A stretch of 64,000 nucleotides of DNA. Origin: an uncultured Lachnospiraceae bacterium. Its GTDB lineage: Bacteria; Bacillota; Clostridia; Lachnospirales; Lachnospiraceae. The position numbers and the translations under genes are program-made. The notes beneath the pieces were generated by a model. That model saw nothing but the letters and a program-made list of their open reading frames with translations, was not told the origin of the DNA and ran no database searches. Positions within the stretch are counted from its first letter, which is position 1, and every line of letters starts with the position of its first letter. Where the stretch lies: contig CALWOX010000002.1 in the NCBI GenBank assembly GCA_944383265.1, positions 1 through 64,000 on the forward strand. The letters are read 5' to 3'. Below are positions 1 through 64,000 of this stretch, piece after piece.

Positions 1-59
1 AACCCTGAAATATCAAGCGTTTGAGAAGAAATACAAGACTTAAATGGAGATATAAGAAG

Positions 60-521
60 ATGATTAAAGTACTATTCGTTTGCCACGGCAATATCTGCCG
101 TTCACCCATGGCAGAGTTTTTAATGAAAAAAATGGTGTCGGACAGAGGCATGGCAGACAAATTCTATATTGAGTCCGCAGCGACAAGCACAGAAGAAATA
201 GGAAATCCTGTCCACAGAGGCACGGCAGGGATACTGTCAGGCCTTGGCATAGATTTTTCCAAAAAGAGGGCAAGACAGATGACACACGGGGACTATGAGA
301 GATTTGATTATCTCATAGGTATGGATCATTACAACATAAAAAATATGGAAAGAATATGCAAAGGAGACCCGGAGGGAAAGATACATCTGCTTCTTAAATT
401 TGCGGGAGAGGACAGGGATGTAGCTGACCCTTGGTATACGGGAGATTTTGATAGGACGTATGAGGATATAGATAAGGGACTCAATGCCTTCTTAAAATAT
501 CTTGATAGTGCAAAGAAATAA
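60..521 (+). CDS. Low-molecular-weight protein tyrosine phosphatase
   Basis: Small cytosolic phosphatase of the LMW-PTP/arsenate-reductase fold. The N-terminal P-loop CHGNICRS (residues 8-15) supplies the nucleophile Cys8 and Arg14. The general-acid loop is the DPW at about 123-125. The 153-residue length is normal for the family. An in-frame upstream start at 21 exists, but the P-loop normally lies within the first ten or so residues and a GGAGATATAAG ribosome-binding stretch precedes the ATG at 60, so 60 is preferred. The gene ends before a strong terminator, so it is probably the last gene of an operon extending left of the window. The physiological substrate cannot be read from sequence; family members in Firmicutes act on tyrosine-phosphorylated regulators or stress proteins. 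Confidence 0.9.
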   Translation: MIKVLFVCHGNICRSPMAEFLMKKMVSDRGMADKFYIESAATSTEEIGNPVHRGTAGILSGLGIDFSKKRARQMTHGDYERFDYLIGMDHYNIKNMERICKGDPEGKIHLLLKFAGEDRDVADPWYTGDFDRTYEDIDKGLNAFLKYLDSAKK

Positions 522-530
522 ACAAAACTT

Positions 531-562
531 GCGGCAGCTTAAAAGGCTGCCGCCAATTTTTG
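531..562 (+). terminator. Rho-independent terminator after the phosphatase
   Basis: An 8-bp perfect stem, GCGGCAGC with GCTGCCGC around a 7-nt loop, is followed by CAATTTTTG. It separates the phosphatase from murF. Confidence 0.85.
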
Positions 563-628
563 TTTGGAAAAATCCAACGTGAGTGATATACTGTGCGTGA
601 TATATAAATATTTGCGGGGATAAAACAG

Positions 629-2155
629 ATGGAATTATCAGTATCGGAAATATCGGCTGCCGTAGGCGGCAGCATAATATATGGAGATGAAAATATCAAG
701 GTAAAAAACATAAGCCTTAATTCTCAGGTCATGAAGGGTGATGACCTTTTTGTGCCTGTAATAGGTGAGAGAGTTGATGCCCACAGATTTATTCTACAGG
801 CGATTTCAAACGGAGCTGTGTGCAGCTTTACCTCAAGACATAAAAGCCTTAAAGATTTCAAAAAGGACTTAGGAGAAAACGAATCGGGATTTATTTGTGA
901 TGAGGCCTTTTCGGAAAATTCTGAAAAAACGGAAAAAAAGCCTCATAGCCTTACCCATAGCTTCGCTCTCATATCAGTCGATGACACCGTTGCGGCACTT
1001 CAGGTCCTCGGCGCTTATTACAGGGATAACTATGTGAAGATCCCCTTTGTGGGAGTTACAGGTTCTGTGGGAAAAACTACAACGAGGGAGATGATCGCCT
1101 CAGCCCTTTCCGCGGGATTTAGGGTATATGCCACAAAGGGAAATTCCAACTCCCAGGTAGGTGTTCCCATCACTGTTACAGAGACGGACAGCAATGCTCA
1201 GATAGGCGTTATAGAGCTGGGAATGTCAGAGTTCGGAGAGATGACTCGCATAAGCAATGTGGCAAAGCCCGATACAGCTGTCATTACCAATATCGGAATA
1301 TCACATATCAATCAGCTTAAGACGAGGGAAAACATCCTCATACAAAAGCTTCACATCACTGACGGTATGAAATCAGGCGGTGTATTGATACTCAACGGCG
1401 ATGATGAATATCTCAAGGATATTGATGCAAAAAAACTTCATGAATATGGAATAGCCGAAGACAAGGAGCTTAAGCTTTTATTTTACGGTACAGGGGAAAA
1501 TTGTGACTTCAGGGCACAGGATATAGTGCTTAAGGACGGATATCCTGAGTTTACCATAGTCGATACCCATACAGGTGAGAGAGCAAGGAAGAGCCTTTCT
1601 GTCATGGGCGACCATATGATACTTAACGCTGTGGCTTCTGTATGTGCGGCTTCTGTATATGGAATAAAAATTGAGGATTCCTTCTCGGCTCTTTCCGGAT
1701 TTACGGGAGTAAAGGGAAGAGGAGAGATATATAAGGTCTCAGGAATGACCATAATAGACGACAGCTACAATGCGGCGCCTGATTCCATGAAGGCGGGGCT
1801 TAAGGTGCTTTGGGATATGCCCTGCGGTAACAGAAAGAAGGCTGTGCTTGCGGATATGCTGGAACTGGGAGAGAAAGAGGCCGAGTACCACAGGGAGGTC
1901 GGAGAATTTATGGCTCAAAATGGTATATTGCCAGATGAGCTTTTGCTCTTGGGAAATCTCTCGGAAAATATTGCAAAAGGCCTTACGGAAAATCTGAGCT
2001 CAAGGGAAAAGACTCCTTCAATAAAGCATTTTTCCGAGCTTTCCGAGCTTATGGACTATTTGAAAGCTTCTCTTAAGCCAGGGGACACAGTGCTCTTTAA
2101 GGGCTCAAACAGTATGGGGCTTTCAAAGGCTGTAAAGGCGCTTTTAGAGGATTAA
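629..2155 (+). CDS. murF: UDP-N-acetylmuramoyl-tripeptide--D-alanyl-D-alanine ligase
   Basis: MurF adds D-Ala-D-Ala to the UDP-MurNAc-tripeptide, the last cytoplasmic step of peptidoglycan precursor synthesis. An N-terminal uridine-binding domain is followed by the ATP-binding loop GVTGSVGKTT (residues 142-151), the Mur-ligase central-domain motif ELGMSEFGEM, and the DDSYNAAPDSMKAG segment at the start of the C-terminal domain that is characteristic of MurF. At 508 residues it is longer than the usual ~450. Part of the excess is a Lys/Glu/Ser-rich stretch at about 72-108, before the ATP loop, which looks like a lineage-specific insertion. Start chosen at ATG 629 because the sequence MELSVSEIS aligns with typical MurF N-termini; a GCGGGGATA segment lies just upstream. 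Monocistronic or co-transcribed with priA 40 bp downstream. Confidence 0.93.
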   Translation: MELSVSEISAAVGGSIIYGDENIKVKNISLNSQVMKGDDLFVPVIGERVDAHRFILQAISNGAVCSFTSRHKSLKDFKKDLGENESGFICDEAFSENSEKTEKKPHSLTHSFALISVDDTVAALQVLGAYYRDNYVKIPFVGVTGSVGKTTTREMIASALSAGFRVYATKGNSNSQVGVPITVTETDSNAQIGVIELGMSEFGEMTRISNVAKPDTAVITNIGISHINQLKTRENILIQKLHITDGMKSGGVLILNGDDEYLKDIDAKKLHEYGIAEDKELKLLFYGTGENCDFRAQDIVLKDGYPEFTIVDTHTGERARKSLSVMGDHMILNAVASVCAASVYGIKIEDSFSALSGFTGVKGRGEIYKVSGMTIIDDSYNAAPDSMKAGLKVLWDMPCGNRKKAVLADMLELGEKEAEYHREVGEFMAQNGILPDELLLLGNLSENIAKGLTENLSSREKTPSIKHFSELSELMDYLKASLKPGDTVLFKGSNSMGLSKAVKALLED

Positions 2156-2195
2156 TATTTTAACTTAAGAATATTCGAAGCCAAGCTTTTCACAA

Positions 2196-4340
2196 ATGTC
2201 AGGAGGATATATTACGTATACAGCCGCTTCCGAAAAATTGAATAACAAAAAGGAGCTCTTTGCAAGAGTCATAGTCGACATATCTGCGGACGCGGTGGAC
2301 AAGTATTTTGAATACAGGATACCGGAAGCCTTGAGAGATACTGTGGGTATGGGCTCGTGTGTAAGGATACCCTTCGGCTCCGGAAACACCGAGAGGTCGG
2401 GCTATGTGGTTGGAATAACGGACACGCCTGATTTTGAGCCTGAAAGGATAAAGGACATAAGCTCATTAAAGGAGGACGCCTTTAATGTGGAATCCAAGCT
2501 TTTTGCCCTTGCGGCCTTTATGGCCGCAGAATACGGCTCAACCTACAGCCAAGCCCTTAAGACAGTGCTCCCTGTAAAGCGCAGGATAAGGAAAAATAAA
2601 AGGCGCGAGGATCCTGTAAAGAGGATGGATGAGCTTAAAAATGATATACCGGAGCTCTCACCAAATACGGAGCAGAGCCGTATAATAGAAGGAATAAGAT
2701 CCGAGTACGACAGCTTTATAAAGGAAAAAAATGACAAAGGCCGAGGACCGACTCCTGCACTGATACACGGAGTCACAGGCAGCGGAAAGACACTTATATA
2801 TATAAAGCTTATAGAGTATATGCAGTCCATAGGAAAGAAATCCATAGTGCTCATACCTGAGATATCCCTTGCCTACAGGACGGTTACGATACTTTCTTCA
2901 TATTTTAAGGGAAGAGTGGCGGTGCTGCATTCCAGACTTTCCGAAGGGGAGCGCTACGAGCAATATGAAAAGGCCGTAAACGGGGATATAGACATTATGG
3001 TGGGCCCAAGGTCAGCTCTCTTTACCGCATTTTCAGGCCTCGGACTTATAATAATAGACGAGGAGCATGAGCCCGCCTATAAGTCTGACATGGCTCCTCG
3101 GTATGACGCTGTGGAAGTGGCCTTAAAAAGAGCGGAGCTTGAAGGCGCTATGCTTGTTATGGGTTCCGCCACACCTTCGCTTTCATCCTATGAGAGAGCC
3201 CTGAGGGGAGAATTTAAACTGTACAAGCTTAAAGAGAGAGCAGTGGAGGGCGCTGTCCTCCCCAAGGTGTACGTGGCGGATATGAGAGAAGAACTCAGGA
3301 AGGGAAACAGGACTGTGTTTTCCGACAAGCTTCATGAGCTTATGAGCGACAGGCTTAAAAAGGGGGAGCAGATCATGCTCTTTCTCAACAGGAGGGGTTA
3401 TGCGGGCTTTGTATCCTGCAGATCCTGCGGAAAGGTAATGAAGTGCCCGCACTGCGATGTGTCTCTCACAGCCCACAATAACTGGTACTTCGATAAAACT
3501 ACGGGAAAAAGAGAGGGAGCTCTTTTAAGCTGTCATTACTGCGGCTACAAGACATATATACCAAAAAGCTGCCCGGAGTGCGGCTCAAAATACATAGCGG
3601 CCTTCGGAACGGGTACTCAAAAGCTTGAGGCAATGACAAGAGAGGCCTTTCCCGAGGCGAAGATACTGAGGATGGACTCTGATACTACAGCGAAAAAGGG
3701 AGCCCATGAGAGGATACTCGCTGATTTTGCGGCGAAAAAGGCGGATATACTTATAGGCACACAGATGATAGTAAAGGGACATGACTTTCCCAATGTTACA
3801 TTGGTAGGCATAATAGCGGCGGATCAGAGCCTCTTTGCCTCGGAGTATGACTGCGCGGAAAGGACCTTTGAGCTTTTAACTCAGGCTGAAGGCAGAGCGG
3901 GAAGAGGTGACATAAACGGAGATGTGGTGGTCCAGACCTACGACCCTTCACACTATGCCATAGTCAGTGCGGTAAAGCAGGACTATGAAGGCTTTTTCGA
4001 GACTGAATCAGGCTTTCGGAAACTGATGGGATACCCTCCGTATGTAAACATGATATCTGTAATGCTTTCATCAAGGGACGAGGGCTTTTTAAATGAGGTG
4101 AGCAGCAGGCTCGAGTCGGCGATACGGACCTCTTTTTCGAGCTCAAGGCTCCCCATGGGTACGCAGATAATAGGGCCTCTCAATGCGGGAATTTACAAAG
4201 TTAATGATATCTATAGAAAAATTTTATATTTAAAGCATCCGAATCATGATATAATAATTAGAATTCGTGAGTCTGTAAAAACTTTTGTGCGAAACATGGA
4301 CAAGAATGACAGGATAAAGCTTCAGTATAACTGGGAGTAG
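2196..4340 (+). CDS. priA: Primosomal protein N' (replication restart helicase)
   Basis: PriA is the 3'-5' helicase that reloads the replisome at stalled forks. Visible features are the N-terminal DNA-binding domain starting near VIVDISADAVDKYFEY, Walker A GVTGSGKT (192-199), the DEEH box (288-291), and the zinc-binding module with eight cysteines at about 408, 411, 417, 420, 446, 449, 459 and 462. The C-terminal helicase half follows. The start is uncertain. ATG 2196 has no good ribosome binding site, while a perfect AGGAGG lies at 2201-2206, inside the reading frame. In homologues the protein usually begins only a few residues before the VIVDIS segment, which starts at residue 26 here. A non-ATG start between 2211 and 2240 is therefore possible (TTG at 2238, or ATT at 2211). 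Confidence 0.93.
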   Translation: MSGGYITYTAASEKLNNKKELFARVIVDISADAVDKYFEYRIPEALRDTVGMGSCVRIPFGSGNTERSGYVVGITDTPDFEPERIKDISSLKEDAFNVESKLFALAAFMAAEYGSTYSQALKTVLPVKRRIRKNKRREDPVKRMDELKNDIPELSPNTEQSRIIEGIRSEYDSFIKEKNDKGRGPTPALIHGVTGSGKTLIYIKLIEYMQSIGKKSIVLIPEISLAYRTVTILSSYFKGRVAVLHSRLSEGERYEQYEKAVNGDIDIMVGPRSALFTAFSGLGLIIIDEEHEPAYKSDMAPRYDAVEVALKRAELEGAMLVMGSATPSLSSYERALRGEFKLYKLKERAVEGAVLPKVYVADMREELRKGNRTVFSDKLHELMSDRLKKGEQIMLFLNRRGYAGFVSCRSCGKVMKCPHCDVSLTAHNNWYFDKTTGKREGALLSCHYCGYKTYIPKSCPECGSKYIAAFGTGTQKLEAMTREAFPEAKILRMDSDTTAKKGAHERILADFAAKKADILIGTQMIVKGHDFPNVTLVGIIAADQSLFASEYDCAERTFELLTQAEGRAGRGDINGDVVVQTYDPSHYAIVSAVKQDYEGFFETESGFRKLMGYPPYVNMISVMLSSRDEGFLNEVSSRLESAIRTSFSSSRLPMGTQIIGPLNAGIYKVNDIYRKILYLKHPNHDIIIRIRESVKTFVRNMDKNDRIKLQYNWE

Positions 4341-4449
4341 GATGTCAAGACACGAAATTTTGCAGGCTGTCCGAATAATAAGATTTTATGAAGAATCGGA
4401 TCAATAGGATCTTATCCGGAAACATAAAAGAAGAAAGAGGAAATTTACA

Positions 4450-4938
4450 ATGGCACTTAGAACGATAAGGACAGAGGGAGACCCCGTACTGAATAAGGTA
4501 TGCAAGCCTGTAAAGGAGATGACAGACAGGACAAGAGAGCTTATAGAGGACATGTTTGACACCATGTATGACGGAAACGGTGTCGGACTTGCCGCAAATC
4601 AGGTTGGTATCTTAAAGCAGATAGTGGTTATAGATGTGGAGGACGGAAATCAGTATGTTCTCATAAATCCCGAAATAATATCCGAGGAGGGAACGCAGAC
4701 AGGACAGGAGGGCTGCCTTTCCGTACCTGAGATGTCGGGTACCGTTACAAGGCCCCAAAAGGTAACTGTCAGGGCCTTTGATGAAAATATGCAGGAATTT
4801 GAGCTTACAGGTGAGGATCTCCTTGCAAGGGCTATCTGCCATGAATGTGACCATCTTAAGGGAAGACTCTACACAGAGCTTGTGGAGGGGGATCTTCACA
4901 ATGTAAATGACCCGGAGTATCAGGAAGACGAGGAATAG
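4450..4938 (+). CDS. def: Peptide deformylase
   Basis: Fe/Zn enzyme that removes the formyl group from nascent N-terminal fMet. All three family motifs are present: GVGLAANQVG (44-53), EGCLS (87-91) with the metal ligand Cys89, and HECDH (131-135) with the two ligand histidines and catalytic Glu. The length, 162 residues, is normal. The ribosome binding site AGAGGAAA precedes ATG 4450. It forms a translational unit with fmt 18 bp downstream: Fmt installs and Def removes the formyl group. The gene opens the def-fmt-yugP-rsmB-rlmN-prpC-prkC-rsgA-rpe run that is common in clostridia. Confidence 0.96.
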   Translation: MALRTIRTEGDPVLNKVCKPVKEMTDRTRELIEDMFDTMYDGNGVGLAANQVGILKQIVVIDVEDGNQYVLINPEIISEEGTQTGQEGCLSVPEMSGTVTRPQKVTVRAFDENMQEFELTGEDLLARAICHECDHLKGRLYTELVEGDLHNVNDPEYQEDEE

Positions 4939-4956
4939 ATCGGGAGGATCAGAGAT

Positions 4957-5919
4957 ATGAGGATTGTTTTCATGGGCACGCCCGACTTTGCAGTGGCAAC
5001 ACTTGAGGCCCTGTGCGAAGCCGGCTTTGATGTCATTGCGGCTGTTTCTCAGCCTGACAAGCCTAAGGGAAGGCATGGTATATTGAGCCCGACTCCCGTT
5101 AAGGAGAAGGCAATGGAGCTTGGAATACCTGTTTTTCAGCCTGAAAAAGCAAAAGACAGTGAATTCATAGAAAAGCTCCGGGAGCTGGCCCCTGATCTTA
5201 TAGTCGTCACAGCTTACGGACAGATCCTTAAGAAGGAGCTCCTTTCAATACCCAAGTACGGATGTATAAATGTTCACGCTTCACTCCTCCCCAGATGGAG
5301 AGGAGCTGCTCCTGTACAGTGGTCTATAATTGAGGGAGACAAGGTTACAGGCGTCACCACCATGCTTATGGACGAGGGACTTGATACAGGAGATATGCTC
5401 CTTAAGAAGGAAGTGGAGATAGGCCCCAAGGAGACAGGCGGAAGCCTTTTTGAAAAGCTTGCGAAGGCAGGCGGAGAGCTAATAGTGGAGACTGTAAAAA
5501 GGCTTGAGGCCGGAGAGCTTAAGAGAGAAAAGCAAAATGAGGAACTCATGACCTACGCTTCCATGCTTGATAAGCACATGGGAAAAATAAACTGGAACAG
5601 GGAAGCCGCGGAGATCGAGAGACTTATAAGAGGACTTGACCCCTGGCCCGGAACCTACAGCTTTTACGAAAAAAAGATGCTGAAGCTTTGGGATGCCGAT
5701 GTGATTGAAGACACAGAGGAGCTTTCAAAGGAGAGCAGTGTAGATACAGAAAGGGCTGAGGCGGGCTCTGTCGTCCTTGCTTCAAAGAAGGGCCTTGTTA
5801 TAAAGACAGGGAAGGGATTCCTAAAGATAAATGACCTTCAGCCTGAGGGCAAAAAGAGAATGAAGGCCGAGGAATTTCTGCGAGGAAGCAGAATATCCGA
5901 GGGAACAGTGCTCGGATGA
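4957..5919 (+). CDS. fmt: Methionyl-tRNA formyltransferase
   Basis: Transfers a formyl group from 10-formyl-tetrahydrofolate to Met-tRNAfMet for initiation. The N-terminal Rossmann-like formyltransferase domain starts MRIVFMGTPDFAV. The catalytic region contains HASLLPRWRGAAPVQW at about 107-122, carrying the conserved Asn-His-Asp type chemistry of the family (NVHAS segment). The C-terminal OB-fold tRNA-binding domain begins around residue 210. The 320-residue length is normal. GGGAGGATC lies upstream of the ATG. It follows def closely. Confidence 0.96.
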   Translation: MRIVFMGTPDFAVATLEALCEAGFDVIAAVSQPDKPKGRHGILSPTPVKEKAMELGIPVFQPEKAKDSEFIEKLRELAPDLIVVTAYGQILKKELLSIPKYGCINVHASLLPRWRGAAPVQWSIIEGDKVTGVTTMLMDEGLDTGDMLLKKEVEIGPKETGGSLFEKLAKAGGELIVETVKRLEAGELKREKQNEELMTYASMLDKHMGKINWNREAAEIERLIRGLDPWPGTYSFYEKKMLKLWDADVIEDTEELSKESSVDTERAEAGSVVLASKKGLVIKTGKGFLKINDLQPEGKKRMKAEEFLRGSRISEGTVLG

Positions 5920-5960
5920 TAAAATTTTACAGTTAGCAACATAAAAAAACAGGAGGAAAT

Positions 5961-6659
5961 ATGTATTTCGGTTATTATCCCTTTTGGGATACAACTTATA
6001 TTTTAGTGGTAATAGGAGCTATAATCAGTATGATAGCTTCAGCGAGAGTGAAATCCACCTTTGCAAAGTATGATAAGGTAAGGGCGAGATCATCTCTTAC
6101 AGGAGCGAGGGCTGCAGAGATGATACTGAGGAACCATGGCATATATGACGTTGAGGTAAGACATATCCATGGAGAGCTTACAGATTGCTATGTGCCTTCA
6201 AAGAAGGTGCTTAATCTTTCGGACAGCACCTATAATTCCACATCTATCGCGGCTATAGGCGTTGCCGCCCATGAGTGCGGACATGCGGTGCAGCACGCTG
6301 AGGGATATGCGCCCCTTAAGCTTTCAAACATGATACACCCTGCTTGCGCCCTCGGCTCAAGCCTTGCAATGCCTTTACTTATAATAGGCATAATAATGAG
6401 TATGCCTTTTCTCATAGACTTCGGTATACTTCTGTTTCTCTTGGCTGTGATCTTTCAGGTAATAACTCTTCCTGTAGAGTACAATGCCTCAAACAGAGCC
6501 CTTGCAACACTTGGGGACTCAGGAATGCTTGACGAGGAGGAACTTGTCGGTACCAAGAAGGTATTGAGGGCCGCAGGGCTTACTTATGTGGCTGCTCTTG
6601 CCGCATCACTTCTCTCACTTTTGAGACTTGTGCTTCTGGCAAACAGAAACAGAGATTAA
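5961..6659 (+). CDS. Membrane zinc metallopeptidase, YugP/Zn_peptidase_2 family
   Basis: Integral membrane protein of 232 residues with the zincin motif HECGHAVQH at 104-112, where two histidines and the Glu form the active site. A membrane segment lies at about 13-27, a hydrophobic pair at about 130-175 and another segment near 205-225. This arrangement matches the YugP-like family (Pfam Zn_peptidase_2), whose substrates are unknown. AGGAGG stands 8 bp before the ATG. It sits between fmt and rsmB as in many Firmicutes, so co-transcription is likely, but the link to translation is only positional. Confidence 0.9.
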   Translation: MYFGYYPFWDTTYILVVIGAIISMIASARVKSTFAKYDKVRARSSLTGARAAEMILRNHGIYDVEVRHIHGELTDCYVPSKKVLNLSDSTYNSTSIAAIGVAAHECGHAVQHAEGYAPLKLSNMIHPACALGSSLAMPLLIIGIIMSMPFLIDFGILLFLLAVIFQVITLPVEYNASNRALATLGDSGMLDEEELVGTKKVLRAAGLTYVAALAASLLSLLRLVLLANRNRD

Positions 6660-6712
6660 TGAATAATATTATCAGATCCGGAAACACAAATTTATAAAGT
6701 TGATTCGGGTCA

Positions 6713-8149
6713 ATGTGGGGAAAACGAAAGGCTTTGACAAAAAATACTTTAAAAATAAAAGATTATCACATTAAGGACGCCTCCAATCCGAGGGAGGTCG
6801 CCCTTATTGTACTTTTAAGGGTGACAGAGGAAAAAAGAAAGAGTCATATAGCTCTGAGAGAGGCCCTGGGTACATCATGCCTTTCCGACAGGGACAGAGC
6901 CTTTGTGAAGAGATGCGTTGACGGCTGCCTTGATTATCTGATACTGCTTGACGCGCTGATCGACAGGTATTCAAAGGTAAGATCGGAAAAGCAGGATCCT
7001 GTCATAAGGGCAATTTTAAGGCTTGCGGCCTATCAGCTTAAGTTTATGGAAAAGGTTCCCGACAGCGCAGCCTGCAATGAATCCGTAAAGCTTGCAAAGC
7101 TCCACGGCAAGACAAGACTTTCAGGCTTCGTGAACGGCGTCACCAGGAATATGGCAAGAGATAAGGCCGCAGGAGCGGATAAGTTTTACAGCTTTCCCAA
7201 GATAACCGAGAGATATTCAATTCCCGTTTGGCTTTATGAGAGGCTGGTTTCCGAGTTCGGTAAGGAAAGAGCCGGTATCTGCGCCGAGAATTATCTTTTG
7301 GAGCGCCCTGTTCAGGTAAGATTCAACCTTTCCCGGGGCACCGAGGAGGAAATAAAGGATTTAATAATTAAAGACGGCATAAAATCTGAGAAGCTCGATA
7401 TTGCAGGTATACTTAAAGAATCACGAGAATTGGGGCTGCTGATAGGGGATATGCCTGATATTAAGGATCCGGAGGCTCTTCCTGTTATATATGAACTCTC
7501 AGGCCTTAGAGGTATAGAAAATACGGAGGCCTTCAGAAGAGGGCTTATTCAGGTACAGGATTTAAGCAGTGCTCTTGCGGCAGCGGCCTTAAGGCCTAAG
7601 GCTGGTGAGCTTATAATAGATGTATGTGCGGCTCCGGGAGGAAAGAGCATACAGCTTGCCGATATGCTTTGCAGAGAAGGGAAAGGGACTTCGGGCAAGG
7701 TTATATCGAGAGATCTGACAGCGGAAAAGCTGAGACTCATAAAGGAAAATATATCAAGGTGCGGCTTTGAAAACATAATTCCTGAGGTAAGAGACGCACT
7801 TGATAAGGACGACGGATATTTACAAAAAGCCAATGCCGTTATGGCTGATCTTCCATGCTCAGGACTGGGAATAGCGGGAAAAAAGCCTGATATAAAGCTT
7901 AATGTAAGTAAAGAGGATATACCTGAGCTTGCAAAGCTTCAGGAGAGGATCCTTGATACAGTCAGCGGGTATGTGAGACCCGGAGGAAGACTTGTGTACA
8001 GTACCTGTACCTTAAGCCATGAGGAGGATGAAGAAAATGCCGTAGCCTTCTCCGAAAGGTGCGGCTTCAAGCTTTTGTCTATGACAAAGCTGCTTCCCTC
8101 AAAAAGACATGACGGATTTTTCATATCGGTATTTGAAAGGCCGATTTGA
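6713..8149 (+). CDS. rsmB: 16S rRNA (cytosine-5)-methyltransferase RsmB
   Basis: Methylates C967 (E. coli numbering) of 16S rRNA. The N-terminal NusB-like RNA-binding domain spans about 25-150. The SAM-binding motif DVCAAPGGKS lies at about 303-312. The catalytic cysteine motif is LPCSGLG near 380 and the second cysteine motif is YSTCTLS near 429. Relative to the textbook DAPCSG the motif reads ADLPCSG, a variation seen in clostridia. Start ATG 6713 is not preceded by a strong ribosome binding site, and the first 25 residues are a basic extension, so the true start could be slightly downstream. Length 478 residues. Confidence 0.93.
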   Translation: MWGKRKALTKNTLKIKDYHIKDASNPREVALIVLLRVTEEKRKSHIALREALGTSCLSDRDRAFVKRCVDGCLDYLILLDALIDRYSKVRSEKQDPVIRAILRLAAYQLKFMEKVPDSAACNESVKLAKLHGKTRLSGFVNGVTRNMARDKAAGADKFYSFPKITERYSIPVWLYERLVSEFGKERAGICAENYLLERPVQVRFNLSRGTEEEIKDLIIKDGIKSEKLDIAGILKESRELGLLIGDMPDIKDPEALPVIYELSGLRGIENTEAFRRGLIQVQDLSSALAAAALRPKAGELIIDVCAAPGGKSIQLADMLCREGKGTSGKVISRDLTAEKLRLIKENISRCGFENIIPEVRDALDKDDGYLQKANAVMADLPCSGLGIAGKKPDIKLNVSKEDIPELAKLQERILDTVSGYVRPGGRLVYSTCTLSHEEDEENAVAFSERCGFKLLSMTKLLPSKRHDGFFISVFERPI

Positions 8150-8203
8150 TAAGAGACCGGAGTTTATTACAGGATATTTTTAATCGGATGAGGTGATAAT
8201 AAG

Positions 8204-9271
8204 ATGTCTTCAGAAGCTCAAAAAAGAGATATATGCGAGCTTAATTCAGAGGAGCTTTCGGAGATCCTTATAAATGAGTTTTCCGAAAAGCGCTTCAGAG
8301 CCACACAGATATATGAGTGGCTTCATAAGAAAAAGGCCGCTGATTTTTCTGACATGACAAATATTTCCAAGGATTTAAGAGAAAGACTTTCCGAAGCCTT
8401 TCGTATTACTGTTATGGAGCCTGTGGAGATACTTACGTCAAAGAAGGACGGCACAAAGAAATATATAATGAGGCTTTATGACAATAATGTCATTGAAAGC
8501 GTATTTATGAAATATAAGCACGGCAACTCCGTATGTATTTCATCTCAGGTGGGCTGCCGTATGGGCTGCAGCTTCTGTGCTTCAACTATAGATGGACTTG
8601 TAAGGAACTTGAGCGCGGCGGAGATGCTTGCTCAGATATATGCCATTGAGAGAGATACGGGAGAGAGGGTCTCCAACATAGTGGTCATGGGAAGCGGAGA
8701 GCCTCTTGACAATTATGACGAGCTTGTAAGATTTGTGAGGATGATATCTGATGACCGCGGATTAAATATTTCTCAGAGGAATATTACTGTTTCCACCTGC
8801 GGATTAGTTCCCCGAATAAGGCAGCTTTCGGAGGAGGGGCTTCAGATAACACTGGCCCTGTCGCTGCATGCTCCCAATCAGGCCGTTAGGGAAAGGCTCA
8901 TGCCCGTTGCAAAGGCATATGAGCTTTCGGATGTTCTTAAGGCCTGTGAGTACTATTATGAGAAGACCAAACGAAGACTGACCTTCGAATATGCTGTTGT
9001 AAAGGGAGTAAATGATAACAGAGAAGAGGCTCTGCAGCTTGCAAAGCTTATTAAGGGGATGCACGGACATGTAAATCTGATACCTGTGAATCCTGTGAAG
9101 GAGCGCAGCTATGAGAGCCCGGATAAAAAGGACGTATATGAGTTTCAGGCTGTACTTGAGAGCCATGGCATAAATGCGACTGTGAGGAGAGAGATGGGCC
9201 GCGACATAGACGGAGCATGCGGCCAGCTTAGGAGGAGATATATAGAAAATGCAGGCATATGCACTGACTGA
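8204..9271 (+). CDS. rlmN: 23S rRNA (adenine-2)-methyltransferase RlmN (radical SAM)
   Basis: Dual-specificity radical SAM enzyme that makes m2A2503 in 23S rRNA and m2A37 in some tRNAs. The radical SAM cluster motif is CRMGCSFC (Cys118, Cys122, Cys125). The GSGEPLDNYD segment follows. The C-terminal ACGQL carries the conserved cysteine used in the methyl-transfer mechanism, near residue 339. RlmN rather than Cfr is favoured by the chromosomal housekeeping position. AGGTGATAA lies upstream of the ATG. The stop overlaps the next gene prpC by 23 bp, which implies translational coupling. Confidence 0.96.
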   Translation: MSSEAQKRDICELNSEELSEILINEFSEKRFRATQIYEWLHKKKAADFSDMTNISKDLRERLSEAFRITVMEPVEILTSKKDGTKKYIMRLYDNNVIESVFMKYKHGNSVCISSQVGCRMGCSFCASTIDGLVRNLSAAEMLAQIYAIERDTGERVSNIVVMGSGEPLDNYDELVRFVRMISDDRGLNISQRNITVSTCGLVPRIRQLSEEGLQITLALSLHAPNQAVRERLMPVAKAYELSDVLKACEYYYEKTKRRLTFEYAVVKGVNDNREEALQLAKLIKGMHGHVNLIPVNPVKERSYESPDKKDVYEFQAVLESHGINATVRREMGRDIDGACGQLRRRYIENAGICTD

Positions 9272-9992
9272 TATCGGAAAAAAGAGAAAGGTAAATCAGG
9301 ACTATATTTTCGAAACTACAGAAAAGATCGGAGGCTTCCCCAACCTTTTCATGTTGGCCGATGGTATGGGTGGCCACAAGGCGGGAGACTTCGCCTCTAA
9401 GTATCTTGTTGAAAATATGGTGAGTTTCATAGAACAGACAAAGGATGTTGAGATAGTGAAGGCACTGAATAATGCTATAACTGTTTCAAACACTATGATA
9501 TACAAAAAATCAAGGGAGGTCGCAGGGCTCTCGGGAATGGGATCGACCCTTGTAGCTGCTGTTATCTCCGACGGAATACTCTATGTGGCAAATGTGGGTG
9601 ACAGCAGACTTTACCTTATAAGAGACGGAATAACTCAGGTCACAAGGGATCATTCCTATGTGGAGGAGATGGTAAAGAGTGGTCGGATGAAGAGAGGCTC
9701 GGAGGATTATATGAGGCAGAAAAATATAATCACAAGAGCCGTAGGCATAGGCTCAAAGGTCGAGCCGGACTTTTTTGAGGTGGACCTTGAGGATAATGAC
9801 TACATACTCTTATGCTCGGACGGCCTGACAAACATGGTTGACGATGATAACATACTCACTGTGATATTGGGAAACGGCAGCCTCGGATACAAGTCTAATA
9901 CCCTTGTGAGAACGGCAAACGAAAATGGAGGAAATGACAATATAGCTGTCGTATTGATAAAATATCAGAAGGAGGGCGTAAAAAATGCTTAA
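9249..9992 (+). CDS. prpC: PP2C-family Ser/Thr phosphatase (PrpC/Stp)
   Basis: Mn/Mg-dependent phosphatase partner of the PASTA kinase next door. The metal-binding ADGMGGHKAGDFAS motif lies at about 37-50, GDSRLYLI near 117-124, and DGLTNMVDD near 192-200 with GGNDNIAVVL towards the C terminus; these are PP2C motifs in order. The 247-residue length is typical for bacterial Stp. An AGGAGGAG site inside the end of rlmN gives a good ribosome binding site for ATG 9249. It overlaps prkC by 8 bp, so phosphatase and kinase are made together. Confidence 0.95.
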   Translation: MQAYALTDIGKKRKVNQDYIFETTEKIGGFPNLFMLADGMGGHKAGDFASKYLVENMVSFIEQTKDVEIVKALNNAITVSNTMIYKKSREVAGLSGMGSTLVAAVISDGILYVANVGDSRLYLIRDGITQVTRDHSYVEEMVKSGRMKRGSEDYMRQKNIITRAVGIGSKVEPDFFEVDLEDNDYILLCSDGLTNMVDDDNILTVILGNGSLGYKSNTLVRTANENGGNDNIAVVLIKYQKEGVKNA

Positions 9993-12177
9993 GCCCGGAG
10001 ATATTTTACAGGACAGATATGTCATTGAGGACAAAATAGGGCAGGGAGGCATGTCCTATGTTTACAGAGCTCATGACAAAAAGCTCGGAAGAGTGGTTGC
10101 ATTAAAGGTCCTCAAGGAGGAATTTTGCTCTGATGAGGATTTCATAAAGAAATTTAAAAATGAGGCCATGTCTGCGGCAAGGCTTACCCACCCCAATATA
10201 GTAGCTGCTTACGATGTGATCGAGGAGGGCGAGCTGCATTGCATAGTCATGGAGCTCATTGAGGGTATAACACTCAAAAACTATATTGCCAGAAAGGGAA
10301 AGCTTTCAAACAGAGAGACCATAGGCATAGCCATACAGGCGGCTGAGGGAATAGAGGCAGCTCATAAAAACGGTATAATACACAGAGACATAAAGCCTCA
10401 GAACATAATAATATCAAAGGACGGCAAGGTTAAGGTTGCGGACTTCGGAATAGCGAAGGCTGTCACTTCCGAGACTGTAAATGCTGCGGTCATAGGCTCT
10501 GTACACTATATTTCTCCTGAGCAGGCAAGGAGCGGAATAGCAGATGCAAGATCGGATCTGTATTCTCTCGGAATAACGATGTATGAGATGATAACAGGCA
10601 GAGTTCCCTTTGAAGGAGAAAATACTGTATCTGTAATTATGTCACACCTCGAGGAACCCCTTGAAGCTCCGCAGAAATATAATAAGGACATATATCCCGC
10701 ACTTCAGGATATAATAATGAAGCTTACAAGGAAAAGGCCTTCGGAAAGATATGGCAGCGCTCAGGAGCTTATAAGAGACCTGAAGCAGGCCATAAGAGAG
10801 CCGGAGGGAGACTTTGTAAAGCTTGAGGCCGAAGATTCTCCCCTTGATGAGACGAGAACGATTTCGGGAGATGAGCTTCAGAGTATAAAGGAGCGCACAG
10901 GCCCTTCAGGAAGCGAGCAGGAACAGGAACAGTCGGAAAAAACTGCAGCCACAGTGACAGGATTCCAAAAACAGGGACAGCCAAAGCATGTAATAAAAAA
11001 TAACGCGGCACAAAGCGCGGGAGATATAAACAGGATATTAAAGCTCGGAGGAATCGGGGCGGTGGCTGTAGTTGCCGTGCTTTGTGTGATACTTATAACA
11101 AAAGGCTTCGGCATATTCAGCGCACCCGCCATAAGCACTGAAACGGCAGCGGAGACCGAGACCTCATCTTCAGAGGAAAATACTTCGGGAACTATCGAGG
11201 TGACCCTGACTCTTTCAGGAGAGGAGCTTATGCCCAACCTTGTGGGAAAATCGGAGGAGAGAGCGAGAGCCGAGCTTGCGGACATGGGAATATCCATGGA
11301 TTCCTCAGCTACCGATTTCAGCGACAGCTACAACGAAGGCATTATTATGTATCAGGATATAGCGGCAGATGAAGCTGTATCACCGGGAATGACAGTACAC
11401 GTTACGGTCTCAATGGGAACGGAGATAGAGTATACACTTAAGAACCTGCAGAGCTATACAGAGGCTCAGGCGAGAGAAGAGCTTGGGAAGCTCGGAGTGA
11501 GCGTTAATTCCACAAGAGGAAGATTTTCAGATACCGTACCCAAGGGAAATGTTATCGACTGGGAGGATGCCTCAGGCGGCACAGGAACAGAGATAGGTGA
11601 GGGCTCAAGTGTAAACCTTATAATCAGCAACGGCAAGGAAGCCGAGAATGTTTCGGTCCCCGCACTTACGAATATGACTGTGGAGCAGGCGCAAAATGCT
11701 CTTTCGGCGCAGGGACTTTCCCTCGGAGAGACTACATATGAGGAATCGGATACGGCTGAGGGACTTATTATAAACCAGAGTGTTCCCGCAAATCAGATAG
11801 TTGCCCGTGGAACAGCTGTAAGTATAGTTGTGAGCGGCGCTCCCGCATCGGCATCAGGCCATAAGAGTACCGAGACGGAGAATTATTACTATGCATCAAT
11901 AAACGAGGTGTGTAATGTGGGAACCTCGGCAGGCCCCGGAGTTGAATCTCAGAATCTTATAAGCGTTACGATAAGACTTGTACAGCAGGTCGACGGAAGG
12001 CTTAAATATACGACTCTTGTGGACGCCATGCCTGTTCCCGAGGGCTCACAGATCCCTATTTCCTTTACAAATATTCAGGGAGCGTGGGGAGTTGATACAG
12101 GAGAGATACAGGTAGTGGATGCTGCGGATAACGAGGTGCTTCAGAGCTATACCTTAAGCTTTGCGCCTCAGTCATAA
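9985..12177 (+). CDS. prkC: PASTA-domain Ser/Thr protein kinase PrkC/StkP type
   Basis: Membrane receptor kinase that senses cell-wall fragments and phosphorylates division, wall and translation proteins. The Hanks-type kinase domain covers about 10-270 with GQGGMSYVY, HRDIKPQN (from residue 133) and DFG (from 153). A juxtamembrane linker rich in Glu/Gln/Ser follows. One transmembrane helix at about 355-375 leads to three PASTA repeats between about 405 and 622. The last ~100 residues after the PASTA repeats are an extra extracellular domain that I do not recognise, preceded by a Ser-rich linker. Length 730 residues. GGAGGG precedes the ATG. Its neighbour rsgA is a typical partner in this conserved cluster. 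Confidence 0.95.
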   Translation: MLKPGDILQDRYVIEDKIGQGGMSYVYRAHDKKLGRVVALKVLKEEFCSDEDFIKKFKNEAMSAARLTHPNIVAAYDVIEEGELHCIVMELIEGITLKNYIARKGKLSNRETIGIAIQAAEGIEAAHKNGIIHRDIKPQNIIISKDGKVKVADFGIAKAVTSETVNAAVIGSVHYISPEQARSGIADARSDLYSLGITMYEMITGRVPFEGENTVSVIMSHLEEPLEAPQKYNKDIYPALQDIIMKLTRKRPSERYGSAQELIRDLKQAIREPEGDFVKLEAEDSPLDETRTISGDELQSIKERTGPSGSEQEQEQSEKTAATVTGFQKQGQPKHVIKNNAAQSAGDINRILKLGGIGAVAVVAVLCVILITKGFGIFSAPAISTETAAETETSSSEENTSGTIEVTLTLSGEELMPNLVGKSEERARAELADMGISMDSSATDFSDSYNEGIIMYQDIAADEAVSPGMTVHVTVSMGTEIEYTLKNLQSYTEAQAREELGKLGVSVNSTRGRFSDTVPKGNVIDWEDASGGTGTEIGEGSSVNLIISNGKEAENVSVPALTNMTVEQAQNALSAQGLSLGETTYEESDTAEGLIINQSVPANQIVARGTAVSIVVSGAPASASGHKSTETENYYYASINEVCNVGTSAGPGVESQNLISVTIRLVQQVDGRLKYTTLVDAMPVPEGSQIPISFTNIQGAWGVDTGEIQVVDAADNEVLQSYTLSFAPQS

Positions 12178-12200
12178 AAGCGGCTTCTGATGGAGAATAT

Positions 12201-13103
12201 ATGCTTGGAAAAATAATAAAGGGTATTGCCGGCTTTTACTATGTGCATACGCCTGAGGGGGTATATGAGTGTAAAGCCAAGGGCATATTCAGAAAGGACA
12301 ATGTAAAGCCTCTTCCCGGGGATGACGTTGAGATAAGCGTGCTTGACGAGGCGGAAAAGGAGGGGAATATAGACAGGCTCCTCAAGAGAAAAAATGAGAT
12401 AATCCGTCCGGCAGCCGCAAATATAGACGGAGCGTTGATAGTTTTTTCGGTGAAAGATCCCGAACCTAATCTCAATCTCTTGGACCGCTTTTTGGTGTAC
12501 ATGGGAATTCAGGATATCCCTGTGACCATTTTCTTTAACAAGACAGATCTGGATGACTGCGGAAGCTGTGACAGGATGAAGGAGATATATGAGAACGCGG
12601 GCTACAGAGTTATACAGGGCTCGACTCTTGAATGCGAAAATGCCGGGAATGAGTCTGGCACGGAAAGTAAGCTTTTGGAGGTCCTTTCCGGAAAGACGAC
12701 ACTTCTTGCGGGACCTTCGGGGGTAGGCAAATCCTCACTTACCAATCTTTTGCACAGGGAATCCGTGATGGAGGTAGGCAGGATAAGCGAAAAGATAAAG
12801 CGCGGAAAGCATACCACAAGACATACAGAGCTTTTCACACTCTTTGAAGGAACATATATACTTGACACTCCGGGCTTTACTTCTCTTTATGTCACAGGGA
12901 TAGAGGCCTGTGAGCTCAGGCTGTACTTTCCGGAGTTTTCGGAGTATGAGAAGGAATGTAAGTATTCGGGATGCGTGCATGTGGGGGAGAAGGAAGAAGT
13001 TTGCGCCGTAAAAAGAGCTGTAAAAGCCGGGCACATCCCTCGGGAGCGATACGAGAATTATCTTCAGATATATGAAGAGATAAAGAGCGGAAAAAGATGG
13101 TAG
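12201..13103 (+). CDS. rsgA: Ribosome small-subunit-dependent GTPase A
   Basis: Circularly permuted GTPase assisting late 30S maturation. The OB-fold occupies about 1-70, the NKTD motif (FNKTDL) precedes the P-loop GPSGVGKSS at about 171-179, and the G3 motif is DTPGF, which together show the permuted order. A C-terminal zinc site uses CKYSGC-VH and a following Cys. Length 300 residues. The ATG at 12201 is preceded by a GATGGAGAATAT ribosome-binding stretch. It lies 23 bp after prkC. Confidence 0.95.
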   Translation: MLGKIIKGIAGFYYVHTPEGVYECKAKGIFRKDNVKPLPGDDVEISVLDEAEKEGNIDRLLKRKNEIIRPAAANIDGALIVFSVKDPEPNLNLLDRFLVYMGIQDIPVTIFFNKTDLDDCGSCDRMKEIYENAGYRVIQGSTLECENAGNESGTESKLLEVLSGKTTLLAGPSGVGKSSLTNLLHRESVMEVGRISEKIKRGKHTTRHTELFTLFEGTYILDTPGFTSLYVTGIEACELRLYFPEFSEYEKECKYSGCVHVGEKEEVCAVKRAVKAGHIPRERYENYLQIYEEIKSGKRW

Positions 13104-13199
13104 GAAAGCTCTTAAGAAGATGATGAGTAATTAAGCAAAATAAGTAAGGAAATGACTGATAAGCGCTTTTTTGAATAAAATAAATATAGGAGGCACATT

Positions 13200-13868
13200 A
13201 TGGGAATTATCTTATCTCCCTCAATACTTTCTGCTGATTTCAGCAAACTCGGAGAGGAGGTCAAAGCCTGCGACAGAGCGGGAGCGGAGTATATACATAT
13301 TGATGTGATGGACGGAAGCTTTGTGCCAAACATTACCTTCGGAGCTCCTGTGGTAAAGAGCATAAGAAAATGTACAGATAAAGTATTTGATGTTCATCTC
13401 ATGGTAGACGAGCCCATAAGGTTCATAAACGATTTCAAGGAGGCTGGAGCCGATATAATAACAGTACATGCTGAGGCCTGCAAGCACCTTGACAGGACAG
13501 TAAGTGCCATAAAGGAAGCGGGACTTAAGGCGGGAGTTGCCCTTAACCCTGCAACACCTGTTTGGATGCTTGACAATATTATTGAAAAGCTTGATATGGT
13601 ACTTCTTATGACAGTGAATCCCGGCTTCGGAGGACAGCAGTTCATAGACTATACCCTTGACAAGATATCGGAGCTTAAGGATGCCATAGACGAGTCCGGA
13701 CTTTTCGTGGACATAGAGGTGGACGGAGGCGTAAACAGGGAAAATATCCCTGACATTTTAGATGCGGGGGCCAACATAATTGTGGCCGGTTCTTCAGTAT
13801 TTTCCGGGGATATCGAAGGAAATATTAAACATTTTTTACAAGTGTTCTCAGAGTATTGTAACGAGTAA
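13200..13868 (+). CDS. rpe: Ribulose-phosphate 3-epimerase
   Basis: Interconverts ribulose-5-P and xylulose-5-P in the pentose phosphate pathway. The TIM-barrel signatures are present in order: LSADFSKLGEE, IDVMDGSFVPNITFG, DVHLMV, MTVNPGFGGQ and VDGGVN, followed by an AGSSVF phosphate-binding loop. Length 222 residues is typical. AGGAGG precedes the ATG. It is the last gene of the def-to-rpe conserved run. Confidence 0.96.
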   Translation: MGIILSPSILSADFSKLGEEVKACDRAGAEYIHIDVMDGSFVPNITFGAPVVKSIRKCTDKVFDVHLMVDEPIRFINDFKEAGADIITVHAEACKHLDRTVSAIKEAGLKAGVALNPATPVWMLDNIIEKLDMVLLMTVNPGFGGQQFIDYTLDKISELKDAIDESGLFVDIEVDGGVNRENIPDILDAGANIIVAGSSVFSGDIEGNIKHFLQVFSEYCNE

Positions 13869-13919
13869 AAGCATTCATATATAATCCCCACAGAATCAAT
13901 TTTCAAGGGGGATCACATT

Positions 13920-14516
13920 ATGAGGATCAACGACAAAGTTTACAGAACGGCTCTTACAGGACTGATAGCGGCACTTTCTTATGTTGTATTTACTTTTCTG
14001 CAGATAAAGATACCGCTCGGAGCGGGAGACGCCGTAAGCATACATTTCGGAAACGCTGTCTGCGTTATAGGCGCACTTATAGGAGGAGGACTTGTGGGAG
14101 GTCTCGGAGGCGCTATAGGTATGAGCATAGGAGATCTTTTGGATCCTGTCTATATCATTTATGCTCCGAAGACCTTTATATTAAAGCTTTTGATAGGACT
14201 TATAACAGGCTTTGCAGCCCACAGACTTGGAAAGATATGTTACAGTGACAATAAAGCGCATATTACAAAATGGGTGTTTATCGCAGCCTTTGCGGGATTA
14301 CTTTTTAATGCGGTGGCGGATCCCGTTTTGGGCTATTACTACAAAATACTTATACTGGGAAAGCCTGCCGCGGATCTGATGATCGCATGGAATGCGGGAA
14401 TCAGCCTTTTCAATTCCGTGACAAACTCGATAGTTTCCGGTATTATATACTTAGCTTTAAGGCCTGCCCTTATAAAGTCAGGATTATTCTTGAGAGTAGG
14501 CAAAAGCCGTACCTGA
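13920..14516 (+). CDS. ECF-type substrate-binding membrane protein (S component), probable pyridoxine-family vitamer
   Basis: Very hydrophobic 198-residue protein with about six predicted helices. Helix 1 carries a short-residue-rich AALSYVVFTFLQIKIP segment, and the glycine-rich second region is typical of group II ECF S components that share a common T/A energising module. The gene sits 44 bp upstream of a pyridoxamine kinase gene. Known PdxU-type S components are commonly next to pyridoxine kinases, so B6 vitamer uptake is the most economical guess. The substrate is inferred from context and not from a residue motif. Ribosome binding site AAGGGGGATC. Confidence 0.75.
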   Translation: MRINDKVYRTALTGLIAALSYVVFTFLQIKIPLGAGDAVSIHFGNAVCVIGALIGGGLVGGLGGAIGMSIGDLLDPVYIIYAPKTFILKLLIGLITGFAAHRLGKICYSDNKAHITKWVFIAAFAGLLFNAVADPVLGYYYKILILGKPAADLMIAWNAGISLFNSVTNSIVSGIIYLALRPALIKSGLFLRVGKSRT

Positions 14517-14560
14517 TGACATAATTTTTTATAAGCATTTATAAGCATAGGAAAAACGAC

Positions 14561-15433
14561 ATGACGACAAAACCAAAAAAACTTGCAGTGATCAACGATC
14601 TATCAGGATACGGAAGGTGTGCCCTTTCCGTATCCATTCCTGTTATCTCGGCTCTGGGAGTCCAGGCCTGTCCTATCCCCACAGCCATCCTTTCAAACCA
14701 CACAGGCTTTCCGAGCGAATACAAATATGACTTTACAGATCATATGAAGCCCTATATTGAAGCTTGGGAGCAGTTAAAAATATCCTTTGACGGGATCATG
14801 ACAGGATATATGAACTATGATGAGCAGGTAAAAATAACCGCGGAATTTATAGAAAAATTCAAAAGGCCCTCAACTCTGGTCCTGGTGGACCCGGCTATGG
14901 CCGACCATGGAAGACTTTACAGGGGCTTTACCCCCGAGTATGCCGGGTACATAAGAGAAAGACTTATAAGACAAGCTACCATAATAAAGCCGAATCTCAC
15001 GGAGGCCTGCATACTTACTGACGTTGACTACGATTCTGTCATGGAACTTATGAAGGAGCATACCATGAGAAAACTCAAGGCAAGGCTCATGTACATGGTT
15101 GAAAAGCTCAGAAGCTACGGTCCTCAGAAAATAGTTATTACAGGTATAGAGAGAAACGGAAGGATAATAAATGTTATAGCCGACGGTGGAGACATCAGCT
15201 TCTTGAACACAAAAAAGGCCGGGGAGAACAGACCGGGAACCGGAGATATATTCTGTTCCATACTCGGTGCTTCGGTGATGCAGGGAATGAGCCTTGAGCG
15301 CTCCGTAAAGAAAGCATCGGAGTTCGTATCCCGCTGCATAGCTATATCCGAGGAGGCAAAGATACCTGTAAACGAGGGTGTAATATTTGAGAAAATACTT
15401 GATAAGTTGGCCTGTACGTCTTATAGTAATTAG
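14561..15433 (+). CDS. Pyridoxamine/pyridoxine kinase
   Basis: PfkB/ribokinase-fold kinase phosphorylating B6 vitamers. The N-terminus VINDLSGYGRCALSV is the PdxK/PdxY-like substrate region and the Gly-rich PGTGD near residue 225-230 is the ribokinase-family catalytic motif (Asp as base). Length 290 residues is usual. The ribosome binding site is weak (AGGAAAAA). The pairing with the upstream ECF S gene suggests uptake followed by metabolic trapping by phosphorylation. Confidence 0.87.
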   Translation: MTTKPKKLAVINDLSGYGRCALSVSIPVISALGVQACPIPTAILSNHTGFPSEYKYDFTDHMKPYIEAWEQLKISFDGIMTGYMNYDEQVKITAEFIEKFKRPSTLVLVDPAMADHGRLYRGFTPEYAGYIRERLIRQATIIKPNLTEACILTDVDYDSVMELMKEHTMRKLKARLMYMVEKLRSYGPQKIVITGIERNGRIINVIADGGDISFLNTKKAGENRPGTGDIFCSILGASVMQGMSLERSVKKASEFVSRCIAISEEAKIPVNEGVIFEKILDKLACTSYSN

Positions 15434-15475
15434 TAATTGCTGTAAAAACAAAATATAGTATTTCAGGAGAATATC

Positions 15476-16792
15476 ATGTTAGACATTAAGTTTGTCCGCG
15501 AGAATCCCGAAGCGGTAAAGGAGAACATCAAAAAGAAATTTCAGGATGCGAAGCTTCCTCTTGTAGACGAGTGCATAGCTATCGATGCCGAGCTCAGAAA
15601 GGTTCAGCAGGAGGCTGACGAGCTCAGAGCAAAGAGAAACAAGATCTCAAAAGAGATCGGAGCTCTCATGGCTCAGAAAAGATTTGAGGAGGCCGAGGTT
15701 GCAAAGGCCGAGGTTGCAAAGGACGGAGACCTTCTTACAGAGCTCTCCGCAAAGCAGAACGAGCTTTCGGAAAAGCTCAATGAAAAAATGATGGTCATTC
15801 CTCAGATGATAGATCCTTCGGTTCCTATTGGAAAGGATGATTCCGAGAATGTGGAACTTCAGAAATTCGGAGAGCCTGCAGTACCTGATTTTGAGGTTCC
15901 TTATCATACAGATATTATGGAGTCCTTTGACGGAATAGATATGGATGCCGCAGGCAGAGTTGCAGGAAACGGCTTCTATTACCTTATGGGAGACATTGCA
16001 AGACTGCATGAGGCTGTCATCGCCTATGCGAGAGACTTTATGATTGACAGAGGCTTTACATACTGCATACCTCCTTACATGATCCGTTCAAAGGTCGTGA
16101 CAGGCGTAATGTCATTTGCCGAGATGGATGCCATGATGTACAAGATCGAGGGAGAGGATCTCTACCTTATAGGTACATCGGAGCACTCCATGATAGGAAA
16201 GTTTATAGATCAGACTATCGAGGAGGAGAAGCTTCCCATAACCATGACCTCATATTCACCCTGCTTCAGAAAGGAGAAGGGAGCCCATGGAATAGAGGAG
16301 AGGGGCGTTTACAGAATACACCAGTTTGAAAAGCAGGAGATGATAGTTGTCTGTGAGCCCGAGGATTCCATGAAGTGGTATGAGGTGCTTTGGAAAAACA
16401 CAGTTGACTTCTTCAGAACTCTGGATATCCCCGTAAGACAGCTTGAGTGCTGCTCCGGAGATCTTGCGGATCTTAAGGTGAAGTCTTGTGATGTGGAGGC
16501 ATGGTCTCCCAGACAGAAAAAGTACTTTGAGGTAGGTTCCTGCTCAAATCTCGGAGATGCTCAGGCAAGAAGGCTTAAGATAAGGATAAAGTCCAAGGAG
16601 AAGGGAAATCACCTTGCACATACTCTTAATAATACCTGCGTGGCTCCGCCTCGTATGCTTATCGCTTTCCTTGAGAACAACCTTCAGGCTGACGGTTCGG
16701 TAAAGATACCTGAGGTGCTTCGCCCTTACATGGGAGGAAAGGAAGTACTTATTCCCAAGTACAATTCGATCACAGCAAAAAGCAACAAATAA
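15476..16792 (+). CDS. serS: Seryl-tRNA synthetase
   Basis: Class II synthetase charging tRNA-Ser. The N-terminal antiparallel coiled-coil arm (about 25-110, rich in Glu/Lys/Ala) binds the long variable arm of tRNA-Ser. It contains a short direct repeat, AEVAKAEVAK, near 75-84. Motif 2 includes the FRKEKGAHGIEERGVYRIHQF segment and motif 3 the NTCVAPPRMLIAFLEN segment. Length 438 residues is slightly longer than average. The ribosome binding site CAGGAGAATATC is strong. A terminator follows immediately. Confidence 0.97.
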   Translation: MLDIKFVRENPEAVKENIKKKFQDAKLPLVDECIAIDAELRKVQQEADELRAKRNKISKEIGALMAQKRFEEAEVAKAEVAKDGDLLTELSAKQNELSEKLNEKMMVIPQMIDPSVPIGKDDSENVELQKFGEPAVPDFEVPYHTDIMESFDGIDMDAAGRVAGNGFYYLMGDIARLHEAVIAYARDFMIDRGFTYCIPPYMIRSKVVTGVMSFAEMDAMMYKIEGEDLYLIGTSEHSMIGKFIDQTIEEEKLPITMTSYSPCFRKEKGAHGIEERGVYRIHQFEKQEMIVVCEPEDSMKWYEVLWKNTVDFFRTLDIPVRQLECCSGDLADLKVKSCDVEAWSPRQKKYFEVGSCSNLGDAQARRLKIRIKSKEKGNHLAHTLNNTCVAPPRMLIAFLENNLQADGSVKIPEVLRPYMGGKEVLIPKYNSITAKSNK

Positions 16793-16819
16793 TTAAAAAC
16801 AAGTAAAAAAATACTGCAG

Positions 16820-16857
16820 CCGCTTTCGGAGCTTAAGCCTTCCGGGAGCGGTTTTTT
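16820..16857 (+). terminator. Terminator after serS
   Basis: Interrupted stem CCGCTTTCGGA with TCCGGGAGCGG, followed by TTTTTT. Confidence 0.85.
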
Positions 16858-16904
16858 CGCTTAAGCTCTTTGAAAGAAAAAAGTAACAAAAGAAAAAGCC
16901 ATGT

Positions 16905-16914
16905 ATGGTATAAT
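16905..16914 (+). promoter_or_regulatory. Extended -10 promoter element, upstream copy
   Basis: TGG directly before TATAAT at 16909-16914 forms an extended -10. No good -35 is present at the usual spacing. The same ATGGTATAAT decamer recurs 93 bp downstream at 16998-17007, giving two candidate start sites for the exported-protein/ABC operon. Confidence 0.45.
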
Positions 16915-16997
16915 TTTTAAAACCGAATCAATATAAAGAATATTGACGCGGCAAAATTGCTTTTAAGGTTAATTTAAGCCCGGAAAAAATATTAAGT

Positions 16998-17007
16998 ATG
17001 GTATAAT
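16998..17007 (+). promoter_or_regulatory. Extended -10 promoter element, downstream copy
   Basis: TGG plus TATAAT at 17002-17007 lies 42 bp before the first ATG of the operon. It has no clear -35, as expected for extended -10 promoters. It is the second occurrence of the same decamer in this leader. Confidence 0.5.
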
Positions 17008-17048
17008 GGCTTCAAATTTCACTTTTGAGGCCTGTTGAGGCGATAAAT

Positions 17049-17804
17049 ATGACATTTAAGAACAGCTTTAAGATTTTTATTATATCGGCTTTGGTAATGA
17101 CTGAGACTTTTTCAGGTGTGCTTTTTAAGACCTTGTCTGCCTATGCCGACTGTACAACACAGTCCGATGCGGACAGGGACTTTGACTTCGGTGAGGTATC
17201 GGGCTCTGTATTTACCAATACTTGGACCAACATGAGCATTGACATCCCACACGGGTTTACCACACAGACAGGAAAGGACCTTTATGAGGCCATATACTAT
17301 GAGCCTGAGGATGCGGTATTTGACGGACTTCAGGCTACGGATCTTCTTATGGTATGCCCTGAATACATGGATGCATATATGGGTGACAGAGTGCATGAGC
17401 TTGAGGACAGCCTTATCTTCACGCTTTTATATATGCCCGATACAAAAAGTGACGGTACGAAGATCGACGACAGCCTTACAGGTCCTGCACTTGCCATGGC
17501 TGCGGTCGGGGCAAAGGGGTATGAAGCCTATGTGGAGCAGGGAACAAAGGTAATAGGAGGCTACAGCTATAATTCCTATACTTTTGACCTCGGCAATTCG
17601 GCAAAGGCTAAATACAGGGCCGAAAATCCCGGGAAGGATTCTCCGCTTTTTGAGGAGGATATAAGGGTAAAGGCTGAGGTGGATATACGCAGTGCCTCGG
17701 GGATAAAGATCATACTTTTGACTCTTACGACCGGAGAATATTACGGCAAGGAAAGCTTAATTACAGGCGGCATAAGGAATATAAGGGGAACCTATAATGG
17801 ATAA
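17049..17804 (+). CDS. Exported protein of unknown function, first gene of a MacB-like ABC operon
   Basis: 251-residue protein with a signal peptide: basic NSFKIF, a hydrophobic stretch IISALVMTETFSGVLF and a probable AYA cleavage site near residue 34. There is no lipobox Cys, so it is secreted or held by other means. The mature part is acidic and has no motif I recognise. ATG 17049 is favoured over the upstream TTG at 17025 because it is the first codon compatible with a compact signal peptide and is preceded by GAGGCG. It overlaps the ABC ATPase gene by 8 bp, so the two are translationally coupled and the protein probably works with that transporter. Confidence 0.75.
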   Translation: MTFKNSFKIFIISALVMTETFSGVLFKTLSAYADCTTQSDADRDFDFGEVSGSVFTNTWTNMSIDIPHGFTTQTGKDLYEAIYYEPEDAVFDGLQATDLLMVCPEYMDAYMGDRVHELEDSLIFTLLYMPDTKSDGTKIDDSLTGPALAMAAVGAKGYEAYVEQGTKVIGGYSYNSYTFDLGNSAKAKYRAENPGKDSPLFEEDIRVKAEVDIRSASGIKIILLTLTTGEYYGKESLITGGIRNIRGTYNG

Positions 17805-18585
17805 AAAACCTGTAATAAAGGTCAGAGGCCTTTATAAGATATACAGAGTCGGAACAAATAAGGTCTATGCTCTTAACGGAGTCAGCTTTGACATATATAA
17901 GGGAGAATTTGTGGCTATAGTGGGCACCTCAGGCTCAGGAAAGTCAACCCTTTTAAATATGCTGGCGGGTCTCGAACCACCCACAAAGGGTGAGATAAGC
18001 ATAGGCGGGAAGCGTGTTGACAAGATGAATGAAAGGCAGCTTGTCAGCTTCAGACGGGATAATGTTGGCTTTATATTTCAGTCATACAATCTTTTGAATA
18101 CGATGAACGGGATAGAAAATGTGGCAATGCCCCTTATGTTTAAGGGAGTATCAAAGTCTGTGCGGGAGAAAAAGGCTGAAAAATATTTAAAGCTTATGGG
18201 TGTCGCGGATCAGGCAAAGCATATGCCGAACCAAATGTCGGGAGGTCAGCAGCAGAGGATAGGAATAGCCAGAGCAATGGTAGTGGATCCGAAGATAATA
18301 TTTGCCGATGAGCCTACAGGAAACCTTGATTCAAAGACTACCATGGACGTGCTTTCTCTCATGCAGAAGGTCGTCAGAGAGCAGGGAAAGACTCTTGTAA
18401 TGGTAACGCATGATAATACTATTGCCGGCTATGCGGATAAGAGAATAAGGATAGTGGACGGGAAAATAGTAAGTATAGAATACAGCGAGAGAGGCACAGA
18501 GATAGAAGGCGAGGAAACTGAAAAAGAAGAGATAAGCATAAGCCTTGGAGGGAATCCTGGCGAAAATTCACCTGAAAAAAATTGA
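17797..18585 (+). CDS. ABC transporter ATP-binding protein, MacB/LolD type
   Basis: ATPase of the MacB/LolD/FtsE clade, which powers mechanotransmission or efflux without transporting through its own membrane domain. Walker A is GTSGSGKS (43-50), the Q-loop is FIFQSYNLL, the signature is MSGGQQQR and Walker B is IIFADEPTGNLDS, where the GNLDS ending is typical of the clade. A 40-residue Glu-rich tail follows the ATPase core. It lies between two exported proteins and upstream of the matching FtsX-like permease at 20655. Confidence 0.93.
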   Translation: MDKKPVIKVRGLYKIYRVGTNKVYALNGVSFDIYKGEFVAIVGTSGSGKSTLLNMLAGLEPPTKGEISIGGKRVDKMNERQLVSFRRDNVGFIFQSYNLLNTMNGIENVAMPLMFKGVSKSVREKKAEKYLKLMGVADQAKHMPNQMSGGQQQRIGIARAMVVDPKIIFADEPTGNLDSKTTMDVLSLMQKVVREQGKTLVMVTHDNTIAGYADKRIRIVDGKIVSIEYSERGTEIEGEETEKEEISISLGGNPGENSPEKN

Positions 18586-18598
18586 TCGGAGTTAAATC

Positions 18599-20665
18599 AT
18601 GAAGATAAAATGCCTTATAAAAAAGACAACAGCATTTTTGGCGGCCATTGTCCTTGCGGCATCGGCAGTTTCAGTCAATCCTGATATAATCGCATATGCG
18701 AAGTATCATGACACAAACATGAATACCTTTATACATCCCTTTAATACCACGCCCAAGGCGGAGGCAGGCACTACCATGGTAATAAAGATGAATGTTGGGT
18801 ATACGGAAACAGCGGGACTTAACAATCCTCATTCCGAAAAGATAACAGACGTACATGTCAGGCTTTCAAATGACGAGTCCTACCTTTTGATAAAGAATCC
18901 CAGCTCAGATACTATTATAGATGATACTGTGGATGATCCTGAGTTTCAGCAGTGGTATTCAGACTATATAAGCGAGAATAACGGCGGCAAGTCCACCGGC
19001 AAGGATAAAGAGTATTTAAAACGTATATGGGAGGCCGGAAGAGCCCAGGGCCAAAATGATATGCACGAAAGCTATGGCAGAGTTTATTATGCTATGCCGA
19101 TGGATACAGGCGATTATCCGTTTGAGGTAACACAGAACCTTTTTACTCAGGACGTCTACTTTCAGAGCATAAACAGAAATGAATACAAAGAGGTGTCCTT
19201 TACGGTCACTGTAAGACATGATATGAAAGAGGGCTACTATGCCATACCTGTGACTATCTACTACAATATCCCTCCTCAGAAGGCGGCAGATTTTAAAGGA
19301 AATGCAAAAACAGAATATATAAATGTATATATAGAGGGTACAGAGACTGATGAGAACAAGCTGGGAACAGAGAATTATTTTTCTCTCGGAGAAGGACAGC
19401 TCACGCCTCAGGGGACCTATCCCAATGTAATGAATTATAATGTAAATCTTAAAAATATAGGAGACAGCGATGTGTATGATGTGACCATGCACATGAATCT
19501 TGCAAACGAAGGAGACTCAAGCGCAAAGTTTCCCTTCAATATAAATGAAGGAAACTATGACAGATATTATGAGAGCCTTAAGATGGGAGAGGCAGTAGCT
19601 GTTCCTTACAGTATGGCTATAAATGAGGAGACTTACACAGGCGATTATCCTCTTACTTATACAATTGAATTCAGAAAGGTTCCCGAGGGGACTCTTTACA
19701 AGGAGACTCAGACCTTTTATGTCCATGTGAATAATAAGGACAAGGAGGATGAGACCGCCGAATGGAACGCAAATACCTCTACCAAGGCGAGACTTATAGT
19801 TGACAGCTACAGACTGGAGCCCGAAAAGGTATATGCGGGAGAAAGCTTTAATCTCATTGTAAATATAAAAAACGCATCTAAGGATATACCTGCCGACAAT
19901 ATATTGCTCACTTTTTCATCCGAGGAGACAGCGGAGGATAAAAGCGCTGTGTTTTCTACAGAAAACGGTGCAAATTCTGTGGTCATAAATTCATTGCCTG
20001 CAGGAGCATCAAGCGAGGTGAGGATGAGCTATACTTCAAGGGCGGGAATAGCTCAGGGCTCATACAAGATAAATATAAAGGAACAGTATGACTCACCTGA
20101 GTTTAAAAATGCCGAGGAAACAGTTTCTGTAGACGTACCTGTATACCAGTATGCAAAGCTTTCAACCTCATCCTTTGAGGTATCTCCTGCAAGCATAGAG
20201 GTGGGTTCTGAGTCGAATGTTATGTTCGGTATCAACAATACAGGTAAAGTGACCTTGTATAATGTTTCAGTAACCTTTGAAGGAACAAGCATAAAGGAAA
20301 ACAATGCATATATAGGAAACATTAAGCCCGGAGAGACGGGAAATGTCGATGTGATGCTGACAGGTATAGCCGAGACTGCTGATGACGGTATGGTAAAGGC
20401 TGTGATAAAGTACGAGGATGAAAACGGGACAGAGAGCAGCACGGAGAAGGAATTCGAGCTCTATGTGACTCCCGAGATGCCTGATGACATGTATATGCCT
20501 GATCCTATGCTTACAGAAGAGCCTGAGGATAATGGCGGCATATTTAAGATAGTGATTCCCGTAGCTGTTATTGCCGCGGCAGGTATAGTGGCTGTGGTAA
20601 TAATAAAGAAGATGAAGAAGAAAAAGGAAGAGGACGAAATTACGGATTCCGACGATGAAATTTAG
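18599..20665 (+). CDS. Large extracytoplasmic protein with CARDB/NEW3-like repeats and C-terminal membrane anchor
   Basis: 688 residues: an N-terminal signal peptide ending near AYA (about 34), a long beta-rich extracellular region, and one C-terminal transmembrane helix (about 650-670, IFKIVIPVAVIAAAGIVAVV) followed by a Lys/Glu cytoplasmic tail. Segments such as NVNLKNIGDSDVYDVTM, NLIVNIKNASKDIPADNI and VMFGINNTGKVTLYNVSV recur at intervals. They look like the Ig-like CARDB/NEW3/COG1361 repeats found in S-layer-related and transporter-associated proteins. Located between the ABC ATPase and permease, so probably a periplasm-facing (outer-face) subunit of that system. Function unknown. Confidence 0.8.
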   Translation: MKIKCLIKKTTAFLAAIVLAASAVSVNPDIIAYAKYHDTNMNTFIHPFNTTPKAEAGTTMVIKMNVGYTETAGLNNPHSEKITDVHVRLSNDESYLLIKNPSSDTIIDDTVDDPEFQQWYSDYISENNGGKSTGKDKEYLKRIWEAGRAQGQNDMHESYGRVYYAMPMDTGDYPFEVTQNLFTQDVYFQSINRNEYKEVSFTVTVRHDMKEGYYAIPVTIYYNIPPQKAADFKGNAKTEYINVYIEGTETDENKLGTENYFSLGEGQLTPQGTYPNVMNYNVNLKNIGDSDVYDVTMHMNLANEGDSSAKFPFNINEGNYDRYYESLKMGEAVAVPYSMAINEETYTGDYPLTYTIEFRKVPEGTLYKETQTFYVHVNNKDKEDETAEWNANTSTKARLIVDSYRLEPEKVYAGESFNLIVNIKNASKDIPADNILLTFSSEETAEDKSAVFSTENGANSVVINSLPAGASSEVRMSYTSRAGIAQGSYKINIKEQYDSPEFKNAEETVSVDVPVYQYAKLSTSSFEVSPASIEVGSESNVMFGINNTGKVTLYNVSVTFEGTSIKENNAYIGNIKPGETGNVDVMLTGIAETADDGMVKAVIKYEDENGTESSTEKEFELYVTPEMPDDMYMPDPMLTEEPEDNGGIFKIVIPVAVIAAAGIVAVVIIKKMKKKKEEDEITDSDDEI

Positions 20666-22043
20666 TGATCTTCTGAGACTTAGCATAAACAATTTGAAGC
20701 GAAGGAAGCTGAGGACCTTTCTCACAGTTTTGGGAGTAATAATAGGAACGGCTTCCATCGTTGTCATGGTTTCATTAGGCATCGGACAGGCGGCGCTTCA
20801 GACAGAAAGCATAGAATCCTATGCAAGCCTTACCACAATAGATGTATGGCAGGGGAGCACTATGGGAGACGGCTCCTCGGAGGAGCAAAACTATATTACG
20901 GACGATGTCCTTAAGACCTTTGAGAGGATACCCCATGTGACAGGCACAAGCCCTGTTTTAAGGACAAACGTCATTGCAAAGCAGGGCGTTTACGAGGCAA
21001 ATCTTCAGCTTCAGGGAGTAAGCAACGAATACCTTGAGCAAATAGAGGTCGGAGAGGGAAGGCTTCCCCTTGATGAGAAAAAGCTTGAATTTCTCTACGG
21101 AAATACTGTAATAAGGGACTTCATGAATTCAAAGACAGGAGACGGCTACTACTCTACAGGAGAGGAAGCGGACGTTGATCTTATGGGGAAGGCGGTATTT
21201 ATAATATTTGATACCTCCGCATACTATCAGAGCCAGATGCCTCAGAGCGCATCGCAGGGAAGCGATGCAGGACAGAGCAGTACAAAGCCGCCGAAAAAGT
21301 ACATCGTTCCCACAGCAGGAATCGTAAAGGGAAGCCCTGATGAGTGGAATCAGTACAGCTATAGTACTTACTGCAATGTGGATGCTCTCAAATCTCAGCT
21401 TAAGGCCATATACAGAAAAGAGCCAATCCCGGGACAGCCCACAGACAAGAAGGGAAAGCCTCTTGACTATTTTGTATATGACAATGCTAGCGTCTATGTG
21501 GACGATATGGATAATGTAAAAGCCGTTCAGGATACTATAGCTTCCATGGGATTTCAGGCAAATTCAAACATGGAATGGGTCGAGCAGAACAAAAAGACCA
21601 TGCAGATACAGCAGGCCGTGCTTGGAGGAATAGGAGCGGTGTCGCTTTTGGTCGCAGCCATAGGTATAGCCAATACCATGATGATGTCTATTTATGAGAG
21701 AACGAAGGAGATCGGAGTCATGAAGGTATTGGGCTGTGATATGAGAAATATCAGAGATATGTTCCTTATAGAGTCGGGCTTTATAGGACTCATGGGAGGC
21801 ACGGCGGGAATTACCATAAGCTATCTCGTATCCTTTATCATAAATAAACTCTATATAAGAAATCAGATTATGAACGGATATATTATGGCAGGGGCAGATA
21901 CTCCCGGAAACATATCAAGGATACCCGTATGGCTCATAATAATGGCGCTTATTTTTGCAGTGGCTATAGGAATGCTTGCGGGCTTCTTCCCTTCAAGGAG
22001 AGCCATGAAGCTTTCACCTTTGTCTGCCATAAGAAACGAATAA
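20655..22043 (+). CDS. ABC transporter permease, MacB/FtsX type
   Basis: Permease of the MacB family: N-terminal transmembrane helix (about 22-45) with LRTFLTVLGVIIGTASIV, a large extracytoplasmic domain (about 50-310), then three helices in the C-terminal FtsX domain with SIYERTKEIGVMKVLGCDMRNI and the terminal FFPSRRAMKLSPLSAIRNE motif. Length 462 residues. The extracellular domain contains a Ser/Gln-rich linker near 190-210. Its start overlaps the CARDB-like gene by 11 bp, tying all four genes into one operon. Confidence 0.93.
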   Translation: MKFSDLLRLSINNLKRRKLRTFLTVLGVIIGTASIVVMVSLGIGQAALQTESIESYASLTTIDVWQGSTMGDGSSEEQNYITDDVLKTFERIPHVTGTSPVLRTNVIAKQGVYEANLQLQGVSNEYLEQIEVGEGRLPLDEKKLEFLYGNTVIRDFMNSKTGDGYYSTGEEADVDLMGKAVFIIFDTSAYYQSQMPQSASQGSDAGQSSTKPPKKYIVPTAGIVKGSPDEWNQYSYSTYCNVDALKSQLKAIYRKEPIPGQPTDKKGKPLDYFVYDNASVYVDDMDNVKAVQDTIASMGFQANSNMEWVEQNKKTMQIQQAVLGGIGAVSLLVAAIGIANTMMMSIYERTKEIGVMKVLGCDMRNIRDMFLIESGFIGLMGGTAGITISYLVSFIINKLYIRNQIMNGYIMAGADTPGNISRIPVWLIIMALIFAVAIGMLAGFFPSRRAMKLSPLSAIRNE

Positions 22044-22337
22044 TAAATAATTGGTGAAATTAATAAACATAAATAATAAATAGCAGACAAGTAAATCAAA
22101 AAGCTGATAGTTATGTAAAAAGCTTATAATGATAAAAAAGCTGACACCGGTGTAAAAAATAAACTCTGTACAGAAAAATATCATTGAAATTCATAACAAA
22201 GAGGTCTAAACGTATACCGGCTTTCATGCTATAATTAATTATATAATGTCTGCCCGGGTGGGAGAGCCGATATATCGGAGAACAGAAAACCCGGAAAGGC
22301 CATTATAAATGAAGGATAAGCTCTGGAGGTAAGGATT
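22044..22337 (+). promoter_or_regulatory. AT-rich leader of galE with palindrome, promoter-like boxes and structured 5' region
   Basis: This 294-bp gap contains two imperfect copies of an AAAAAGCTGA...TGTAAAAA segment (22097-22120 and 22136-22160). The second holds a perfect 10-bp palindrome ACACCGGTGT (22144-22153). TATAAT boxes stand at 22230-22235 and 22242-22247 without good -35 partners. CCGGGT (22254-22259) can pair with ACCCGG (22289-22294) around an inner palindrome CCGATATATCGG (22267-22278), giving a two-tier hairpin in the transcript. No ORF of substance. Confidence 0.4.
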
Positions 22338-23384
22338 ATGAAAAAGATACTGGTTGCAGGCGGTGCAGGCTATATAGGAAGCCATACTTGTGTTGAACTT
22401 CTCAATGAAGGATATGAGCCCATCGTGGTGGACAATCTCTACAATTCCAGCAAAAAAGCCATTGACAGGATAGAGGAGATAACAGGCAAAAAGCTGAAAT
22501 TTTACGAGGCCGATCTCCTTGACGAAGAAGCTGTATCAAAGATATTCGACGCGGAAAAGCCGGAGGCCGCAATAATGTTTGCGGGCTACAAGGCGGTAGG
22601 AGAGTCTGTTTCAAAGCCTTTGGAGTATTACTATAATAACATTACAGGCCTGCTTTTGCTCTGTGATGTTATGAGAAAGCATGGCTGCAAGAACATTATA
22701 TTCTCATCCTCCGCTACAGTATACGGAGACCCCAAGGAGATACCCATAAGTGAGAACTGTCCCAAGGGAGAGATAACAAATCCCTACGGTCAGACAAAGG
22801 GCATGATAGAGCAGATACTTACAGATGTAAACAAGGCAGACAGCGAGTGGAATGTGATCCTTTTAAGGTACTTCAATCCTATCGGAGCTCATGAGAGCGG
22901 ACTTCTCGGAGAGGATCCCAAGGGAATCCCCAACAACCTTGTTCCCTACATTGCTCAGGTGGCTGTGGGAAAGAGAAAAGAGGTCCATGTATTCGGAAAC
23001 GACTATGATACACCCGACGGAACAGGAGTCAGAGACTATATCCATGTGGTAGACCTTGCAAAGGGTCATGTGGCGGCAATCAAAAAACTTGAAGAAAATC
23101 CCGGAGTATTTATCTGTAACCTCGGTACAGGTCACGGATACTCAGTCCTTGATGTTATCCACGCCTATGAGAAGGCCTGCGGAAAGAAGATCCCTTATGT
23201 AATAGATCCCAGACGCCCCGGAGATGTGGCGACATGCTATTGTAATCCCGAGAGAGCCGAGAAGGAGATGGGATGGAAGGCCGGGAAGAATATCGAGGAT
23301 ATGTGCCGTGACTCTTACAACTGGCAGTCAAAGAACCCTGACGGGTATGGAGATAACTCGGAAGTAAAGATGTGCCTGTCATAA
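22338..23384 (+). CDS. galE: UDP-glucose 4-epimerase
   Basis: NAD-dependent epimerase interconverting UDP-glucose and UDP-galactose for the Leloir pathway and surface glycans. N-terminal GGAGYIGSH Rossmann motif (8-16), the SSSATVYG segment with the catalytic Ser/Thr, and YGQTKGMIE with the catalytic Tyr-x-x-x-Lys. Length 348 residues is within the family range. GGAGGT precedes the ATG. It stands alone between a structured leader and a terminator. Confidence 0.95.
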   Translation: MKKILVAGGAGYIGSHTCVELLNEGYEPIVVDNLYNSSKKAIDRIEEITGKKLKFYEADLLDEEAVSKIFDAEKPEAAIMFAGYKAVGESVSKPLEYYYNNITGLLLLCDVMRKHGCKNIIFSSSATVYGDPKEIPISENCPKGEITNPYGQTKGMIEQILTDVNKADSEWNVILLRYFNPIGAHESGLLGEDPKGIPNNLVPYIAQVAVGKRKEVHVFGNDYDTPDGTGVRDYIHVVDLAKGHVAAIKKLEENPGVFICNLGTGHGYSVLDVIHAYEKACGKKIPYVIDPRRPGDVATCYCNPERAEKEMGWKAGKNIEDMCRDSYNWQSKNPDGYGDNSEVKMCLS

Positions 23385-23403
23385 ATAAAAAGGAAAAATT
23401 CAG

Positions 23404-23448
23404 ATCCGTGCAGAGGAGAAGGTTTTCTCCAAAGCACGGATTCTTTTG
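23404..23448 (+). terminator. Terminator after galE
   Basis: Stem ATCCGTGC (23404-23411) with GCACGGAT (23434-23441), an inner GGAGAA/TTCTCC helix, then TTCTTTT. Confidence 0.85.
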
Positions 23449-23532
23449 ACATAATTGATCATATAGGGTAAAATTTAAAGCTAATCAAAACTATAAAGTA
23501 CATAAAAGATAAATGATACGGGAAAGAGGTTT

Positions 23533-24807
23533 ATGGAAAATATTACAGTCATAGGCGGAGGGGCGGCCGGAATGATGGCCGCCATATCCGCGGCTAAATC
23601 GGGACATGAAGTCCTCCTTATAGAAAAAAATGAAAAGCTTGGAAAAAAGATATATATCACAGGCAAGGGACGCTGCAATGTCACCAATGCCTGTGATTTT
23701 GATGAATTCCAAAGATCAATAGTAACAAACAGCAGATTTATGTTCTCATCCTTAAGGGGATTTTTTAATGATGATCTCATGGCTATGATCGAGGAGGCCG
23801 GCTGCCCGTTAAAGACAGAGCGTGGAGATAGAGTTTTCCCTGTCTCGGACAAGGCAAGCGATATTACAAAGGCCCTTGAAAGGATATTGAGGGAGCTTAA
23901 GGTAAGGATAAGGCTTAACACCGAGGTGAAGGAATTGATAAAAAGAGCTCCTTCCAACTCTGATTCGGAGGGATCATTTGAGATACGCTGCGAGGGTAAA
24001 ACCGGAAAGCCTGAGATTTACCTATCAAAAAATGTGATAGTATGCACAGGAGGTCTTTCCTACAGGACGACGGGAAGCACAGGAGACGGCTACAGATTTG
24101 CGGAGGAATATGGGCATGAGATAAAGGAGCCTGTCCCCGCCCTTGTTCCCCTGACACTTCTTGAAAATGATGCAAAGGATATGCAGGGGCTAAGCCTGAG
24201 AAACATTGAGATAAGGATAAGCCCCATAAGAGATGAGAAGGCGACGATATATTCCGACTTCGGAGAGATGCTGTTTACCCATTTCGGAGTGAGCGGCCCT
24301 GTGATACTCAGCGCTTCATCATATATTACGAATGCCCTGAGAGACGGAGAGAGGTTTGTACTGCACATTGATCTTAAGCCCGCATTAAGTCCTGAAAAGC
24401 TTGACGAGAGGATACTCAGAGATTTTTCCGAAAACATCAATAAAAATTTTGAAAACTCCATATCAAAACTTTATCCCTTAAAGCTTATTCCCGTTATAAT
24501 AAAGAGAAGCGGGATAGACCCCCATAAAAAGGTGAATTCCATAAGCAAAAAGGAGAGAGAGAGGCTTATCTCAGTCACAAAGGATTTGTCCTTTACCATA
24601 ACAGGTACGAGAGACTTTAACGAGGCTATAATCACGCAAGGAGGAATATCCGTAAAGGATATAAATCCCAAGACCATGGAGAGCAAAAAGGTAAAGGGCC
24701 TTTACTTTGCAGGAGAGGTGCTTGATATCGATGCAAAAACAGGCGGATTTAACCTACAGCTGGCATTTTCTACAGGATACGCTGCGGGGAGATATGCGGG
24801 GGAATGA
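23533..24807 (+). CDS. FAD-dependent oxidoreductase, HI0933/BaiN-like
   Basis: Flavoprotein of the HI0933 family (TIGR00275-like), 424 residues. The N-terminal dinucleotide-binding motif is GGGAAGMMAA with an acidic end VLLIEKNEKLGKK; KGRCNVTN is a family hallmark. GGLSYRTTGSTGDGYRFAEEYGHEI occupies the middle and GEVLDIDAKTGGFNLQLAFSTGYAAG forms the C-terminal FAD-binding segment. Members include BaiN, proposed in bile-acid dehydroxylation, but most have no proven substrate and are widespread housekeeping genes. AGAGGTTT lies before the ATG. No bile-acid genes adjoin it. Confidence 0.85.
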   Translation: MENITVIGGGAAGMMAAISAAKSGHEVLLIEKNEKLGKKIYITGKGRCNVTNACDFDEFQRSIVTNSRFMFSSLRGFFNDDLMAMIEEAGCPLKTERGDRVFPVSDKASDITKALERILRELKVRIRLNTEVKELIKRAPSNSDSEGSFEIRCEGKTGKPEIYLSKNVIVCTGGLSYRTTGSTGDGYRFAEEYGHEIKEPVPALVPLTLLENDAKDMQGLSLRNIEIRISPIRDEKATIYSDFGEMLFTHFGVSGPVILSASSYITNALRDGERFVLHIDLKPALSPEKLDERILRDFSENINKNFENSISKLYPLKLIPVIIKRSGIDPHKKVNSISKKERERLISVTKDLSFTITGTRDFNEAIITQGGISVKDINPKTMESKKVKGLYFAGEVLDIDAKTGGFNLQLAFSTGYAAGRYAGE

Positions 24808-24814
24808 TTTGTTA

Positions 24815-25039
24815 ATGTATAATTATATCTGAAATATGGATAATTAATCCGAAATATAGCGGTCATAAACGGCGATTCAGGTATATTAGATTCCGAAACA
24901 CCCGCCAAAAGTCAGGTTTTATGCGGCTCTCAGAAATTCGATTATGTATAATTGATTCCGAAACAAGATTCGACAAAATGTATAATTGAATCTGAAATAA
25001 GATGAACAAGGCGATTTACATTTGAATCTGCAATAAGCG
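24815..25039 (+). repeat. Six degenerate copies of a ~22-nt unit
   Basis: Related units of the form TGTATAATTGAATCTGAAATA occur at 24815-24838, 24839-24860, 24881-24900, 24944-24965, 24978-25001 and 25015-25039. The first two are adjacent and the others are spaced by 12-43 nt. The shared core is (T/A)TTNNATCCGAAA-like, with TATAATT at the left in most copies. There is no CRISPR-like regularity. The block has no ORF and lies at the border between the housekeeping genes and the accessory island. Confidence 0.7.
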
Positions 25040-25080
25040 GGGATTTTTTGGATTTTAGATTTCCTAATTACCTGCAACAT

Positions 25081-25111
25081 AAGAAGAGGCGGCGATAAGC
25101 TGCCTCTTCTT
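25081..25111. terminator. Strong hairpin, possible bidirectional terminator
   Basis: AAGAAGAGGC-GGC pairs with GC-TGCCTCTTCTT, followed by TTTT on the plus strand. It closes the repeat block. Confidence 0.55.
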
Positions 25112-25310
25112 TTGGACAAGATACCGATTTATCTTAAGGCCACCCGATGGACGACCTTTTGCTTTTGAGAATAACGAATCATAGGAATGAATTAGAAACT
25201 TATCATGTAAAAAAGGACGGTGCTTCAATGCCCTGAGATAATGCTCATGTGCCATAAAATAACACACAAGAACTAAATAGACAACAGCCCCTACTATTCC
25301 TGAAAATGTT

Positions 25311-25391
25311 AAGAAAACGGGCAAAAGTGAAAAGTTGCTTTGGTAGATTTGGTTTCATATTCCGGTTATAATAAAAAAACAGGAGGTGACT
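25311..25391 (+). repeat. Promoter-bearing direct repeat, copy 1
   Basis: About 81 bp from AAGAAAACGGGC to AGGAGGTGACT, containing TATAAT at 25367-25372 and the ribosome binding site of the XRE regulator. A second copy at 29297-29383 is nearly identical apart from a few substitutions and a 6-nt insertion between the -10 box and the ribosome binding site. This copy is functional-looking because an ATG follows 3 nt later. Confidence 0.85.
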
Positions 25392-25394
25392 ACT

Positions 25395-25865
25395 ATGAGT
25401 TTAGGAAACAGTCTTTATAACGCCCGCAAAAAAAGCGGTATGTCGCAAGAAGAAGTTGCAGAAAAGTTAGGAGTCAGCAGACAAACTATATCCAAATGGG
25501 AATTGGACGAAACTCTTCCCGATATTCGTCAATCAAAGCGACTATCCGGCCTTTACCATCTCACATTAGATGAACTAATTGAATTTGATATTGATGTCAA
25601 GGAAATACAAGACGCTATCGACAGAACCGGTGATGAGGTTACTGATAAGATTGATTGGACAAAAGCATGGAGTAAAAAATACCCTATTCTTGCTACTTAT
25701 CAAAATCAAGTTCAAACGGAAATGTATGCAAAAGAATTAAAGCGGCTGCTCGATGATCTTCAGAAAAGATATGGCTATAACGAGTTAAATGCACTTCTGG
25801 TACTGAAAGATATTTTGGCTTCTGTCTGGAAGTCCGGAAACAAAAAAGGTGGAAAAAGTGAATAA
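25395..25865 (+). CDS. XRE-family helix-turn-helix transcriptional regulator
   Basis: 156-residue protein with an N-terminal HTH_3 domain at about 3-57: LYNARKKSGMSQEEVAEKLGVS forms the first helices and RQTISKWE the recognition helix. The C-terminal part (70-156) is helical and charged, of unknown function. ATG 25395 lies 8 nt after AGGAGG; the upstream GTG at 25386 overlaps that ribosome binding site and is rejected. It heads the accessory island. Regulators of this shape commonly control neighbouring mobile-element genes or themselves, but the target is not evident here. Confidence 0.9.
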   Translation: MSLGNSLYNARKKSGMSQEEVAEKLGVSRQTISKWELDETLPDIRQSKRLSGLYHLTLDELIEFDIDVKEIQDAIDRTGDEVTDKIDWTKAWSKKYPILATYQNQVQTEMYAKELKRLLDDLQKRYGYNELNALLVLKDILASVWKSGNKKGGKSE

Positions 25866-25923
25866 CTGAAATAAGTATCACCTGCTTCTTATCCACGCGA
25901 AAATATAATTGATAAGCAATCAA

Positions 25924-25952
25924 GGGGCGACAGCAAGGAGTGCTGCCGCCCC
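25924..25952 (+). terminator. GC-rich hairpin after the XRE gene
   Basis: GGGGCGACAGCA pairs with TGCTGCCGCCCC (one mismatch) around AGGAG. There is no U-run. Hairpins of this composition before a short sigma-like gene are frequent in clostridial conjugative elements, which fits the next fragment. Confidence 0.45.
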
Positions 25953-25981
25953 GCACTATTATCAGAGAGGGGGGGATTTCC

Positions 25982-26095
25982 ATGACCGAAGATGAAGCCT
26001 ACAAAGTGCATATCCAGTACACCTTTAACGCCTTTTGCAAGGTTGTCATTCGTCACGCAGCCATAGATAAAGTTATCAATCTGCGCCGGAGGTCG
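25982..26095 (+). pseudogene. 5' remnant of a conjugative-element sigma-like/HTH gene
   Basis: After GAGAGGGGGGG an ATG opens a frame beginning MTEDEAYKVHIQYTFNAFCK and continuing to about residue 37. This resembles the N-terminus of the small sigma-70-like proteins of Tn916-type elements. The expected body of the protein (about 100 more residues) is missing: around 26080-26095 the sequence passes directly into the leader of the next gene, and the frame merely runs to a stop at 26143. A deletion that joined the start of one gene to the next is the simplest explanation. The family assignment is from memory of such N-termini and is moderate. Confidence 0.5.
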
Positions 26096-26100
26096 GGTAC

Positions 26101-26391
26101 ATATTCACTAACCATATCAGTCATGAGGACGCATTCAGGGTGACTATCAATGACAGAATTTTCAAGGTGAGGGCTCCGTTATTCCCTGTGAATGATTCCA
26201 ACAAAGATATCCATACAGCGCTCAACCTTTTAATGTATGCAGCGGAACATCCGGAAAAGTCCGACGAAGTAAGGCGCTGGATGAAAGAAATGCCATTGAC
26301 ATCGCGGAAGCTGAAACCTTTTATCGGAAGTTACCCATTAAACGCATCAAAGGGATTCAGCTTGATTTTTGAGGATTTCAGTGCAGACTGA
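26101..26391 (+). CDS. Small protein of unknown function, apparent ATA start
   Basis: An open frame runs from 26101 to 26391, and beginning it at 26101 gives 96 residues. GGAGG at 26088-26092 is 8 nt from an ATA codon, suggesting either a rare ATA start or a mutated ATG. The nearest standard start in frame is GTG at 26140 (83 residues), which has no ribosome binding site. The protein carries motifs such as NDRIFKVRAPLFPVN and ALNLLMYAAEHPEK and looks like the small uncharacterised proteins found among conjugative-element cargo. It probably lost its normal start and may be non-functional. Confidence 0.5.
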   Translation: MFTNHISHEDAFRVTINDRIFKVRAPLFPVNDSNKDIHTALNLLMYAAEHPEKSDEVRRWMKEMPLTSRKLKPFIGSYPLNASKGFSLIFEDFSAD

Positions 26392-26434
26392 TAGCCGCCC
26401 CTTATTGTGGACAGCATATGTCTGTGATAAAATG
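26384..26434 (+). repeat. Direct repeat carrying a promoter-like pair, copy 1
   Basis: About 51 bp, from CAGAC to the end of a -10 region, repeated at 29228-29280. It contains TTGTGG (26405-26410), a 17-nt spacer and TAAAAT (26428-26433). Within the spacer is CATATG flanked by ACAG and CTGT. The spacing suggests a sigma-A promoter carried as a duplicated module. Confidence 0.7.
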
Positions 26435-26629
26435 AGTCATAGCTTTTTAGTACTTTTGGACTGCATATTGCATATAATTGTCAATAATTTTATAGCCCAA
26501 TCCCTGTATATTTGAGATTCAAAAAGGAATTGAAAAATCTCGATTTGGGAGTGTATATTGTGGAATTAAATGTAAAAAAACATATGAAAACAGGGGTAAT
26601 ATGTTGCAGATATAATTAGGACTGAACAA

Positions 26630-26956
26630 GTGATTGTTAATTTACAATTAAAAAAGCATAGAGAAAAGGAAAGCTTTGTCATTCAGGAGTTGATGCGGCC
26701 CACTGATTCAGAACTTTTCCGGTACCGCCCCGGAAAACCTGATCCTTTTATAAGTGACAGGTACAGGGTATTCATGAAGGCCATGGAGACCTGCAAAAAC
26801 GTTGGAGAGTGGAAAGCAGAGGATATCCCTGGGATAAGCAATCCCACGCGCAGGAGCATATGCAGATAGCTTCATGATAACGGATACCTTAAAAGAATAG
26901 GAAAAGGTCTGTATGTTTCAGGGGAAAGACTATATAGAGAAATGCCAAATAAATAA
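26630..26956 (+). pseudogene. Winged-helix DNA-binding protein interrupted by a TAG codon
   Basis: A frame from GTG 26630 is closed by TAG at 26867-26869. The same frame continues without shift to TAA at 26956, giving LHDNGYLKRIGKGLYV and then a short tail. Across the stop the sequence reads as one winged helix: PGISNPTRRSICR, stop, LHDNGYLKRIGKGLYV, resembling helix-wing proteins that sit before toxin or nuclease genes. A single nonsense mutation explains it. The start is uncertain because no ribosome binding site is evident. TATAAT at 26611-26616 could be a -10 box. Confidence 0.6.
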
Positions 26957-27071
26957 AACCATTGTCATCAGTTATATAATCTGATATACGTATTTATACA
27001 GAAGCTGATACTTCTATACCTTGTATGGTATAAGCATAAAACAATAACTTGAATTCGAGGTGGATAAAAAT

Positions 27072-27700
27072 ATGATGATTACAAAAGCCCTTCAGGCACT
27101 GTTTTCGGAAAATCGAATCTTTTGTTCAGAAGCCGATTTTCAGTTTGCATTGGCCTGGAAAATAAAAGAACTAAATCCCGCAGCTGATATAAGACTTGAG
27201 TATATTCCCTGGCTATTCGATAAAAATATGCATATTGATATAGTTGTATTTATTGACGGGCAGATGATACCTGTCGAATTAAAATACAAAACAAAAGGAT
27301 TTATAGGTACTGTAGGTAAAGAAAGTGTTTATTTGAAAGATCAAAGCGCACAGGATTTGGGACGATATGATTTTCTTCATGATGTTCAGAGAATGGAGAA
27401 AATTACATACAGTAGGATATATCCTATAAAAAAGCATACTCAATTTTATTGACAAATGATCAGAACTATTGGGAGATACCCGGCCCAAGGAAACGGGAAA
27501 GGAATGATGAAGAATTCCGAATCCATGAAGGTACGGTTATACATGGAGAAAAAAATTGGAAATCAGGAACAGGTAGCAGTACGAAAAAATACAGAGAGGA
27601 ACCTATAATACTTAGAGGGACATACACTATTAAATGGAATGACTATATACCGATCTTGGCTTGTCCCTTTAAGTTCACAATCGTTGAAACTGATCGCTGA
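27072..27700 (+). pseudogene. PD-(D/E)XK nuclease-like protein broken by a frameshift
   Basis: First part: ATG 27072, preceded by GAGGTGG, encodes SEADFQFALAWKIKE and then a probable nuclease core, HIDIVVFIDGQMIPVELKYK (Asp...Glu-x-Lys). Its frame stops at 27452. A second open frame that covers the same region continues with LTNDQNYWEIPGP and runs to 27700. Both halves fit one ~205-residue family of uncharacterised clostridial proteins, so a one-base slip near the A6 run at about 27425-27431 is likely. An ATACC/GGTAT inverted repeat lies 50-70 bp upstream. It is paired with the broken winged-helix gene, so the two may be remains of one defence-like or toxin-antitoxin-like unit. Confidence 0.6.
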
Positions 27701-27897
27701 TGTTACACAATAATATTTCTTAAAGAATTGCAACCTTTTATTCTGAAGTGACCCTGGTTCTTAAGATACTGCCCCATCAATGGCCTGTGTTTACCACAAA
27801 TTTATCCGGGTTTAACTTTCAAACGGTAGCAAGGCCGTCGCCTGAAATATATAATAAATTCTGGTGATTGTATGCAAACCGAGAGGAGGTGCGGACG

Positions 27898-28671
27898 GTG
27901 GATAATTCGACGGCATTTTGGAGTATTATATTCCCGACAATTTTGCCTTTTATATTGATTATTATGCTGTTCCTGCTGTGGCGTGTCGTAAAGTGGCGTA
28001 AACGCCGGGAGTGGAAATATATAACGGCCCGTGTTCTCCGTATTGATGCAATCGAGAAAAGGGACAGCTGTGGGGTTCTGGAGCCTCGGCGGTACAAGAT
28101 TGATATTGTATTCCAATGGCAGGGTACAGACCGGTACCGAAGTTGGACGTTCCCACGCATATATGATCTCCCAAAAGCGGGTGATATCCTTCAGCTGCGT
28201 TATCATCCGAAGAAGGAAGATTTACAACTCGTCATGAGTCCGGCTGAAAAGCGTGAAGTCAGGCATGCCCGCCTGTTATTTTTGGCTGTTCTCGGCATAT
28301 TTGTTTTTGCAGTACCGGTATTGACCGGTTTACTTTTCTATTGTTTGCCGCATGGTCTTACTCTCTCCGGAAGCTCACAGTGGCTGCTTCTTGCGGTGAC
28401 GTTTCCTGTAATATTCCTGATCGTGCGTATTTACAGAGTCCGCCGCCTTCGCCGCAAAATCGAGACAGGGGCACTTTGGCCTATTACTGTTCAAGTCCAA
28501 GGCTTCCGTAAAGACAGTGAGGGCGAGATCCATGCCTTCTGCGTCGTTAGTTTCAACGGTCGGGAAAAAGAAGTCACCCTGCCCATTACTCCCGGCAAGA
28601 ATTATAAAGTCGGACAGCAGGTTACCGTTTATGTAAATCCGAATAGCGGTGAGGTCATTTGCCCAAACTGA
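27898..28671 (+). CDS. DUF3592-like membrane protein
   Basis: 257-residue protein with a transmembrane helix at about 8-30, a soluble beta-rich segment, two further helices between about 125 and 180, and a second soluble segment. The segment with YKIDIVFQWQ, then GDILQLRYHPKKEDLQLV, matches the DUF3592 pattern; the C-terminal GQQVTVYVNPNSGEVI is a second copy of the same idea. GTG 27898 is chosen because GGAGGTGC precedes it. Codon use is unlike the rest of the window (many CGT/CGC/CGG Arg and few AGA/AGG), which points to acquisition. Function unknown; it forms a pair with the next gene. Confidence 0.7.
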   Translation: MDNSTAFWSIIFPTILPFILIIMLFLLWRVVKWRKRREWKYITARVLRIDAIEKRDSCGVLEPRRYKIDIVFQWQGTDRYRSWTFPRIYDLPKAGDILQLRYHPKKEDLQLVMSPAEKREVRHARLLFLAVLGIFVFAVPVLTGLLFYCLPHGLTLSGSSQWLLLAVTFPVIFLIVRIYRVRRLRRKIETGALWPITVQVQGFRKDSEGEIHAFCVVSFNGREKEVTLPITPGKNYKVGQQVTVYVNPNSGEVICPN

Positions 28672-28734
28672 TGTGCATGTCCCGGGACGGCAGATCTTTG
28701 GCGCCCATGTCATGTAAGGAGATTGGGAAACCGG

Positions 28735-29154
28735 ATGAGGAAAAATGATATGGTTTTTACTGTTTTTGTTATTGTTACAGTTTTCTCTGCTTTAGCAGGT
28801 ACATTTCTGATATATTCCGGGCTCAAAGATGCAAAAGCCTGTTCTGCATGCACCATCGGAAAAGTAGTGGAGATCCGGTGTACATCTTCAGCGGATGGAG
28901 ATTCGTATGCCCCGGTTGTGGAATTTGCGGCAAACGGCCGAATCATACAGGCCTGCGCACGGACCCGAAAGGGTGTTGTCAGGAACCGGGTCCCGTATCA
29001 GGTTGGGGACTCCGTTCAAATAAGGTACAATCCGGAACGTCCACAAACATTTATCATTCCTGGATATGATGTTAATATGAAGGTGATTCTTGGAATCGGT
29101 GATCTTGCCGCGGCAATCATCCTGATACTTGCAATCTGCATTCTGTTTATATAA
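28735..29154 (+). CDS. DUF3592-like small membrane protein
   Basis: 139-residue protein with a helix at each end (about 6-25 and 115-137) and a soluble middle containing YAPVVEFAANGR and GDSVQIRYNPERPQTFII, the DUF3592 signature. It is a shorter relative of the preceding protein and shares its CGN-type arginine codons. The ribosome binding site is AAGGAG 12 nt before ATG 28735; the TTG at 28723 is too close to it. Role unknown. Confidence 0.7.
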   Translation: MRKNDMVFTVFVIVTVFSALAGTFLIYSGLKDAKACSACTIGKVVEIRCTSSADGDSYAPVVEFAANGRIIQACARTRKGVVRNRVPYQVGDSVQIRYNPERPQTFIIPGYDVNMKVILGIGDLAAAIILILAICILFI

Positions 29155-29227
29155 TAATCGGCGTTTAACCTGACAGCCAATCATCCCATCTATACGTCAT
29201 ATATGCCAAAGAAAACCGCCTGCCCCA

Positions 29228-29280
29228 CAGACCGACAACTGCCCCTTATTGTGAACAGCATATGTCTGTGATGAAATTGA
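29228..29280 (+). repeat. Direct repeat carrying a promoter-like pair, copy 2
   Basis: Second copy of the 26384-26434 element, with TTGTGA (29249-29254), 17 nt, TGAAAT (29272-29277). It is followed within 20 bp by the second copy of the other promoter repeat (29297-29383), so two promoter modules that are separate at 25.3 and 26.4 kb are fused here. Confidence 0.7.
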
Positions 29281-29296
29281 GACTTATTATGTTAAT

Positions 29297-29383
29297 AAGA
29301 AAACGGGCAAAACTTAAAAGTTGCTTTGGTAGATTCGGTTTCATCTTTCAGTTATAATTATTTGAGAAATACAGGAGGTGACT
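29297..29383 (+). repeat. Promoter-bearing direct repeat, copy 2, without a gene
   Basis: Copy of 25311-25391 with TATAAT at 29353-29358 and AGGAGGTGACT at 29373-29383. No coding frame follows: the sequence continues straight into the 3' end of the oppositely oriented deaminase gene. This looks like a recombination or deletion scar that removed an XRE-type gene body. Confidence 0.8.
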
Positions 29384-29781
29384 TAGCCCTCAAATGTGTA
29401 TGAGAATGGGAGCAGCTCTTTCGCTTTGATTTTTGTATTTTGGCCCATAACTGAAAGAATGACTTCACACTCTGGCATATAATCATGCAGTATCTGGCGA
29501 CAGTTTCCACAAGGCGGTATGATTTCAGAACCATCCTTACCCCTTACCGCAACAACTGTATCAAAATCCCGTTCCCCTTGTGTGATGGCGGTTCCGATGG
29601 CAATTTGCTCCGCACAGGCACCATGTAGGGAGTACACATTGACACCGGTATATATTTTTCCGCTTTTACAACGGACTGCCGCCCCTACTGTATGATTTTC
29701 GTGGATTGCATCGTAATTTAGTCGTATGACCTTTTGCGCTTCTGCAATCAATTCATAATCTTTGTCGGTTAAAGATTGCAT
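29383..29781 (-). CDS. Cytidine deaminase family protein (blasticidin-S-deaminase-like)
   Basis: 132-residue zinc deaminase. The catalytic motif is HGACAEQIAIG, where the Cys and Glu act as zinc ligand and proton shuttle, and the second zinc motif is PPCGNCRQ. The compact size and the N-terminal YDAIHENHTVGAAVRCKSG fit the short tetrameric CDA/BSD group. ATG at 29781 is preferred over 29799 because AAGGATGG precedes it at good spacing. It stands alone in reverse orientation at the end of the accessory island and is probably cargo. A role in cytidine salvage or nucleoside-antibiotic resistance cannot be decided from sequence. Confidence 0.85.
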   Translation of the reverse strand: MQSLTDKDYELIAEAQKVIRLNYDAIHENHTVGAAVRCKSGKIYTGVNVYSLHGACAEQIAIGTAITQGERDFDTVVAVRGKDGSEIIPPCGNCRQILHDYMPECEVILSVMGQNTKIKAKELLPFSYTFEG

Positions 29782-30071
29782 GATACCCCATCCTTCCATG
29801 AGAGTTTTTTCAGTATAGCATAGCCTTGTGAAGTTTTCTATCTCAATAATGTAACAGGGTAAAATTATTATTTATTACCCTTATTTTAAGGGTTAAATAA
29901 TATTCTGAAGCAAAATAGAATATAAAAGCTCAACCTGTTGCAATATGCTGCCTCCCGGATTATTATATGGTATAAGATTTTTTTGCAAAAAATTCCCTTT
30001 AAGCATTTCTTTTCAAAAGATTTCAGTTTATATAAAATTCTAAATTATTAAGAATACAGGACATAGAACAT
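29782..30071. other. AT-rich intergenic region with short hairpin
   Basis: Between divergent genes. ACCCTTATTTTAAGGGT (about 29877-29893) is a 6-bp hairpin inside a run of AT-rich inverted repeats. I see no ORF and no convincing -35/-10 pair for either gene. Confidence 0.4.
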
Positions 30072-30866
30072 ATGATTTTATATTTTTCAGGAACAGGAAA
30101 CAGCAGATATGCGGCAAGACGAATTGGCGAAGGCACAGGAGATGAGATAATTGATCTTTTTGGAATGATAAAAAGCCATGACTATAATGATACAGAGCTT
30201 CATTCGGACACACCTTGGGTGATAGTTACTCCAACATATGCTTGGCGTATTCCCCGCATTGTTGACGAGCTGCTTAAAAAGCTCAGCCTTACAGGAAACA
30301 AAAGGATATATTTTGTGATGACCTGCGGAGACAGTATAGGAAATGCCGGGAAATATCTTAAGGCATTGTCGGCTGAAAAGAGCATGATATACTCGGGCTG
30401 CTATGAACTTGTCATGCCTGAGAACTATATTGCCATGTTTAAGACTCCCGAAAAAAGTGAGGCCTTGGAGATAATAAAGAGAGCGAAGCCTGAGATCGAT
30501 AAGATAATTGAAATGTTAAAAGCGGGAAAGGAATTCCCCGAAAGGCATATCACGTTTGCGGGGAAAATATGTAGCGGATTCATAAACGATATGTTCTATC
30601 CTGCATTTGTGCATGCGAAGAAGTTTTACACTACAGATAAATGTATATCCTGTGGAAAATGCGAAAGAGTATGCCCGCTTAATAACATACGCCTTGTTGA
30701 TGGAAGGCCTTTGTGGGCTGATAATTGTACTCACTGCATGGCGTGTATATCAAAATGTCCCGGGGAGGCGATAGAGTACGGAAAACACAGCCGCGGGTTG
30801 CCGAGATATGTGTTTCCTGAGTCTGTGACTTCTCCTGATGTTCAGGATAATTCAGTACAAGGTTAA
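30072..30866 (+). CDS. EFR1-type ferrodoxin (flavodoxin domain plus two 4Fe-4S clusters)
   Basis: 264 residues. The N-terminal flavodoxin-like domain begins ILYFSGTGNSRYAA, an FMN phosphate-binding loop. A C-terminal bacterial ferredoxin domain carries two cluster motifs: CISCGKCERVCP and CTHCMACISKCP. This fusion is the EFR1 family common in gut clostridia. It presumably shuttles electrons for an unidentified reductase. It stands alone before a bidirectional terminator. Confidence 0.9.
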   Translation: MILYFSGTGNSRYAARRIGEGTGDEIIDLFGMIKSHDYNDTELHSDTPWVIVTPTYAWRIPRIVDELLKKLSLTGNKRIYFVMTCGDSIGNAGKYLKALSAEKSMIYSGCYELVMPENYIAMFKTPEKSEALEIIKRAKPEIDKIIEMLKAGKEFPERHITFAGKICSGFINDMFYPAFVHAKKFYTTDKCISCGKCERVCPLNNIRLVDGRPLWADNCTHCMACISKCPGEAIEYGKHSRGLPRYVFPESVTSPDVQDNSVQG

Positions 30867-30933
30867 AACAACAAAGTAATAAAATAAATACCGCAAGAAT
30901 CAAAATAACAAGACTTAAAATAATATATTAAAA

Positions 30934-30980
30934 AGGACGGGGACCACAGCACATCAGCACCGGATTCCGTCCTCTTTTTT
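30934..30980. terminator. Bidirectional terminator between EFR1 gene and purC
   Basis: AGGACGG (30934-30940) pairs with CCGTCCT (30967-30973). CTTTTTT follows on the plus strand and an equivalent T-run follows on the minus strand, so it serves both convergent genes. Confidence 0.85.
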
Positions 30981-31035
30981 ATTCATATAAATATAATTTA
31001 CAGCTTAATATAATTCAAATCCTGTCGAAGCTTTC

Positions 31036-31899
31036 TTACTGAAGCTTCTCCCCTGTGATCATCTCATAGCACTGCATATACTTATCAATGACCTTCTGAA
31101 CCACATCCTCGGGAAGAGTCCAATTGCTGTCGGGATTTGCCTTGAGCCAGTCACGGGCATACTGCTTATCAAATGAAGGCTGACTGTGTCCGGGCTCATA
31201 TATGTCAGCTGCCCAGAAGCGTGAGCTGTCTGGAGTGAGCATCTCGTCACCAAGTACTATGTTTCCGTTCTCATCAAGTCCGAACTCAAACTTTGTGTCG
31301 GCAATGATTATTCCGCGGCTCCTTGCGTAGTCAGCACACTTTGTATAGAGAGCAATAGTATAATCGCGAAGCTTTGACGCATACTCCTCGCCCTTTCCGG
31401 GATAATATTTCTCAAGGTGAGCAATGCTCTCCTCATAAGAGATATTCTCATCGTGTTCTCCAAGTTCAGCCTTTGTTGAAGGAGTATAGATAGGCTCGGG
31501 AAGCTTATCGGATTCCTTAAGCCCCTCGGGAAGCTTTATTCCGCAGACTGTACCATTCTTCTGATAGCTTGCCCAGCCGCTTCCTGTAATGTATCCTCTT
31601 ACGATGCACTCAACAGGAAGCATGTTCAGCTTTTTACACATCATGCTGTTTCCGTCGAACTCGGGCTTATGAAAGAACTCGGGCATATCCTTTACATCAG
31701 TTGATATCATGTGGTTGGGAAGGATGTCCTTTGTCATATTAAACCAGAACTTTGACATCTGGGTAAGGACTGTACCCTTCTTTGTAACTACGTTGTTAAG
31801 GATAACATCAAAACAACTGATCCTGTCTGTGGCAACCATTATCAGATTGTCACCGTTATCATAGATCTCACGCACTTTTCCCTCTTTTATCGGTTTCAT
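31036..31899 (-). CDS. purC: Phosphoribosylaminoimidazole-succinocarboxamide synthase
   Basis: SAICAR synthetase, step 7 of de novo purine synthesis. Visible family features on the minus strand are KVREIYDNGDNLIMVATDRISCFD at the N-terminus, ECIVRGYITGSGWASY and the metal/ATP segment IADTKFEFGLDENGN. Length 287 residues is normal. Unlike in many bacteria it is not inside a purine operon here; neighbours are unrelated. ACGAGGTAA precedes the ATG on the minus strand. Confidence 0.95.
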   Translation of the reverse strand: MKPIKEGKVREIYDNGDNLIMVATDRISCFDVILNNVVTKKGTVLTQMSKFWFNMTKDILPNHMISTDVKDMPEFFHKPEFDGNSMMCKKLNMLPVECIVRGYITGSGWASYQKNGTVCGIKLPEGLKESDKLPEPIYTPSTKAELGEHDENISYEESIAHLEKYYPGKGEEYASKLRDYTIALYTKCADYARSRGIIIADTKFEFGLDENGNIVLGDEMLTPDSSRFWAADIYEPGHSQPSFDKQYARDWLKANPDSNWTLPEDVVQKVIDKYMQCYEMITGEKLQ

Positions 31900-31933
31900 A
31901 CAAATTACCTCGTTCTACTAAATTTTAAAAGGA

Positions 31934-31961
31934 ATTTTAACACAAGCATATTCTTTCACAA
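31934..31961 (-). promoter_or_regulatory. Candidate promoter of purC
   Basis: On the minus strand TTGTGA (31956-31961), a 16-nt spacer and TAAAAT (31934-31939) lie about 35-60 bp upstream of the purC start. Confidence 0.6.
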
Positions 31962-32183
31962 TTCTTATTAATAATCAAGAGAAAAAAGTAAAAGAGGTAA
32001 AAATGAATAAAATATTCAAATACAATAACGGTACATAAAACTTATAAAGAAAGCTTATAATTATTTTTGAATTATAAGAAAACTTAATAAATCTGAATTA
32101 AGGTTTTATTTATCAAATCCGGATGGTATACTCAAAGCCTGTCAAATTATTAATAAATATTAATATTACTTATGGAGGGATTT

Positions 32184-33476
32184 ATGAAAAAGCAGGCATT
32201 ATCATGCTTACTTGCAGTGTCCATGCTCACACCTGCTCTTGCAGGTTGCCACGACAGCGGCAATGAGAAGGCGGCAGTCTCAAACGAGGCCATAGGATAT
32301 GACCCGGAGGAAGCCGTAAAGGACTTTGAGTTCGGTGAGCTTAATGATACTGAGAAGGATTACACCATTGAGATGGCGTACAATAACTGTGACCACATGG
32401 TTGCGGCTATAATAGGCGAGGAGAGCGGTCTCTATGATGCTCTTGGCCTTAAGATCAATGTCACAAAGTCGGGAGAGACCTTAAAGGGACTGACCTCGGG
32501 ACAGGTAGACGTTGGCTATAACGGAATAGAGGGAGTTATTCTTGCTGTAAATCAGGGTGCTCCTCTTTTTATGGCTGCGGCTAACCACCTTGGAGGCTCT
32601 GAGTATCTGGTTGTTTCAAATGACATAACCGATCCGTCACAGATAGAGGGAAAAACCCTTGCAATAGATGCTGAGTGCAATATCAATCCCCAGTGGCTCA
32701 ACTGGTGTGCGGAATACGGCTTCTCGGATCAGCCGAGTGATTACAACATAGTAAACATGGGCGCTCAGGACGCCATGGTAGCTTTGAAGGCCGGTCAGAT
32801 AGACGGCTTCAAGACCTGAGATCCTTACGCATCCAAATGCGAGTTCGATGGTATCGGACATATAATGGCGACCAGCTGGGGCGCAGCAGATATTAACAGT
32901 GAATCAAAAGCGGACGAGTGGGGAATGTGCTGTATATATGCAATGTCAGAGGAATTCCATGAGAAGTGCCCAGAGCTTGCAAGAAGGCTTGTATATGCTC
33001 ATTCAAAGGCTATAGAGTTTATGTATACACATCCTTACAATGCGGCAATGATGTTTGCCGACGGATTTGATACCGACCCTTATGTGGCTCTTCGTACTAT
33101 ATATATGAAGACTGTTGCAGAGGGCCGCACGATCACATGGCAGTTTACAGAGCAGAATCTTGAGAACTATATTGAAAACTATACGAAGTTCCCTCAGATC
33201 CCCGAGGAGGAGATACCTCGTATAGATAATTTCCAGGATCTCCTTAATACAAACATTATAGGAGAAGCGGGAGTGGATGACTTTGACAGCTTCATAGCTT
33301 CCGAGGTCGATCCTGTATTTCCCATAGGTATGACCTTTGAGGACTGGTATAATAAGGCGAAGGAAGTGGACAACATTTCAGATGAGGATGCTGTAGACAT
33401 ATCTGATACAGCAACACCTTACCTCAATGAAAATCTTGAAAGCTCTGAAGCGGCAGAACAGACAGATATTATATAA
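32184..33476 (+). pseudogene. ABC transporter substrate-binding lipoprotein (SsuA/NMT1-like) with an in-frame TGA
   Basis: A lipoprotein signal peptide ends LAGC at about residue 23. The body fits the periplasmic-binding fold: LKINVTKSGETLKGLTSGQVDVGYNG and the DPYASKCEF region. The frame is interrupted once, by TGA at 32817-32819 after DGFKT, and continues without shift to TAA at 33476. In SsuA/NMT1 relatives this position is Trp (T-W-D-P-Y), so a TGG to TGA change is the likely lesion. TGA is an ordinary stop elsewhere in this window. No permease or ATPase gene is adjacent. Without readthrough the first part would be 211 residues. Start 32184 follows GGAGGG. Substrate class (sulfonate, pyrimidine precursor, etc.) is not resolvable. 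Confidence 0.8.
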
Positions 33477-33496
33477 GAATCAGATACAGACTGTAA

Positions 33497-33555
33497 TCCT
33501 ATATCAAAGCGTCGTCTTTACGTATAAAAACGGAAAACGCCGCTTTGACATAGGA
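33497..33555. terminator. Long inverted repeat after the binding-protein gene
   Basis: A 15-bp stem with one mismatch: TCCTATATCAAAGCG (33497-33511) and CGCTTTGACATAGGA (33541-33555), loop of 29 nt. There is no clear U-run, so it may be an RNA-stability or processing structure instead of a classic terminator. Confidence 0.5.
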
Positions 33556-33603
33556 TAAAGAAAAGCATAAAAAATAATAATTCGTTGACAATAAAAAATC
33601 ACT

Positions 33604-33631
33604 TTGAAAAAATTTTTTAATGTGCTATACT
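33604..33631 (+). promoter_or_regulatory. Promoter of tRNA-Ala
   Basis: TTGAAA (33604-33609), a 16-nt spacer, and TATACT (33626-33631), 10 nt before the tRNA 5' end. Confidence 0.7.
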
Positions 33632-33641
33632 TTCCCTGCAT

Positions 33642-33714
33642 GGGGCATTAGCGCAGTTGGGAGCGCGCCACACCGGCAGTGTGGAGGCCACGGGTTCAAG
33701 TCCCGTATGCTCCA
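33642..33714 (+). tRNA. tRNA-Ala, anticodon GGC, with C at position 33
   Basis: Complete cloverleaf: acceptor GGGGCAT/ATGCTCC with the G3-U70 wobble that identifies alanine tRNAs, D stem GCGC/GCGC, anticodon stem CCACA/TGTGG, T arm ACGGG-TTCAAGT-CCCGT, discriminator A. The anticodon loop is CCGGCAG with anticodon GGC at 33675-33677. Position 33 (33674) is C, where almost every tRNA has U. CCA is not encoded. It reads GCC codons (and GCU by wobble). Confidence 0.92.
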
Positions 33715-33866
33715 TCTTTTTATGGGAAAATTGCTATTCCACCCCACAAATTAACAAATTAAGGCCCGGTATTGCGAAAAATTATACCCTGCTATCAAAT
33801 ATTTATATATCTACATGTTATTTTGCGGACAAAAGACACGTTACATAAAATTACATCTGATAATTG
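33715..33866 (+). other. Gap after the tRNA
   Basis: The tRNA is followed by CTTTTTATGGG, a T-run that may end its transcript. The rest is AT-rich with no ORF, repeat or promoter that I can support before the TTGACA at 33867. Confidence 0.4.
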
Positions 33867-33895
33867 TTGACAGTGTATATGCTGTGTGCTATAAA
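33867..33895 (+). promoter_or_regulatory. Consensus sigma-A promoter of a small transcript
   Basis: Perfect -35 TTGACA (33867-33872), exactly 17 nt, then TATAAA (33890-33895). This is the best promoter in the window by consensus. Confidence 0.8.
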
Positions 33896-33901
33896 GGGGA
33901 A

Positions 33902-34070
33902 AACATAATAAAGCTGACTCCTGTATTTTCATGCAGGACTGAAAAGGATAGAGGAGCGGAATGCTAATAGTAGCTGAGACATTAAGGCTGGCACAGGCTG
34001 TCATATACCGGGCGGAGATTTAAGTTTATTCCACGAAGTGTTTCAAAAGACACTTCGTGTTTTTTGTTTC
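33902..34070 (+). ncRNA. Unassigned small RNA or leader RNA of about 165 nt
   Basis: Bounded by the TTGACA-N17-TATAAA promoter and a terminator, with no start codon/ribosome-binding-site pair and no frame of more than a few codons. A local helix, TCCTG with CAGGA at about 33917-33941, starts the transcript. The segment ATAGAGGAGCGG...AATAGTAGC resembles the P2 entrance of lysine riboswitches, but the remaining conserved lysine-box segments are absent. GACA/TGTC at about 33979-34002 may close another hairpin. It could be a free sRNA or a leader of the amidohydrolase gene 255 bp further on. Confidence 0.5.
34034..34066 (+). terminator. Terminator of the small transcript
   Basis: Ten-base-pair perfect stem CACGAAGTGT/ACACTTCGTG with loop TTCAAAAG and a T6 run, followed by GTTTC. 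Confidence 0.92.
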
Positions 34071-34186
34071 ATAAATCTTAAATGTAAGCGATACATGCTT
34101 CTTTCAAGATACGGAATGATATTCAACAGCCTTGTATTCTATGCTGTAAAAATATTCAGGAAAAAGTATCCTGAAATGAATCGTCT

Positions 34187-34324
34187 GTGAATCGTCCCTA
34201 TAAGGTATGGTTTTATCTTGTACTTATATATGTTATAATCGCCATAATGATAGGCCTCGCTGTTCCCGCTATCGGCCTTTTACTTTACGAAACGATATTT
34301 AAAAGACAGAAGGAGGAAAATTAA
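34187..34324 (+). CDS. Possible 45-residue single-span membrane protein
   Basis: A frame opening at GTG 34187 and closing at TAA 34322-34324, immediately before the amidohydrolase ATG, encodes a short basic head (NRPYK), a hydrophobic stretch VWFYLVLIYVIIAIMIGLAV followed by AIGLLLY, and a Lys-rich tail. This is a convincing single-pass topology. No strong ribosome binding site precedes the GTG. The end of this frame contains the AGGAGG used by the next gene, so the two could be translationally coupled. I do not recognise the family; it may be a partner of the amidohydrolase or a chance frame. Confidence 0.4.
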   Translation: MNRPYKVWFYLVLIYVIIAIMIGLAVPAIGLLLYETIFKRQKEEN

Positions 34325-35932
34325 ATGTCTGCTCTTGTTATACATAATGGAAAGATCTACATTGAAAAGCATCATTTTGAGGAGGCTGTCCTTGTTATGG
34401 ACGGCATAATAAAGGCGGTAGGCTCAAACGATGCTATCCTTGCGGCTGCACCCCGCGATGCGAAGCTTTATGATGCAAAGGGACGCACTGTAGTCCCCGG
34501 ATTTAACGATTCCCACCAGCATCTTCAGAGCGTGGGAGAGAACCTTGCAAGCATACAGCTTCTCGGCGCCGACAGTATAGCGGAGGTAAAGCGGAGAGTC
34601 AGAGCTTTTATCGAGAAGAATGAGCCCGCCGCAGGCACAGTGCTTCACGGCACAGGCTGGAATCAGGATTACTTTACTGATGAAAAGAGAGTCCTTGTTC
34701 GCACAGACCTTGACGATATGGCCCCTGAAAATCCTCTTATACTGGAGAGGGCATGTGGTCATATCCTTACTGCAAGCAGTTCCGCCCTTGAGCTGGCGGG
34801 CATAACAGGAAAGACCGAGCCCCTTCCCGGAGGGGCAATAGATCTTGATGAAAACGGCGAGCCCACAGGAGTCATTCGCGAGAATGCCTGCTCACAAGTG
34901 CTTTCCATAATGCCGAAGGAAACAGTCGAGAGCATAATGGAAAAGCTCTGCCTTGCTATGGACCATGCCGCGGAATGCGGAGTAACCTCTGTTCAGTCTA
35001 TGGATATGCGCCCCGGAAAGTGGAGAGAGACATGGGAAGCCTATAAGAGAGTTCAGACGGAAGCTCCTACATTAAGAGTATACCAGCAGGTGAACTTTAT
35101 GGAGCCCGAGAGTTTTAAGGAATTCATTAATGAGGGCTTTAAGACCGGAGACGGAGATCCCTTCCTTAAGATAGGTCCCTTAAAGATGTTCCTTGACGGA
35201 AGTCTCGGAGCAAGGACCGCTCTTATGAGAAAACCCTATAATGACGATGCCTCAACCTGCGGCATCCCTACTATTACAAAGGAATGTCTTGACGAGATGA
35301 TAAAGACAGCGCAGGAGAACGGTTTCTCTGTAATAGTACACGCTATAGGCGACGGCGCCATAGACATGGCTCTTACAGCCTATGAGAAGGTGATAAAAAA
35401 CGGCGAGAACCCTCTCCGCCACGGAATAGTGCATTGCCAGATCACAGATATGCCTATGCTTGAGAGGTTTAAAAAGAGCGATATCCTTGCCCTTGTACAG
35501 CCCATATTCCTGCACTATGACATGACTGTAGTGGAAGACAGAGTGGGTAAGGAGCTTGCAGGTACAAGCTATGCTTTCGAGACCTTAAGAAAGCTGGGAG
35601 TACATGAGAGCTTCGGAACCGACAGCCCCGTTGAGGACCTGAACGCCATAAACAATCTCTACTGCGCTGTGACAAGGAAGAACCTTAAGGGACAGCCTGA
35701 GAGAGGATTCTATCCCGATGAGTGCATGGACATATACGATGCTGTGGACGCCTATACATACGAGTCCGCATACGCTGAATTTGAGGAGAATGTAAAGGGT
35801 CGCATAAAGCCCGGATACTATGCCGATATGGTAATATTAAGTCAGGATATATTCACCATTCCCTCTGACGAGATAATCAACACCAAAGTGGATGCGACTA
35901 TAGTGGACGGAAGATTTGTATACGAAAGATAA
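34325..35932 (+). CDS. Amidohydrolase, YtcJ family
   Basis: 535-residue metal-dependent hydrolase. The N-terminal composite domain is followed by VVPGFNDSHQH (about 57-67), where SHQH corresponds to the first metal-binding HxH. HGIVHCQITDMPML near 362-375 carries further metal/base histidines, and FGTDSPVE near 422-429 contains the conserved catalytic Asp. The C-terminal half matches YtcJ (Pfam Amidohydro_3). Substrates of YtcJ-type enzymes are usually unknown amides. AGGAGGAAAATTAA precedes the ATG. It stands alone before a large terminator. Confidence 0.88.
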   Translation: MSALVIHNGKIYIEKHHFEEAVLVMDGIIKAVGSNDAILAAAPRDAKLYDAKGRTVVPGFNDSHQHLQSVGENLASIQLLGADSIAEVKRRVRAFIEKNEPAAGTVLHGTGWNQDYFTDEKRVLVRTDLDDMAPENPLILERACGHILTASSSALELAGITGKTEPLPGGAIDLDENGEPTGVIRENACSQVLSIMPKETVESIMEKLCLAMDHAAECGVTSVQSMDMRPGKWRETWEAYKRVQTEAPTLRVYQQVNFMEPESFKEFINEGFKTGDGDPFLKIGPLKMFLDGSLGARTALMRKPYNDDASTCGIPTITKECLDEMIKTAQENGFSVIVHAIGDGAIDMALTAYEKVIKNGENPLRHGIVHCQITDMPMLERFKKSDILALVQPIFLHYDMTVVEDRVGKELAGTSYAFETLRKLGVHESFGTDSPVEDLNAINNLYCAVTRKNLKGQPERGFYPDECMDIYDAVDAYTYESAYAEFEENVKGRIKPGYYADMVILSQDIFTIPSDEIINTKVDATIVDGRFVYER

Positions 35933-35947
35933 AATATAATATTATGA

Positions 35948-36025
35948 TGCCGGGGGCAAAAGGCCTGAGTCCGCATGAGTTTTCATGACAGGACCGCAGA
36001 CCGTGGACCCCCGGCTTCATTTTTC
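35948..36025 (+). terminator. Long nested terminator after the amidohydrolase
   Basis: GCCGGGGG (35949-35956) pairs with CCCCCGGC (36008-36015). An internal cruciform GTCCGCATGA...TCATGACAGGAC lies inside the loop. TTCATTTTT follows. Confidence 0.8.
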
Positions 36026-36167
36026 GGAATGATACACGTTGCCTTTACCGACAAATTCGGATTTGTTCAAATACATTGGCATAAACCTATATACAAAATT
36101 AAAAAGATATATTACAATCAAGGCGGATAAGCGCACCGAAATGATAATTGCTTCATTGAAGGCGCTC

Positions 36168-36183
36168 TTTAATTGCAATTAAA
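36168..36183. promoter_or_regulatory. Perfect 16-bp palindrome, likely operator
   Basis: TTTAATTGCAATTAAA is a perfect dyad 24 bp upstream of the ABC exporter start codon. Its size and AT-rich halves fit MarR- or TetR-type operators. No regulator gene is adjacent. Confidence 0.6.
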
Positions 36184-36207
36184 ATAAAAAATGTGGCAGG
36201 TGAAATT

Positions 36208-37938
36208 ATGATCAGGATAATCAGACACAGCTTAAGAGAGTATAAGACTCCGGCCATCATAACGATGGTGCTCGTGATCTTTGAGGGTATACTTGAGTGT
36301 ATGATACCCTTCACGATAGCTCAGCTCATCACAGGAGTCAGGGCGGCGGATATGTCTCTTATACAGAGATACGGCATAATACTTATAGTCCTTGCCGTGC
36401 TTTCGCTGCTGGCGGGTGCCGGAGGAGGAATAGCTTCTGCAGACGCGGTTACGGGACTTTCCAGAAACCTGAGAAAGGACATGTTTGAGAGGATACAGTC
36501 ATTTTCATTTGAAAATATAGACAAATTTTCCACCCCCTCTATAGTGACCAGGCTTACGACGGACGTTATGAATGTGCAGCAGTCCTTCATGATGATAATC
36601 CGTATGGTCATGAGGGCTCCTGTTATAATAATCTTCGCTACAGTCATGTCCTTCAGGATATCGTCAGAGATATCAATGCTCTTTTTGGGACTTATCCCCT
36701 TTATGGCAATAATCCTTTTTGCAATAGTAAAGATAGTAATGCCCATATTCAGGAGAGCGTTCCATAAGTATGATGATCTGAACGCATCTGTCGAGGAGAA
36801 TGTCGAAGGAATAAGGGTTGTAAAGGCGTATGTACATGAGGACCTTGAGATAAAGAAATTTGAGAAGGCCTCAGGAAACCTTATGGCTGACTTTACAAAG
36901 GCCGAAAGGATACTTGCGTGGAACGCACCCATACTTCAGTTTTCAATTTATGCTGTCATAACAGTGGCACTTTATATAGGCGCACAGACGATACTCGAGA
37001 GTAACGGTTTAAAGCTCAATGTAGGAGGAATATCTTCTATAGTAGTATACGGTATGCAGATACTTATGAGCTTGAACATCCTTTCCATGGTATTTACCAT
37101 GATATCCATGTCAATGGAGTCCGCAGAGCGTATCGAGGAGATACTTGACGAGGAGCCGAGGATAAAGAATCCTGAAAATCCTGTGTATGAAGTGGCGGAC
37201 GGAAGCGTTGATTTTGACGATGTGTACTTTGCCTACGGAAAGAATTCCGCAGATGTATTAAAGGATATAAATCTTCATATAGATGAAGGAGAGACCATAG
37301 GTATAGTAGGAGGAACAGGCTCCTCAAAGACAACACTTATAAGCCTTATATCAAGGCTTTATGACGTGACTGCGGGACGTGTTCTGGTAGGCGGCAGAGA
37401 TGTAAGAAACTATGACCTTGACACCTTGAGAGGCGCGGTCTCCGTAGTTCTTCAGAAGAACGTATTGTTCTCAGGAACCATAAAGGAAAACATGCGCTGG
37501 GGAAATAAAAATGCGACTGACGAGGAGATCGTTGAGGCATGTAAGCTTGCTCAGGCTGATGAGTTTATAAGTACCTTCCCCAAGGGCTATGACACCTATA
37601 TCGAACAGGGTGGAACCAACGTGTCAGGAGGACAGAAGCAGAGGCTTTGTATCGCGAGGGCTCTCCTTAAAAAGCCCAAGGTGCTTATACTTGATGATTC
37701 CACAAGCGCTGTGGATACCTACACTGACGCACTCATAAGAAAGGCCTTCAGAGAGTATCTCCCCAAGACCACAAAGATAATAATAGCTCAGAGAATATCC
37801 TCGGTTGAGGACTGTGACCGTATCATAGTAATGCACAACGGAAGGATAAACGGAATAGGAAAGCACGATGAGCTTTTAAAGACAAATGACATATATCGTG
37901 AGGTATATGAATCTCAGCAGAGGAAGGCGGTGGAATAA
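36208..37938 (+). CDS. ABC exporter half-transporter (multidrug type), first subunit
   Basis: Type IV exporter with six transmembrane helices (about 15-315) and a C-terminal ATPase. The P-loop at 368-375 reads GGTGSSKT, where the usual second glycine (GxGK) is Ser; this variant is common in clostridial heterodimeric exporters. The signature is NVSGGQKQRL and Walker B VLILDDSTSAVD; the Asp in the catalytic Glu position (DDS) marks a degenerate ATP site. ATG 36208 follows CAGGTGAAATT. It is followed after 1 bp by the second subunit, so the pair likely forms a heterodimer with one consensus ATP site. Confidence 0.93.
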   Translation: MIRIIRHSLREYKTPAIITMVLVIFEGILECMIPFTIAQLITGVRAADMSLIQRYGIILIVLAVLSLLAGAGGGIASADAVTGLSRNLRKDMFERIQSFSFENIDKFSTPSIVTRLTTDVMNVQQSFMMIIRMVMRAPVIIIFATVMSFRISSEISMLFLGLIPFMAIILFAIVKIVMPIFRRAFHKYDDLNASVEENVEGIRVVKAYVHEDLEIKKFEKASGNLMADFTKAERILAWNAPILQFSIYAVITVALYIGAQTILESNGLKLNVGGISSIVVYGMQILMSLNILSMVFTMISMSMESAERIEEILDEEPRIKNPENPVYEVADGSVDFDDVYFAYGKNSADVLKDINLHIDEGETIGIVGGTGSSKTTLISLISRLYDVTAGRVLVGGRDVRNYDLDTLRGAVSVVLQKNVLFSGTIKENMRWGNKNATDEEIVEACKLAQADEFISTFPKGYDTYIEQGGTNVSGGQKQRLCIARALLKKPKVLILDDSTSAVDTYTDALIRKAFREYLPKTTKIIIAQRISSVEDCDRIIVMHNGRINGIGKHDELLKTNDIYREVYESQQRKAVE

Positions 37939-37939
37939 T

Positions 37940-39838
37940 ATGAATAAGACTGAAAAGAAGCCTAAGTCAGCTATGGGTTGGGTGTTCTATGAGATATTCA
38001 AGGCCTACCCGAGACTGATGCCCATAACTATAGGATGTATAATCTTAAGTGCAGGAATCACGGCTATACCTTCGGTATTCATGGAGAGGATATTTGCTGT
38101 TATAGAAAACGGACTTAATGCAGGCAGCGACTGGCAGCAGCTTGCCGGAGATATAGTTCCCTATATCATGATATTGGGAAGTCTCTATGTATTTTCTCTT
38201 ATAGTTGCCTCATTCTACAATCAGGCTCTTGCCATTATGGGACAGGGCTCCCTCATGGCCATGCGTAATCAGATGTTCGCATCCATGCAGAAGCTTCCCA
38301 TAAGATATTTTGACACACATAAGCACGGAGACATCATGAGCTACTATACAAACGATATAGACCTTCTCCGTCAGCTTATAGCTCAGGTAATACCCAACGC
38401 CCTCATGCAGGGAACCATTATCATATGCGTTTTCTTCATTATGATATATTACAGTGTGCCCATGGCTTTAATAGTGGTTGCCGGCTCCGTAATAATGACC
38501 ATAGTCGGAAGGAAATTCGGAACCTCCGCTTCAAGACATTTCATGCGTAACCAGAGATATATGGGCCAGATGGAAGGATATATCCAGGAGATGATGAACG
38601 GACAGAAGGTGGTAAAGGTATTCTGTCACGAGGACGAGACTCTTGCGGGATTTGTGGATATATCCGACAAATTCTATCTCGAGTCAAGGAACGGAAACAG
38701 ATTTGCAAACATGCTCATGCCTATAGTTGCAAATATGGGAAATATAATATACGTTGTGGTCGCGTTCATGGGAGGCTGGTTCCTTCTTACGGGATTTACA
38801 AATTTCAGCCTTGGCGGAGCGCCCTTCAGCATTGCTATAGTAGTTGCATTCCTGCAGATGACAAGACAGTTTTCAAATAACATTACTCAGATATCCAGCC
38901 AGCTTGGCTTTGTCGTAATGGCTATGGCGGGAGCCGACCGTATATTCGATCTTGTAAGTGAGGAGCCGGAGACAGATGACGGATATGTCGAGCTTGTAAA
39001 TGCTACGGAAAAGGACGGAGAGCTCACCGAGAGCAATGAGAGGACAGGAGTCTGGGCATGGAAGCATCCCCACAAGGCTGACGGCACCATAACCTATAAA
39101 AAGCTTGAGGGCGATGTCCGCTTCTTTGATGTGGACTTCGGATATACTCCTGAGAAGATAGTGCTTCACGACATATCTCTCTATGCAAAGCCCGGACAGA
39201 AGGTGGCCTTTGTCGGAAGCACCGGAGCCGGAAAAACCACTATAACAAACCTTATAAACAGGTTTTATGATATTCAGGAAGGAAAGATCCGCTACGACGG
39301 AATAAACATCAATAAGATAAAGAAATCCTCACTTCGCCGATCACTGGGAATGGTGCTTCAGGATACCAACCTCTTTACCGGAACTATCATGGACAATATC
39401 CGCTACGGCAATATATCAGCCACAGACGGAGAGTGCATAGCTGCCGCAAGGATGGTAGGAGCGGATCAGTTCATAATGCAGCTGCCTGATAAATACAATA
39501 CCTTCCTTACAGGAAACGGAGCCATGCTGTCTCAGGGGCAGAGGCAGCTCCTTTCCATAGCGAGAGCCGCTGTAGCAGACCCTCCTGTTATGATAATGGA
39601 CGAGGCTACATCCTCTATAGATACAAGGACAGAGGAGATAGTGCAGAGAGGAATGGATGCTCTGATGCAGGGAAGAACTGTATTTGTAATTGCCCACAGA
39701 CTCTCTACAGTAAGAAACTCCGATGTTATCATGGTTCTCGAGCACGGCCGTATCATTGAGAGAGGTACGCATGAGCAGCTCCTTGAGCAGAAGGGAACAT
39801 ATTATAAGCTCTATACAGGTGCTTTTGAGCTTGATTAA
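37940..39838 (+). CDS. ABC exporter half-transporter (multidrug type), second subunit
   Basis: 632-residue partner of the preceding gene: six transmembrane helices (about 25-330) and an ATPase with Walker A GSTGAGKTT, signature LSQGQRQLLS and Walker B VMIMDEATSSID with the catalytic Glu. This site is the canonical one, whereas the partner's is altered. A ~40-residue insertion rich in Glu/Thr lies between the membrane and ATPase domains (about 350-390). ATG 37940 is used because upstream alternatives lie inside the first gene and GGTGGAATA precedes it. Substrate unknown. Confidence 0.93.
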   Translation: MNKTEKKPKSAMGWVFYEIFKAYPRLMPITIGCIILSAGITAIPSVFMERIFAVIENGLNAGSDWQQLAGDIVPYIMILGSLYVFSLIVASFYNQALAIMGQGSLMAMRNQMFASMQKLPIRYFDTHKHGDIMSYYTNDIDLLRQLIAQVIPNALMQGTIIICVFFIMIYYSVPMALIVVAGSVIMTIVGRKFGTSASRHFMRNQRYMGQMEGYIQEMMNGQKVVKVFCHEDETLAGFVDISDKFYLESRNGNRFANMLMPIVANMGNIIYVVVAFMGGWFLLTGFTNFSLGGAPFSIAIVVAFLQMTRQFSNNITQISSQLGFVVMAMAGADRIFDLVSEEPETDDGYVELVNATEKDGELTESNERTGVWAWKHPHKADGTITYKKLEGDVRFFDVDFGYTPEKIVLHDISLYAKPGQKVAFVGSTGAGKTTITNLINRFYDIQEGKIRYDGININKIKKSSLRRSLGMVLQDTNLFTGTIMDNIRYGNISATDGECIAAARMVGADQFIMQLPDKYNTFLTGNGAMLSQGQRQLLSIARAAVADPPVMIMDEATSSIDTRTEEIVQRGMDALMQGRTVFVIAHRLSTVRNSDVIMVLEHGRIIERGTHEQLLEQKGTYYKLYTGAFELD

Positions 39839-40139
39839 AAACGGATAAAAGAATAAACATCATAAGAAACATACATCTGAATAAACAAATATCGTAAAAT
39901 TAAACGACATAGAAAAGTAAAAAGCAGTCTTTTCAGCATATATCGGAGCTTATTCCTATGCTGCTGAAGGCTGCTTTTTTAATTTATCTCATTAAAATAG
40001 TAAAATATGCGAAAAAAGGCAAATTCCTATTTAAAAACTATTGATTTATTTTATTTATTATGTATAATTTAGGCATGATTAATTTAATTAAAATTGTTAA
40101 AAATTAATCAAAAATAATAAGAATAGGGGGTCGAGAACA
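39839..40139 (+). other. Intergenic region with terminator and AT-rich leader
   Basis: Holds the exporter terminator at 39923-39981 and then an AT-rich stretch to the MFS gene. TATAAT occurs at 40064-40069 as a possible -10. No ORF. Confidence 0.4.
39923..39981 (+). terminator. Terminator after the ABC exporter genes
   Basis: AGCAGTC...TTCAGCA pairs with TGCTGAA-GGCTGCT around a 20-nt loop, followed by TTTTTT. Confidence 0.85.
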
Positions 40140-41432
40140 ATGAAACAAAATCTGTTTAAGGTTGACGGCAGATTTTACTACGGCTGGGTCATGCTTTTCT
40201 GCGGATTCATGTCCATGTTTATCTGCTATGTAATCAAGGTAAATTGTACCTCACTTTTTTACACGCCGGTCTGCGAAGAATTCGGAGTGAGCCGAACAGC
40301 ATTTACTCAGGTAAATACGGCTATGACGGCCACGATGATGATAGGCTCTGTGTTTATCGGAAAGATTTATAAGAAATTTCCGATGAAGTTTGTCCTGACA
40401 GGCTGTGTGGCTGTAGCTGCGGTTTGTTACGTTCTTATGTCATTCTCCACAGCTATATGGCAGCTTTGGATACTCGGAGCTGTCCAGGGCTTTGCATGGT
40501 CGGGTGCCACAAACCTTCCTGTAACCATTATGGTAAGCAACTGGTTCGGCCCCAAGATCAAAGGAACAGCAATGTCGATAGGAATGCTGGGAAGCGGAGC
40601 GGGAGCTCTTGTTTGGGTAAAGCTTATAAATTCCGTAATATCAAACAATGGCTGGAGAGCGGGATACCTTGCTATGGCGGCTGCTCTTGCCATCATGATA
40701 CCTATAGCACTGATACTTGTTGTCAGCATGCCTACAGATAAGGGCTTTGAGACGAGAGTCGGAGATCCTTCTCCTGAGGAGCTTCAGGCGTCTCATACCG
40801 TATCTGCTCAGAAGGCGGGAATCACAGGACAGCAGGCTTTAAAGACCGCCAGATGGTGGCTCCAGTGGCTTGCGGGAATGACGACAATGATAGGTGCTGC
40901 CGCATTCTCGGCTCAGTTCGTCGATTACTATACAGGAGTTACAGGGTCAAGCGATCAGGCGACGACGCTTTATTCGGCGGCTCTCGGAACTCTTATATTG
41001 GGAAAGTTCCTCCTTGGAGTATTTTCAGACATACTTCATGTAAAAAGAACTTCAGTCATTGCACCTCTTTTCTATGCGGGAGTGTTCGCGTGCATGGCTC
41101 TTTCCTCTCAGGATATGATGTTTGCAACGATACTTATACCTCTTTACATGATAGGCGGCGCTGTACCTTCGGTTACACCGTTCCTTGTAACAGCTTATAA
41201 TTTCGGCGACAAGGAGTACGGAGTAATGAGCGGATGGATGAATATAGCGGGAAATGTAGGCCAGATAGTAGGCCCTACGGTAGCCGCAATTATATTTGAT
41301 GTGACCGGAACATATAATCTCGCATGGATAATATTCTCGGTTCTTATGGTACTTGTAGCGGTGCTTTACCTTGCCTCAAGCCTTGCCAGCAAGAAGCAGA
41401 TAGCCGCTATGGGATATACACCCAGTAACTAA
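40140..41432 (+). CDS. MFS transporter
   Basis: 430-residue major facilitator protein with about 12 hydrophobic segments. N-terminal motif FYYGWVMLFCGF and the MFS loop between helices 2 and 3 (GKIYKKFPMKFVLTGC) are present. The family shares features with OFA-type and monocarboxylate-type carriers. AGGGGGTC precedes the ATG. It precedes an SDR and an SLC13-type permease, so all three could handle one organic acid or polyol, but the substrate is not readable. Confidence 0.85.
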   Translation: MKQNLFKVDGRFYYGWVMLFCGFMSMFICYVIKVNCTSLFYTPVCEEFGVSRTAFTQVNTAMTATMMIGSVFIGKIYKKFPMKFVLTGCVAVAAVCYVLMSFSTAIWQLWILGAVQGFAWSGATNLPVTIMVSNWFGPKIKGTAMSIGMLGSGAGALVWVKLINSVISNNGWRAGYLAMAAALAIMIPIALILVVSMPTDKGFETRVGDPSPEELQASHTVSAQKAGITGQQALKTARWWLQWLAGMTTMIGAAAFSAQFVDYYTGVTGSSDQATTLYSAALGTLILGKFLLGVFSDILHVKRTSVIAPLFYAGVFACMALSSQDMMFATILIPLYMIGGAVPSVTPFLVTAYNFGDKEYGVMSGWMNIAGNVGQIVGPTVAAIIFDVTGTYNLAWIIFSVLMVLVAVLYLASSLASKKQIAAMGYTPSN

Positions 41433-41470
41433 GCTGTTAAGGAAAAGTCTGACTTTCGGAGGGAAAAACG

Positions 41471-42235
41471 ATGAAAAATTATTTTGATGTAAGTGGAAAA
41501 TTTGCTCTTGTAACAGGGGCATCATCAGGTCTCGGAAGACAGTTTGCAGTCTGCCTTGCAGAGCAGGGCGCAAATGTGGCGATACTTGCGCGACGTGTGG
41601 AGAAGCTTGAGGAAGTGAAAAAAGAGGTGGAATCCTACGGCGTAAGATGCATAGCTGTTCCCTGTGACGTTACAGACACTCAGCAGATAAAGAATGCTGT
41701 TGAGGAGACTGTAAAGGAATTCGGACGAATAGATATACTTATAAACAATGCGGCTGCGGGTTTTGCCACTCCTGCTGTAGAGACTACGGATGAGCTCTGG
41801 AGAAAGGTCATCGATACAAATGTCAACGGAGTATTCTTTGTGGCAAGAGAAGTGGGAAAGGTGATGCTCAAACAGCATTACGGAAAGATCATAAATATCG
41901 GTTCATTCCACTGCATGGTTACGATGAACGGAGTCCCCAGATCGGGATATTCCACGGCTAAGGGAGCTGTAAACATGATGACAAAGGCTCTTGCGGCCGA
42001 GTGGGCAAAGGAGGGCATTACAGTAAACACCTTGGGTCCCGGATACTTCAAGAGCGAGATGGCGGACAAGGTCACAGACGAAAAGTATGACAGGGGTATA
42101 AGAGAGAATTGTCCTATGGGACGCCGCGGAAACCCCGGAGAGCTCAACGGAGCAATGATCTATCTCGCATCAGATGCTTCAAGCTATGTTACAGGTCAGC
42201 TTCTTCTTGTAGACGGAGGATGGACTATAGTATAA
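41471..42235 (+). CDS. Short-chain dehydrogenase/reductase
   Basis: 254-residue classical SDR. Cofactor motif TGASSGLG (about 17-24) followed by ARRVEK, in which the basic residues suggest NADP preference. The NNAA motif is present near 91. The catalytic Ser lies in INIGSFH and Tyr/Lys in GYSTAKGAV. The C-terminus matches the gluconate 5-dehydrogenase/3-oxoacyl reductase-like set. CGGAGGGAAAA precedes the ATG. Closest gene context is the upstream MFS carrier; the physiological substrate is not determined. Confidence 0.9.
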   Translation: MKNYFDVSGKFALVTGASSGLGRQFAVCLAEQGANVAILARRVEKLEEVKKEVESYGVRCIAVPCDVTDTQQIKNAVEETVKEFGRIDILINNAAAGFATPAVETTDELWRKVIDTNVNGVFFVAREVGKVMLKQHYGKIINIGSFHCMVTMNGVPRSGYSTAKGAVNMMTKALAAEWAKEGITVNTLGPGYFKSEMADKVTDEKYDRGIRENCPMGRRGNPGELNGAMIYLASDASSYVTGQLLLVDGGWTIV

Positions 42236-42263
42236 TCATAGAAATAAAGCTTTTGGTAACAAG

Positions 42264-42328
42264 GCGTGCCTGTGCAGTCCCGAAAGGCGGTTTAAGCCTT
42301 AAAAGGAGCGCAGGTGCGCTTTTGATAT
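42264..42328 (+). terminator. Terminator between SDR and SLC13-type genes
   Basis: GCGTGCCTGTGC (42264-42275) pairs along 12 positions, three as G-U, with GCGCAGGTGCGC (42308-42319). TTTTGATATTTT follows. Confidence 0.7.
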
Positions 42329-42349
42329 TTTGAGATATTGGGAGGTCTT

Positions 42350-43642
42350 ATGGTTGCACCCTCGGTAACAGGACTTATAATTTTAGGAATAATGATAGTA
42401 TTATTCATACTAAAGCCGATCCCCGCATCTGCTGCGGGCTGCCTGGGCTGCGCCCTTATGGTACTTTTGGGAGTGGTCGATTTTGAGGCTGCCTTTTCAG
42501 GTTTTTCAAACAGCATAGTAATGCTCATGGCGGGAGCCATGGTAGTGGGGATAGCAATGTTTAAGACCGGAGCGGCGCAGATCATAGGGCGCATGGTCAT
42601 AAAGCTGTCAGGCGGCAATGAGAGAGTCTTTCTCATGGCGTCCTGCATAGTATCAGGGGTATTGTCTATGTTTTTGGCGAATACGGCTATACTTGCCGCA
42701 TTCATCTCAATAGTAGACAGCGTGAGCAGGACATCCCACAATGTAAAGCAGAGAAATATGGTCCTTCCTCTTGCGTGTGCAGTGATGTTCGGAGGGGCTG
42801 CCACACTTATAGGCTGTACTCCTCAGCTTACGGCAAACGGAATAATGAGCGAAATGGTCGGACTGCAAATGGGAATGTGGGATCTTACAGGCCCCGGACT
42901 GACATTGTTCGCTGTATTTTTGATATACCTGTTTTTCTTCGGATACAGATACGGAGAAAGGATATGGGGTGACCGCTGTGCCGTGGATATGGGAATAGAT
43001 GAGGAAAAGATACGTTCCGTTACAGAGGGGCAATTTGATAAATGGAAGGTGGGATTGATGCTCACTATAACCGTTCTTATGATAGTTTCCTATATCACGT
43101 CCTTTATTCCTACAGCGTTGACCGCTGTGGCCGCTGCGCTTCTTTGCGTTATATTCGGACTGTGTACGGTTGAGGACATAGAGAAGGAGATGGACTGGAA
43201 TACTATAGTTTTTCTGGCGTCATGCTTGGGCCTTGCACACGGACTCACTCTTGCGGGATCGGGAGAACTGATAGCGTCCTTTGTATCGGGGCTTTTGGGA
43301 GATGTAAGATCTCCGATAATCATATTTGCCGTGTTGGTATTTATTACACTTTTTATAAGTCAGTTTATAACAAATTCAACAGCTATAATCATAACCTTGC
43401 CTATAGCCATATCAATGTGTGATCTTTACGGCTTTAATCACATGACATTTTGCATCGGCATCACTCTTGCCGCAAGTATTGCCTGCTGCACGCCTCTTGC
43501 CGCGGCACAGATCACTATGACCCAGGTGGCAGGATACGAATTTGCCGACTATTTTAAGTATTGCTTTCCGCTTACGGTGATATGCTATATAGCTATAATT
43601 GTGGTAGTGCCGTTTTTCTTTCCTATCTTACCTTTAGCTTAA
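42350..43642 (+). CDS. SLC13/DASS-type anion permease
   Basis: 430-residue carrier with about 11-12 helices. Two family-typical half-repeats are visible: SNSIVMLMAGAMVVGIA...FLANTAILAAF and FITNSTAIIITLPIAISM, each with an S/T-N-T-type tripeptide used for substrate/Na+ binding. Relatives transport dicarboxylates, citrate or sulfate. ATG 42350 is preceded by GGGAGGTC; the TTG at 42338 overlaps this site. The SDR upstream is separated by a terminator-like hairpin. Confidence 0.85.
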   Translation: MVAPSVTGLIILGIMIVLFILKPIPASAAGCLGCALMVLLGVVDFEAAFSGFSNSIVMLMAGAMVVGIAMFKTGAAQIIGRMVIKLSGGNERVFLMASCIVSGVLSMFLANTAILAAFISIVDSVSRTSHNVKQRNMVLPLACAVMFGGAATLIGCTPQLTANGIMSEMVGLQMGMWDLTGPGLTLFAVFLIYLFFFGYRYGERIWGDRCAVDMGIDEEKIRSVTEGQFDKWKVGLMLTITVLMIVSYITSFIPTALTAVAAALLCVIFGLCTVEDIEKEMDWNTIVFLASCLGLAHGLTLAGSGELIASFVSGLLGDVRSPIIIFAVLVFITLFISQFITNSTAIIITLPIAISMCDLYGFNHMTFCIGITLAASIACCTPLAAAQITMTQVAGYEFADYFKYCFPLTVICYIAIIVVVPFFFPILPLA

Positions 43643-43779
43643 ATAATAATTCTTTTCCTTGACTTGTGAAAGGTTTTGTCGGATTATAACGTATACATTT
43701 TGCCGAAGACAAAAAGGTCTGAATGGCAGAATGAAACAGACCGGATAAAGATCACATCATGACAAAGGAGATAAGAATT

Positions 43780-44511
43780 ATGAGAAAAGGAATCAATAGA
43801 TCGGTGATAATCGCGATGGCGGCAATGCTTTCCGCAGGTATGCTTTCAGCATGCGGACAAAAATCTGTATCAGGCACAGGTGGAGCGGAAAGCGCCGTTA
43901 CAGCGGAATCCTCAGAGACTGCAGAGAGCGAAACAAATATAGAGCAGCAGCCTGTGGCAAAACACGGATATATTACAGCGGTGGATGAGGAGAAGCAAAG
44001 ACTGACCTTTAACAGCGAGGAATATGCCGCGGATGATGAGGGAAACTACAACGAAGTGTCTGCGGAGATGATACTCAATTATAACGACAGCACGCCTGTG
44101 CTTGATGCAAGCACTTTGAGCCCTGTGGCTGTCTCGGATATTGATAAGGATAAGCCGGTATATGTTTGGACCTCTCAGGCAATGACCATGAGCATCCCTC
44201 CTCAGACTGCCGCGCAGGTAATAATTACAAATGTGCCTGATGATGCATCGGCACCTATGTATGTTATAGCCAAGGATGTGGAAAACACCGACGGAGGGAT
44301 CATAATAACAGATCAGGACGGAGTCACATGGAGAGCTGACGGAGATACAGAGGTGATTCCTTACCTTACAAGAAATATTGTTACTCTTGACGATATAAAG
44401 GAGGGTACAAGGATCGTTGTAAGCCAGGGTTCCGAGACGACTACCTCAGGAAGCGAGAGCGCGGGAGATGCTGACGCATATGCGGCCAAGGTGCTCGTAT
44501 TTGCGGATTGA
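43780..44511 (+). CDS. Putative lipoprotein of unknown function
   Basis: 243 residues with a lipobox LSAC at about 23-26 after a short signal peptide (MRKGINRSVIIAMAAMLSAGM). The mature protein is acidic and mostly beta-like, with a Ser/Glu linker at 35-60. No recognised domain. ATG 43780 is chosen over 43759 because AAGGAGATAAG precedes it. It ends before a terminator. Confidence 0.7.
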   Translation: MRKGINRSVIIAMAAMLSAGMLSACGQKSVSGTGGAESAVTAESSETAESETNIEQQPVAKHGYITAVDEEKQRLTFNSEEYAADDEGNYNEVSAEMILNYNDSTPVLDASTLSPVAVSDIDKDKPVYVWTSQAMTMSIPPQTAAQVIITNVPDDASAPMYVIAKDVENTDGGIIITDQDGVTWRADGDTEVIPYLTRNIVTLDDIKEGTRIVVSQGSETTTSGSESAGDADAYAAKVLVFAD

Positions 44512-44570
44512 TAATATTGTGAAGGGACCCGAATATATAAAGTAATATAAATATGCAAAGAAATACAAAA

Positions 44571-44606
44571 AGGTGCAAGGCATAGATGGGGCTTTGCATC
44601 TTTTTT
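44571..44606 (+). terminator. Terminator after the lipoprotein gene
   Basis: AGGTGCAAGGC pairs with GC-TTTGCATCT with a T6 tract following. Confidence 0.8.
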
Positions 44607-44684
44607 GCTGCTTCATATTCGAAATGCTTTACTGTTTCATAGATAAAGTTTTTTGCTGTTTTATATTCGGAATATCTTACTGCC
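44601..44684 (+). repeat. Two direct copies of a ~36-nt AT-rich segment
   Basis: TTTTTTGCTGCTTCATATTC... at 44601-44636 recurs with about 7 changes at 44649-44684. Both end in TTACTG. The first copy overlaps the T-run of the terminator. Located in the leader of cmk. Function unknown. Confidence 0.6.
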
Positions 44685-44775
44685 TGAGGCTTGAATCGTT
44701 TTTCGGTTGCCAACATATGAAATTCATATATAATATTATAAGGTGAAAACATAAAGGAACAGGAAGTAAATATTT

Positions 44776-45477
44776 ATGATAAATAAATCGGATAAGGTAA
44801 AGCATATAAACATTGCCATAGACGGGCCTGCAGGCGCGGGAAAGAGTACTATAGCAAGGCTTACGGCTGAGAAATTGGGGTATATTTATATAGATACAGG
44901 AGCAATGTACAGAGCTCTTGCAGTGTATTTTTTGGAGAAGGGTACAGATCAGGATGATGAGGCCGCTGTATCCGCGGCTGTGAAAAATGCGGATGTAAGC
45001 ATAGAACATATAGACGGGGAACAGCATGTATTTCTGAACGGAAAGGATGTGAGCGGGCTCTTAAGGACCGAGGACGTCAGCGCTGCGGCTTCAAAGACCT
45101 CCGCATACAGAGCCGTAAGGGAGCATCTTTTGATGTTGCAGAGGGAGCAGGCGGCAAAGGCTGACGTCATTATGGACGGAAGAGATATAGGGACAGCCAT
45201 CCTTCCCGATGCAGATCTCAAAATATATCTGGACGCTTCATCCGAGGAGAGAGCAAAAAGAAGACTTGCCCAGCTTAAGGAAAAGGGACTCCCTGCGGAG
45301 AGCTTTGGGGATATAAAGAGAGAGATAGAGGAAAGAGACTACAGAGACATGCACAGAGAGGTCTCTCCCCTGAAAAAAGCCGATGACGCCATAGTCATAG
45401 ACAGCACCGACATGAGTATCCCCGAGGTTGCTGATGAGATAGAACGTCTCTTGGAAGAAAAAAGGAGCGTAAAATAG
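44776..45477 (+). CDS. cmk: Cytidylate kinase
   Basis: Phosphorylates CMP/dCMP. P-loop GPAGAGKS (17-24), substrate segment DTGAMYRALA (about 39-48) and the LID/ DGRDIGT region (about 135-141) fit CMK. Length 233 residues is slightly long. It precedes ispH, an arrangement common in clostridia. A weak GGAAGTAAAT precedes the ATG. Confidence 0.95.
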   Translation: MINKSDKVKHINIAIDGPAGAGKSTIARLTAEKLGYIYIDTGAMYRALAVYFLEKGTDQDDEAAVSAAVKNADVSIEHIDGEQHVFLNGKDVSGLLRTEDVSAAASKTSAYRAVREHLLMLQREQAAKADVIMDGRDIGTAILPDADLKIYLDASSEERAKRRLAQLKEKGLPAESFGDIKREIEERDYRDMHREVSPLKKADDAIVIDSTDMSIPEVADEIERLLEEKRSVK

Positions 45478-45483
45478 GATAAA

Positions 45484-46389
45484 ATGGAGATAAAGGTTGC
45501 AAAAACAGCGGGCTTTTGCTACGGCGTGCAGCGGGCTGTGGATACGGTATATAATGCTGTTGAGGAGAGCAAAAATGAAAACAAAGCCGCCAAAGCTGGC
45601 AGGATATATACCTACGGCCCGATAGTGCATAACGATATAGTTGTAAATGATCTGAGAAATAAGGGAGTCGGGATAATAGAAGATGAGGACAGCTTGAGAA
45701 AGATGCTTGATGACGGTTCCCTTCAAAATTCTACAATAATTATCAGGGCTCACGGAGTGGGAGAGAATATATATGATCTCATAAATTCTTCAAAAGATAA
45801 CATAAAGCTTCTTGATGCCACCTGCCCCTATGTAAAGAAAATACATGAGCTTGTCAGAGATGCTTATCAAAAGGGAGAGCGTATAGTGATAACAGGCTCA
45901 AGGTCTCATCCCGAGGTAATAGGCATATTGGGGCAGATAAATAATGACGCTATAACTGTTGAGAATATCAATGAGGCGGAGGCTGTTATACTTCCTGAAA
46001 ATGAGCCTGTATGTTTGGTTTCCCAGACCACCTTCAACCTTGAGAAATTTGAAGATATAGTTGCTATTTTTCAGAAAAAGCGTTATGATATAAGAGTTTT
46101 AAATACAATTTGCAATGCTACCAAACAAAGGCAGATAGAGGCGAGAAGCCTGGCAAAGGAGTCCGATGTCATGATAGTCATCGGAGGAAAGAATTCCAGC
46201 AATACGGCAAAGCTTTACGATATCTGCAAAAGTGAATGTAAAAATACTTATTATGTTCAGTCTAAAGAGGATTTGAGTATTGAAGCTGATTCTGTGCGTT
46301 GCGTTGGTATTACAGCCGGGGCGTCGACCCCGAAAACCATTATTGAGGAGGTTCTAAATTATGTCAGACATGAGTTTTGGAGATTTTGA
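45484..46389 (+). CDS. ispH: 4-hydroxy-3-methylbut-2-enyl diphosphate reductase
   Basis: [4Fe-4S] enzyme that forms IPP/DMAPP in the MEP pathway. The three cluster cysteines lie in GFCYGV (Cys12), ATCPYV (about 117) and TICNATKQR. The length is 301 residues. In many clostridia IspH is fused to the following S1 protein as one polypeptide. Here the two are separate but overlap by 29 bp, with IspH stopping at 46389 and the S1 gene starting at 46361 in another frame. The start follows AGGATAAA. Confidence 0.93.
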   Translation: MEIKVAKTAGFCYGVQRAVDTVYNAVEESKNENKAAKAGRIYTYGPIVHNDIVVNDLRNKGVGIIEDEDSLRKMLDDGSLQNSTIIIRAHGVGENIYDLINSSKDNIKLLDATCPYVKKIHELVRDAYQKGERIVITGSRSHPEVIGILGQINNDAITVENINEAEAVILPENEPVCLVSQTTFNLEKFEDIVAIFQKKRYDIRVLNTICNATKQRQIEARSLAKESDVMIVIGGKNSSNTAKLYDICKSECKNTYYVQSKEDLSIEADSVRCVGITAGASTPKTIIEEVLNYVRHEFWRF

Positions 46390-47506
46390 GAAGATGCTCG
46401 ATGAATCCTTCAAGACAATACGTACAGGAGAGGTAGTAACCGGTAAGGTTATTGATGTAAAGCCGGATCGCATCATACTCAATATCGGTTACAAGTCAGA
46501 CGGCGTTATAACACGTAATGATTATTCACAAGACGCTACTCTTGACCTTACTACTGTCGTAAAGCCCGGAGAGGAGCTCGAGGCCAAGGTCAGAAAGGTA
46601 AATGACGGAGAGGGCCAGGTTCAGCTTTCATACAGAGATGTCATTGCCGAGAAGGGCAATAAGAGAGTTAAGGATGCATTTGAATCAGGAGAGGTGCTTA
46701 CCGCTCCCGTGGTTCAGGTCGTAAACGGAGGCCTTAATGCAGCTGTCGAGGGAGTAAGGATATTTATTCCCGCAAGCCTTGTATCTGATACATTTGAGAA
46801 GGATCTTACAAAGTACAACGGCAAGGAGATCGAGTTCAGGATCACTGAATTCAATCCCGCAAAAAGAAGGATAATCGGAGACCGTAAGCATCTCCTTCTT
46901 GAGAGAAAGGAAGAGGCTAAGAAGGCTCTTATGGAGAGAATAAAGGTCGGAGATGTTATGGAGGGAACTGTAAAGAATATTACAGACTTCGGAGCATTTA
47001 TCGATCTCGGAGGAGCCGACGGACTTTTACATATTTCAGAGATGAGTTGGGGAAGGATAGAGAACCCCAAGAAGGTATTCAAGTCAGGTGAGACTGTCAA
47101 GGTCATGATCAAGGATATCAATGATGACAAGATCGCCCTTACAAGAAAGTTCCCTGAGGAGAATCCTTGGGCTGATGCCGCTACAGCATTTGCAGTAGGC
47201 AATGTTGTAAAGGGCAAGGTTGCAAGAATGACGGATTTCGGAGCATTTGTGGAGCTTCGTCCCGGAGTTGACGCACTCCTTCACGTTTCACAGATCTCAA
47301 ATGAGAGAGTGGAAAAGCCCTCTGATGTGCTTCATATCGGAGATGAGATCGAGGCTAAGGTCACTGATTTCAACGAGGCGGACAAGAAGATATCTCTTTC
47401 AATAAAGGCGCTTAACGCTCCTAAAAAGGAAGAGGTAAAGGACGAGGATGTGGCTGTTGCCTATACCGATACTGATGAGGAGACAGAAGAGCAGTCCGAA
47501 GAGTAA
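46361..47506 (+). CDS. S1 RNA-binding domain protein (30S protein S1-like)
   Basis: 381-residue protein with four S1-like OB-fold repeats, roughly at 20-92, 105-175, 190-262 and 275-346. The third and fourth carry the S1 signature KNITDFGAFIDLGGADGLLHISEMSWG and its variant. The C-terminal tail is acidic (Glu/Asp). In Firmicutes such proteins are called RpsA-like and can be fused to IspH; here it is a separate gene overlapping ispH by 29 bp, with a GAGGAGG ribosome binding site inside ispH. Probable role: mRNA binding or translation. Confidence 0.88.
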   Translation: MSDMSFGDFEKMLDESFKTIRTGEVVTGKVIDVKPDRIILNIGYKSDGVITRNDYSQDATLDLTTVVKPGEELEAKVRKVNDGEGQVQLSYRDVIAEKGNKRVKDAFESGEVLTAPVVQVVNGGLNAAVEGVRIFIPASLVSDTFEKDLTKYNGKEIEFRITEFNPAKRRIIGDRKHLLLERKEEAKKALMERIKVGDVMEGTVKNITDFGAFIDLGGADGLLHISEMSWGRIENPKKVFKSGETVKVMIKDINDDKIALTRKFPEENPWADAATAFAVGNVVKGKVARMTDFGAFVELRPGVDALLHVSQISNERVEKPSDVLHIGDEIEAKVTDFNEADKKISLSIKALNAPKKEEVKDEDVAVAYTDTDEETEEQSEE

Positions 47507-47985
47507 TGAAAAATTATGAGATAGAGAGGAAATTCCTTATAAAGGAAATGCCTCCTGATTTAGAGAAATATCCGAGGCTTGAGATCGAACAGGGATATCT
47601 GAGTACCAAACCTGTTTTGAGAGTTCGAAGAGAAAACGATAATTATTATATGACCTATAAGGGAAAGGGGTACAGCCTCAGAGAGGAGTACAATCTTCCC
47701 TTGACCGAGGAGGCCTATGATAAGCTTATCAAGAAGGCTGACGGTGTTATCATAACAAAGGAACGTTATAATATTCCTATAGAAAATTCTTATGAAGACA
47801 GCTATGATCTTATAGCACAGGTTGATATATTTCATGGCCCTCACGAGGGTCTTCGTATGGTGGAGGTCGAATTCGACACTATCGAGGAAGAACAATCATT
47901 TACTCCGCCGGAATGGTTCGGCGAGGAGGTCACTGAGGATTACAAATACAGTAATTCATGGCTCTCAGAGCATCCGTTTTCTTAA
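47506..47985 (+). CDS. CYTH-domain protein
   Basis: 159-residue triphosphate-tunnel metalloenzyme-like protein. The N-terminal EIERKF (residues 5-10) is the CYTH ExExK-type motif, here E-I-E-R-K, followed by alternating basic and acidic strands. The ATG overlaps the stop of the preceding gene in TAATG, so translation is coupled. Some bacterial members hydrolyse inorganic triphosphate, but the activity of this one is unknown. Confidence 0.87.
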   Translation: MKNYEIERKFLIKEMPPDLEKYPRLEIEQGYLSTKPVLRVRRENDNYYMTYKGKGYSLREEYNLPLTEEAYDKLIKKADGVIITKERYNIPIENSYEDSYDLIAQVDIFHGPHEGLRMVEVEFDTIEEEQSFTPPEWFGEEVTEDYKYSNSWLSEHPFS

Positions 47986-48045
47986 CCTGAGGGATATTCT
48001 CGGATAAAAGGATAAAAAAAGCATAAATATAGCATTATAATTATT

Positions 48046-48074
48046 GAAGGTGGCTTGCAAGCCGCCTTCTTTTA
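48046..48074 (+). terminator. Terminator after the cmk-ispH-S1-CYTH cluster
   Basis: GAAGGTGGCTT pairs with AGCCGCCTTC around GCA, followed by TTTTA. Confidence 0.85.
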
Positions 48075-48140
48075 TGCTAAAATGCATATTTGATTAAATT
48101 CGATTATTATGCAAATATTATCAGGAGGTTCATAGCTATA

Positions 48141-49469
48141 ATGAACGTTAAAGTTGAAAACCAGGAAAAGAACATGGCTAAGATCACTGTAGAGGTAGCG
48201 TACGAGCAGTTTGCGGACGCTTGTGAGAAGGCCTATCAGAAGAACAAGAATAAGATTTCCGTTCCCGGCTTCCGTAAAGGAAAGGCTCCCAAGAAAATGA
48301 TCGAGAAGATGTACGGACCTCAGATATTCTGGGAGGATGCTATCGATATAGTTCTTGACGCTACATATCCTGACGCTGCCAAGGAGTCAGGACTTGAGAT
48401 AGTTTCAAGACCTGAGATAAATGTTGAGAAGATCGAGGTTGATAAGCCTGTTGTATATACAGCTACAGTTGCTGTAAAGCCTGAGGTAAAACTCGGACAG
48501 TACAAGGGTGTCAATGTTACCAAGGCTTCATCAGAAGTTACAGACGATGAGGTTGAGGCAAGATTAAAGAGAGTTCAGGATCAGAATGCAAGACTTGTAA
48601 CTGTTGAGGACAAAGACAGAGAGGTTGCAAAGAATGATATCATAAGCATTGACTTCGAGGGATACATTGACGGAAAGACCTTCGCCGGCGGAAAGGGAGA
48701 CAACTATCCCCTTACTATCGGATCACATCAGTTCATTGATACCTTTGAGGATCAGTGCATCGGACACAAGGTCGGAGATGAGTTTGAAGTAAATGTTACC
48801 TTCCCTACAGGCTACCATTCAAAGGATCTTGCAGGAAAGCCCGCAATGTTCAAGGTAAAGGTCAATGAGATAAAGGTAAGAGAGCTTCCCGAGCTTGATG
48901 ACGAGTTTGCTTCAGAGGTATCCGAGTTTGAGAAGCTTGATGACTTCAAGGCTGACCTCAAAAAGCAGCTTGTTGAGGAGAAGGAGAAGAGAGCGGCTCA
49001 GGAGAACGAGAACAGAGTTGTTCGCAAGGTCGTTGAGGGGGCTGAGATAGATGTTCCCGGACCTATGGTTGAGAACCAGGTAGACCGTATGCTCAATGAT
49101 TATGCTGCAAGGCTTCAGTCACAGGGAATCGCACTTGACCAGTACCTCAGCATTACAGGAATGACAGTAGAGAACATCAGAGAGCAGATGAGACCTCAGG
49201 CTCTCACAACTATAAAGACAAGACTTACTCTTGAGGCTGTAGTAGCAGCTGAAAACATCGAGGCTACAGAGGATGATTTCAATGCCGAGATCGGAAAGAT
49301 GGCTGAAAACTACAAGATGGAGGCTGACAAGCTTAAGGAGATGATAGGTGAGAACGAGAAGAAGGCTATGATGCTTGACCTCGCTTGCCAGAAGGCTATA
49401 GATATGCTTGTATCAGAGGCTGTTCTTGAGGAGCCCAAGGAGGAGAAGACCGAGGAGTCTGACAAATAA
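48141..49469 (+). CDS. tig: Trigger factor
   Basis: Ribosome-associated chaperone and peptidyl-prolyl isomerase. The N-terminal ribosome-binding domain contains the signature PGFRKGKAP (about 43-51). The PPIase domain lies at about 150-235 and the C-terminal substrate arm is helical and acidic. ATG 48141 is used because AGGAGG at 48123-48128 precedes it and the upstream frame (from 48090) is poor. Length 442 residues is in range. It heads the tig-clpP-clpX-engB order common in Firmicutes. Confidence 0.95.
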   Translation: MNVKVENQEKNMAKITVEVAYEQFADACEKAYQKNKNKISVPGFRKGKAPKKMIEKMYGPQIFWEDAIDIVLDATYPDAAKESGLEIVSRPEINVEKIEVDKPVVYTATVAVKPEVKLGQYKGVNVTKASSEVTDDEVEARLKRVQDQNARLVTVEDKDREVAKNDIISIDFEGYIDGKTFAGGKGDNYPLTIGSHQFIDTFEDQCIGHKVGDEFEVNVTFPTGYHSKDLAGKPAMFKVKVNEIKVRELPELDDEFASEVSEFEKLDDFKADLKKQLVEEKEKRAAQENENRVVRKVVEGAEIDVPGPMVENQVDRMLNDYAARLQSQGIALDQYLSITGMTVENIREQMRPQALTTIKTRLTLEAVVAAENIEATEDDFNAEIGKMAENYKMEADKLKEMIGENEKKAMMLDLACQKAIDMLVSEAVLEEPKEEKTEESDK

Positions 49470-49560
49470 TATATAAATATACTTTGACTATAATATACGG
49501 CATTTTATATCCGGCAGTGCCGGCTGTAAAATGCCGCATAGCACTTAAGGAGGACATTAT

Positions 49561-50145
49561 ATGAGCTTGGTACCTATGGTCATAGAGCAGACATCAAGAG
49601 GAGAGCGCTCCTATGATATCTACTCCAGGCTTTTAAACGACAGGATAGTATTTCTCGGAGAAGAGGTAAATGAGGTTTCTGCAAGCCTTGTGGTGGCGCA
49701 GCTCCTTTATCTTGAGTCCGAGGATCCGTCAAAGGATATCAGCCTGTACATAAACAGCCCCGGCGGAGTTATTACCGCCGGAATGGCGATATATGATACT
49801 ATGCAGTACATAAAGTGCGATGTGTCCACTATATGTATAGGAATGGCTGCCAGCATGGGAGCATTCCTGCTTGCAGGAGGAGCAAAAGGAAAGAGATTTG
49901 CGCTCCCCAATGCCGAGGTTATGATCCATCAGCCCTCAGGCGGAGCTCAGGGTCAGGCGACAGAGATACAGATCACAGCAGAGTGGATCATGAGAACAAA
50001 GAAAAAGATGAATGAGATGCTTGCGGCAAACACAGGCCAGCCTTACGAGCGTGTTGCTCAGGACACAGAGCGCGATAAGTGGATGAGTGCCGAGGAAGCT
50101 TTGGATTACGGCATTATAGATCACATTATAGAAAAACATAAATAA
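49561..50145 (+). CDS. clpP: ATP-dependent Clp protease proteolytic subunit
   Basis: Serine peptidase of the Clp complex. The catalytic Ser is in [10 protein letters not shown] and the catalytic His in [12 protein letters not shown]; Asp follows at about 172. Length 194 residues. AGGAGGACATT precedes the ATG. It adjoins clpX, its ATPase partner. Confidence 0.97.
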
Positions 50146-50163
50146 TATTTAAGGAAGATAAAA

Positions 50164-51492
50164 ATGACAACAAAGACAAGTGATAAGGTCAGATGTTCAT
50201 TTTGCGGAAAAAGCGCGTCACAGGTCAGAAAGATGATCGCCGGATCAAATAATACCTTTATTTGTGACGAGTGTATCGAGCTTTGCTCGGAGATCCTTGA
50301 GGAGGAGTTTGCAAAGGGAGACGGCGAGGAGGAGTCGGCAGATCTCCAGACCATCAACCTGTTAAAGCCTAAGGAGCTCAAGGAATTTCTTGATGAATAT
50401 GTCATAGGTCAGGATGAGGCAAAAAAGGTCCTTTCTGTAGCGGTTTATAATCACTATAAGAGGATACTCGGAAAGATACAGGACATTGAGGTGCAAAAAT
50501 CCAATATCCTTATGTTGGGACCTACAGGTTCAGGAAAGACATATCTTGCACAGTCCCTTGCAAAGGTATTGGGAGTTCCTTTTGCCATTGCTGACGCCAC
50601 TACCCTTACCGAAGCCGGATATGTGGGAGAGGATGTTGAGAATATCCTGCTCAAACTCATACAAGCTGCTGATTACGACATTGCGAGAGCCGAGGTCGGC
50701 ATCATATATATAGATGAGATCGACAAGATCACAAAGAAATCAGAGAATGTATCCATAACGAGAGATGTGTCGGGAGAAGGTGTGCAGCAGGCGCTCCTTA
50801 AGATACTTGAGGGAACTGTTGCGAATGTACCACCTCAGGGAGGCAGGAAGCATCCCCAGCAGGAGATGATGCAGATAGATACGACTAATATTCTCTTTAT
50901 ATGCGGAGGAGCCTTTGACGGCCTCGAGAGGATAGTTCAGCAGAGGCTTTCTGCAGGCTCTATCGGATTTAATGCTGAAATAGTAGACAAGAATAATCAG
51001 GATATAGATGAGCTTTTGAAGCAGGTCGAGACACAGGATCTTGTAAAGTTCGGACTTATTCCCGAGTTTATCGGAAGAGTCCCTGTTACAGTGACCCTTA
51101 ATAATCTTGACGAGCCTTCACTCATCAGGATACTCACCGAGCCGAAGAATGCTCTTATAAAACAGTATCAGAAGCTTTTTGAGCTTGACGATGTAAAGCT
51201 TGAGTTTACAGATGAGGCGCTTAAGGCTATAGCCCACAGAGCTGTCGAGAGAAAGACAGGTGCCAGGGGACTTCGCTCCATCATAGAAAATGTCATGACA
51301 GACATTATGTATGAGATACCCTCTGAGGAGAATATAGGTATAGTTACTATTACAAAGGACTGTGTTGAGAATGATGCGGCTCCTGATATAGTTTACAGAA
51401 ATATACCTGATACCGATGAAAAACAGGTCGGAAGCATAAGCAGAAACATAGCTGATACCATAAAGAAGATAGCCGGCACGGATATAGCCTGA
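50164..51492 (+). CDS. clpX: ATP-dependent Clp protease ATP-binding subunit
   Basis: AAA+ unfoldase. The N-terminal zinc-binding domain uses C-x-F-C...C-DEC (CSFCGK and ICDECIELC). Walker A is GPTGSGKT and Walker B is IIYIDEIDK. Arginine finger and sensor regions are present in order. Length 442 residues. AAGGAAGAT precedes the ATG and the gene follows clpP by 18 bp. Confidence 0.97.
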
Positions 51493-51525
51493 TAACCGGC
51501 AAGATAAAAGACAGTCGGAGAAAGT

Positions 51526-52176
51526 ATGATAATAAAGACAGTTGAACTTGAAACCGTTTGCGGAGTTACAAGCAAGATACCTGATAATATTTTACCTGAA
51601 TTCGCATTCGCGGGGAAATCAAATGTGGGCAAATCAAGCCTTATAAATACCCTGGTAAACAGAAAATCTCTGGCGAGGACATCGGCAACTCCGGGAAAGA
51701 CTCAGACTATCAATTTCTATAATATAAACGGGGAGCTCTATTTTGTGGATCTCCCCGGATATGGTTTTACAAAAGTCTCAGCAAGCGTAAAGGCTAAGTG
51801 GGGTCAGATGGTTGAGCGATATCTCAAGAAGTCAAAGCAGCTTAAAGCTGTATTTCTCCTTGTTGACATGCGCCATAAGCCCACCGGGGATGATGTAATG
51901 ATGTATGACTGGATAATACACAACGGATTTCATCCCATAGTAGTAGCCACAAAGCGGGATAAGCTCAAGAAAAATGAGATACCCAAGGCTATAAAGCTCA
52001 TCAGAGAAACACTTAATATGGGCGACAATGATATGCTCATACCTTTTTCTTCCGAGACCAAAGTTGGAAAGGAAGAGATGTACGAGCTAATTGAAAAAAT
52101 GACAGCTGTCGGAAATCCTGACATGGATACGAAAGTTTCGGAGGCGGTTGAGGATCAGGAAGGTTCGTTGCAATAA
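51526..52176 (+). CDS. engB: Ribosome biogenesis GTPase EngB/YsxC
   Basis: TrmE-Era-like GTPase for 50S assembly. G1 is GKSNVGKSS (about 31-39), G3 DLPGYG, and G4 TKRDK. Length 216 residues; the C-terminal tail of about 20 acidic residues is longer than in the E. coli protein. The start is preceded by CGGAGAAAGT. Confidence 0.96.
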   Translation: MIIKTVELETVCGVTSKIPDNILPEFAFAGKSNVGKSSLINTLVNRKSLARTSATPGKTQTINFYNINGELYFVDLPGYGFTKVSASVKAKWGQMVERYLKKSKQLKAVFLLVDMRHKPTGDDVMMYDWIIHNGFHPIVVATKRDKLKKNEIPKAIKLIRETLNMGDNDMLIPFSSETKVGKEEMYELIEKMTAVGNPDMDTKVSEAVEDQEGSLQ

Positions 52177-52190
52177 TAATCGTAGTAAAT

Positions 52191-52227
52191 CGGAGAAGCT
52201 GAATTAAAAGCAGCCATCTCCGATTTT
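52191..52227 (+). terminator. Terminator after engB
   Basis: CGGAGA (52191-52196) pairs with TCTCCG (52217-52222), with an inner GCTG/CAGC helix, then ATTTTT. Confidence 0.85.
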
Positions 52228-52640
52228 TCCTTTCTAAAGTCATGGACATCTTTGAGTCCGGCTACAGGTCATGGACGCTAAATTCAAATAAAGAGAAGTT
52301 ATATAAGAAATGAGGAAAGGCATTAAAACTGCCGGCTTCAGATCCGTTTCACAGAAGCCTTCAAAGCCACGAGATTGATGCGTTGAGTCAAAGATATGGT
52401 AAGAAATAACTGTTATCGGATTGGATCCACATCCTGAGGATAAGAAAAACGGAGCTTATGATCGAATAAATCTATCGGATTTGTCATAAATATTTGATTT
52501 AATAGGAATCTCCGGATATAATGAATACGAATTGATACAAAAAGGAGCGCGGCTTTTGCCTCGCTCCTATACGTTTAAATAACCAAAATACTAATTGCTA
52601 TAAATTGTACTATGGAATGATTTGTTGCTTAATTAAATAT
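52228..52640. other. Intergenic region between engB and the TudS-like gene
   Basis: Contains a short direct repeat TCATGGAC at 52240-52247 and 52269-52276. A 28-codon stretch at 52403-52489 (reading GLDPHPEDKKNGAYDRINLS) could be a gene remnant, but I cannot assign it. No promoter or RNA that I can support. Confidence 0.35.
52544..52567 (-). terminator. Terminator of the TudS-like gene
   Basis: GGAGCG pairs with CGCTCC around CGGCTTTTGCCT. On the minus strand a T5 run follows. It lies about 75 bp beyond the stop of the minus-strand gene. Confidence 0.75.
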
Positions 52641-53198
52641 CTATTTAATAAGGTCAAGACATTTCTCGGGCTCGGGAGCGTAGAGGGATGTCATTTTTAT
52701 TTTGTCGTCTATATGTTCTTCTTTAAGCATTTCCTTAAGCACATCCATGAACACGCCGCTATTTTTGATTAACTTGCAAGAGGAAAGGGTATCCTCCAAG
52801 CCCTCCCTGCAGTCAAAAGAACCGTACCAGTCCGCAAAGCAGGTGTAGTCAACACCGCAGCTGGGACTTCCATCAACGCCTAACACACCTATTACTTCAA
52901 AGAAGTCCTCATTTCTCAAATATTCCTTCATTTGATCTATAACAGGTTTAAGAATATTTCTGCAATGATTTCTGAAAAACACATTGTCAAACTGATTGCT
53001 GGTATGTCCCCATCTCCTCGGGCCATACAGGGTAAACTCCGGACAAGGGAGCTGTATTATTTGAATTCCTGAAGCTATAGCCTTGCTGAGAAATCTTAAG
53101 CGCAGATCTTCCTCCGCATCTATCTCCTCTTTGTTATACAGAACGACTTTAGAAGCTGTATTAAGTATACAATGAGATACAAATAAAATCTTTTTCAT
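52641..53198 (-). CDS. TudS-related putative desulfidase (CD3072/DUF523-like)
   Basis: 185-residue protein on the minus strand. Conserved cysteines fit the TudS/DUF523 [4Fe-4S] ligand pattern: SHCILN (Cys10), LPCPEF (Cys52) and the SPSCGV signature (Cys114). The family founder TudS removes sulfur from thiouracil; the shorter CD3072-like branch is, to my knowledge, uncharacterised. It is divergent from the GntR regulator and faces the ECF/nucleoside genes, suggesting desulfuration of a thiolated base or nucleoside after uptake. This role is inferred from context. GGAGG precedes the start on the minus strand. Confidence 0.75.
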   Translation of the reverse strand: MKKILFVSHCILNTASKVVLYNKEEIDAEEDLRLRFLSKAIASGIQIIQLPCPEFTLYGPRRWGHTSNQFDNVFFRNHCRNILKPVIDQMKEYLRNEDFFEVIGVLGVDGSPSCGVDYTCFADWYGSFDCREGLEDTLSSCKLIKNSGVFMDVLKEMLKEEHIDDKIKMTSLYAPEPEKCLDLIK

Positions 53199-53257
53199 AG
53201 TTGGCCTCCTTTTTGATTAAAGAATAAAATTTTACACTTTACAATTCAATAGATATA

Positions 53258-53288
53258 TTAACTAAATTTGTCTGACAAATTTAGTTAA
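53258..53288. promoter_or_regulatory. Perfect 31-bp palindrome between divergent genes, likely GntR operator
   Basis: Left half TTAACTAAATTTGTC, centre T, right half its exact reverse complement. GATAT (52-56 side) and ATATC (89-93 side) extend it to about 42 nt with one bulge. The core GTCTGAC fits the GT-N3-AC pattern of GntR-family operators. It lies between the TudS-like gene and the gntR start, placed to control both. Confidence 0.75.
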
Positions 53289-53302
53289 ATATCAATAAAA
53301 AT

Positions 53303-53314
53303 AGAACAACTGTT
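53303..53314. promoter_or_regulatory. Secondary inverted repeat
   Basis: GAACA-AC-TGTTC, a perfect 5-bp dyad immediately before the -35 box of the gntR promoter. Confidence 0.35.
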
Positions 53315-53323
53315 CAAAATGAC

Positions 53324-53353
53324 TTGAAATATATTATAGCATTGAATTATAAT
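53324..53353 (+). promoter_or_regulatory. Promoter of the GntR/ECF operon
   Basis: TTGAAA (53324-53329), 18 nt, TATAAT (53348-53353). It is located 36 bp right of the palindrome. Confidence 0.65.
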
Positions 53354-53413
53354 AAACAAAAATACACAAAATACACACAAGTGTAAATGATAATATATGG
53401 AAAAATATACAAA

Positions 53414-54172
53414 ATGAAGGATTTGAAAAATTCCAAATTAAAACATAATCAACCTAAATATATAGAGGCGTATCAAAAGCTTACAAAACTCATAGCAGGG
53501 CTTAAGCCCGGTGACAGACTTCCGACGGAAGAGGAGCTAACACAGGATTTCGGGGTTTCAAGAAATACAATAAGACAGGCGCTTCAAGTTCTTCATGAGG
53601 ATAAAATCATTTACAAGAGAAAAGGCGCAGGGACCTATGTCTCGGGAACACCATATTTGGGGAGGTCTGATATTTCATATTATTGTGATTGCAGAACAAC
53701 ATTGGAAAAGCTTGGTTTTGATGTGGAGGAGGAAGAAATAGCGGTTACTCTCGAAAATGCTGATACCTTAGTAAAGGATTTACTTGAGCCTAATAAATTT
53801 TCCTCTATCTTTTATATATCAAAGACATATATTGATAAGCATGATCATAAAAAAAAATATTGCTTCTGTGAGGACTATGTTCCTGTGAATTTAGACTGGG
53901 AAATTGATGCAAAAAAAATAGACAAAAAATCATTTATAAAAGAATACGAGAGACTGGGGAGAGCTTCTATCTGCAACATCACGGCAGTGCCTGCCGGGAG
54001 TTTTTACGGAACAAAATTAGGGATTGAAAAATATGATCCGGTGTTGGTCCTTCAACAGATCGTTTTGGATGAAAACGGAAATCGTATCTACATAAACAAA
54101 ACATATATGAATACCAATATTCCCGATTACTCCATTCTTGTAAACAGAAAAGAAGAAAAACTGATGATGTGA
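53414..54172 (+). CDS. GntR-family transcriptional regulator, HutC/UTRA type
   Basis: N-terminal winged helix (about 15-80) with LKPGDRLPTEEELTQDFGVSRNTIRQAL and the wing KRKGAGTYVSG. The C-terminal UTRA-like ligand domain (about 85-250) senses a small molecule, probably a metabolite of this cluster. ATG 53414 is weakly supported: the upstream ATG at 53387 is also possible and neither has a strong ribosome binding site. Length 252 residues from 53414. It is divergent from the TudS-like gene and precedes the ECF operon, so it likely controls both through the palindrome at 53258-53288. Confidence 0.88.
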   Translation: MKDLKNSKLKHNQPKYIEAYQKLTKLIAGLKPGDRLPTEEELTQDFGVSRNTIRQALQVLHEDKIIYKRKGAGTYVSGTPYLGRSDISYYCDCRTTLEKLGFDVEEEEIAVTLENADTLVKDLLEPNKFSSIFYISKTYIDKHDHKKKYCFCEDYVPVNLDWEIDAKKIDKKSFIKEYERLGRASICNITAVPAGSFYGTKLGIEKYDPVLVLQQIVLDENGNRIYINKTYMNTNIPDYSILVNRKEEKLMM

Positions 54173-54324
54173 TATATATAAATAAAATATGTAATGTAAC
54201 TTAAGTACCGGATATAAAAAAGGTGTTAAAAGACAGAAATATAAATTTTTAAAAAAGGTAAAAAAGTTTAGAGTTTTGATGGGGAACTTTGAACTGAAAA
54301 TATAAAAACAAAGGAGAAAGAAGT

Positions 54325-54921
54325 ATGGAAAAGAAACATTCAATAAAAGATGATTTTAACATGTTGGCATTATTGATAATACCTGTTGCGGTTGCTGTAA
54401 ACTTCGTAGGAGGACAGTTGGCTTCACTTTTGAAATTGCCCATGTATCTTGATACCATAGGAACAATATTTGCAGGTATGCTCTGCGGACCTTGGGTAGG
54501 CGCTGTCGCAGGAGGTCTTACCAATGTTGTTACAGGTATAGCGAACCCTGTAAACTTTGCTTTCATACCGGTCAACATTATTGCCGGACTTGTTGTCGGC
54601 GGTCTTGCCGTTCACAACATGTTTGAAAACTGGTGGAAGGCATTTATATCAACCATAATAATGGCTGTAATTTCCATCATCGTATCAGCTCCCATAGTAG
54701 TGCTTGTTTTCGGTGGAGTTACAGGAGGCGGTACCTCACTGATCACAGCTGCAGCTATGGCGGCAGGTGCAAATATATGGGCTGCATTCTTCGGAACAGA
54801 GGGTATCTTCACAGTTTTGGACAGAATCATATCTTGCGTTATAAGCTATCTTGTAATCAAGGTTATTCCCCCTCGTACACTTGTTAAGTTCAGGTGCGGA
54901 AGCTGCTATATAAAAAAATAA
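54325..54921 (+). CDS. ECF transporter S component (CD3073-like)
   Basis: 198-residue substrate-specificity protein with about six helices. Motif VAVNFVGGQLASLLKLPMYLDTIGTI is characteristic of this family and recurs in the second S gene at 61916. AAGGAGAAAG precedes the ATG. The next genes encode the T and two A subunits, so a complete dedicated ECF importer is formed. The substrate is unknown; the company of nucleoside phosphorylase and hydrolase genes suggests a nucleoside or base. Confidence 0.83.
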   Translation: MEKKHSIKDDFNMLALLIIPVAVAVNFVGGQLASLLKLPMYLDTIGTIFAGMLCGPWVGAVAGGLTNVVTGIANPVNFAFIPVNIIAGLVVGGLAVHNMFENWWKAFISTIIMAVISIIVSAPIVVLVFGGVTGGGTSLITAAAMAAGANIWAAFFGTEGIFTVLDRIISCVISYLVIKVIPPRTLVKFRCGSCYIKK

Positions 54922-55020
54922 TAGGAAATTAAATACAGATAGTATTCCCCATTTAATTACTCTGAATGATGACATAGGCTGTCATAAAAAGGAAATTCTT
55001 TGAAAGATAAGGTGACATCC

Positions 55021-55827
55021 ATGGAAAAAACATATACTGAAAAAATTCAAATTCATAAGAAAAATAAGCTTGCAGGACTTTATCCTTCTGTAAAGGCTCT
55101 GGTGGTCTTGCTGTACGCTATATGCTGCTTTATTTTGAGCACTGTAAAGCTTACAGAATATGAGCTGGCTTTGCTTCTTATCCCATGGTTTCTTGTGATC
55201 CCTGTATTGTGTGCGGCAAGCGGTGCCTTCAATAAGTGCTTGAAGGCATTCAGGGCTGTATCTATAGTTGCGTTGGTTATTTTTCTTGCCCAGTCCTTAC
55301 TGATACCGGGCGGAGAAACTGTACTTAAACTTGGCTTTCTGAAGGTAAGAGAGCAGGGCCTTCGTACGGCAATAACCCTCAGCTTTATGGTTATGGATAT
55401 TGCAGGCATATTCGTCTGGATGTTCCAAACAACTGAAAATAAAGAATTTTCCAGAGCTTTGGAGAATTCGGGTATGAATTACAAGGCAACATATGTATTC
55501 ATATCGACTCTTCAGATGATAGAAATATTGGGTAAGAACAGCAAGACTATAATGAATGCTCAGAGAGCAAGAGGAGTTGAGACTGAGGGTAATGTCATTG
55601 TCAGAATGAAGGCCTTCTTCCCCTCATTGGTTCCTCTTGTGCTCGGAGCAGTAATAAGCTCTGAGGAGAGAGTCCTTACTCTTGAGGCCAGAGGCTTCGA
55701 CGTGGCTTGTGAAAAAACACACCTTTTCAACCTGGAAAAATCAGGGATCGAGAAGCAGGTTACATTTATTGCAGTACTGATAACAATAGTTTTACTGGTA
55801 TGGAGGATTTATTTATGGATTGCGTAA
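55021..55827 (+). CDS. ECF transporter transmembrane coupling protein (T component)
   Basis: 268-residue membrane scaffold with helices at about 20-95 and 235-265 and between them a coupling region carrying QRARGVET and EERVLTLEARGFD, the two Ala-Arg-Gly type coupling motifs that dock on the A subunits. ATG 55021 is chosen over TTG 55000 because AAGGTGA lies 6 nt before it. Overlaps the next ATPase by 13 bp. Confidence 0.9.
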   Translation: MEKTYTEKIQIHKKNKLAGLYPSVKALVVLLYAICCFILSTVKLTEYELALLLIPWFLVIPVLCAASGAFNKCLKAFRAVSIVALVIFLAQSLLIPGGETVLKLGFLKVREQGLRTAITLSFMVMDIAGIFVWMFQTTENKEFSRALENSGMNYKATYVFISTLQMIEILGKNSKTIMNAQRARGVETEGNVIVRMKAFFPSLVPLVLGAVISSEERVLTLEARGFDVACEKTHLFNLEKSGIEKQVTFIAVLITIVLLVWRIYLWIA

Positions 55828-56672
55828 TAGAGCTTAAAAATGTCACATACTCATATCCTCTTACAACTGTACCTGCAATAAAGGACCTGAGTGTGAAGAT
55901 AGAAAAGGGAAAGTTTTACGGAGTTATAGGAGAAAACGGTTCAGGAAAAACCACATTCTGTGCTCTTTTAAGGGGATTTGCACCGAGCTTTTATAAAGGT
56001 GATCTGAGCGGCGAGGTCCTGGTTGAAGGTAGATCCACCCTTGAATATGGGCCCGGAGAGCTGGCTTCAAAAATAGGCTTTGTATTCCAGAATCCCTTCA
56101 CCCAGATAAGTGGTGTAAAGGACACTGTTTTTGAGGAGGTGGCCTACGGCCTGGAAAACTTCGGCGTTCCCGTCGATGAGATAGAAAAAAGGGTAGTAGA
56201 GGTCATGAAGCTTACGGACATTGAGTCTCTGGCTGAAAAGAACCCCTTCGATCTGTCGGGAGGACAGATGCAGAGAGTGGCGCTGGCATCAGTCCTTGTC
56301 ATTGAGCCTGAAATATTGGTTATAGATGAGCCTACAAGCCAGCTTGACCCTGAAGGTACAGAGAGCGTATTTAAGATAATAAGCAAGCTCAAGGAGAAGA
56401 AGAAAACAGTCATACTTGTGGAGCACAAGATCGACCTTATTGCGGAGTACGCCGACGAAGTTCTGGTATTTAAGGACGGAAGCCTTGTGGCCGCAGGAGA
56501 CAAGCAGGAGATCTTAAGTGATATGTCACTTCTTGAAAAGGGCGTGGCTCTCCCTCAGGTCGCAATACTTGGAAACACATTAAAGGAAGAGGGTGTTCCT
56601 CTGAAATACATACCTGTAACTGAAAAACAGGCAGAGGAAGTCTTTTCTGAATTGATAACGGGAAAGGAGTAA
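55815..56672 (+). CDS. ECF transporter ATP-binding protein (A subunit)
   Basis: 285 residues. Walker A GENGSGKT (39-46), Q-loop GFVFQNPFTQISG, signature DLSGGQMQRV, Walker B ILVIDEPTSQLD and an H-switch VEHKID, all complete. ATG 55815 follows GGAGG at 55802-55806. It forms a heterodimer with the next gene product, whose signature motif is altered. Confidence 0.93.
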   Translation: MDCVIELKNVTYSYPLTTVPAIKDLSVKIEKGKFYGVIGENGSGKTTFCALLRGFAPSFYKGDLSGEVLVEGRSTLEYGPGELASKIGFVFQNPFTQISGVKDTVFEEVAYGLENFGVPVDEIEKRVVEVMKLTDIESLAEKNPFDLSGGQMQRVALASVLVIEPEILVIDEPTSQLDPEGTESVFKIISKLKEKKKTVILVEHKIDLIAEYADEVLVFKDGSLVAAGDKQEILSDMSLLEKGVALPQVAILGNTLKEEGVPLKYIPVTEKQAEEVFSELITGKE

Positions 56673-56676
56673 AGGA

Positions 56677-57495
56677 ATGAAGGACTTAATACTTAAAGAT
56701 GTGAGCTTCTCCTATCCCGGAGGATTTTTGGCGGTGGACAATATAAACATGACTATAAAGTCAGGTGAAAACGTCGCCATAGTCGGACAGAACGGGGCAG
56801 GAAAGACGACCACAGTTAAAATGATGAATGGGCTTTTGAGACCTACCTCAGGGGATGTGATAATAGGGGATATGAATACAAAGGACTATACCACAGCTCA
56901 GGTCTCAAGAGTTGTAGGCTATGTCTTCCAGAACCCTGATGATCAGATATTCCACTCCACTGTTGAGAGTGAGGTGCGTTTCGGCCCTGAAATGGCAAAG
57001 CTTTCAAATGAGGAGGTAGACAGCAGGGTAGAGTACGCCTTAAAAATAACAGGAATGGACAAGTTTAAGGAGGAAAACCCCTATAACCTACCTCTATCAA
57101 TGCGAAAATTTGTAACCATTGCCGCGGTTATAGCGATGGATACAGATGTTTTGATATTTGATGAGCCTACAGCAGGCCAGGATCTTGAGGGAAATAAGAG
57201 GCTTTCCGAGATACTTAAAGAACTCCATGAAAAGGGGAAAACCGTAATCACTATATCTCATGATATGGAATTCGTAGCCTCTAATTTTGAGAGAGTTATA
57301 GTAATGGCTAAGAAGAAGGTAGTTACCATGGGTACGCCTGAGGAAGTATTTTGGAATTTTGAGGCTCTGGAGAAGGCTATGCTTAAGCAGCCCTATGTCA
57401 GCAGGGTATGCAGGGCCCTGGGAGCCAATGGAGAAATCATAAGCATGGATGAAGCGGTAAAATTTTTAAAAAGCAGGTTAAAGAGGAATGCGTAA
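56677..57495 (+). CDS. ECF transporter ATP-binding protein (A' subunit) with degenerate signature motif
   Basis: 272 residues with Walker A GQNGAGKT (37-44), Q-loop VFQNPDDQIF, Walker B DVLIFDEP (157-164) and His switch ISHDME. The LSGGQ signature is replaced by LPLSMRK (about 138-144). In a heterodimer this leaves one of the two ATP sites without a proper signature. GGAGTAAAGGA lies upstream of the ATG. Overlaps the MFS gene by 8 bp. Confidence 0.9.
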   Translation: MKDLILKDVSFSYPGGFLAVDNINMTIKSGENVAIVGQNGAGKTTTVKMMNGLLRPTSGDVIIGDMNTKDYTTAQVSRVVGYVFQNPDDQIFHSTVESEVRFGPEMAKLSNEEVDSRVEYALKITGMDKFKEENPYNLPLSMRKFVTIAAVIAMDTDVLIFDEPTAGQDLEGNKRLSEILKELHEKGKTVITISHDMEFVASNFERVIVMAKKKVVTMGTPEEVFWNFEALEKAMLKQPYVSRVCRALGANGEIISMDEAVKFLKSRLKRNA

Positions 57496-58672
57496 TACTA
57501 ACTACAAATTGATTGCTTTTTTGGCGTTTGCAATGTATTTTCTCACAGGTGCGGCGTGTATGCTTGTAGGAAGCAGCCTGCCGCAGCTTGTGGAAATGTA
57601 CGGAAAACCGACAGAGACAGTAGTTCTTTTAGGCTCTGCCTATGCTCTGGGAAGAGTGTCGACAGCCTATATCATGGGAAGACTGGTTGAAAAGATAGGT
57701 CCTATCAAGGTTTTGCTCTGCGGAATTATTTTTGTATCAGTTTACTTTATAGGAGTACCTTCCATACATATATTCTTTGTAGGCATGATCTCCGCCTTTT
57801 TCGGAGGAGCGGGAATGGCCACTCAGGATACAGTTTGCCCTGTGCTTCTCAGCACTGCCTTCAAGAATAACTACGCAGGCTCTCTGAGCGCGGGCCAGGC
57901 ACTTTTCGGCTTGGGAAATTTCGCCACACCCTTTATTATCGGTGTGCTGCTCTCATCAGGCACAGAGTTTTTCTATGGGTATTATCTTTTGCTTTTAATA
58001 CCGATAATCATGCTGATCTGCCTTCCCTTTGTTAAGCTTGACATGTCGGATCATGCAGCTGCCAAGGAGGAGGGGGTAAAGCCTCTGTATGCAAAAAATA
58101 CTAAAACAGTGATCATCGCAGCCTTTGTTATCTGCGTTGTATACAGCGCTACGGTGAATGCCATCGGCCTTTATACTTCAAGCTATGCCCTTAGCATAGG
58201 AGTCTCTGAAGCCTCATCCGCATTTATGCTTACAGCTTACAATATAGGGTGTACAGTAGGCTCCTTTGCATTTGTGATAATTCTTAGGAAAGTAAAGGCA
58301 AGGACCGTGCTTATAGCAAACAATGTTATGGCCCTTGTGGCCATTGTTGCGGCTCTTGCCCTCAACAACGTAACAATGTATTTTATTCTCCTTTTCTGTG
58401 CAGGATTCTTTTTGGGTGTCCTCTTCAGTGTCATTGTCACTATCGGTACCAGGATAGGTTATAAGCGTATCAGCGTGGCAAGCTCACTGATCGCAATTGC
58501 CAGCGGCTTTTCAGATATTCTGACACCCATAGTTACAGGAAGGGCAATAGCGGTATTCGGGATAGGTTTTTCCTATCTGTATGTCATTATTATGATAGTA
58601 CTTTGCATAGTTGCCGGAGTAATTTTGAAGATGAATACCACTGAGGTAAGGCCGGCAGGACCGGAGGATTAA
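57488..58672 (+). CDS. MFS transporter in the nucleoside cluster
   Basis: 394 residues with about 12 helices. It begins with a transmembrane helix after a short N-terminus; the GKPTETVVLLGSAYALGR and GRLVEKIGPIKVLL loop fit MFS. It is the only non-ECF transporter of this operon and could export a by-product or import a second compound. The ATG overlaps the A' gene by 8 bp. Confidence 0.85.
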   Translation: MRNTNYKLIAFLAFAMYFLTGAACMLVGSSLPQLVEMYGKPTETVVLLGSAYALGRVSTAYIMGRLVEKIGPIKVLLCGIIFVSVYFIGVPSIHIFFVGMISAFFGGAGMATQDTVCPVLLSTAFKNNYAGSLSAGQALFGLGNFATPFIIGVLLSSGTEFFYGYYLLLLIPIIMLICLPFVKLDMSDHAAAKEEGVKPLYAKNTKTVIIAAFVICVVYSATVNAIGLYTSSYALSIGVSEASSAFMLTAYNIGCTVGSFAFVIILRKVKARTVLIANNVMALVAIVAALALNNVTMYFILLFCAGFFLGVLFSVIVTIGTRIGYKRISVASSLIAIASGFSDILTPIVTGRAIAVFGIGFSYLYVIIMIVLCIVAGVILKMNTTEVRPAGPED

Positions 58673-58688
58673 ACAAGGAGGAAACACT

Positions 58689-59447
58689 ATGGCGATTCAG
58701 AGCAAGGAAGTAACTAACAGCGAAGGAAAGCAATATCATATTTGCTGTGGAAAGGGTGATGTGGGAAGATACGTACTGCTTCCCGGAGATCCCTTCAGAA
58801 CTGATATAATAGCAAAGCATTTGGATAACCCTGTACTTGTTGCCCACAACAGGGAGCACAAGACCTGGACAGGAAGCTTAAACGGAGTGAAGGTTTCCGT
58901 GACAAGTACGGGAATGGGCTGCCCTTCAACAGCTATAGCTTTGGAGGAGCTGATACACTGCGGAGCCGATACATTTATAAGAGTAGGCACCTGCGGACGT
59001 GTATGCCCCGAGAGCTATAATGAGGATCTGGAGGGCTGTATTATCACAGGAGCTGTAAGGGATGAGGGAACAACAGTGCATTATGTTCCCATAGAGTATC
59101 CTGCCATGGCGGACAGACATGTGACAGACGCTCTGGCTAAGGCCTGCGAGGCAAAGGGCTACAATTTTGCAGAGGGTATAGCCCAGTCAAAGGATTCCTT
59201 CTATGGACAGCACGATCCTGACAGTATGCCTGCAAGTGACAGGCTTCATGAGAGATGGAAGGCTTGGGAGAAGAGCGGTGTCATGGCCTCGGAGATGGAG
59301 ACCGCAGCTCTTTTCATAATATCCTCCATAAGGGGAGCAAGAGCAGGCGCCATCATGGCATACGGAAGCATGAACGACCATACTATAGATCTGGCTTGCG
59401 ATGCCATAAAAATATTGATTGAAAACGATAAGAAATCCGGCAAATAA
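58689..59447 (+). CDS. Nucleoside phosphorylase, uridine phosphorylase-like
   Basis: 252 residues of the PNP/UDP family. LLPGDPFR (about 29-36) is the phosphate site, TGMGCPSTAIALEEL a second conserved segment, GTCGR the phosphate/ribose site and ASEMETAALF (about 203-212) the ribose-binding Met-Glu-x-Glu motif. Sequence style favours uridine phosphorylase. It would release uracil (or a thiouracil) and ribose-1-P. AGGAGG precedes the ATG. Confidence 0.88.
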   Translation: MAIQSKEVTNSEGKQYHICCGKGDVGRYVLLPGDPFRTDIIAKHLDNPVLVAHNREHKTWTGSLNGVKVSVTSTGMGCPSTAIALEELIHCGADTFIRVGTCGRVCPESYNEDLEGCIITGAVRDEGTTVHYVPIEYPAMADRHVTDALAKACEAKGYNFAEGIAQSKDSFYGQHDPDSMPASDRLHERWKAWEKSGVMASEMETAALFIISSIRGARAGAIMAYGSMNDHTIDLACDAIKILIENDKKSGK

Positions 59448-59489
59448 AGTAAGTTTAAATATAGTGAGCCTGATTTTAGGGAGAACAAA

Positions 59490-60440
59490 ATGGAAGCGAG
59501 AAAAAAGATTATAATCGATACTGACTGTGGCTCGGATGATGCGATGGCCATTGCAATGGCCCTCAATGATCCCCATTATGAAATCCTTTTTTTTACAACG
59601 GTTTCAGGAAATGTTGAAGCTGCACAGGCGACAATAAATACACTTACAACCATAGAATATGCACAGAGCTATGAGCCCCCTGTATATATGGGTGCGAGAA
59701 AGCCCTTGCTTAAAAAACTTGAGTGCGCTCATGAGACTCACGGAGAGGACGGAATGGGCGACATAGGCTTGGTTCCGAAGAGACTTAAAGCGAGACCTGA
59801 AAACGGCATACTGAAGCTTCTGGAGGCCCTCAGAGAGAGCAAACCGGGGGAGATAGACATCATTGCCCTGGGACCTCTCACAAATATTGCCATAGCTTTA
59901 AGGCTTGACGAGGAAGCTGTAAAAAAGGCCGGAAGGATAGTTGTCATGGGAACCGCAGGACTGGGAACAGGAAATGTCAGTCCGGTAGCCGAATTCAACA
60001 TATGGCAGGATGCGGAGGCGGCAAAGCTTGTGACAGAGTCAGGCCTTGAGAACCTTATATATGTGGGCTGGGACGCTTGCCTTGAGGAGAGCATGCTTTC
60101 TCCTGATGAGATAAAAAAGATAAGAGAGAGCGGAAGTATAGGAAAATTTGCAATAGACTGCAACAGAGTGCTTATGGAGATGAATAAGGACAGGTTCGGA
60201 GATTATTATCTGGACATGGCCGACCCTGCGGCTATGGCTGCCGCTCTGTATCAGGATTGCATTGAAGCCTGCGACAAATATTACTGTGAGGTGGATGTGT
60301 CTGCGGGACCTTCCTACGGAGGCGTCTTGGTTGACAAATACCATTTTTCAGGCAAGGAGCCCAATGCCTATATATGCAGCAAGCTCAAGGCAGACAAGTA
60401 CAAGGAGTATATTTACAAAACTCTTAAGGTGGAGGATTAA
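59490..60440 (+). CDS. Nucleoside hydrolase
   Basis: 316 residues of the inosine-uridine hydrolase family. IIDTDCGSDDAMA (about 8-20) is the Asp cluster that binds Ca2+. ALGPLTNIAIAL and DPAAMAAAL provide further family motifs. It cleaves nucleosides to base and ribose. It overlaps in function with the phosphorylase upstream, which suggests two different nucleosides or two sugar fates. AGGGAGAAC precedes the ATG. Confidence 0.9.
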   Translation: MEARKKIIIDTDCGSDDAMAIAMALNDPHYEILFFTTVSGNVEAAQATINTLTTIEYAQSYEPPVYMGARKPLLKKLECAHETHGEDGMGDIGLVPKRLKARPENGILKLLEALRESKPGEIDIIALGPLTNIAIALRLDEEAVKKAGRIVVMGTAGLGTGNVSPVAEFNIWQDAEAAKLVTESGLENLIYVGWDACLEESMLSPDEIKKIRESGSIGKFAIDCNRVLMEMNKDRFGDYYLDMADPAAMAAALYQDCIEACDKYYCEVDVSAGPSYGGVLVDKYHFSGKEPNAYICSKLKADKYKEYIYKTLKVED

Positions 60441-60463
60441 CAGCATACAGGAGGTGTTTTCAT

Positions 60464-61663
60464 ATGGGAACAGTTAAAGCTAAGTATTTGGTGGGACCTG
60501 CAGAGTGCAATGATTGCCATTCCGCACACATTTACAGCACGGATTTTATCAATGCGGTAAGCAATGTTTTGGGCGAAACCATAGAGTGGGGAGAGATAGA
60601 GGATGTACAGAAACAGTCGCTTTCACTGTTTTTCATCGCCTCGGGAGGATCAGAGCAGTCATTCCTTAAAATATTCAGAGATTTTAAGGAGCCCTATATA
60701 CTTATGACAACGCCCGGCTACAACTCTCTGGCCGCATCAATGGAGATAATGGGGTATCTGGAAGAAAACGGATATAAGGGTGAGATCCTTCATGGCACCC
60801 CTGAGGCGGTTGCAAAAAGGCTGGCTGAGCTTAAGAGGATAGCTGATGCCAAGGTAAAGCTCTCCAAAATGAGGCTTGGATGTATAGGAGAGCCCGGAGG
60901 ACTTATAGCCAGCGATGCAGACGGGGATAAATTGCGGGAAAAAACCGGAATGAGTCTTGTTCCTGTTGACATCAATGAGCTCATAAGTGAGTACGGAAAG
61001 GGAGGATATCCCGAGAATAAATATACCGAGGAACTGAAGAAAAAGGGATATAAGCCTGAGGAGACGGAGAAGGCTTTGGCGGTATATGGCGCTCTCAAGC
61101 GTCTGATAGAGAAGTACAGCTTGGATGCGGTGACTGTCAGATGCTTTGATCTTCTTGATGCTATCCATACGACAGGATGTCTTGGCCTTGCCATCTTAAA
61201 TGCTGAAGGTATCCCTGCAGCCTGTGAGGGAGATAAGAAGAGCATGATAAGCATGTGTGTGCTGAATGCGCTCACAGGGGGATCTTCATTTATGGCAAAT
61301 CCCAGCTGCATGGACCCGGAGAAGAATGAGATAATATTCGCCCACTGCACTTTGCCCATAGACATGCCTGACAGATACAGTCTCACCACTCATTTTGAGT
61401 CAGGAATAGGTGTGGCTGTCACCTGCGACATAGCGCCTCAAGCCATGACTGTGTTTAAGTGTGACGATAAGCTTGAAAGGCATTATGCGGGAAGGGCACA
61501 GCTTATAGAGACCATGCACAGGGATAATCTCTGCCGCACCCAGATGAAGCTTAAGCTTGAAGATGGCACAAAATACTTTGCTTCGGCCCCTATAAGCAAC
61601 CACCATATGATCTGCAAGGGTGATTATAAGGAGCTTATAGACGAGTTTTTCAACAGTTTATAA
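60464..61663 (+). CDS. L-fucose/L-arabinose isomerase-like protein
   Basis: 399 residues resembling the fucose/arabinose isomerase superfamily: an N-terminal alpha/beta domain with STDFINAVSNVLGE and a C-terminal part with DRYSLTTHFESGIGVAV and HCTLPIDMPD. The catalytic Glu/Asp/His of classical isomerases are not all evident to me, so activity is uncertain. It follows the nucleoside hydrolase by 23 bp; it might act on the released pentose, for example ribose. AGGAGGTG precedes the ATG. Confidence 0.6.
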   Translation: MGTVKAKYLVGPAECNDCHSAHIYSTDFINAVSNVLGETIEWGEIEDVQKQSLSLFFIASGGSEQSFLKIFRDFKEPYILMTTPGYNSLAASMEIMGYLEENGYKGEILHGTPEAVAKRLAELKRIADAKVKLSKMRLGCIGEPGGLIASDADGDKLREKTGMSLVPVDINELISEYGKGGYPENKYTEELKKKGYKPEETEKALAVYGALKRLIEKYSLDAVTVRCFDLLDAIHTTGCLGLAILNAEGIPAACEGDKKSMISMCVLNALTGGSSFMANPSCMDPEKNEIIFAHCTLPIDMPDRYSLTTHFESGIGVAVTCDIAPQAMTVFKCDDKLERHYAGRAQLIETMHRDNLCRTQMKLKLEDGTKYFASAPISNHHMICKGDYKELIDEFFNSL

Positions 61664-61685
61664 ATAGGATAGTAAAAAAAAGAAG

Positions 61686-61714
61686 GCTTCCCGGCTAAGG
61701 CCGGGAAGCTTTTT
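61686..61714 (+). terminator. Terminator of the first ECF/nucleoside operon
   Basis: GCTTCCCGGC pairs with GCCGGGAAGC around TAAG, followed by TTTTT. Confidence 0.92.
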
Positions 61715-61814
61715 ATGTGATAAATAAAACGATTAACTATAATTGAAGATAAAGCTGATATTTGTCTTAAAAACGCTTAAATCAGGTAAATATATACAAA
61801 ATTATCGAATTATT

Positions 61815-61833
61815 ATTAGCAATATAAGCTAAT
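61815..61833. promoter_or_regulatory. Inverted repeat overlapping the -35 of the second ECF operon
   Basis: ATTAGC (61815-61820) and GCTAAT (61828-61833), spacer 7. It touches the first base of the -35 box, so it could be an operator. Confidence 0.4.
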
Positions 61834-61861
61834 TGTCTAAATATATATATGGTTGTATAAT
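61833..61861 (+). promoter_or_regulatory. Promoter of the second ECF operon
   Basis: TTGTCT (61833-61838), 17 nt, TATAAT (61856-61861). Confidence 0.7.
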
Positions 61862-61915
61862 AAAAACATCAGATTGGTAAAACGTTTATCCAATAGAAAA
61901 AAGGAGGGTTTTAGT

Positions 61916-62503
61916 ATGAAACAATGGAATAAGCTTACAATTTTCTTGCTTCCCATCGGTATTGCTGTCAATGTGGTGGGCGGCCAGCTGGCAATTATGC
62001 TGAAGCTGCCTGTTTATCTGGATTGTATAGGTACATTCATAGTGGGTTCGCTGTGCGGAATCGTTCCCGGACTTATAGTGGCTGTCCTTACTCAGATACT
62101 TAATTCCATCACTTTGCCTACAAATCTTTTGTATATCGAGATAGGTATGCTTTTTGCGGTACTTGCACATTTCTTTGCAAAGTACGAACGTTTCAAGACG
62201 ATCCCGAGAACTATATTGAACGGAATCCTTGTGGCCTGTGTCAGCTGCTGTCTTGCGGTACCCACTACAGCATTTTTGCTTGGCGGTTTCGTAGGTACAG
62301 GCGCATCAGCTATAGTTACTGCCCTTATGGCGGCAGGATGGTCGGTTTTACCTGCAACCTTTGTCAGTGAGTTGGTTACCGAGATGATGGATAAGGTCAT
62401 CTGCATGATCATTATATTCTTCATTTTGAAGTCAATACCTGAGAGATTAATAGTAAAGCTTCCGAATGCAAAATTCTTTGTTAAGGATCTTGAAGAAGAA
62501 TAA
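61916..62503 (+). CDS. ECF transporter S component, second member of the same family
   Basis: 195 residues with about six helices. It carries VNVVGGQLAIMLKLPVYLDCIGTF, clearly paralogous to the S gene at 54325. AAGGAGGGTTTTAG precedes ATG 61916. The following T and A genes repeat the order of the first cassette, with a terminator-like hairpin in between. Confidence 0.85.
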   Translation: MKQWNKLTIFLLPIGIAVNVVGGQLAIMLKLPVYLDCIGTFIVGSLCGIVPGLIVAVLTQILNSITLPTNLLYIEIGMLFAVLAHFFAKYERFKTIPRTILNGILVACVSCCLAVPTTAFLLGGFVGTGASAIVTALMAAGWSVLPATFVSELVTEMMDKVICMIIIFFILKSIPERLIVKLPNAKFFVKDLEEE

Positions 62504-62507
62504 TATG

Positions 62508-62541
62508 AAGGCAAGGGGGCAGATGCTTCCTTGCCTTTTTA
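62508..62541 (+). terminator. Internal attenuator between the second S gene and its T gene
   Basis: AAGGCAAGG (62508-62516) pairs with CCTTGCCTT (62529-62537), then TTTAAG. The U-run is short, so partial termination is likely. Confidence 0.65.
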
Positions 62542-62600
62542 AGTCTTATACTGCATAAGGAGGAAAAGGGATTTCCCGAAGGGAGATACCGAGGATAATA

Positions 62601-63398
62601 ATGGATAATATTACATTTGCTAATCAGTTTTTAAATCCGAGAAAATACGGCAATATTATTTTGGACCTTAATCCTATCAACAGGCTGAATATTTTTGTGG
62701 CTCTCGGCATCAGTACCTTTTTTGTGAACAACTATTGGTATGGCTTTGCCCTTGTGCTTTTGTTTTTTGTTATAGCTGCGGTTGCGGGAAGACTTAAGAG
62801 ATATTTCTCAGTATATTGGAAGGTCCTCTTGCTTTTCGGATTGTTTTTGTTTGTCATAAAGGCGGCGTTCTCGCCGGGAGAGCATATGATATTTCAGCTT
62901 GCGGGAATACATATCTCTACTGAGAGCATAAACTCAGCCTTAAGCCTTATCTCAAAGGTGCTTTCCTTTTCGGGAGCCATAGTTTTGTTTGTCCAGACGA
63001 CCGAGTGGGAGGATTTCACCTATGCTTTGGAACACGCGGGAGTCTCACATGTGGTTTCCTTTGTGGTACTCTCCTCATTTCAGACTATCTCTGATCTGGG
63101 AAAGAGCGCTCAGGTCATTATGGAGTCTCAGAAAGCCAGAGGAATAGAGACCGACGGCAATCTCGTAAAGCGCGCAAAGGCATATATACCTGTAATGGGT
63201 CCCCTGGTATTGAACGCTATATCAAGCGTGGAGGAAAAATCCATAGCCATGGATGCCAGAGCTTTCTCCGCGCCGGTGGCCCATACACATTTGATGGAGC
63301 TTCCGGAAGTTACGAAGTCAGAGAAGGCCTTTGTTGTCTTTATTGATCTGCTGCTTCTTGCAACAATTATCGGGAGGATCGTTATATGGCTTTTATAG
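62601..63398 (+). CDS. ECF transporter transmembrane coupling protein (T component), second cassette
   Basis: 265 residues with membrane segments at the N-terminus and at the end, and coupling motifs QKARGIET and IAMDARAFS in the middle. Paralogous to the T gene at 55021. The ATG follows CCGAGGATAAT. It overlaps the following ATPase by 13 bp, exactly as in the first cassette. Confidence 0.9.
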   Translation: MDNITFANQFLNPRKYGNIILDLNPINRLNIFVALGISTFFVNNYWYGFALVLLFFVIAAVAGRLKRYFSVYWKVLLLFGLFLFVIKAAFSPGEHMIFQLAGIHISTESINSALSLISKVLSFSGAIVLFVQTTEWEDFTYALEHAGVSHVVSFVVLSSFQTISDLGKSAQVIMESQKARGIETDGNLVKRAKAYIPVMGPLVLNAISSVEEKSIAMDARAFSAPVAHTHLMELPEVTKSEKAFVVFIDLLLLATIIGRIVIWLL

Positions 63399-64000
63399 AA
63401 TTGAATGATGTTACTTACACGTATCCGCTGATGAAGGAAGCGGCTCTTAAAAATATAAGTTACAAATTTGAAAAGGGAAAGCTTTACGGTGTAATAGGAG
63501 AGAATGCGGGAGGAAAGACGACTCTCTGCAACCTGCTCAGGGGTTTGGTTCCCCATTTCTATAAGGGGAAGCTTAAAGGCAGTGCAACTGTCAACGGAGA
63601 AGATATAAAAACAATAGATGTGGACAAACTGTCCACTCAGATCGGATACATTTTTCAGAATCCCTTTACCCAGATAAGCGGAGTAAAAAAATCCGTGTTT
63701 GAGGAGATAGCCATTGGACTTGAAAATCTGGGAGTTGAAAAGGGAGAGATAATTGAGAGGGTTTTAAAAATAGCAAAGCTTGTAAATATAGAGAGTCTGC
63801 TACAGAAGAATCCCAACGAGCTTTCGGGAGGTCAGAGACAGAGGGTGGCCTTTGCCTCGGTAATCGCCATGGACACAGATACCTTTGTCATAGATGAGCC
63901 CACGTCACAGCTTGACCCTGACGGTACGGAAGCGATCTTTGAGATAATACACACCCTGAAGGAACAGGGAAAGACCATAGTCTTGGTAGAACACAAAGTG
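63386..64000 (+). CDS. ECF transporter ATP-binding protein (A subunit), second cassette, truncated by the window edge
   Basis: At least 205 residues. Walker A is GENAGGKT (38-45), where the fourth glycine of the usual GENGSGKT is Ala. Q-loop YIFQNPFTQISG, signature LSGGQRQRV, Walker B FVIDEPTSQLD and the start of the His switch LVEHKV are present. ATG 63386 is preceded by GGGAGGATC. The gene has no stop before the window ends; a partner A' gene is expected beyond. Confidence 0.9.
   Translation, partial: MAFIELNDVTYTYPLMKEAALKNISYKFEKGKLYGVIGENAGGKTTLCNLLRGLVPHFYKGKLKGSATVNGEDIKTIDVDKLSTQIGYIFQNPFTQISGVKKSVFEEIAIGLENLGVEKGEIIERVLKIAKLVNIESLLQKNPNELSGGQRQRVAFASVIAMDTDTFVIDEPTSQLDPDGTEAIFEIIHTLKEQGKTIVLVEHKV

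Follow-up and report, generated by a model that had tools for sequence, protein, structure and literature searches.

A candidate cassette for uptake and breakdown of thiolated pyrimidine nucleosides around a CD3072-type desulfidase gene in a Lachnospiraceae genome

The last part of a 64,000-nucleotide stretch of Lachnospiraceae DNA (the window) raises the question of why the gene for a TudS-related desulfidase should be packed together with genes for importers and nucleoside-cleaving enzymes. An initial annotation had proposed a single locus for nucleoside import, base release and desulfuration, and all of the gene families and positions claimed there were recovered as open ORFs with the stated family assignment by Pfam, NCBIfam or, for the isomerase-like protein, predicted fold (Table 1). 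The gene set looks like two adjacent units and probably serves to import thiolated building blocks of degraded tRNA, release their sugar and strip them of sulfur. Unit 1 (52641-61663) comprises the desulfidase, a GntR regulator, an ECF importer with its S component, T component and two ATPases together, an MFS carrier and the phosphorylase-like, hydrolase-like and isomerase-fold proteins. The gene run extends past the window end to about contig position 71280.

Table 1. Features of the two units, with positions in the window and the basis of each assignment.
Feature	Positions	Strand	Basis or remark
CD3072-type TudS-related desulfidase	52641..53198	-	open ORF; NF045597
Palindrome, 31 nt, probable operator of divergent GntR/UTRA regulator	53258..53288	.	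repeat also in L041
GntR/HutC-type regulator (GntR + UTRA)	53387..54172	+	Pfam
ECF S component 1, CD3073-like	54325..54921	+	PF12822 above cut-off; NF045596 below
ECF T component 1	55000..55827	+	PF02361 (CbiQ)
ECF ATPase 1a	55800..56672	+	ORF + homology cluster c1
ECF ATPase 1b	56677..57495	+	ORF + homology cluster c1
MFS carrier	57488..58672	+	PF07690; cluster c12
Uridine-phosphorylase-like enzyme	58689..59447	+	PNP_UDP_1; alignment to PDB 3qpb + other bacterial UPs
Nucleoside-hydrolase-like enzyme	59490..60440	+	PF01156 (IU_nuc_hydro)
Arabinose/fucose-isomerase-fold protein	60464..61663	+	predicted fold; Foldseek to L-arabinose isomerase
Terminator-like hairpin after unit 1	61686..61709	.	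10 pairs, 8 G-C
Unit 2: ECF S component 2	61853..62503	+	NF045596, below cut-off
Unit 2: ECF T component 2	62601..63398	+	PF02361; 66% identity to G085 copy
Unit 2: ECF ATPase 2a, truncated at window end	63386..64000	+	full gene to contig position 64231

The two ECF importers had been annotated as parts of one locus; the second looks like a separate unit. A gap of 189 bases with a hairpin and T-run lies upstream of it. The scan placed this hairpin on the minus strand; in plus-strand reading, TTTTTA follows it. Promoters and terminators were scanned for by consensus only, with 35 promoter-like matches against 24.6 expected and 12 terminator-like matches against 9.4 expected. Beyond the window, unit 2 continues with ATPase 2b and M20, amidohydrolase, GATase1-like and LacI genes, and in genome G085, from another genus, an ECF system of the second type is likewise accompanied by M20, amidohydrolase, GATase1-like and LacI genes, far from the G085 desulfidase gene. 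The hairpin and this desulfidase-free recurrence argue against two importers of one substrate in a single locus, and the second ECF system probably forms a unit of its own that handles a different compound. Second S and T genes also follow the isomerase-like gene in L041, and are absent from that place in L043, L044, L046, L048 and L049. The assignment of both S components to one family was upheld in that both match NF045596 (126 bits for S 1 and 92 bits for S 2), both below the equivalog cut-off of 180.

The expected co-occurrence of the desulfidase gene with the ECF S gene and the phosphorylase gene was largely borne out. Near 81 CD3072-type loci, comprising the window and 80 fetched loci (the best 80 of 236 relatives, picked by CD3072 match), the S gene was found at 42, the phosphorylase at 25, the hydrolase at 22 and phosphorylase and hydrolase together at 18; many of these loci end at contig ends, genes are best-supported ORFs rather than gene-finder calls, the desulfidase is uncalled in L056, L059, L080, L086 and L098, and Fisher values for co-occurrence ignore relatedness. 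Lachnospiraceae, Erysipelotrichaceae and Oscillospiraceae all have members with unit 1, which has apparently been transferred horizontally. The block order of the window is found in L041, L044, L046, L048 and L049, and with an additional TenA-like gene in L043, L047, L053 and L069. Since the same desulfidase lies within the block in other genera and families, the packing goes beyond chance. All five CD3073 genes above the cut-off in 200 same-family genomes adjoin a CD3072 gene. Beside the desulfidase, an ECF system was present at 42 of the 81 loci, a Ugp-like SBP-ABC system at 18 and both at none, the pattern to be expected of a desulfidase that acts on imported material. An S gene without phosphorylase or hydrolase nearby was seen at 18/81 loci. 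Desulfidase-free sets also occur, consisting of ECF, hydrolase and MFS genes in L174, ECF, phosphorylase and MFS genes in L173, and in L206 a hydrolase gene with no ECF gene within the stretch examined; a profile search of these three genomes gave no CD3072 match. The importer-hydrolase-MFS core of L174 implies that a sulfur-free substrate is possible in some cases.

The shared operator region suggested between the divergent desulfidase and regulator genes is real: the palindrome has perfect 15-nt arms around a 1-nt centre, and the nearest relative, L041, keeps it with two paired substitutions. The 320 bases upstream of the desulfidase were screened at 28 loci that have a called desulfidase together with a phosphorylase or hydrolase gene. 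Perfect-arm palindromes (arms of at least 8 nt) were present in four only, namely the window and L041, both of GntR type, and L074 and L106, whose palindromes differ in sequence, arguing against one operator for all loci. Loci with a Crp-like regulator had no perfect-arm palindrome of at least 8 nt in these 320 bases.

The desulfidase scores 170 bits against NF045597 (CD3072), above the equivalog cut-off of 130, and 25.7 bits against PF04463 (DUF523, the family of the thiouracil/4-thio-UMP desulfidase TudS), below the cut-off of 34.7. Alignment to canonical TudS by hhalign (prob 88, E 3e-6) places C10, C52 and C114 on the TudS cluster ligands and E54, S111 and S113 on the proposed catalytic residues, as these are given in PMC10611767. 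The three cluster cysteines and the CPE and SPSC motifs are thus in common, whereas CD3072 has a family-wide RWGH/Q motif, an insert after SPSCG, three extra residues that separate the Lys in place of Arg17 from the following Tyr (hhalign) and linkage to a transporter. PCPE, SPSCG and RWG[H/Q] motifs are present in 76/76 called homologues and the N-terminal Cys motif in 74, the other two starting at a contig end (alignment A7 holds 40 sequences from the 81 loci, alignment A8 only four canonical TudS). A TudS fold match was not obtained: Foldseek of the confident model (pLDDT 92.1) gave no match at E <= 0.001, with no structural positive control alongside, and there was no TudS among the PDB matches of the desulfidase profile; a canonical TudS from a relative matches PDB 6z92. 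The thiouracil desulfuration named in the annotation belongs to canonical TudS, to which CD3072 is remotely related. PMC10611767 describes canonical TudS as acting chiefly on 4-thio substrates; it binds these and not specifically 2-thio ones. The window genome has a separate canonical TudS copy besides CD3072 and is one of six of ten CD3072-clade genomes with both; canonical TudS above cut-off was missing from the other four, and CD3072 may replace TudS in them. Two of these four, G015 and G155, are the only same-family genomes in the sample, besides that of the window, to carry the complete cassette. With CD3072 and CD3073 (at NCBI a putative desulfidase and a putative ECF S component) the window has in common the CD3072 equivalog score and the adjacency of a CD3073-family S component, the window S genes falling below the CD3073 cut-off; the nucleosidases, TenA partner and residue changes go beyond what these names say.

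The phosphorylase matches S. pyogenes 3qpb over residues 10-229 (phmmer E 6e-73) and scores 243 bits against TIGR01718, below the equivalog cut-off of 280; after the matched stretch its C-terminal part has 27 positions compared with 34 in the model. Relative to the uridine phosphorylases (UP) of E. coli (Udp) and S. pyogenes (3qpb), it keeps conserved columns that we take to be phosphate- and ribose-site residues, but has no Arg for the C4 carbonyl. Only Gln is kept of the E. coli uracil triad (Gln166, Arg168, Arg223). In alignment A5, which holds 24/26 cluster members (a second L066 copy with GE for GQ and the motif-free outlier L106 are out), the equivalent of Gln166, at the N3/C2 edge, is present in 24/24 rows, with no Arg within seven residues after it in any row and none among the 14 residues that open the C-terminal loop in 22/23 evaluated rows (L066 has Arg; L054 was left unevaluated). 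In the S. pyogenes enzyme, too, the Arg168 column holds an acidic residue, with an Arg nearby. According to PMC5238616, Arg168 and Arg223 of E. coli UP read the C4 carbonyl, Gln166 by itself may suffice to bind and activate 2-thiouracil, and the unaltered enzyme cleaves 2-thio nucleosides. A 2-thio base thus does not demand the loss of Arg. The hydrolase belongs to PF01156 (264 bits) and shares this family score and the N-terminal Asp motif with RihB/YeiK and RihC. It differs from them in the His of the usual HD motif, which is Ala in 21/21 rows of alignment A6 (21/23 cluster members; two divergent L070 copies, with HD and YD at the motif, are out). Pairing of a phosphorylase with a hydrolase in one cassette is a further observation, for which our reading offers no explanation.

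TenA hydrolyses a 5-aminomethylpyrimidine, and a TenA-like protein is encoded at 11/81 desulfidase loci, together with the phosphorylase at 10 and the hydrolase at nine of the 11 (the L053 and L069 proteins are 99% identical, and L129/L130 come from the same genomes as L047/L053). Cys135, Tyr112 and Glu205 are kept in 11/11. Position 44 is Asn in 11/11 and Asp in 27/27 other TenAs. The protein thus shares the Cys nucleophile, Tyr and Glu205 with TenA/thiaminase II, but has Asn in place of the reader of the pyrimidine amino group; Asp44 bonds ligand amino groups, D44A, Y112F and E205A impair activity and C135A inactivates, according to PMC5623701. This subfamily (> 480 bits) was confined to CD3072 loci among the genomes sampled, being found in 2/200 same-family and 0/391 class genomes; the highest scores of any other TenA in these two sets were 117 and 114 bits, respectively. 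A search of the window genome gave no TenA. The altered base sites of the phosphorylase and of this linked protein point to an unusual pyrimidine.

We favour, with modest confidence, a reading of unit 1 as a regulated cassette for uptake and breakdown of thiolated pyrimidine nucleosides, 2-thio being likelier than 4-thio; the recurrence, the TudS-matching motifs, the phosphorylase changes, the TenA Asn and the coexisting canonical TudS speak for it. The originally proposed pathway gains from recurrence and base-site changes, and is weakened by the second importer, the desulfidase-free core and the remote TudS kinship. The GntR repressor would sense substrate or product at the palindrome, and ECF importer 1 would bring the nucleoside in. 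The base would be split off by the phosphorylase-like and/or hydrolase-like enzyme with altered base pockets, and CD3072 would remove sulfur at a predicted [4Fe-4S] cluster, as in TudS. Ribose or ribose-1-phosphate would be used, perhaps via the isomerase-fold protein and a ribokinase, and the MFS carrier perhaps exports the spent base. We infer these activities, the substrate and the order of base release and desulfuration from gene content and residues. In a sharper form, offered tentatively, the substrate would be (c)mnm5s2U, that is 5-(carboxymethyl)aminomethyl- or 5-methylaminomethyl-2-thiouridine. The desulfidase might then take the 2-sulfur, the hydrolase or phosphorylase might free ribose, and the TenA-like protein, where present, could conceivably expel the 5-CH2-amine via its Cys nucleophile by analogy with TenA. 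The company, confinement and Asn of the TenA-like subfamily, with its catalytic residues kept, favour this substrate, as does the reasoning that Asn is able to pair with uracil N3-H/C4=O. However, the TenA-like gene is absent from the stretch covered at 15/25 phosphorylase and 13/22 hydrolase loci as well as from the window genome, a flipped Asn can bind an aminopyrimidine too, and among the literature matches listed there was no report of TenA-type chemistry on uracils. Speculatively, Firmicutes and some relatives might possess a pathway dismantling (c)mnm5s2U, with a 2-thio-specific Fe-S CD3072, a dedicated ECF importer, re-tuned nucleosidases and a TenA in which the change of Asp44 to Asn has possibly shifted the preferred ring from aminopyrimidine to (thio)uracil, expelling 5-methylamine or glycine; thio-nucleotides would be treated likewise by the Ugp-like variant.

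Salvage of 4-thiouridine or 4-thiouracil, with CD3072 as a diverged TudS that has kept its substrate, is a doubtful alternative. The catalytic motifs common to both enzymes and the four CD3072-clade genomes without canonical TudS, including the full-cassette G015 and G155, are in its favour, and a C. difficile TudS (gene identity unchecked), when expressed, protects S. aureus from 4-thiouracil according to PMC12210855; against it, both enzymes are present in six of the ten genomes and the TenA link has no role with a plain 4-thio base. It is improbable that a general pyrimidine nucleoside operon merely adjoins an unrelated desulfidase: the desulfidase-free cores of L173 and L174 would fit, but the arrangement recurs over several genera and families and the palindrome is common to the divergent genes of the window and L041. 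Vitamins are frequent cargo of ECF importers, and the TenA family membership of the partner would suit a thiamin-related salvage, in which thiamin or one of its breakdown products enters through the importer, its pyrimidine goes to TenA and its sulfur to the desulfidase. We regard this as highly improbable, as the amino-group-reading residue is altered in all 11 TenA-like proteins and the phosphorylase and hydrolase are left without a role. Moreover, a tRNA was the only match in the window to reach an Rfam gathering score; a TPP riboswitch is thus absent from the window, which speaks against a riboswitch-controlled vitamin locus.

If the favoured reading of unit 1 as a thionucleoside cassette is true, it recycles sulfur-bearing nucleosides of degraded tRNA, a little-studied route for modified RNA and a possible pointer to a nutrient niche or detoxification route. 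We know of no 2-thio-specific desulfidase, and the locus supplies candidates for such an enzyme, for a thionucleoside importer and for a uracil-acting TenA. In queuosine salvage the ECF importer QrtT/QueT reportedly takes up a tRNA-derived modified base; import of such a base would be shared, whereas the S family differs by name and the chemistry there is that of deazaguanine, not sulfur.

The isomerase-fold protein has no Pfam match. Its AlphaFold model (pLDDT 90.7) matches L-arabinose isomerase (Foldseek E 6e-19, TMq 0.79), the predicted fold being like that of L-arabinose/L-fucose isomerase (TMq 0.74-0.82 to AraA entries among the matches listed) at only 11-15% identity. As a clue to the sugar it was set aside, the contexts of sister-family members (310-391 bits) having nothing in common when judged solely by the cluster profiles built from the desulfidase loci. 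The MFS cluster (c12) is represented at 12 loci, window included, and a ribokinase-like gene (cluster c13) occurs at 11 loci, sometimes distant.

All of the genes named in the initial annotation were present as open ORFs in the places assigned to them and matched their assigned families; the window covers positions 1-64000 of a contig of 332,858 bases in a genome of 2.30 Mb. The proposal that they form one packed locus at 52641-64000 was correct as to gene positions but probably not as to a single unit, the second ECF system appearing to stand apart. A 189-base gap containing a GC-rich hairpin followed by T residues separates the second S gene from the isomerase-like gene, and the second system recurs far from a desulfidase: genome G085 repeats the second T gene, ATPase 2b and the M20, amidohydrolase, GATase1-like and LacI genes at 62-84% identity with a CD3073-like S gene alongside, approximately 1.5 Mb from its desulfidase. 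Among 200 same-family genomes the amidohydrolase of this unit was found only in the window genome and G085 (E <= 1e-40). In L041, the locus of the nearest relative, the desulfidase cassette is likewise followed by a further S gene and T gene, and the locus stops there. The cassette was taken as the object of analysis.

Coordinates of features in the window and on the contig beyond it (contig C2, covered by locus L007)
Feature	Coordinates	Remark
Desulfidase cassette	52641-61663	object of analysis
Desulfidase	52641-53198	CD3072 family
Palindrome	53258-53288	between divergent desulfidase and GntR genes
Phosphorylase	58689-59447	uridine-phosphorylase-like
Hydrolase	59490-60440	nucleoside-hydrolase-like
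GC-rich hairpin, then T	61686-61709	between isomerase-like gene and second S gene
M20 peptidase	L007:13071-13574 + 13538-14353 (contig C2 65070-66352)	split into two overlapping ORFs
HAD protein	L007:18591-19280	passes YjjG noncanonical-pyrimidine nucleotidase cut-off (188 vs 159.9 bits)
tRNA	33642-33714	sole Rfam match of the window at gathering score

Past the window the gene run continues with ATPases, an M20 peptidase, an amidohydrolase and a GATase1-like protein. Next come a LacI-type regulator whose best match, RbsR, falls below the cut-off, a kinase of ribokinase type that also scores below its family cut-off, and a HAD protein, followed by an ORF that we take to be threonyl-tRNA synthetase. 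A member of the same cluster as this HAD protein adjoins the desulfidase in locus L045. The M20 peptidase is a single 426-aa ORF in the G085 relative, and its split here represents either decay or an assembly error.

The window desulfidase belongs to the NCBIfam CD3072 family (170 bits), its closest named match being that of L041, from an uncultured Lachnospiraceae bacterium (83%). Of 200 same-family genomes, 17 have a match to the family, and in 15 of these it exceeds the cut-off; the one same-genus genome searched has no match. Profile comparison of CD3072 with TudS gave a probability of 88% (E 3e-6), with C10, CPE and SPSCG falling on TudS motifs, identifying the protein at the profile level as a remote TudS relative. 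The ligands and proposed catalytic residues of TudS (PMC10611767) are Cys10, Cys43, Cys104, Glu45, Ser101 and Ser103. A CD3072 query retrieved no TudS from the PDB by profile search or by Foldseek, whereas canonical TudS from a relative matched PDB 6z92 at 7e-29. Four of the 15 above-cut-off matches form a second subfamily, 24-29% identical. This subfamily (L032, L034, L038, L039) passes the NF045597 cut-off but has neither the RWGH motif nor the insertion that follows the third Cys motif, and the NF045597 family may combine two functions.

A separate canonical TudS is also encoded in the window genome. Canonical TudS was sought in 17 genomes, ten of them from the CD3072 clade aligned here, and was found above cut-off in six of these ten but not in G015, G085, G123 and G155. 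According to the same source, canonical TudS prefers 4-thio-UMP and 2-thio substrates are not specifically bound (PMC10611767). Coexistence of the two proteins allows CD3072 a different substrate, although the argument is a modest one since the two other full-cassette genomes in the sample, G015 and G155, lack a detectable canonical TudS.

Genome contigs were scanned for the desulfidase, and the best 80 of 236 relatives together with the window gave 81 loci that were gene-called and clustered. Near the desulfidase were an S gene (42 loci), the phosphorylase (25), the hydrolase (22), the isomerase-like gene (17) and a TenA-like gene (11). An alternative importer of Ugp-like permeases and an SBP_bac_8 binding protein occurred in 18/81 loci (L056, L071, L073, L082, L083, L084, L086, L087, L091, L094, L096, L097, L098, L099, L103, L105, L108, L110), accompanied in 11 by a Cof-type HAD protein and in five by a type-I phosphodiesterase; none of the 81 has both importers. 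The two are read as alternative supply routes to one desulfidase, ECF for nucleoside or base and Ugp-like perhaps for nucleotide; the Ugp-like loci may represent a thio-nucleotide route. In the desulfidase tree (76 rows) contexts group yet switch often (22 changes vs 40.3 when shuffled). Chloroflexota, Actinomycetota and Spirochaetota members are interspersed within Bacillota, a placement pointing to transfer, with the caveat that their genomes are metagenome-assembled. An Oscillospiraceae clade (L072, L075, L085) has neighbour clusters c36 and c37 in common; L075 and L085 also have c22 (SpoU methylase) and c30.

In E. coli uridine phosphorylase Gln166 binds N3 and C2=O, whilst C4=O is bound by Arg168 directly and by Arg223 via water; for 2-thiouracil Gln166 alone may be enough by calculation (PMC5238616). 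The cassette phosphorylases retained the Gln in 24/24 rows, with no Arg in the next seven residues of any row; over its first 14 residues the C-terminal loop was Arg-free in 22 of the 23 rows evaluated. The window enzyme has Asp in the Arg168 column (HMMER alignment); the S. pyogenes enzyme is likewise acidic at this position but carries an Arg three positions further on. As 2-thio nucleosides are already well accepted by the E. coli enzyme (PMC5238616), Arg loss is permissive for a 2-thio base and not a requirement. In the cassette hydrolases Ala replaces the His of the HD motif (21/21).

The TENA_THI-4 protein of 11 loci is encoded either next to the phosphorylase or hydrolase gene or in divergent orientation to the desulfidase; that of L069 spans 3170-3886. 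Two members align to PDB TenAs at 5e-21 and 2e-19, and among 200 same-family and 391 same-class genomes the subfamily turned up in CD3072 loci only. In TenA, amino groups on the pyrimidine ligand form hydrogen bonds with an Asp whose loss impairs the enzyme, and the nucleophile is Cys135 (PMC5623701). The Asp44 position is Asn in 11/11 TenA-like proteins vs Asp in 27/27 other TenAs from the same-family and same-class genomes; the Cys nucleophile, tyrosines and Glu are retained, one of the other 27 having Asp for Glu. A uracil-type base shows N3-H and C4=O where an aminopyrimidine shows N3 and 4-NH2, and Asn at this position could pair with such a base. The known reaction of TenA is hydrolysis of a 5-aminomethylpyrimidine, and by analogy 5-aminomethyl-2-thiouracil would call for the same type of hydrolysis. 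The window genome, which is 97.5% complete, yielded no TenA.

The importer core also occurs without the desulfidase, with ECF, hydrolase, MFS and Crp-like regulator genes in locus L174 and ECF, phosphorylase and MFS genes in L173, and canonical TudS was not found in G179, the source of L174, either. The core may thus handle modified pyrimidine nucleosides generally, the desulfidase and TenA being accessory to it. A search of 198 genomes turned up the specialised hydrolase in five, three of which also have the desulfidase.

NCBIfam already names the two, under consecutive numbers, as putative desulfidase and putative ECF S component; the pairing itself is therefore not novel. In open-licence literature no paper was found that mentions CD3072, CD3073 or their locus tags, nor any description of such a locus among the matches listed; as far as these searches show, the nucleosidases, the TenA link and the residue logic are new.

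The divergent gap between the desulfidase and GntR genes holds a palindrome with perfect 15-nt arms. It is retained in L041, where the arms reach 16 nt and two substitutions are paired; this suggests selection on the palindrome and makes it the likely operator. The Crp-like regulator (cluster c10) is present in 15 loci. Many CD3073-like S matches in the 200 same-family genomes sit within open frames of ~570-1600 aa, suggesting ECF fusions.
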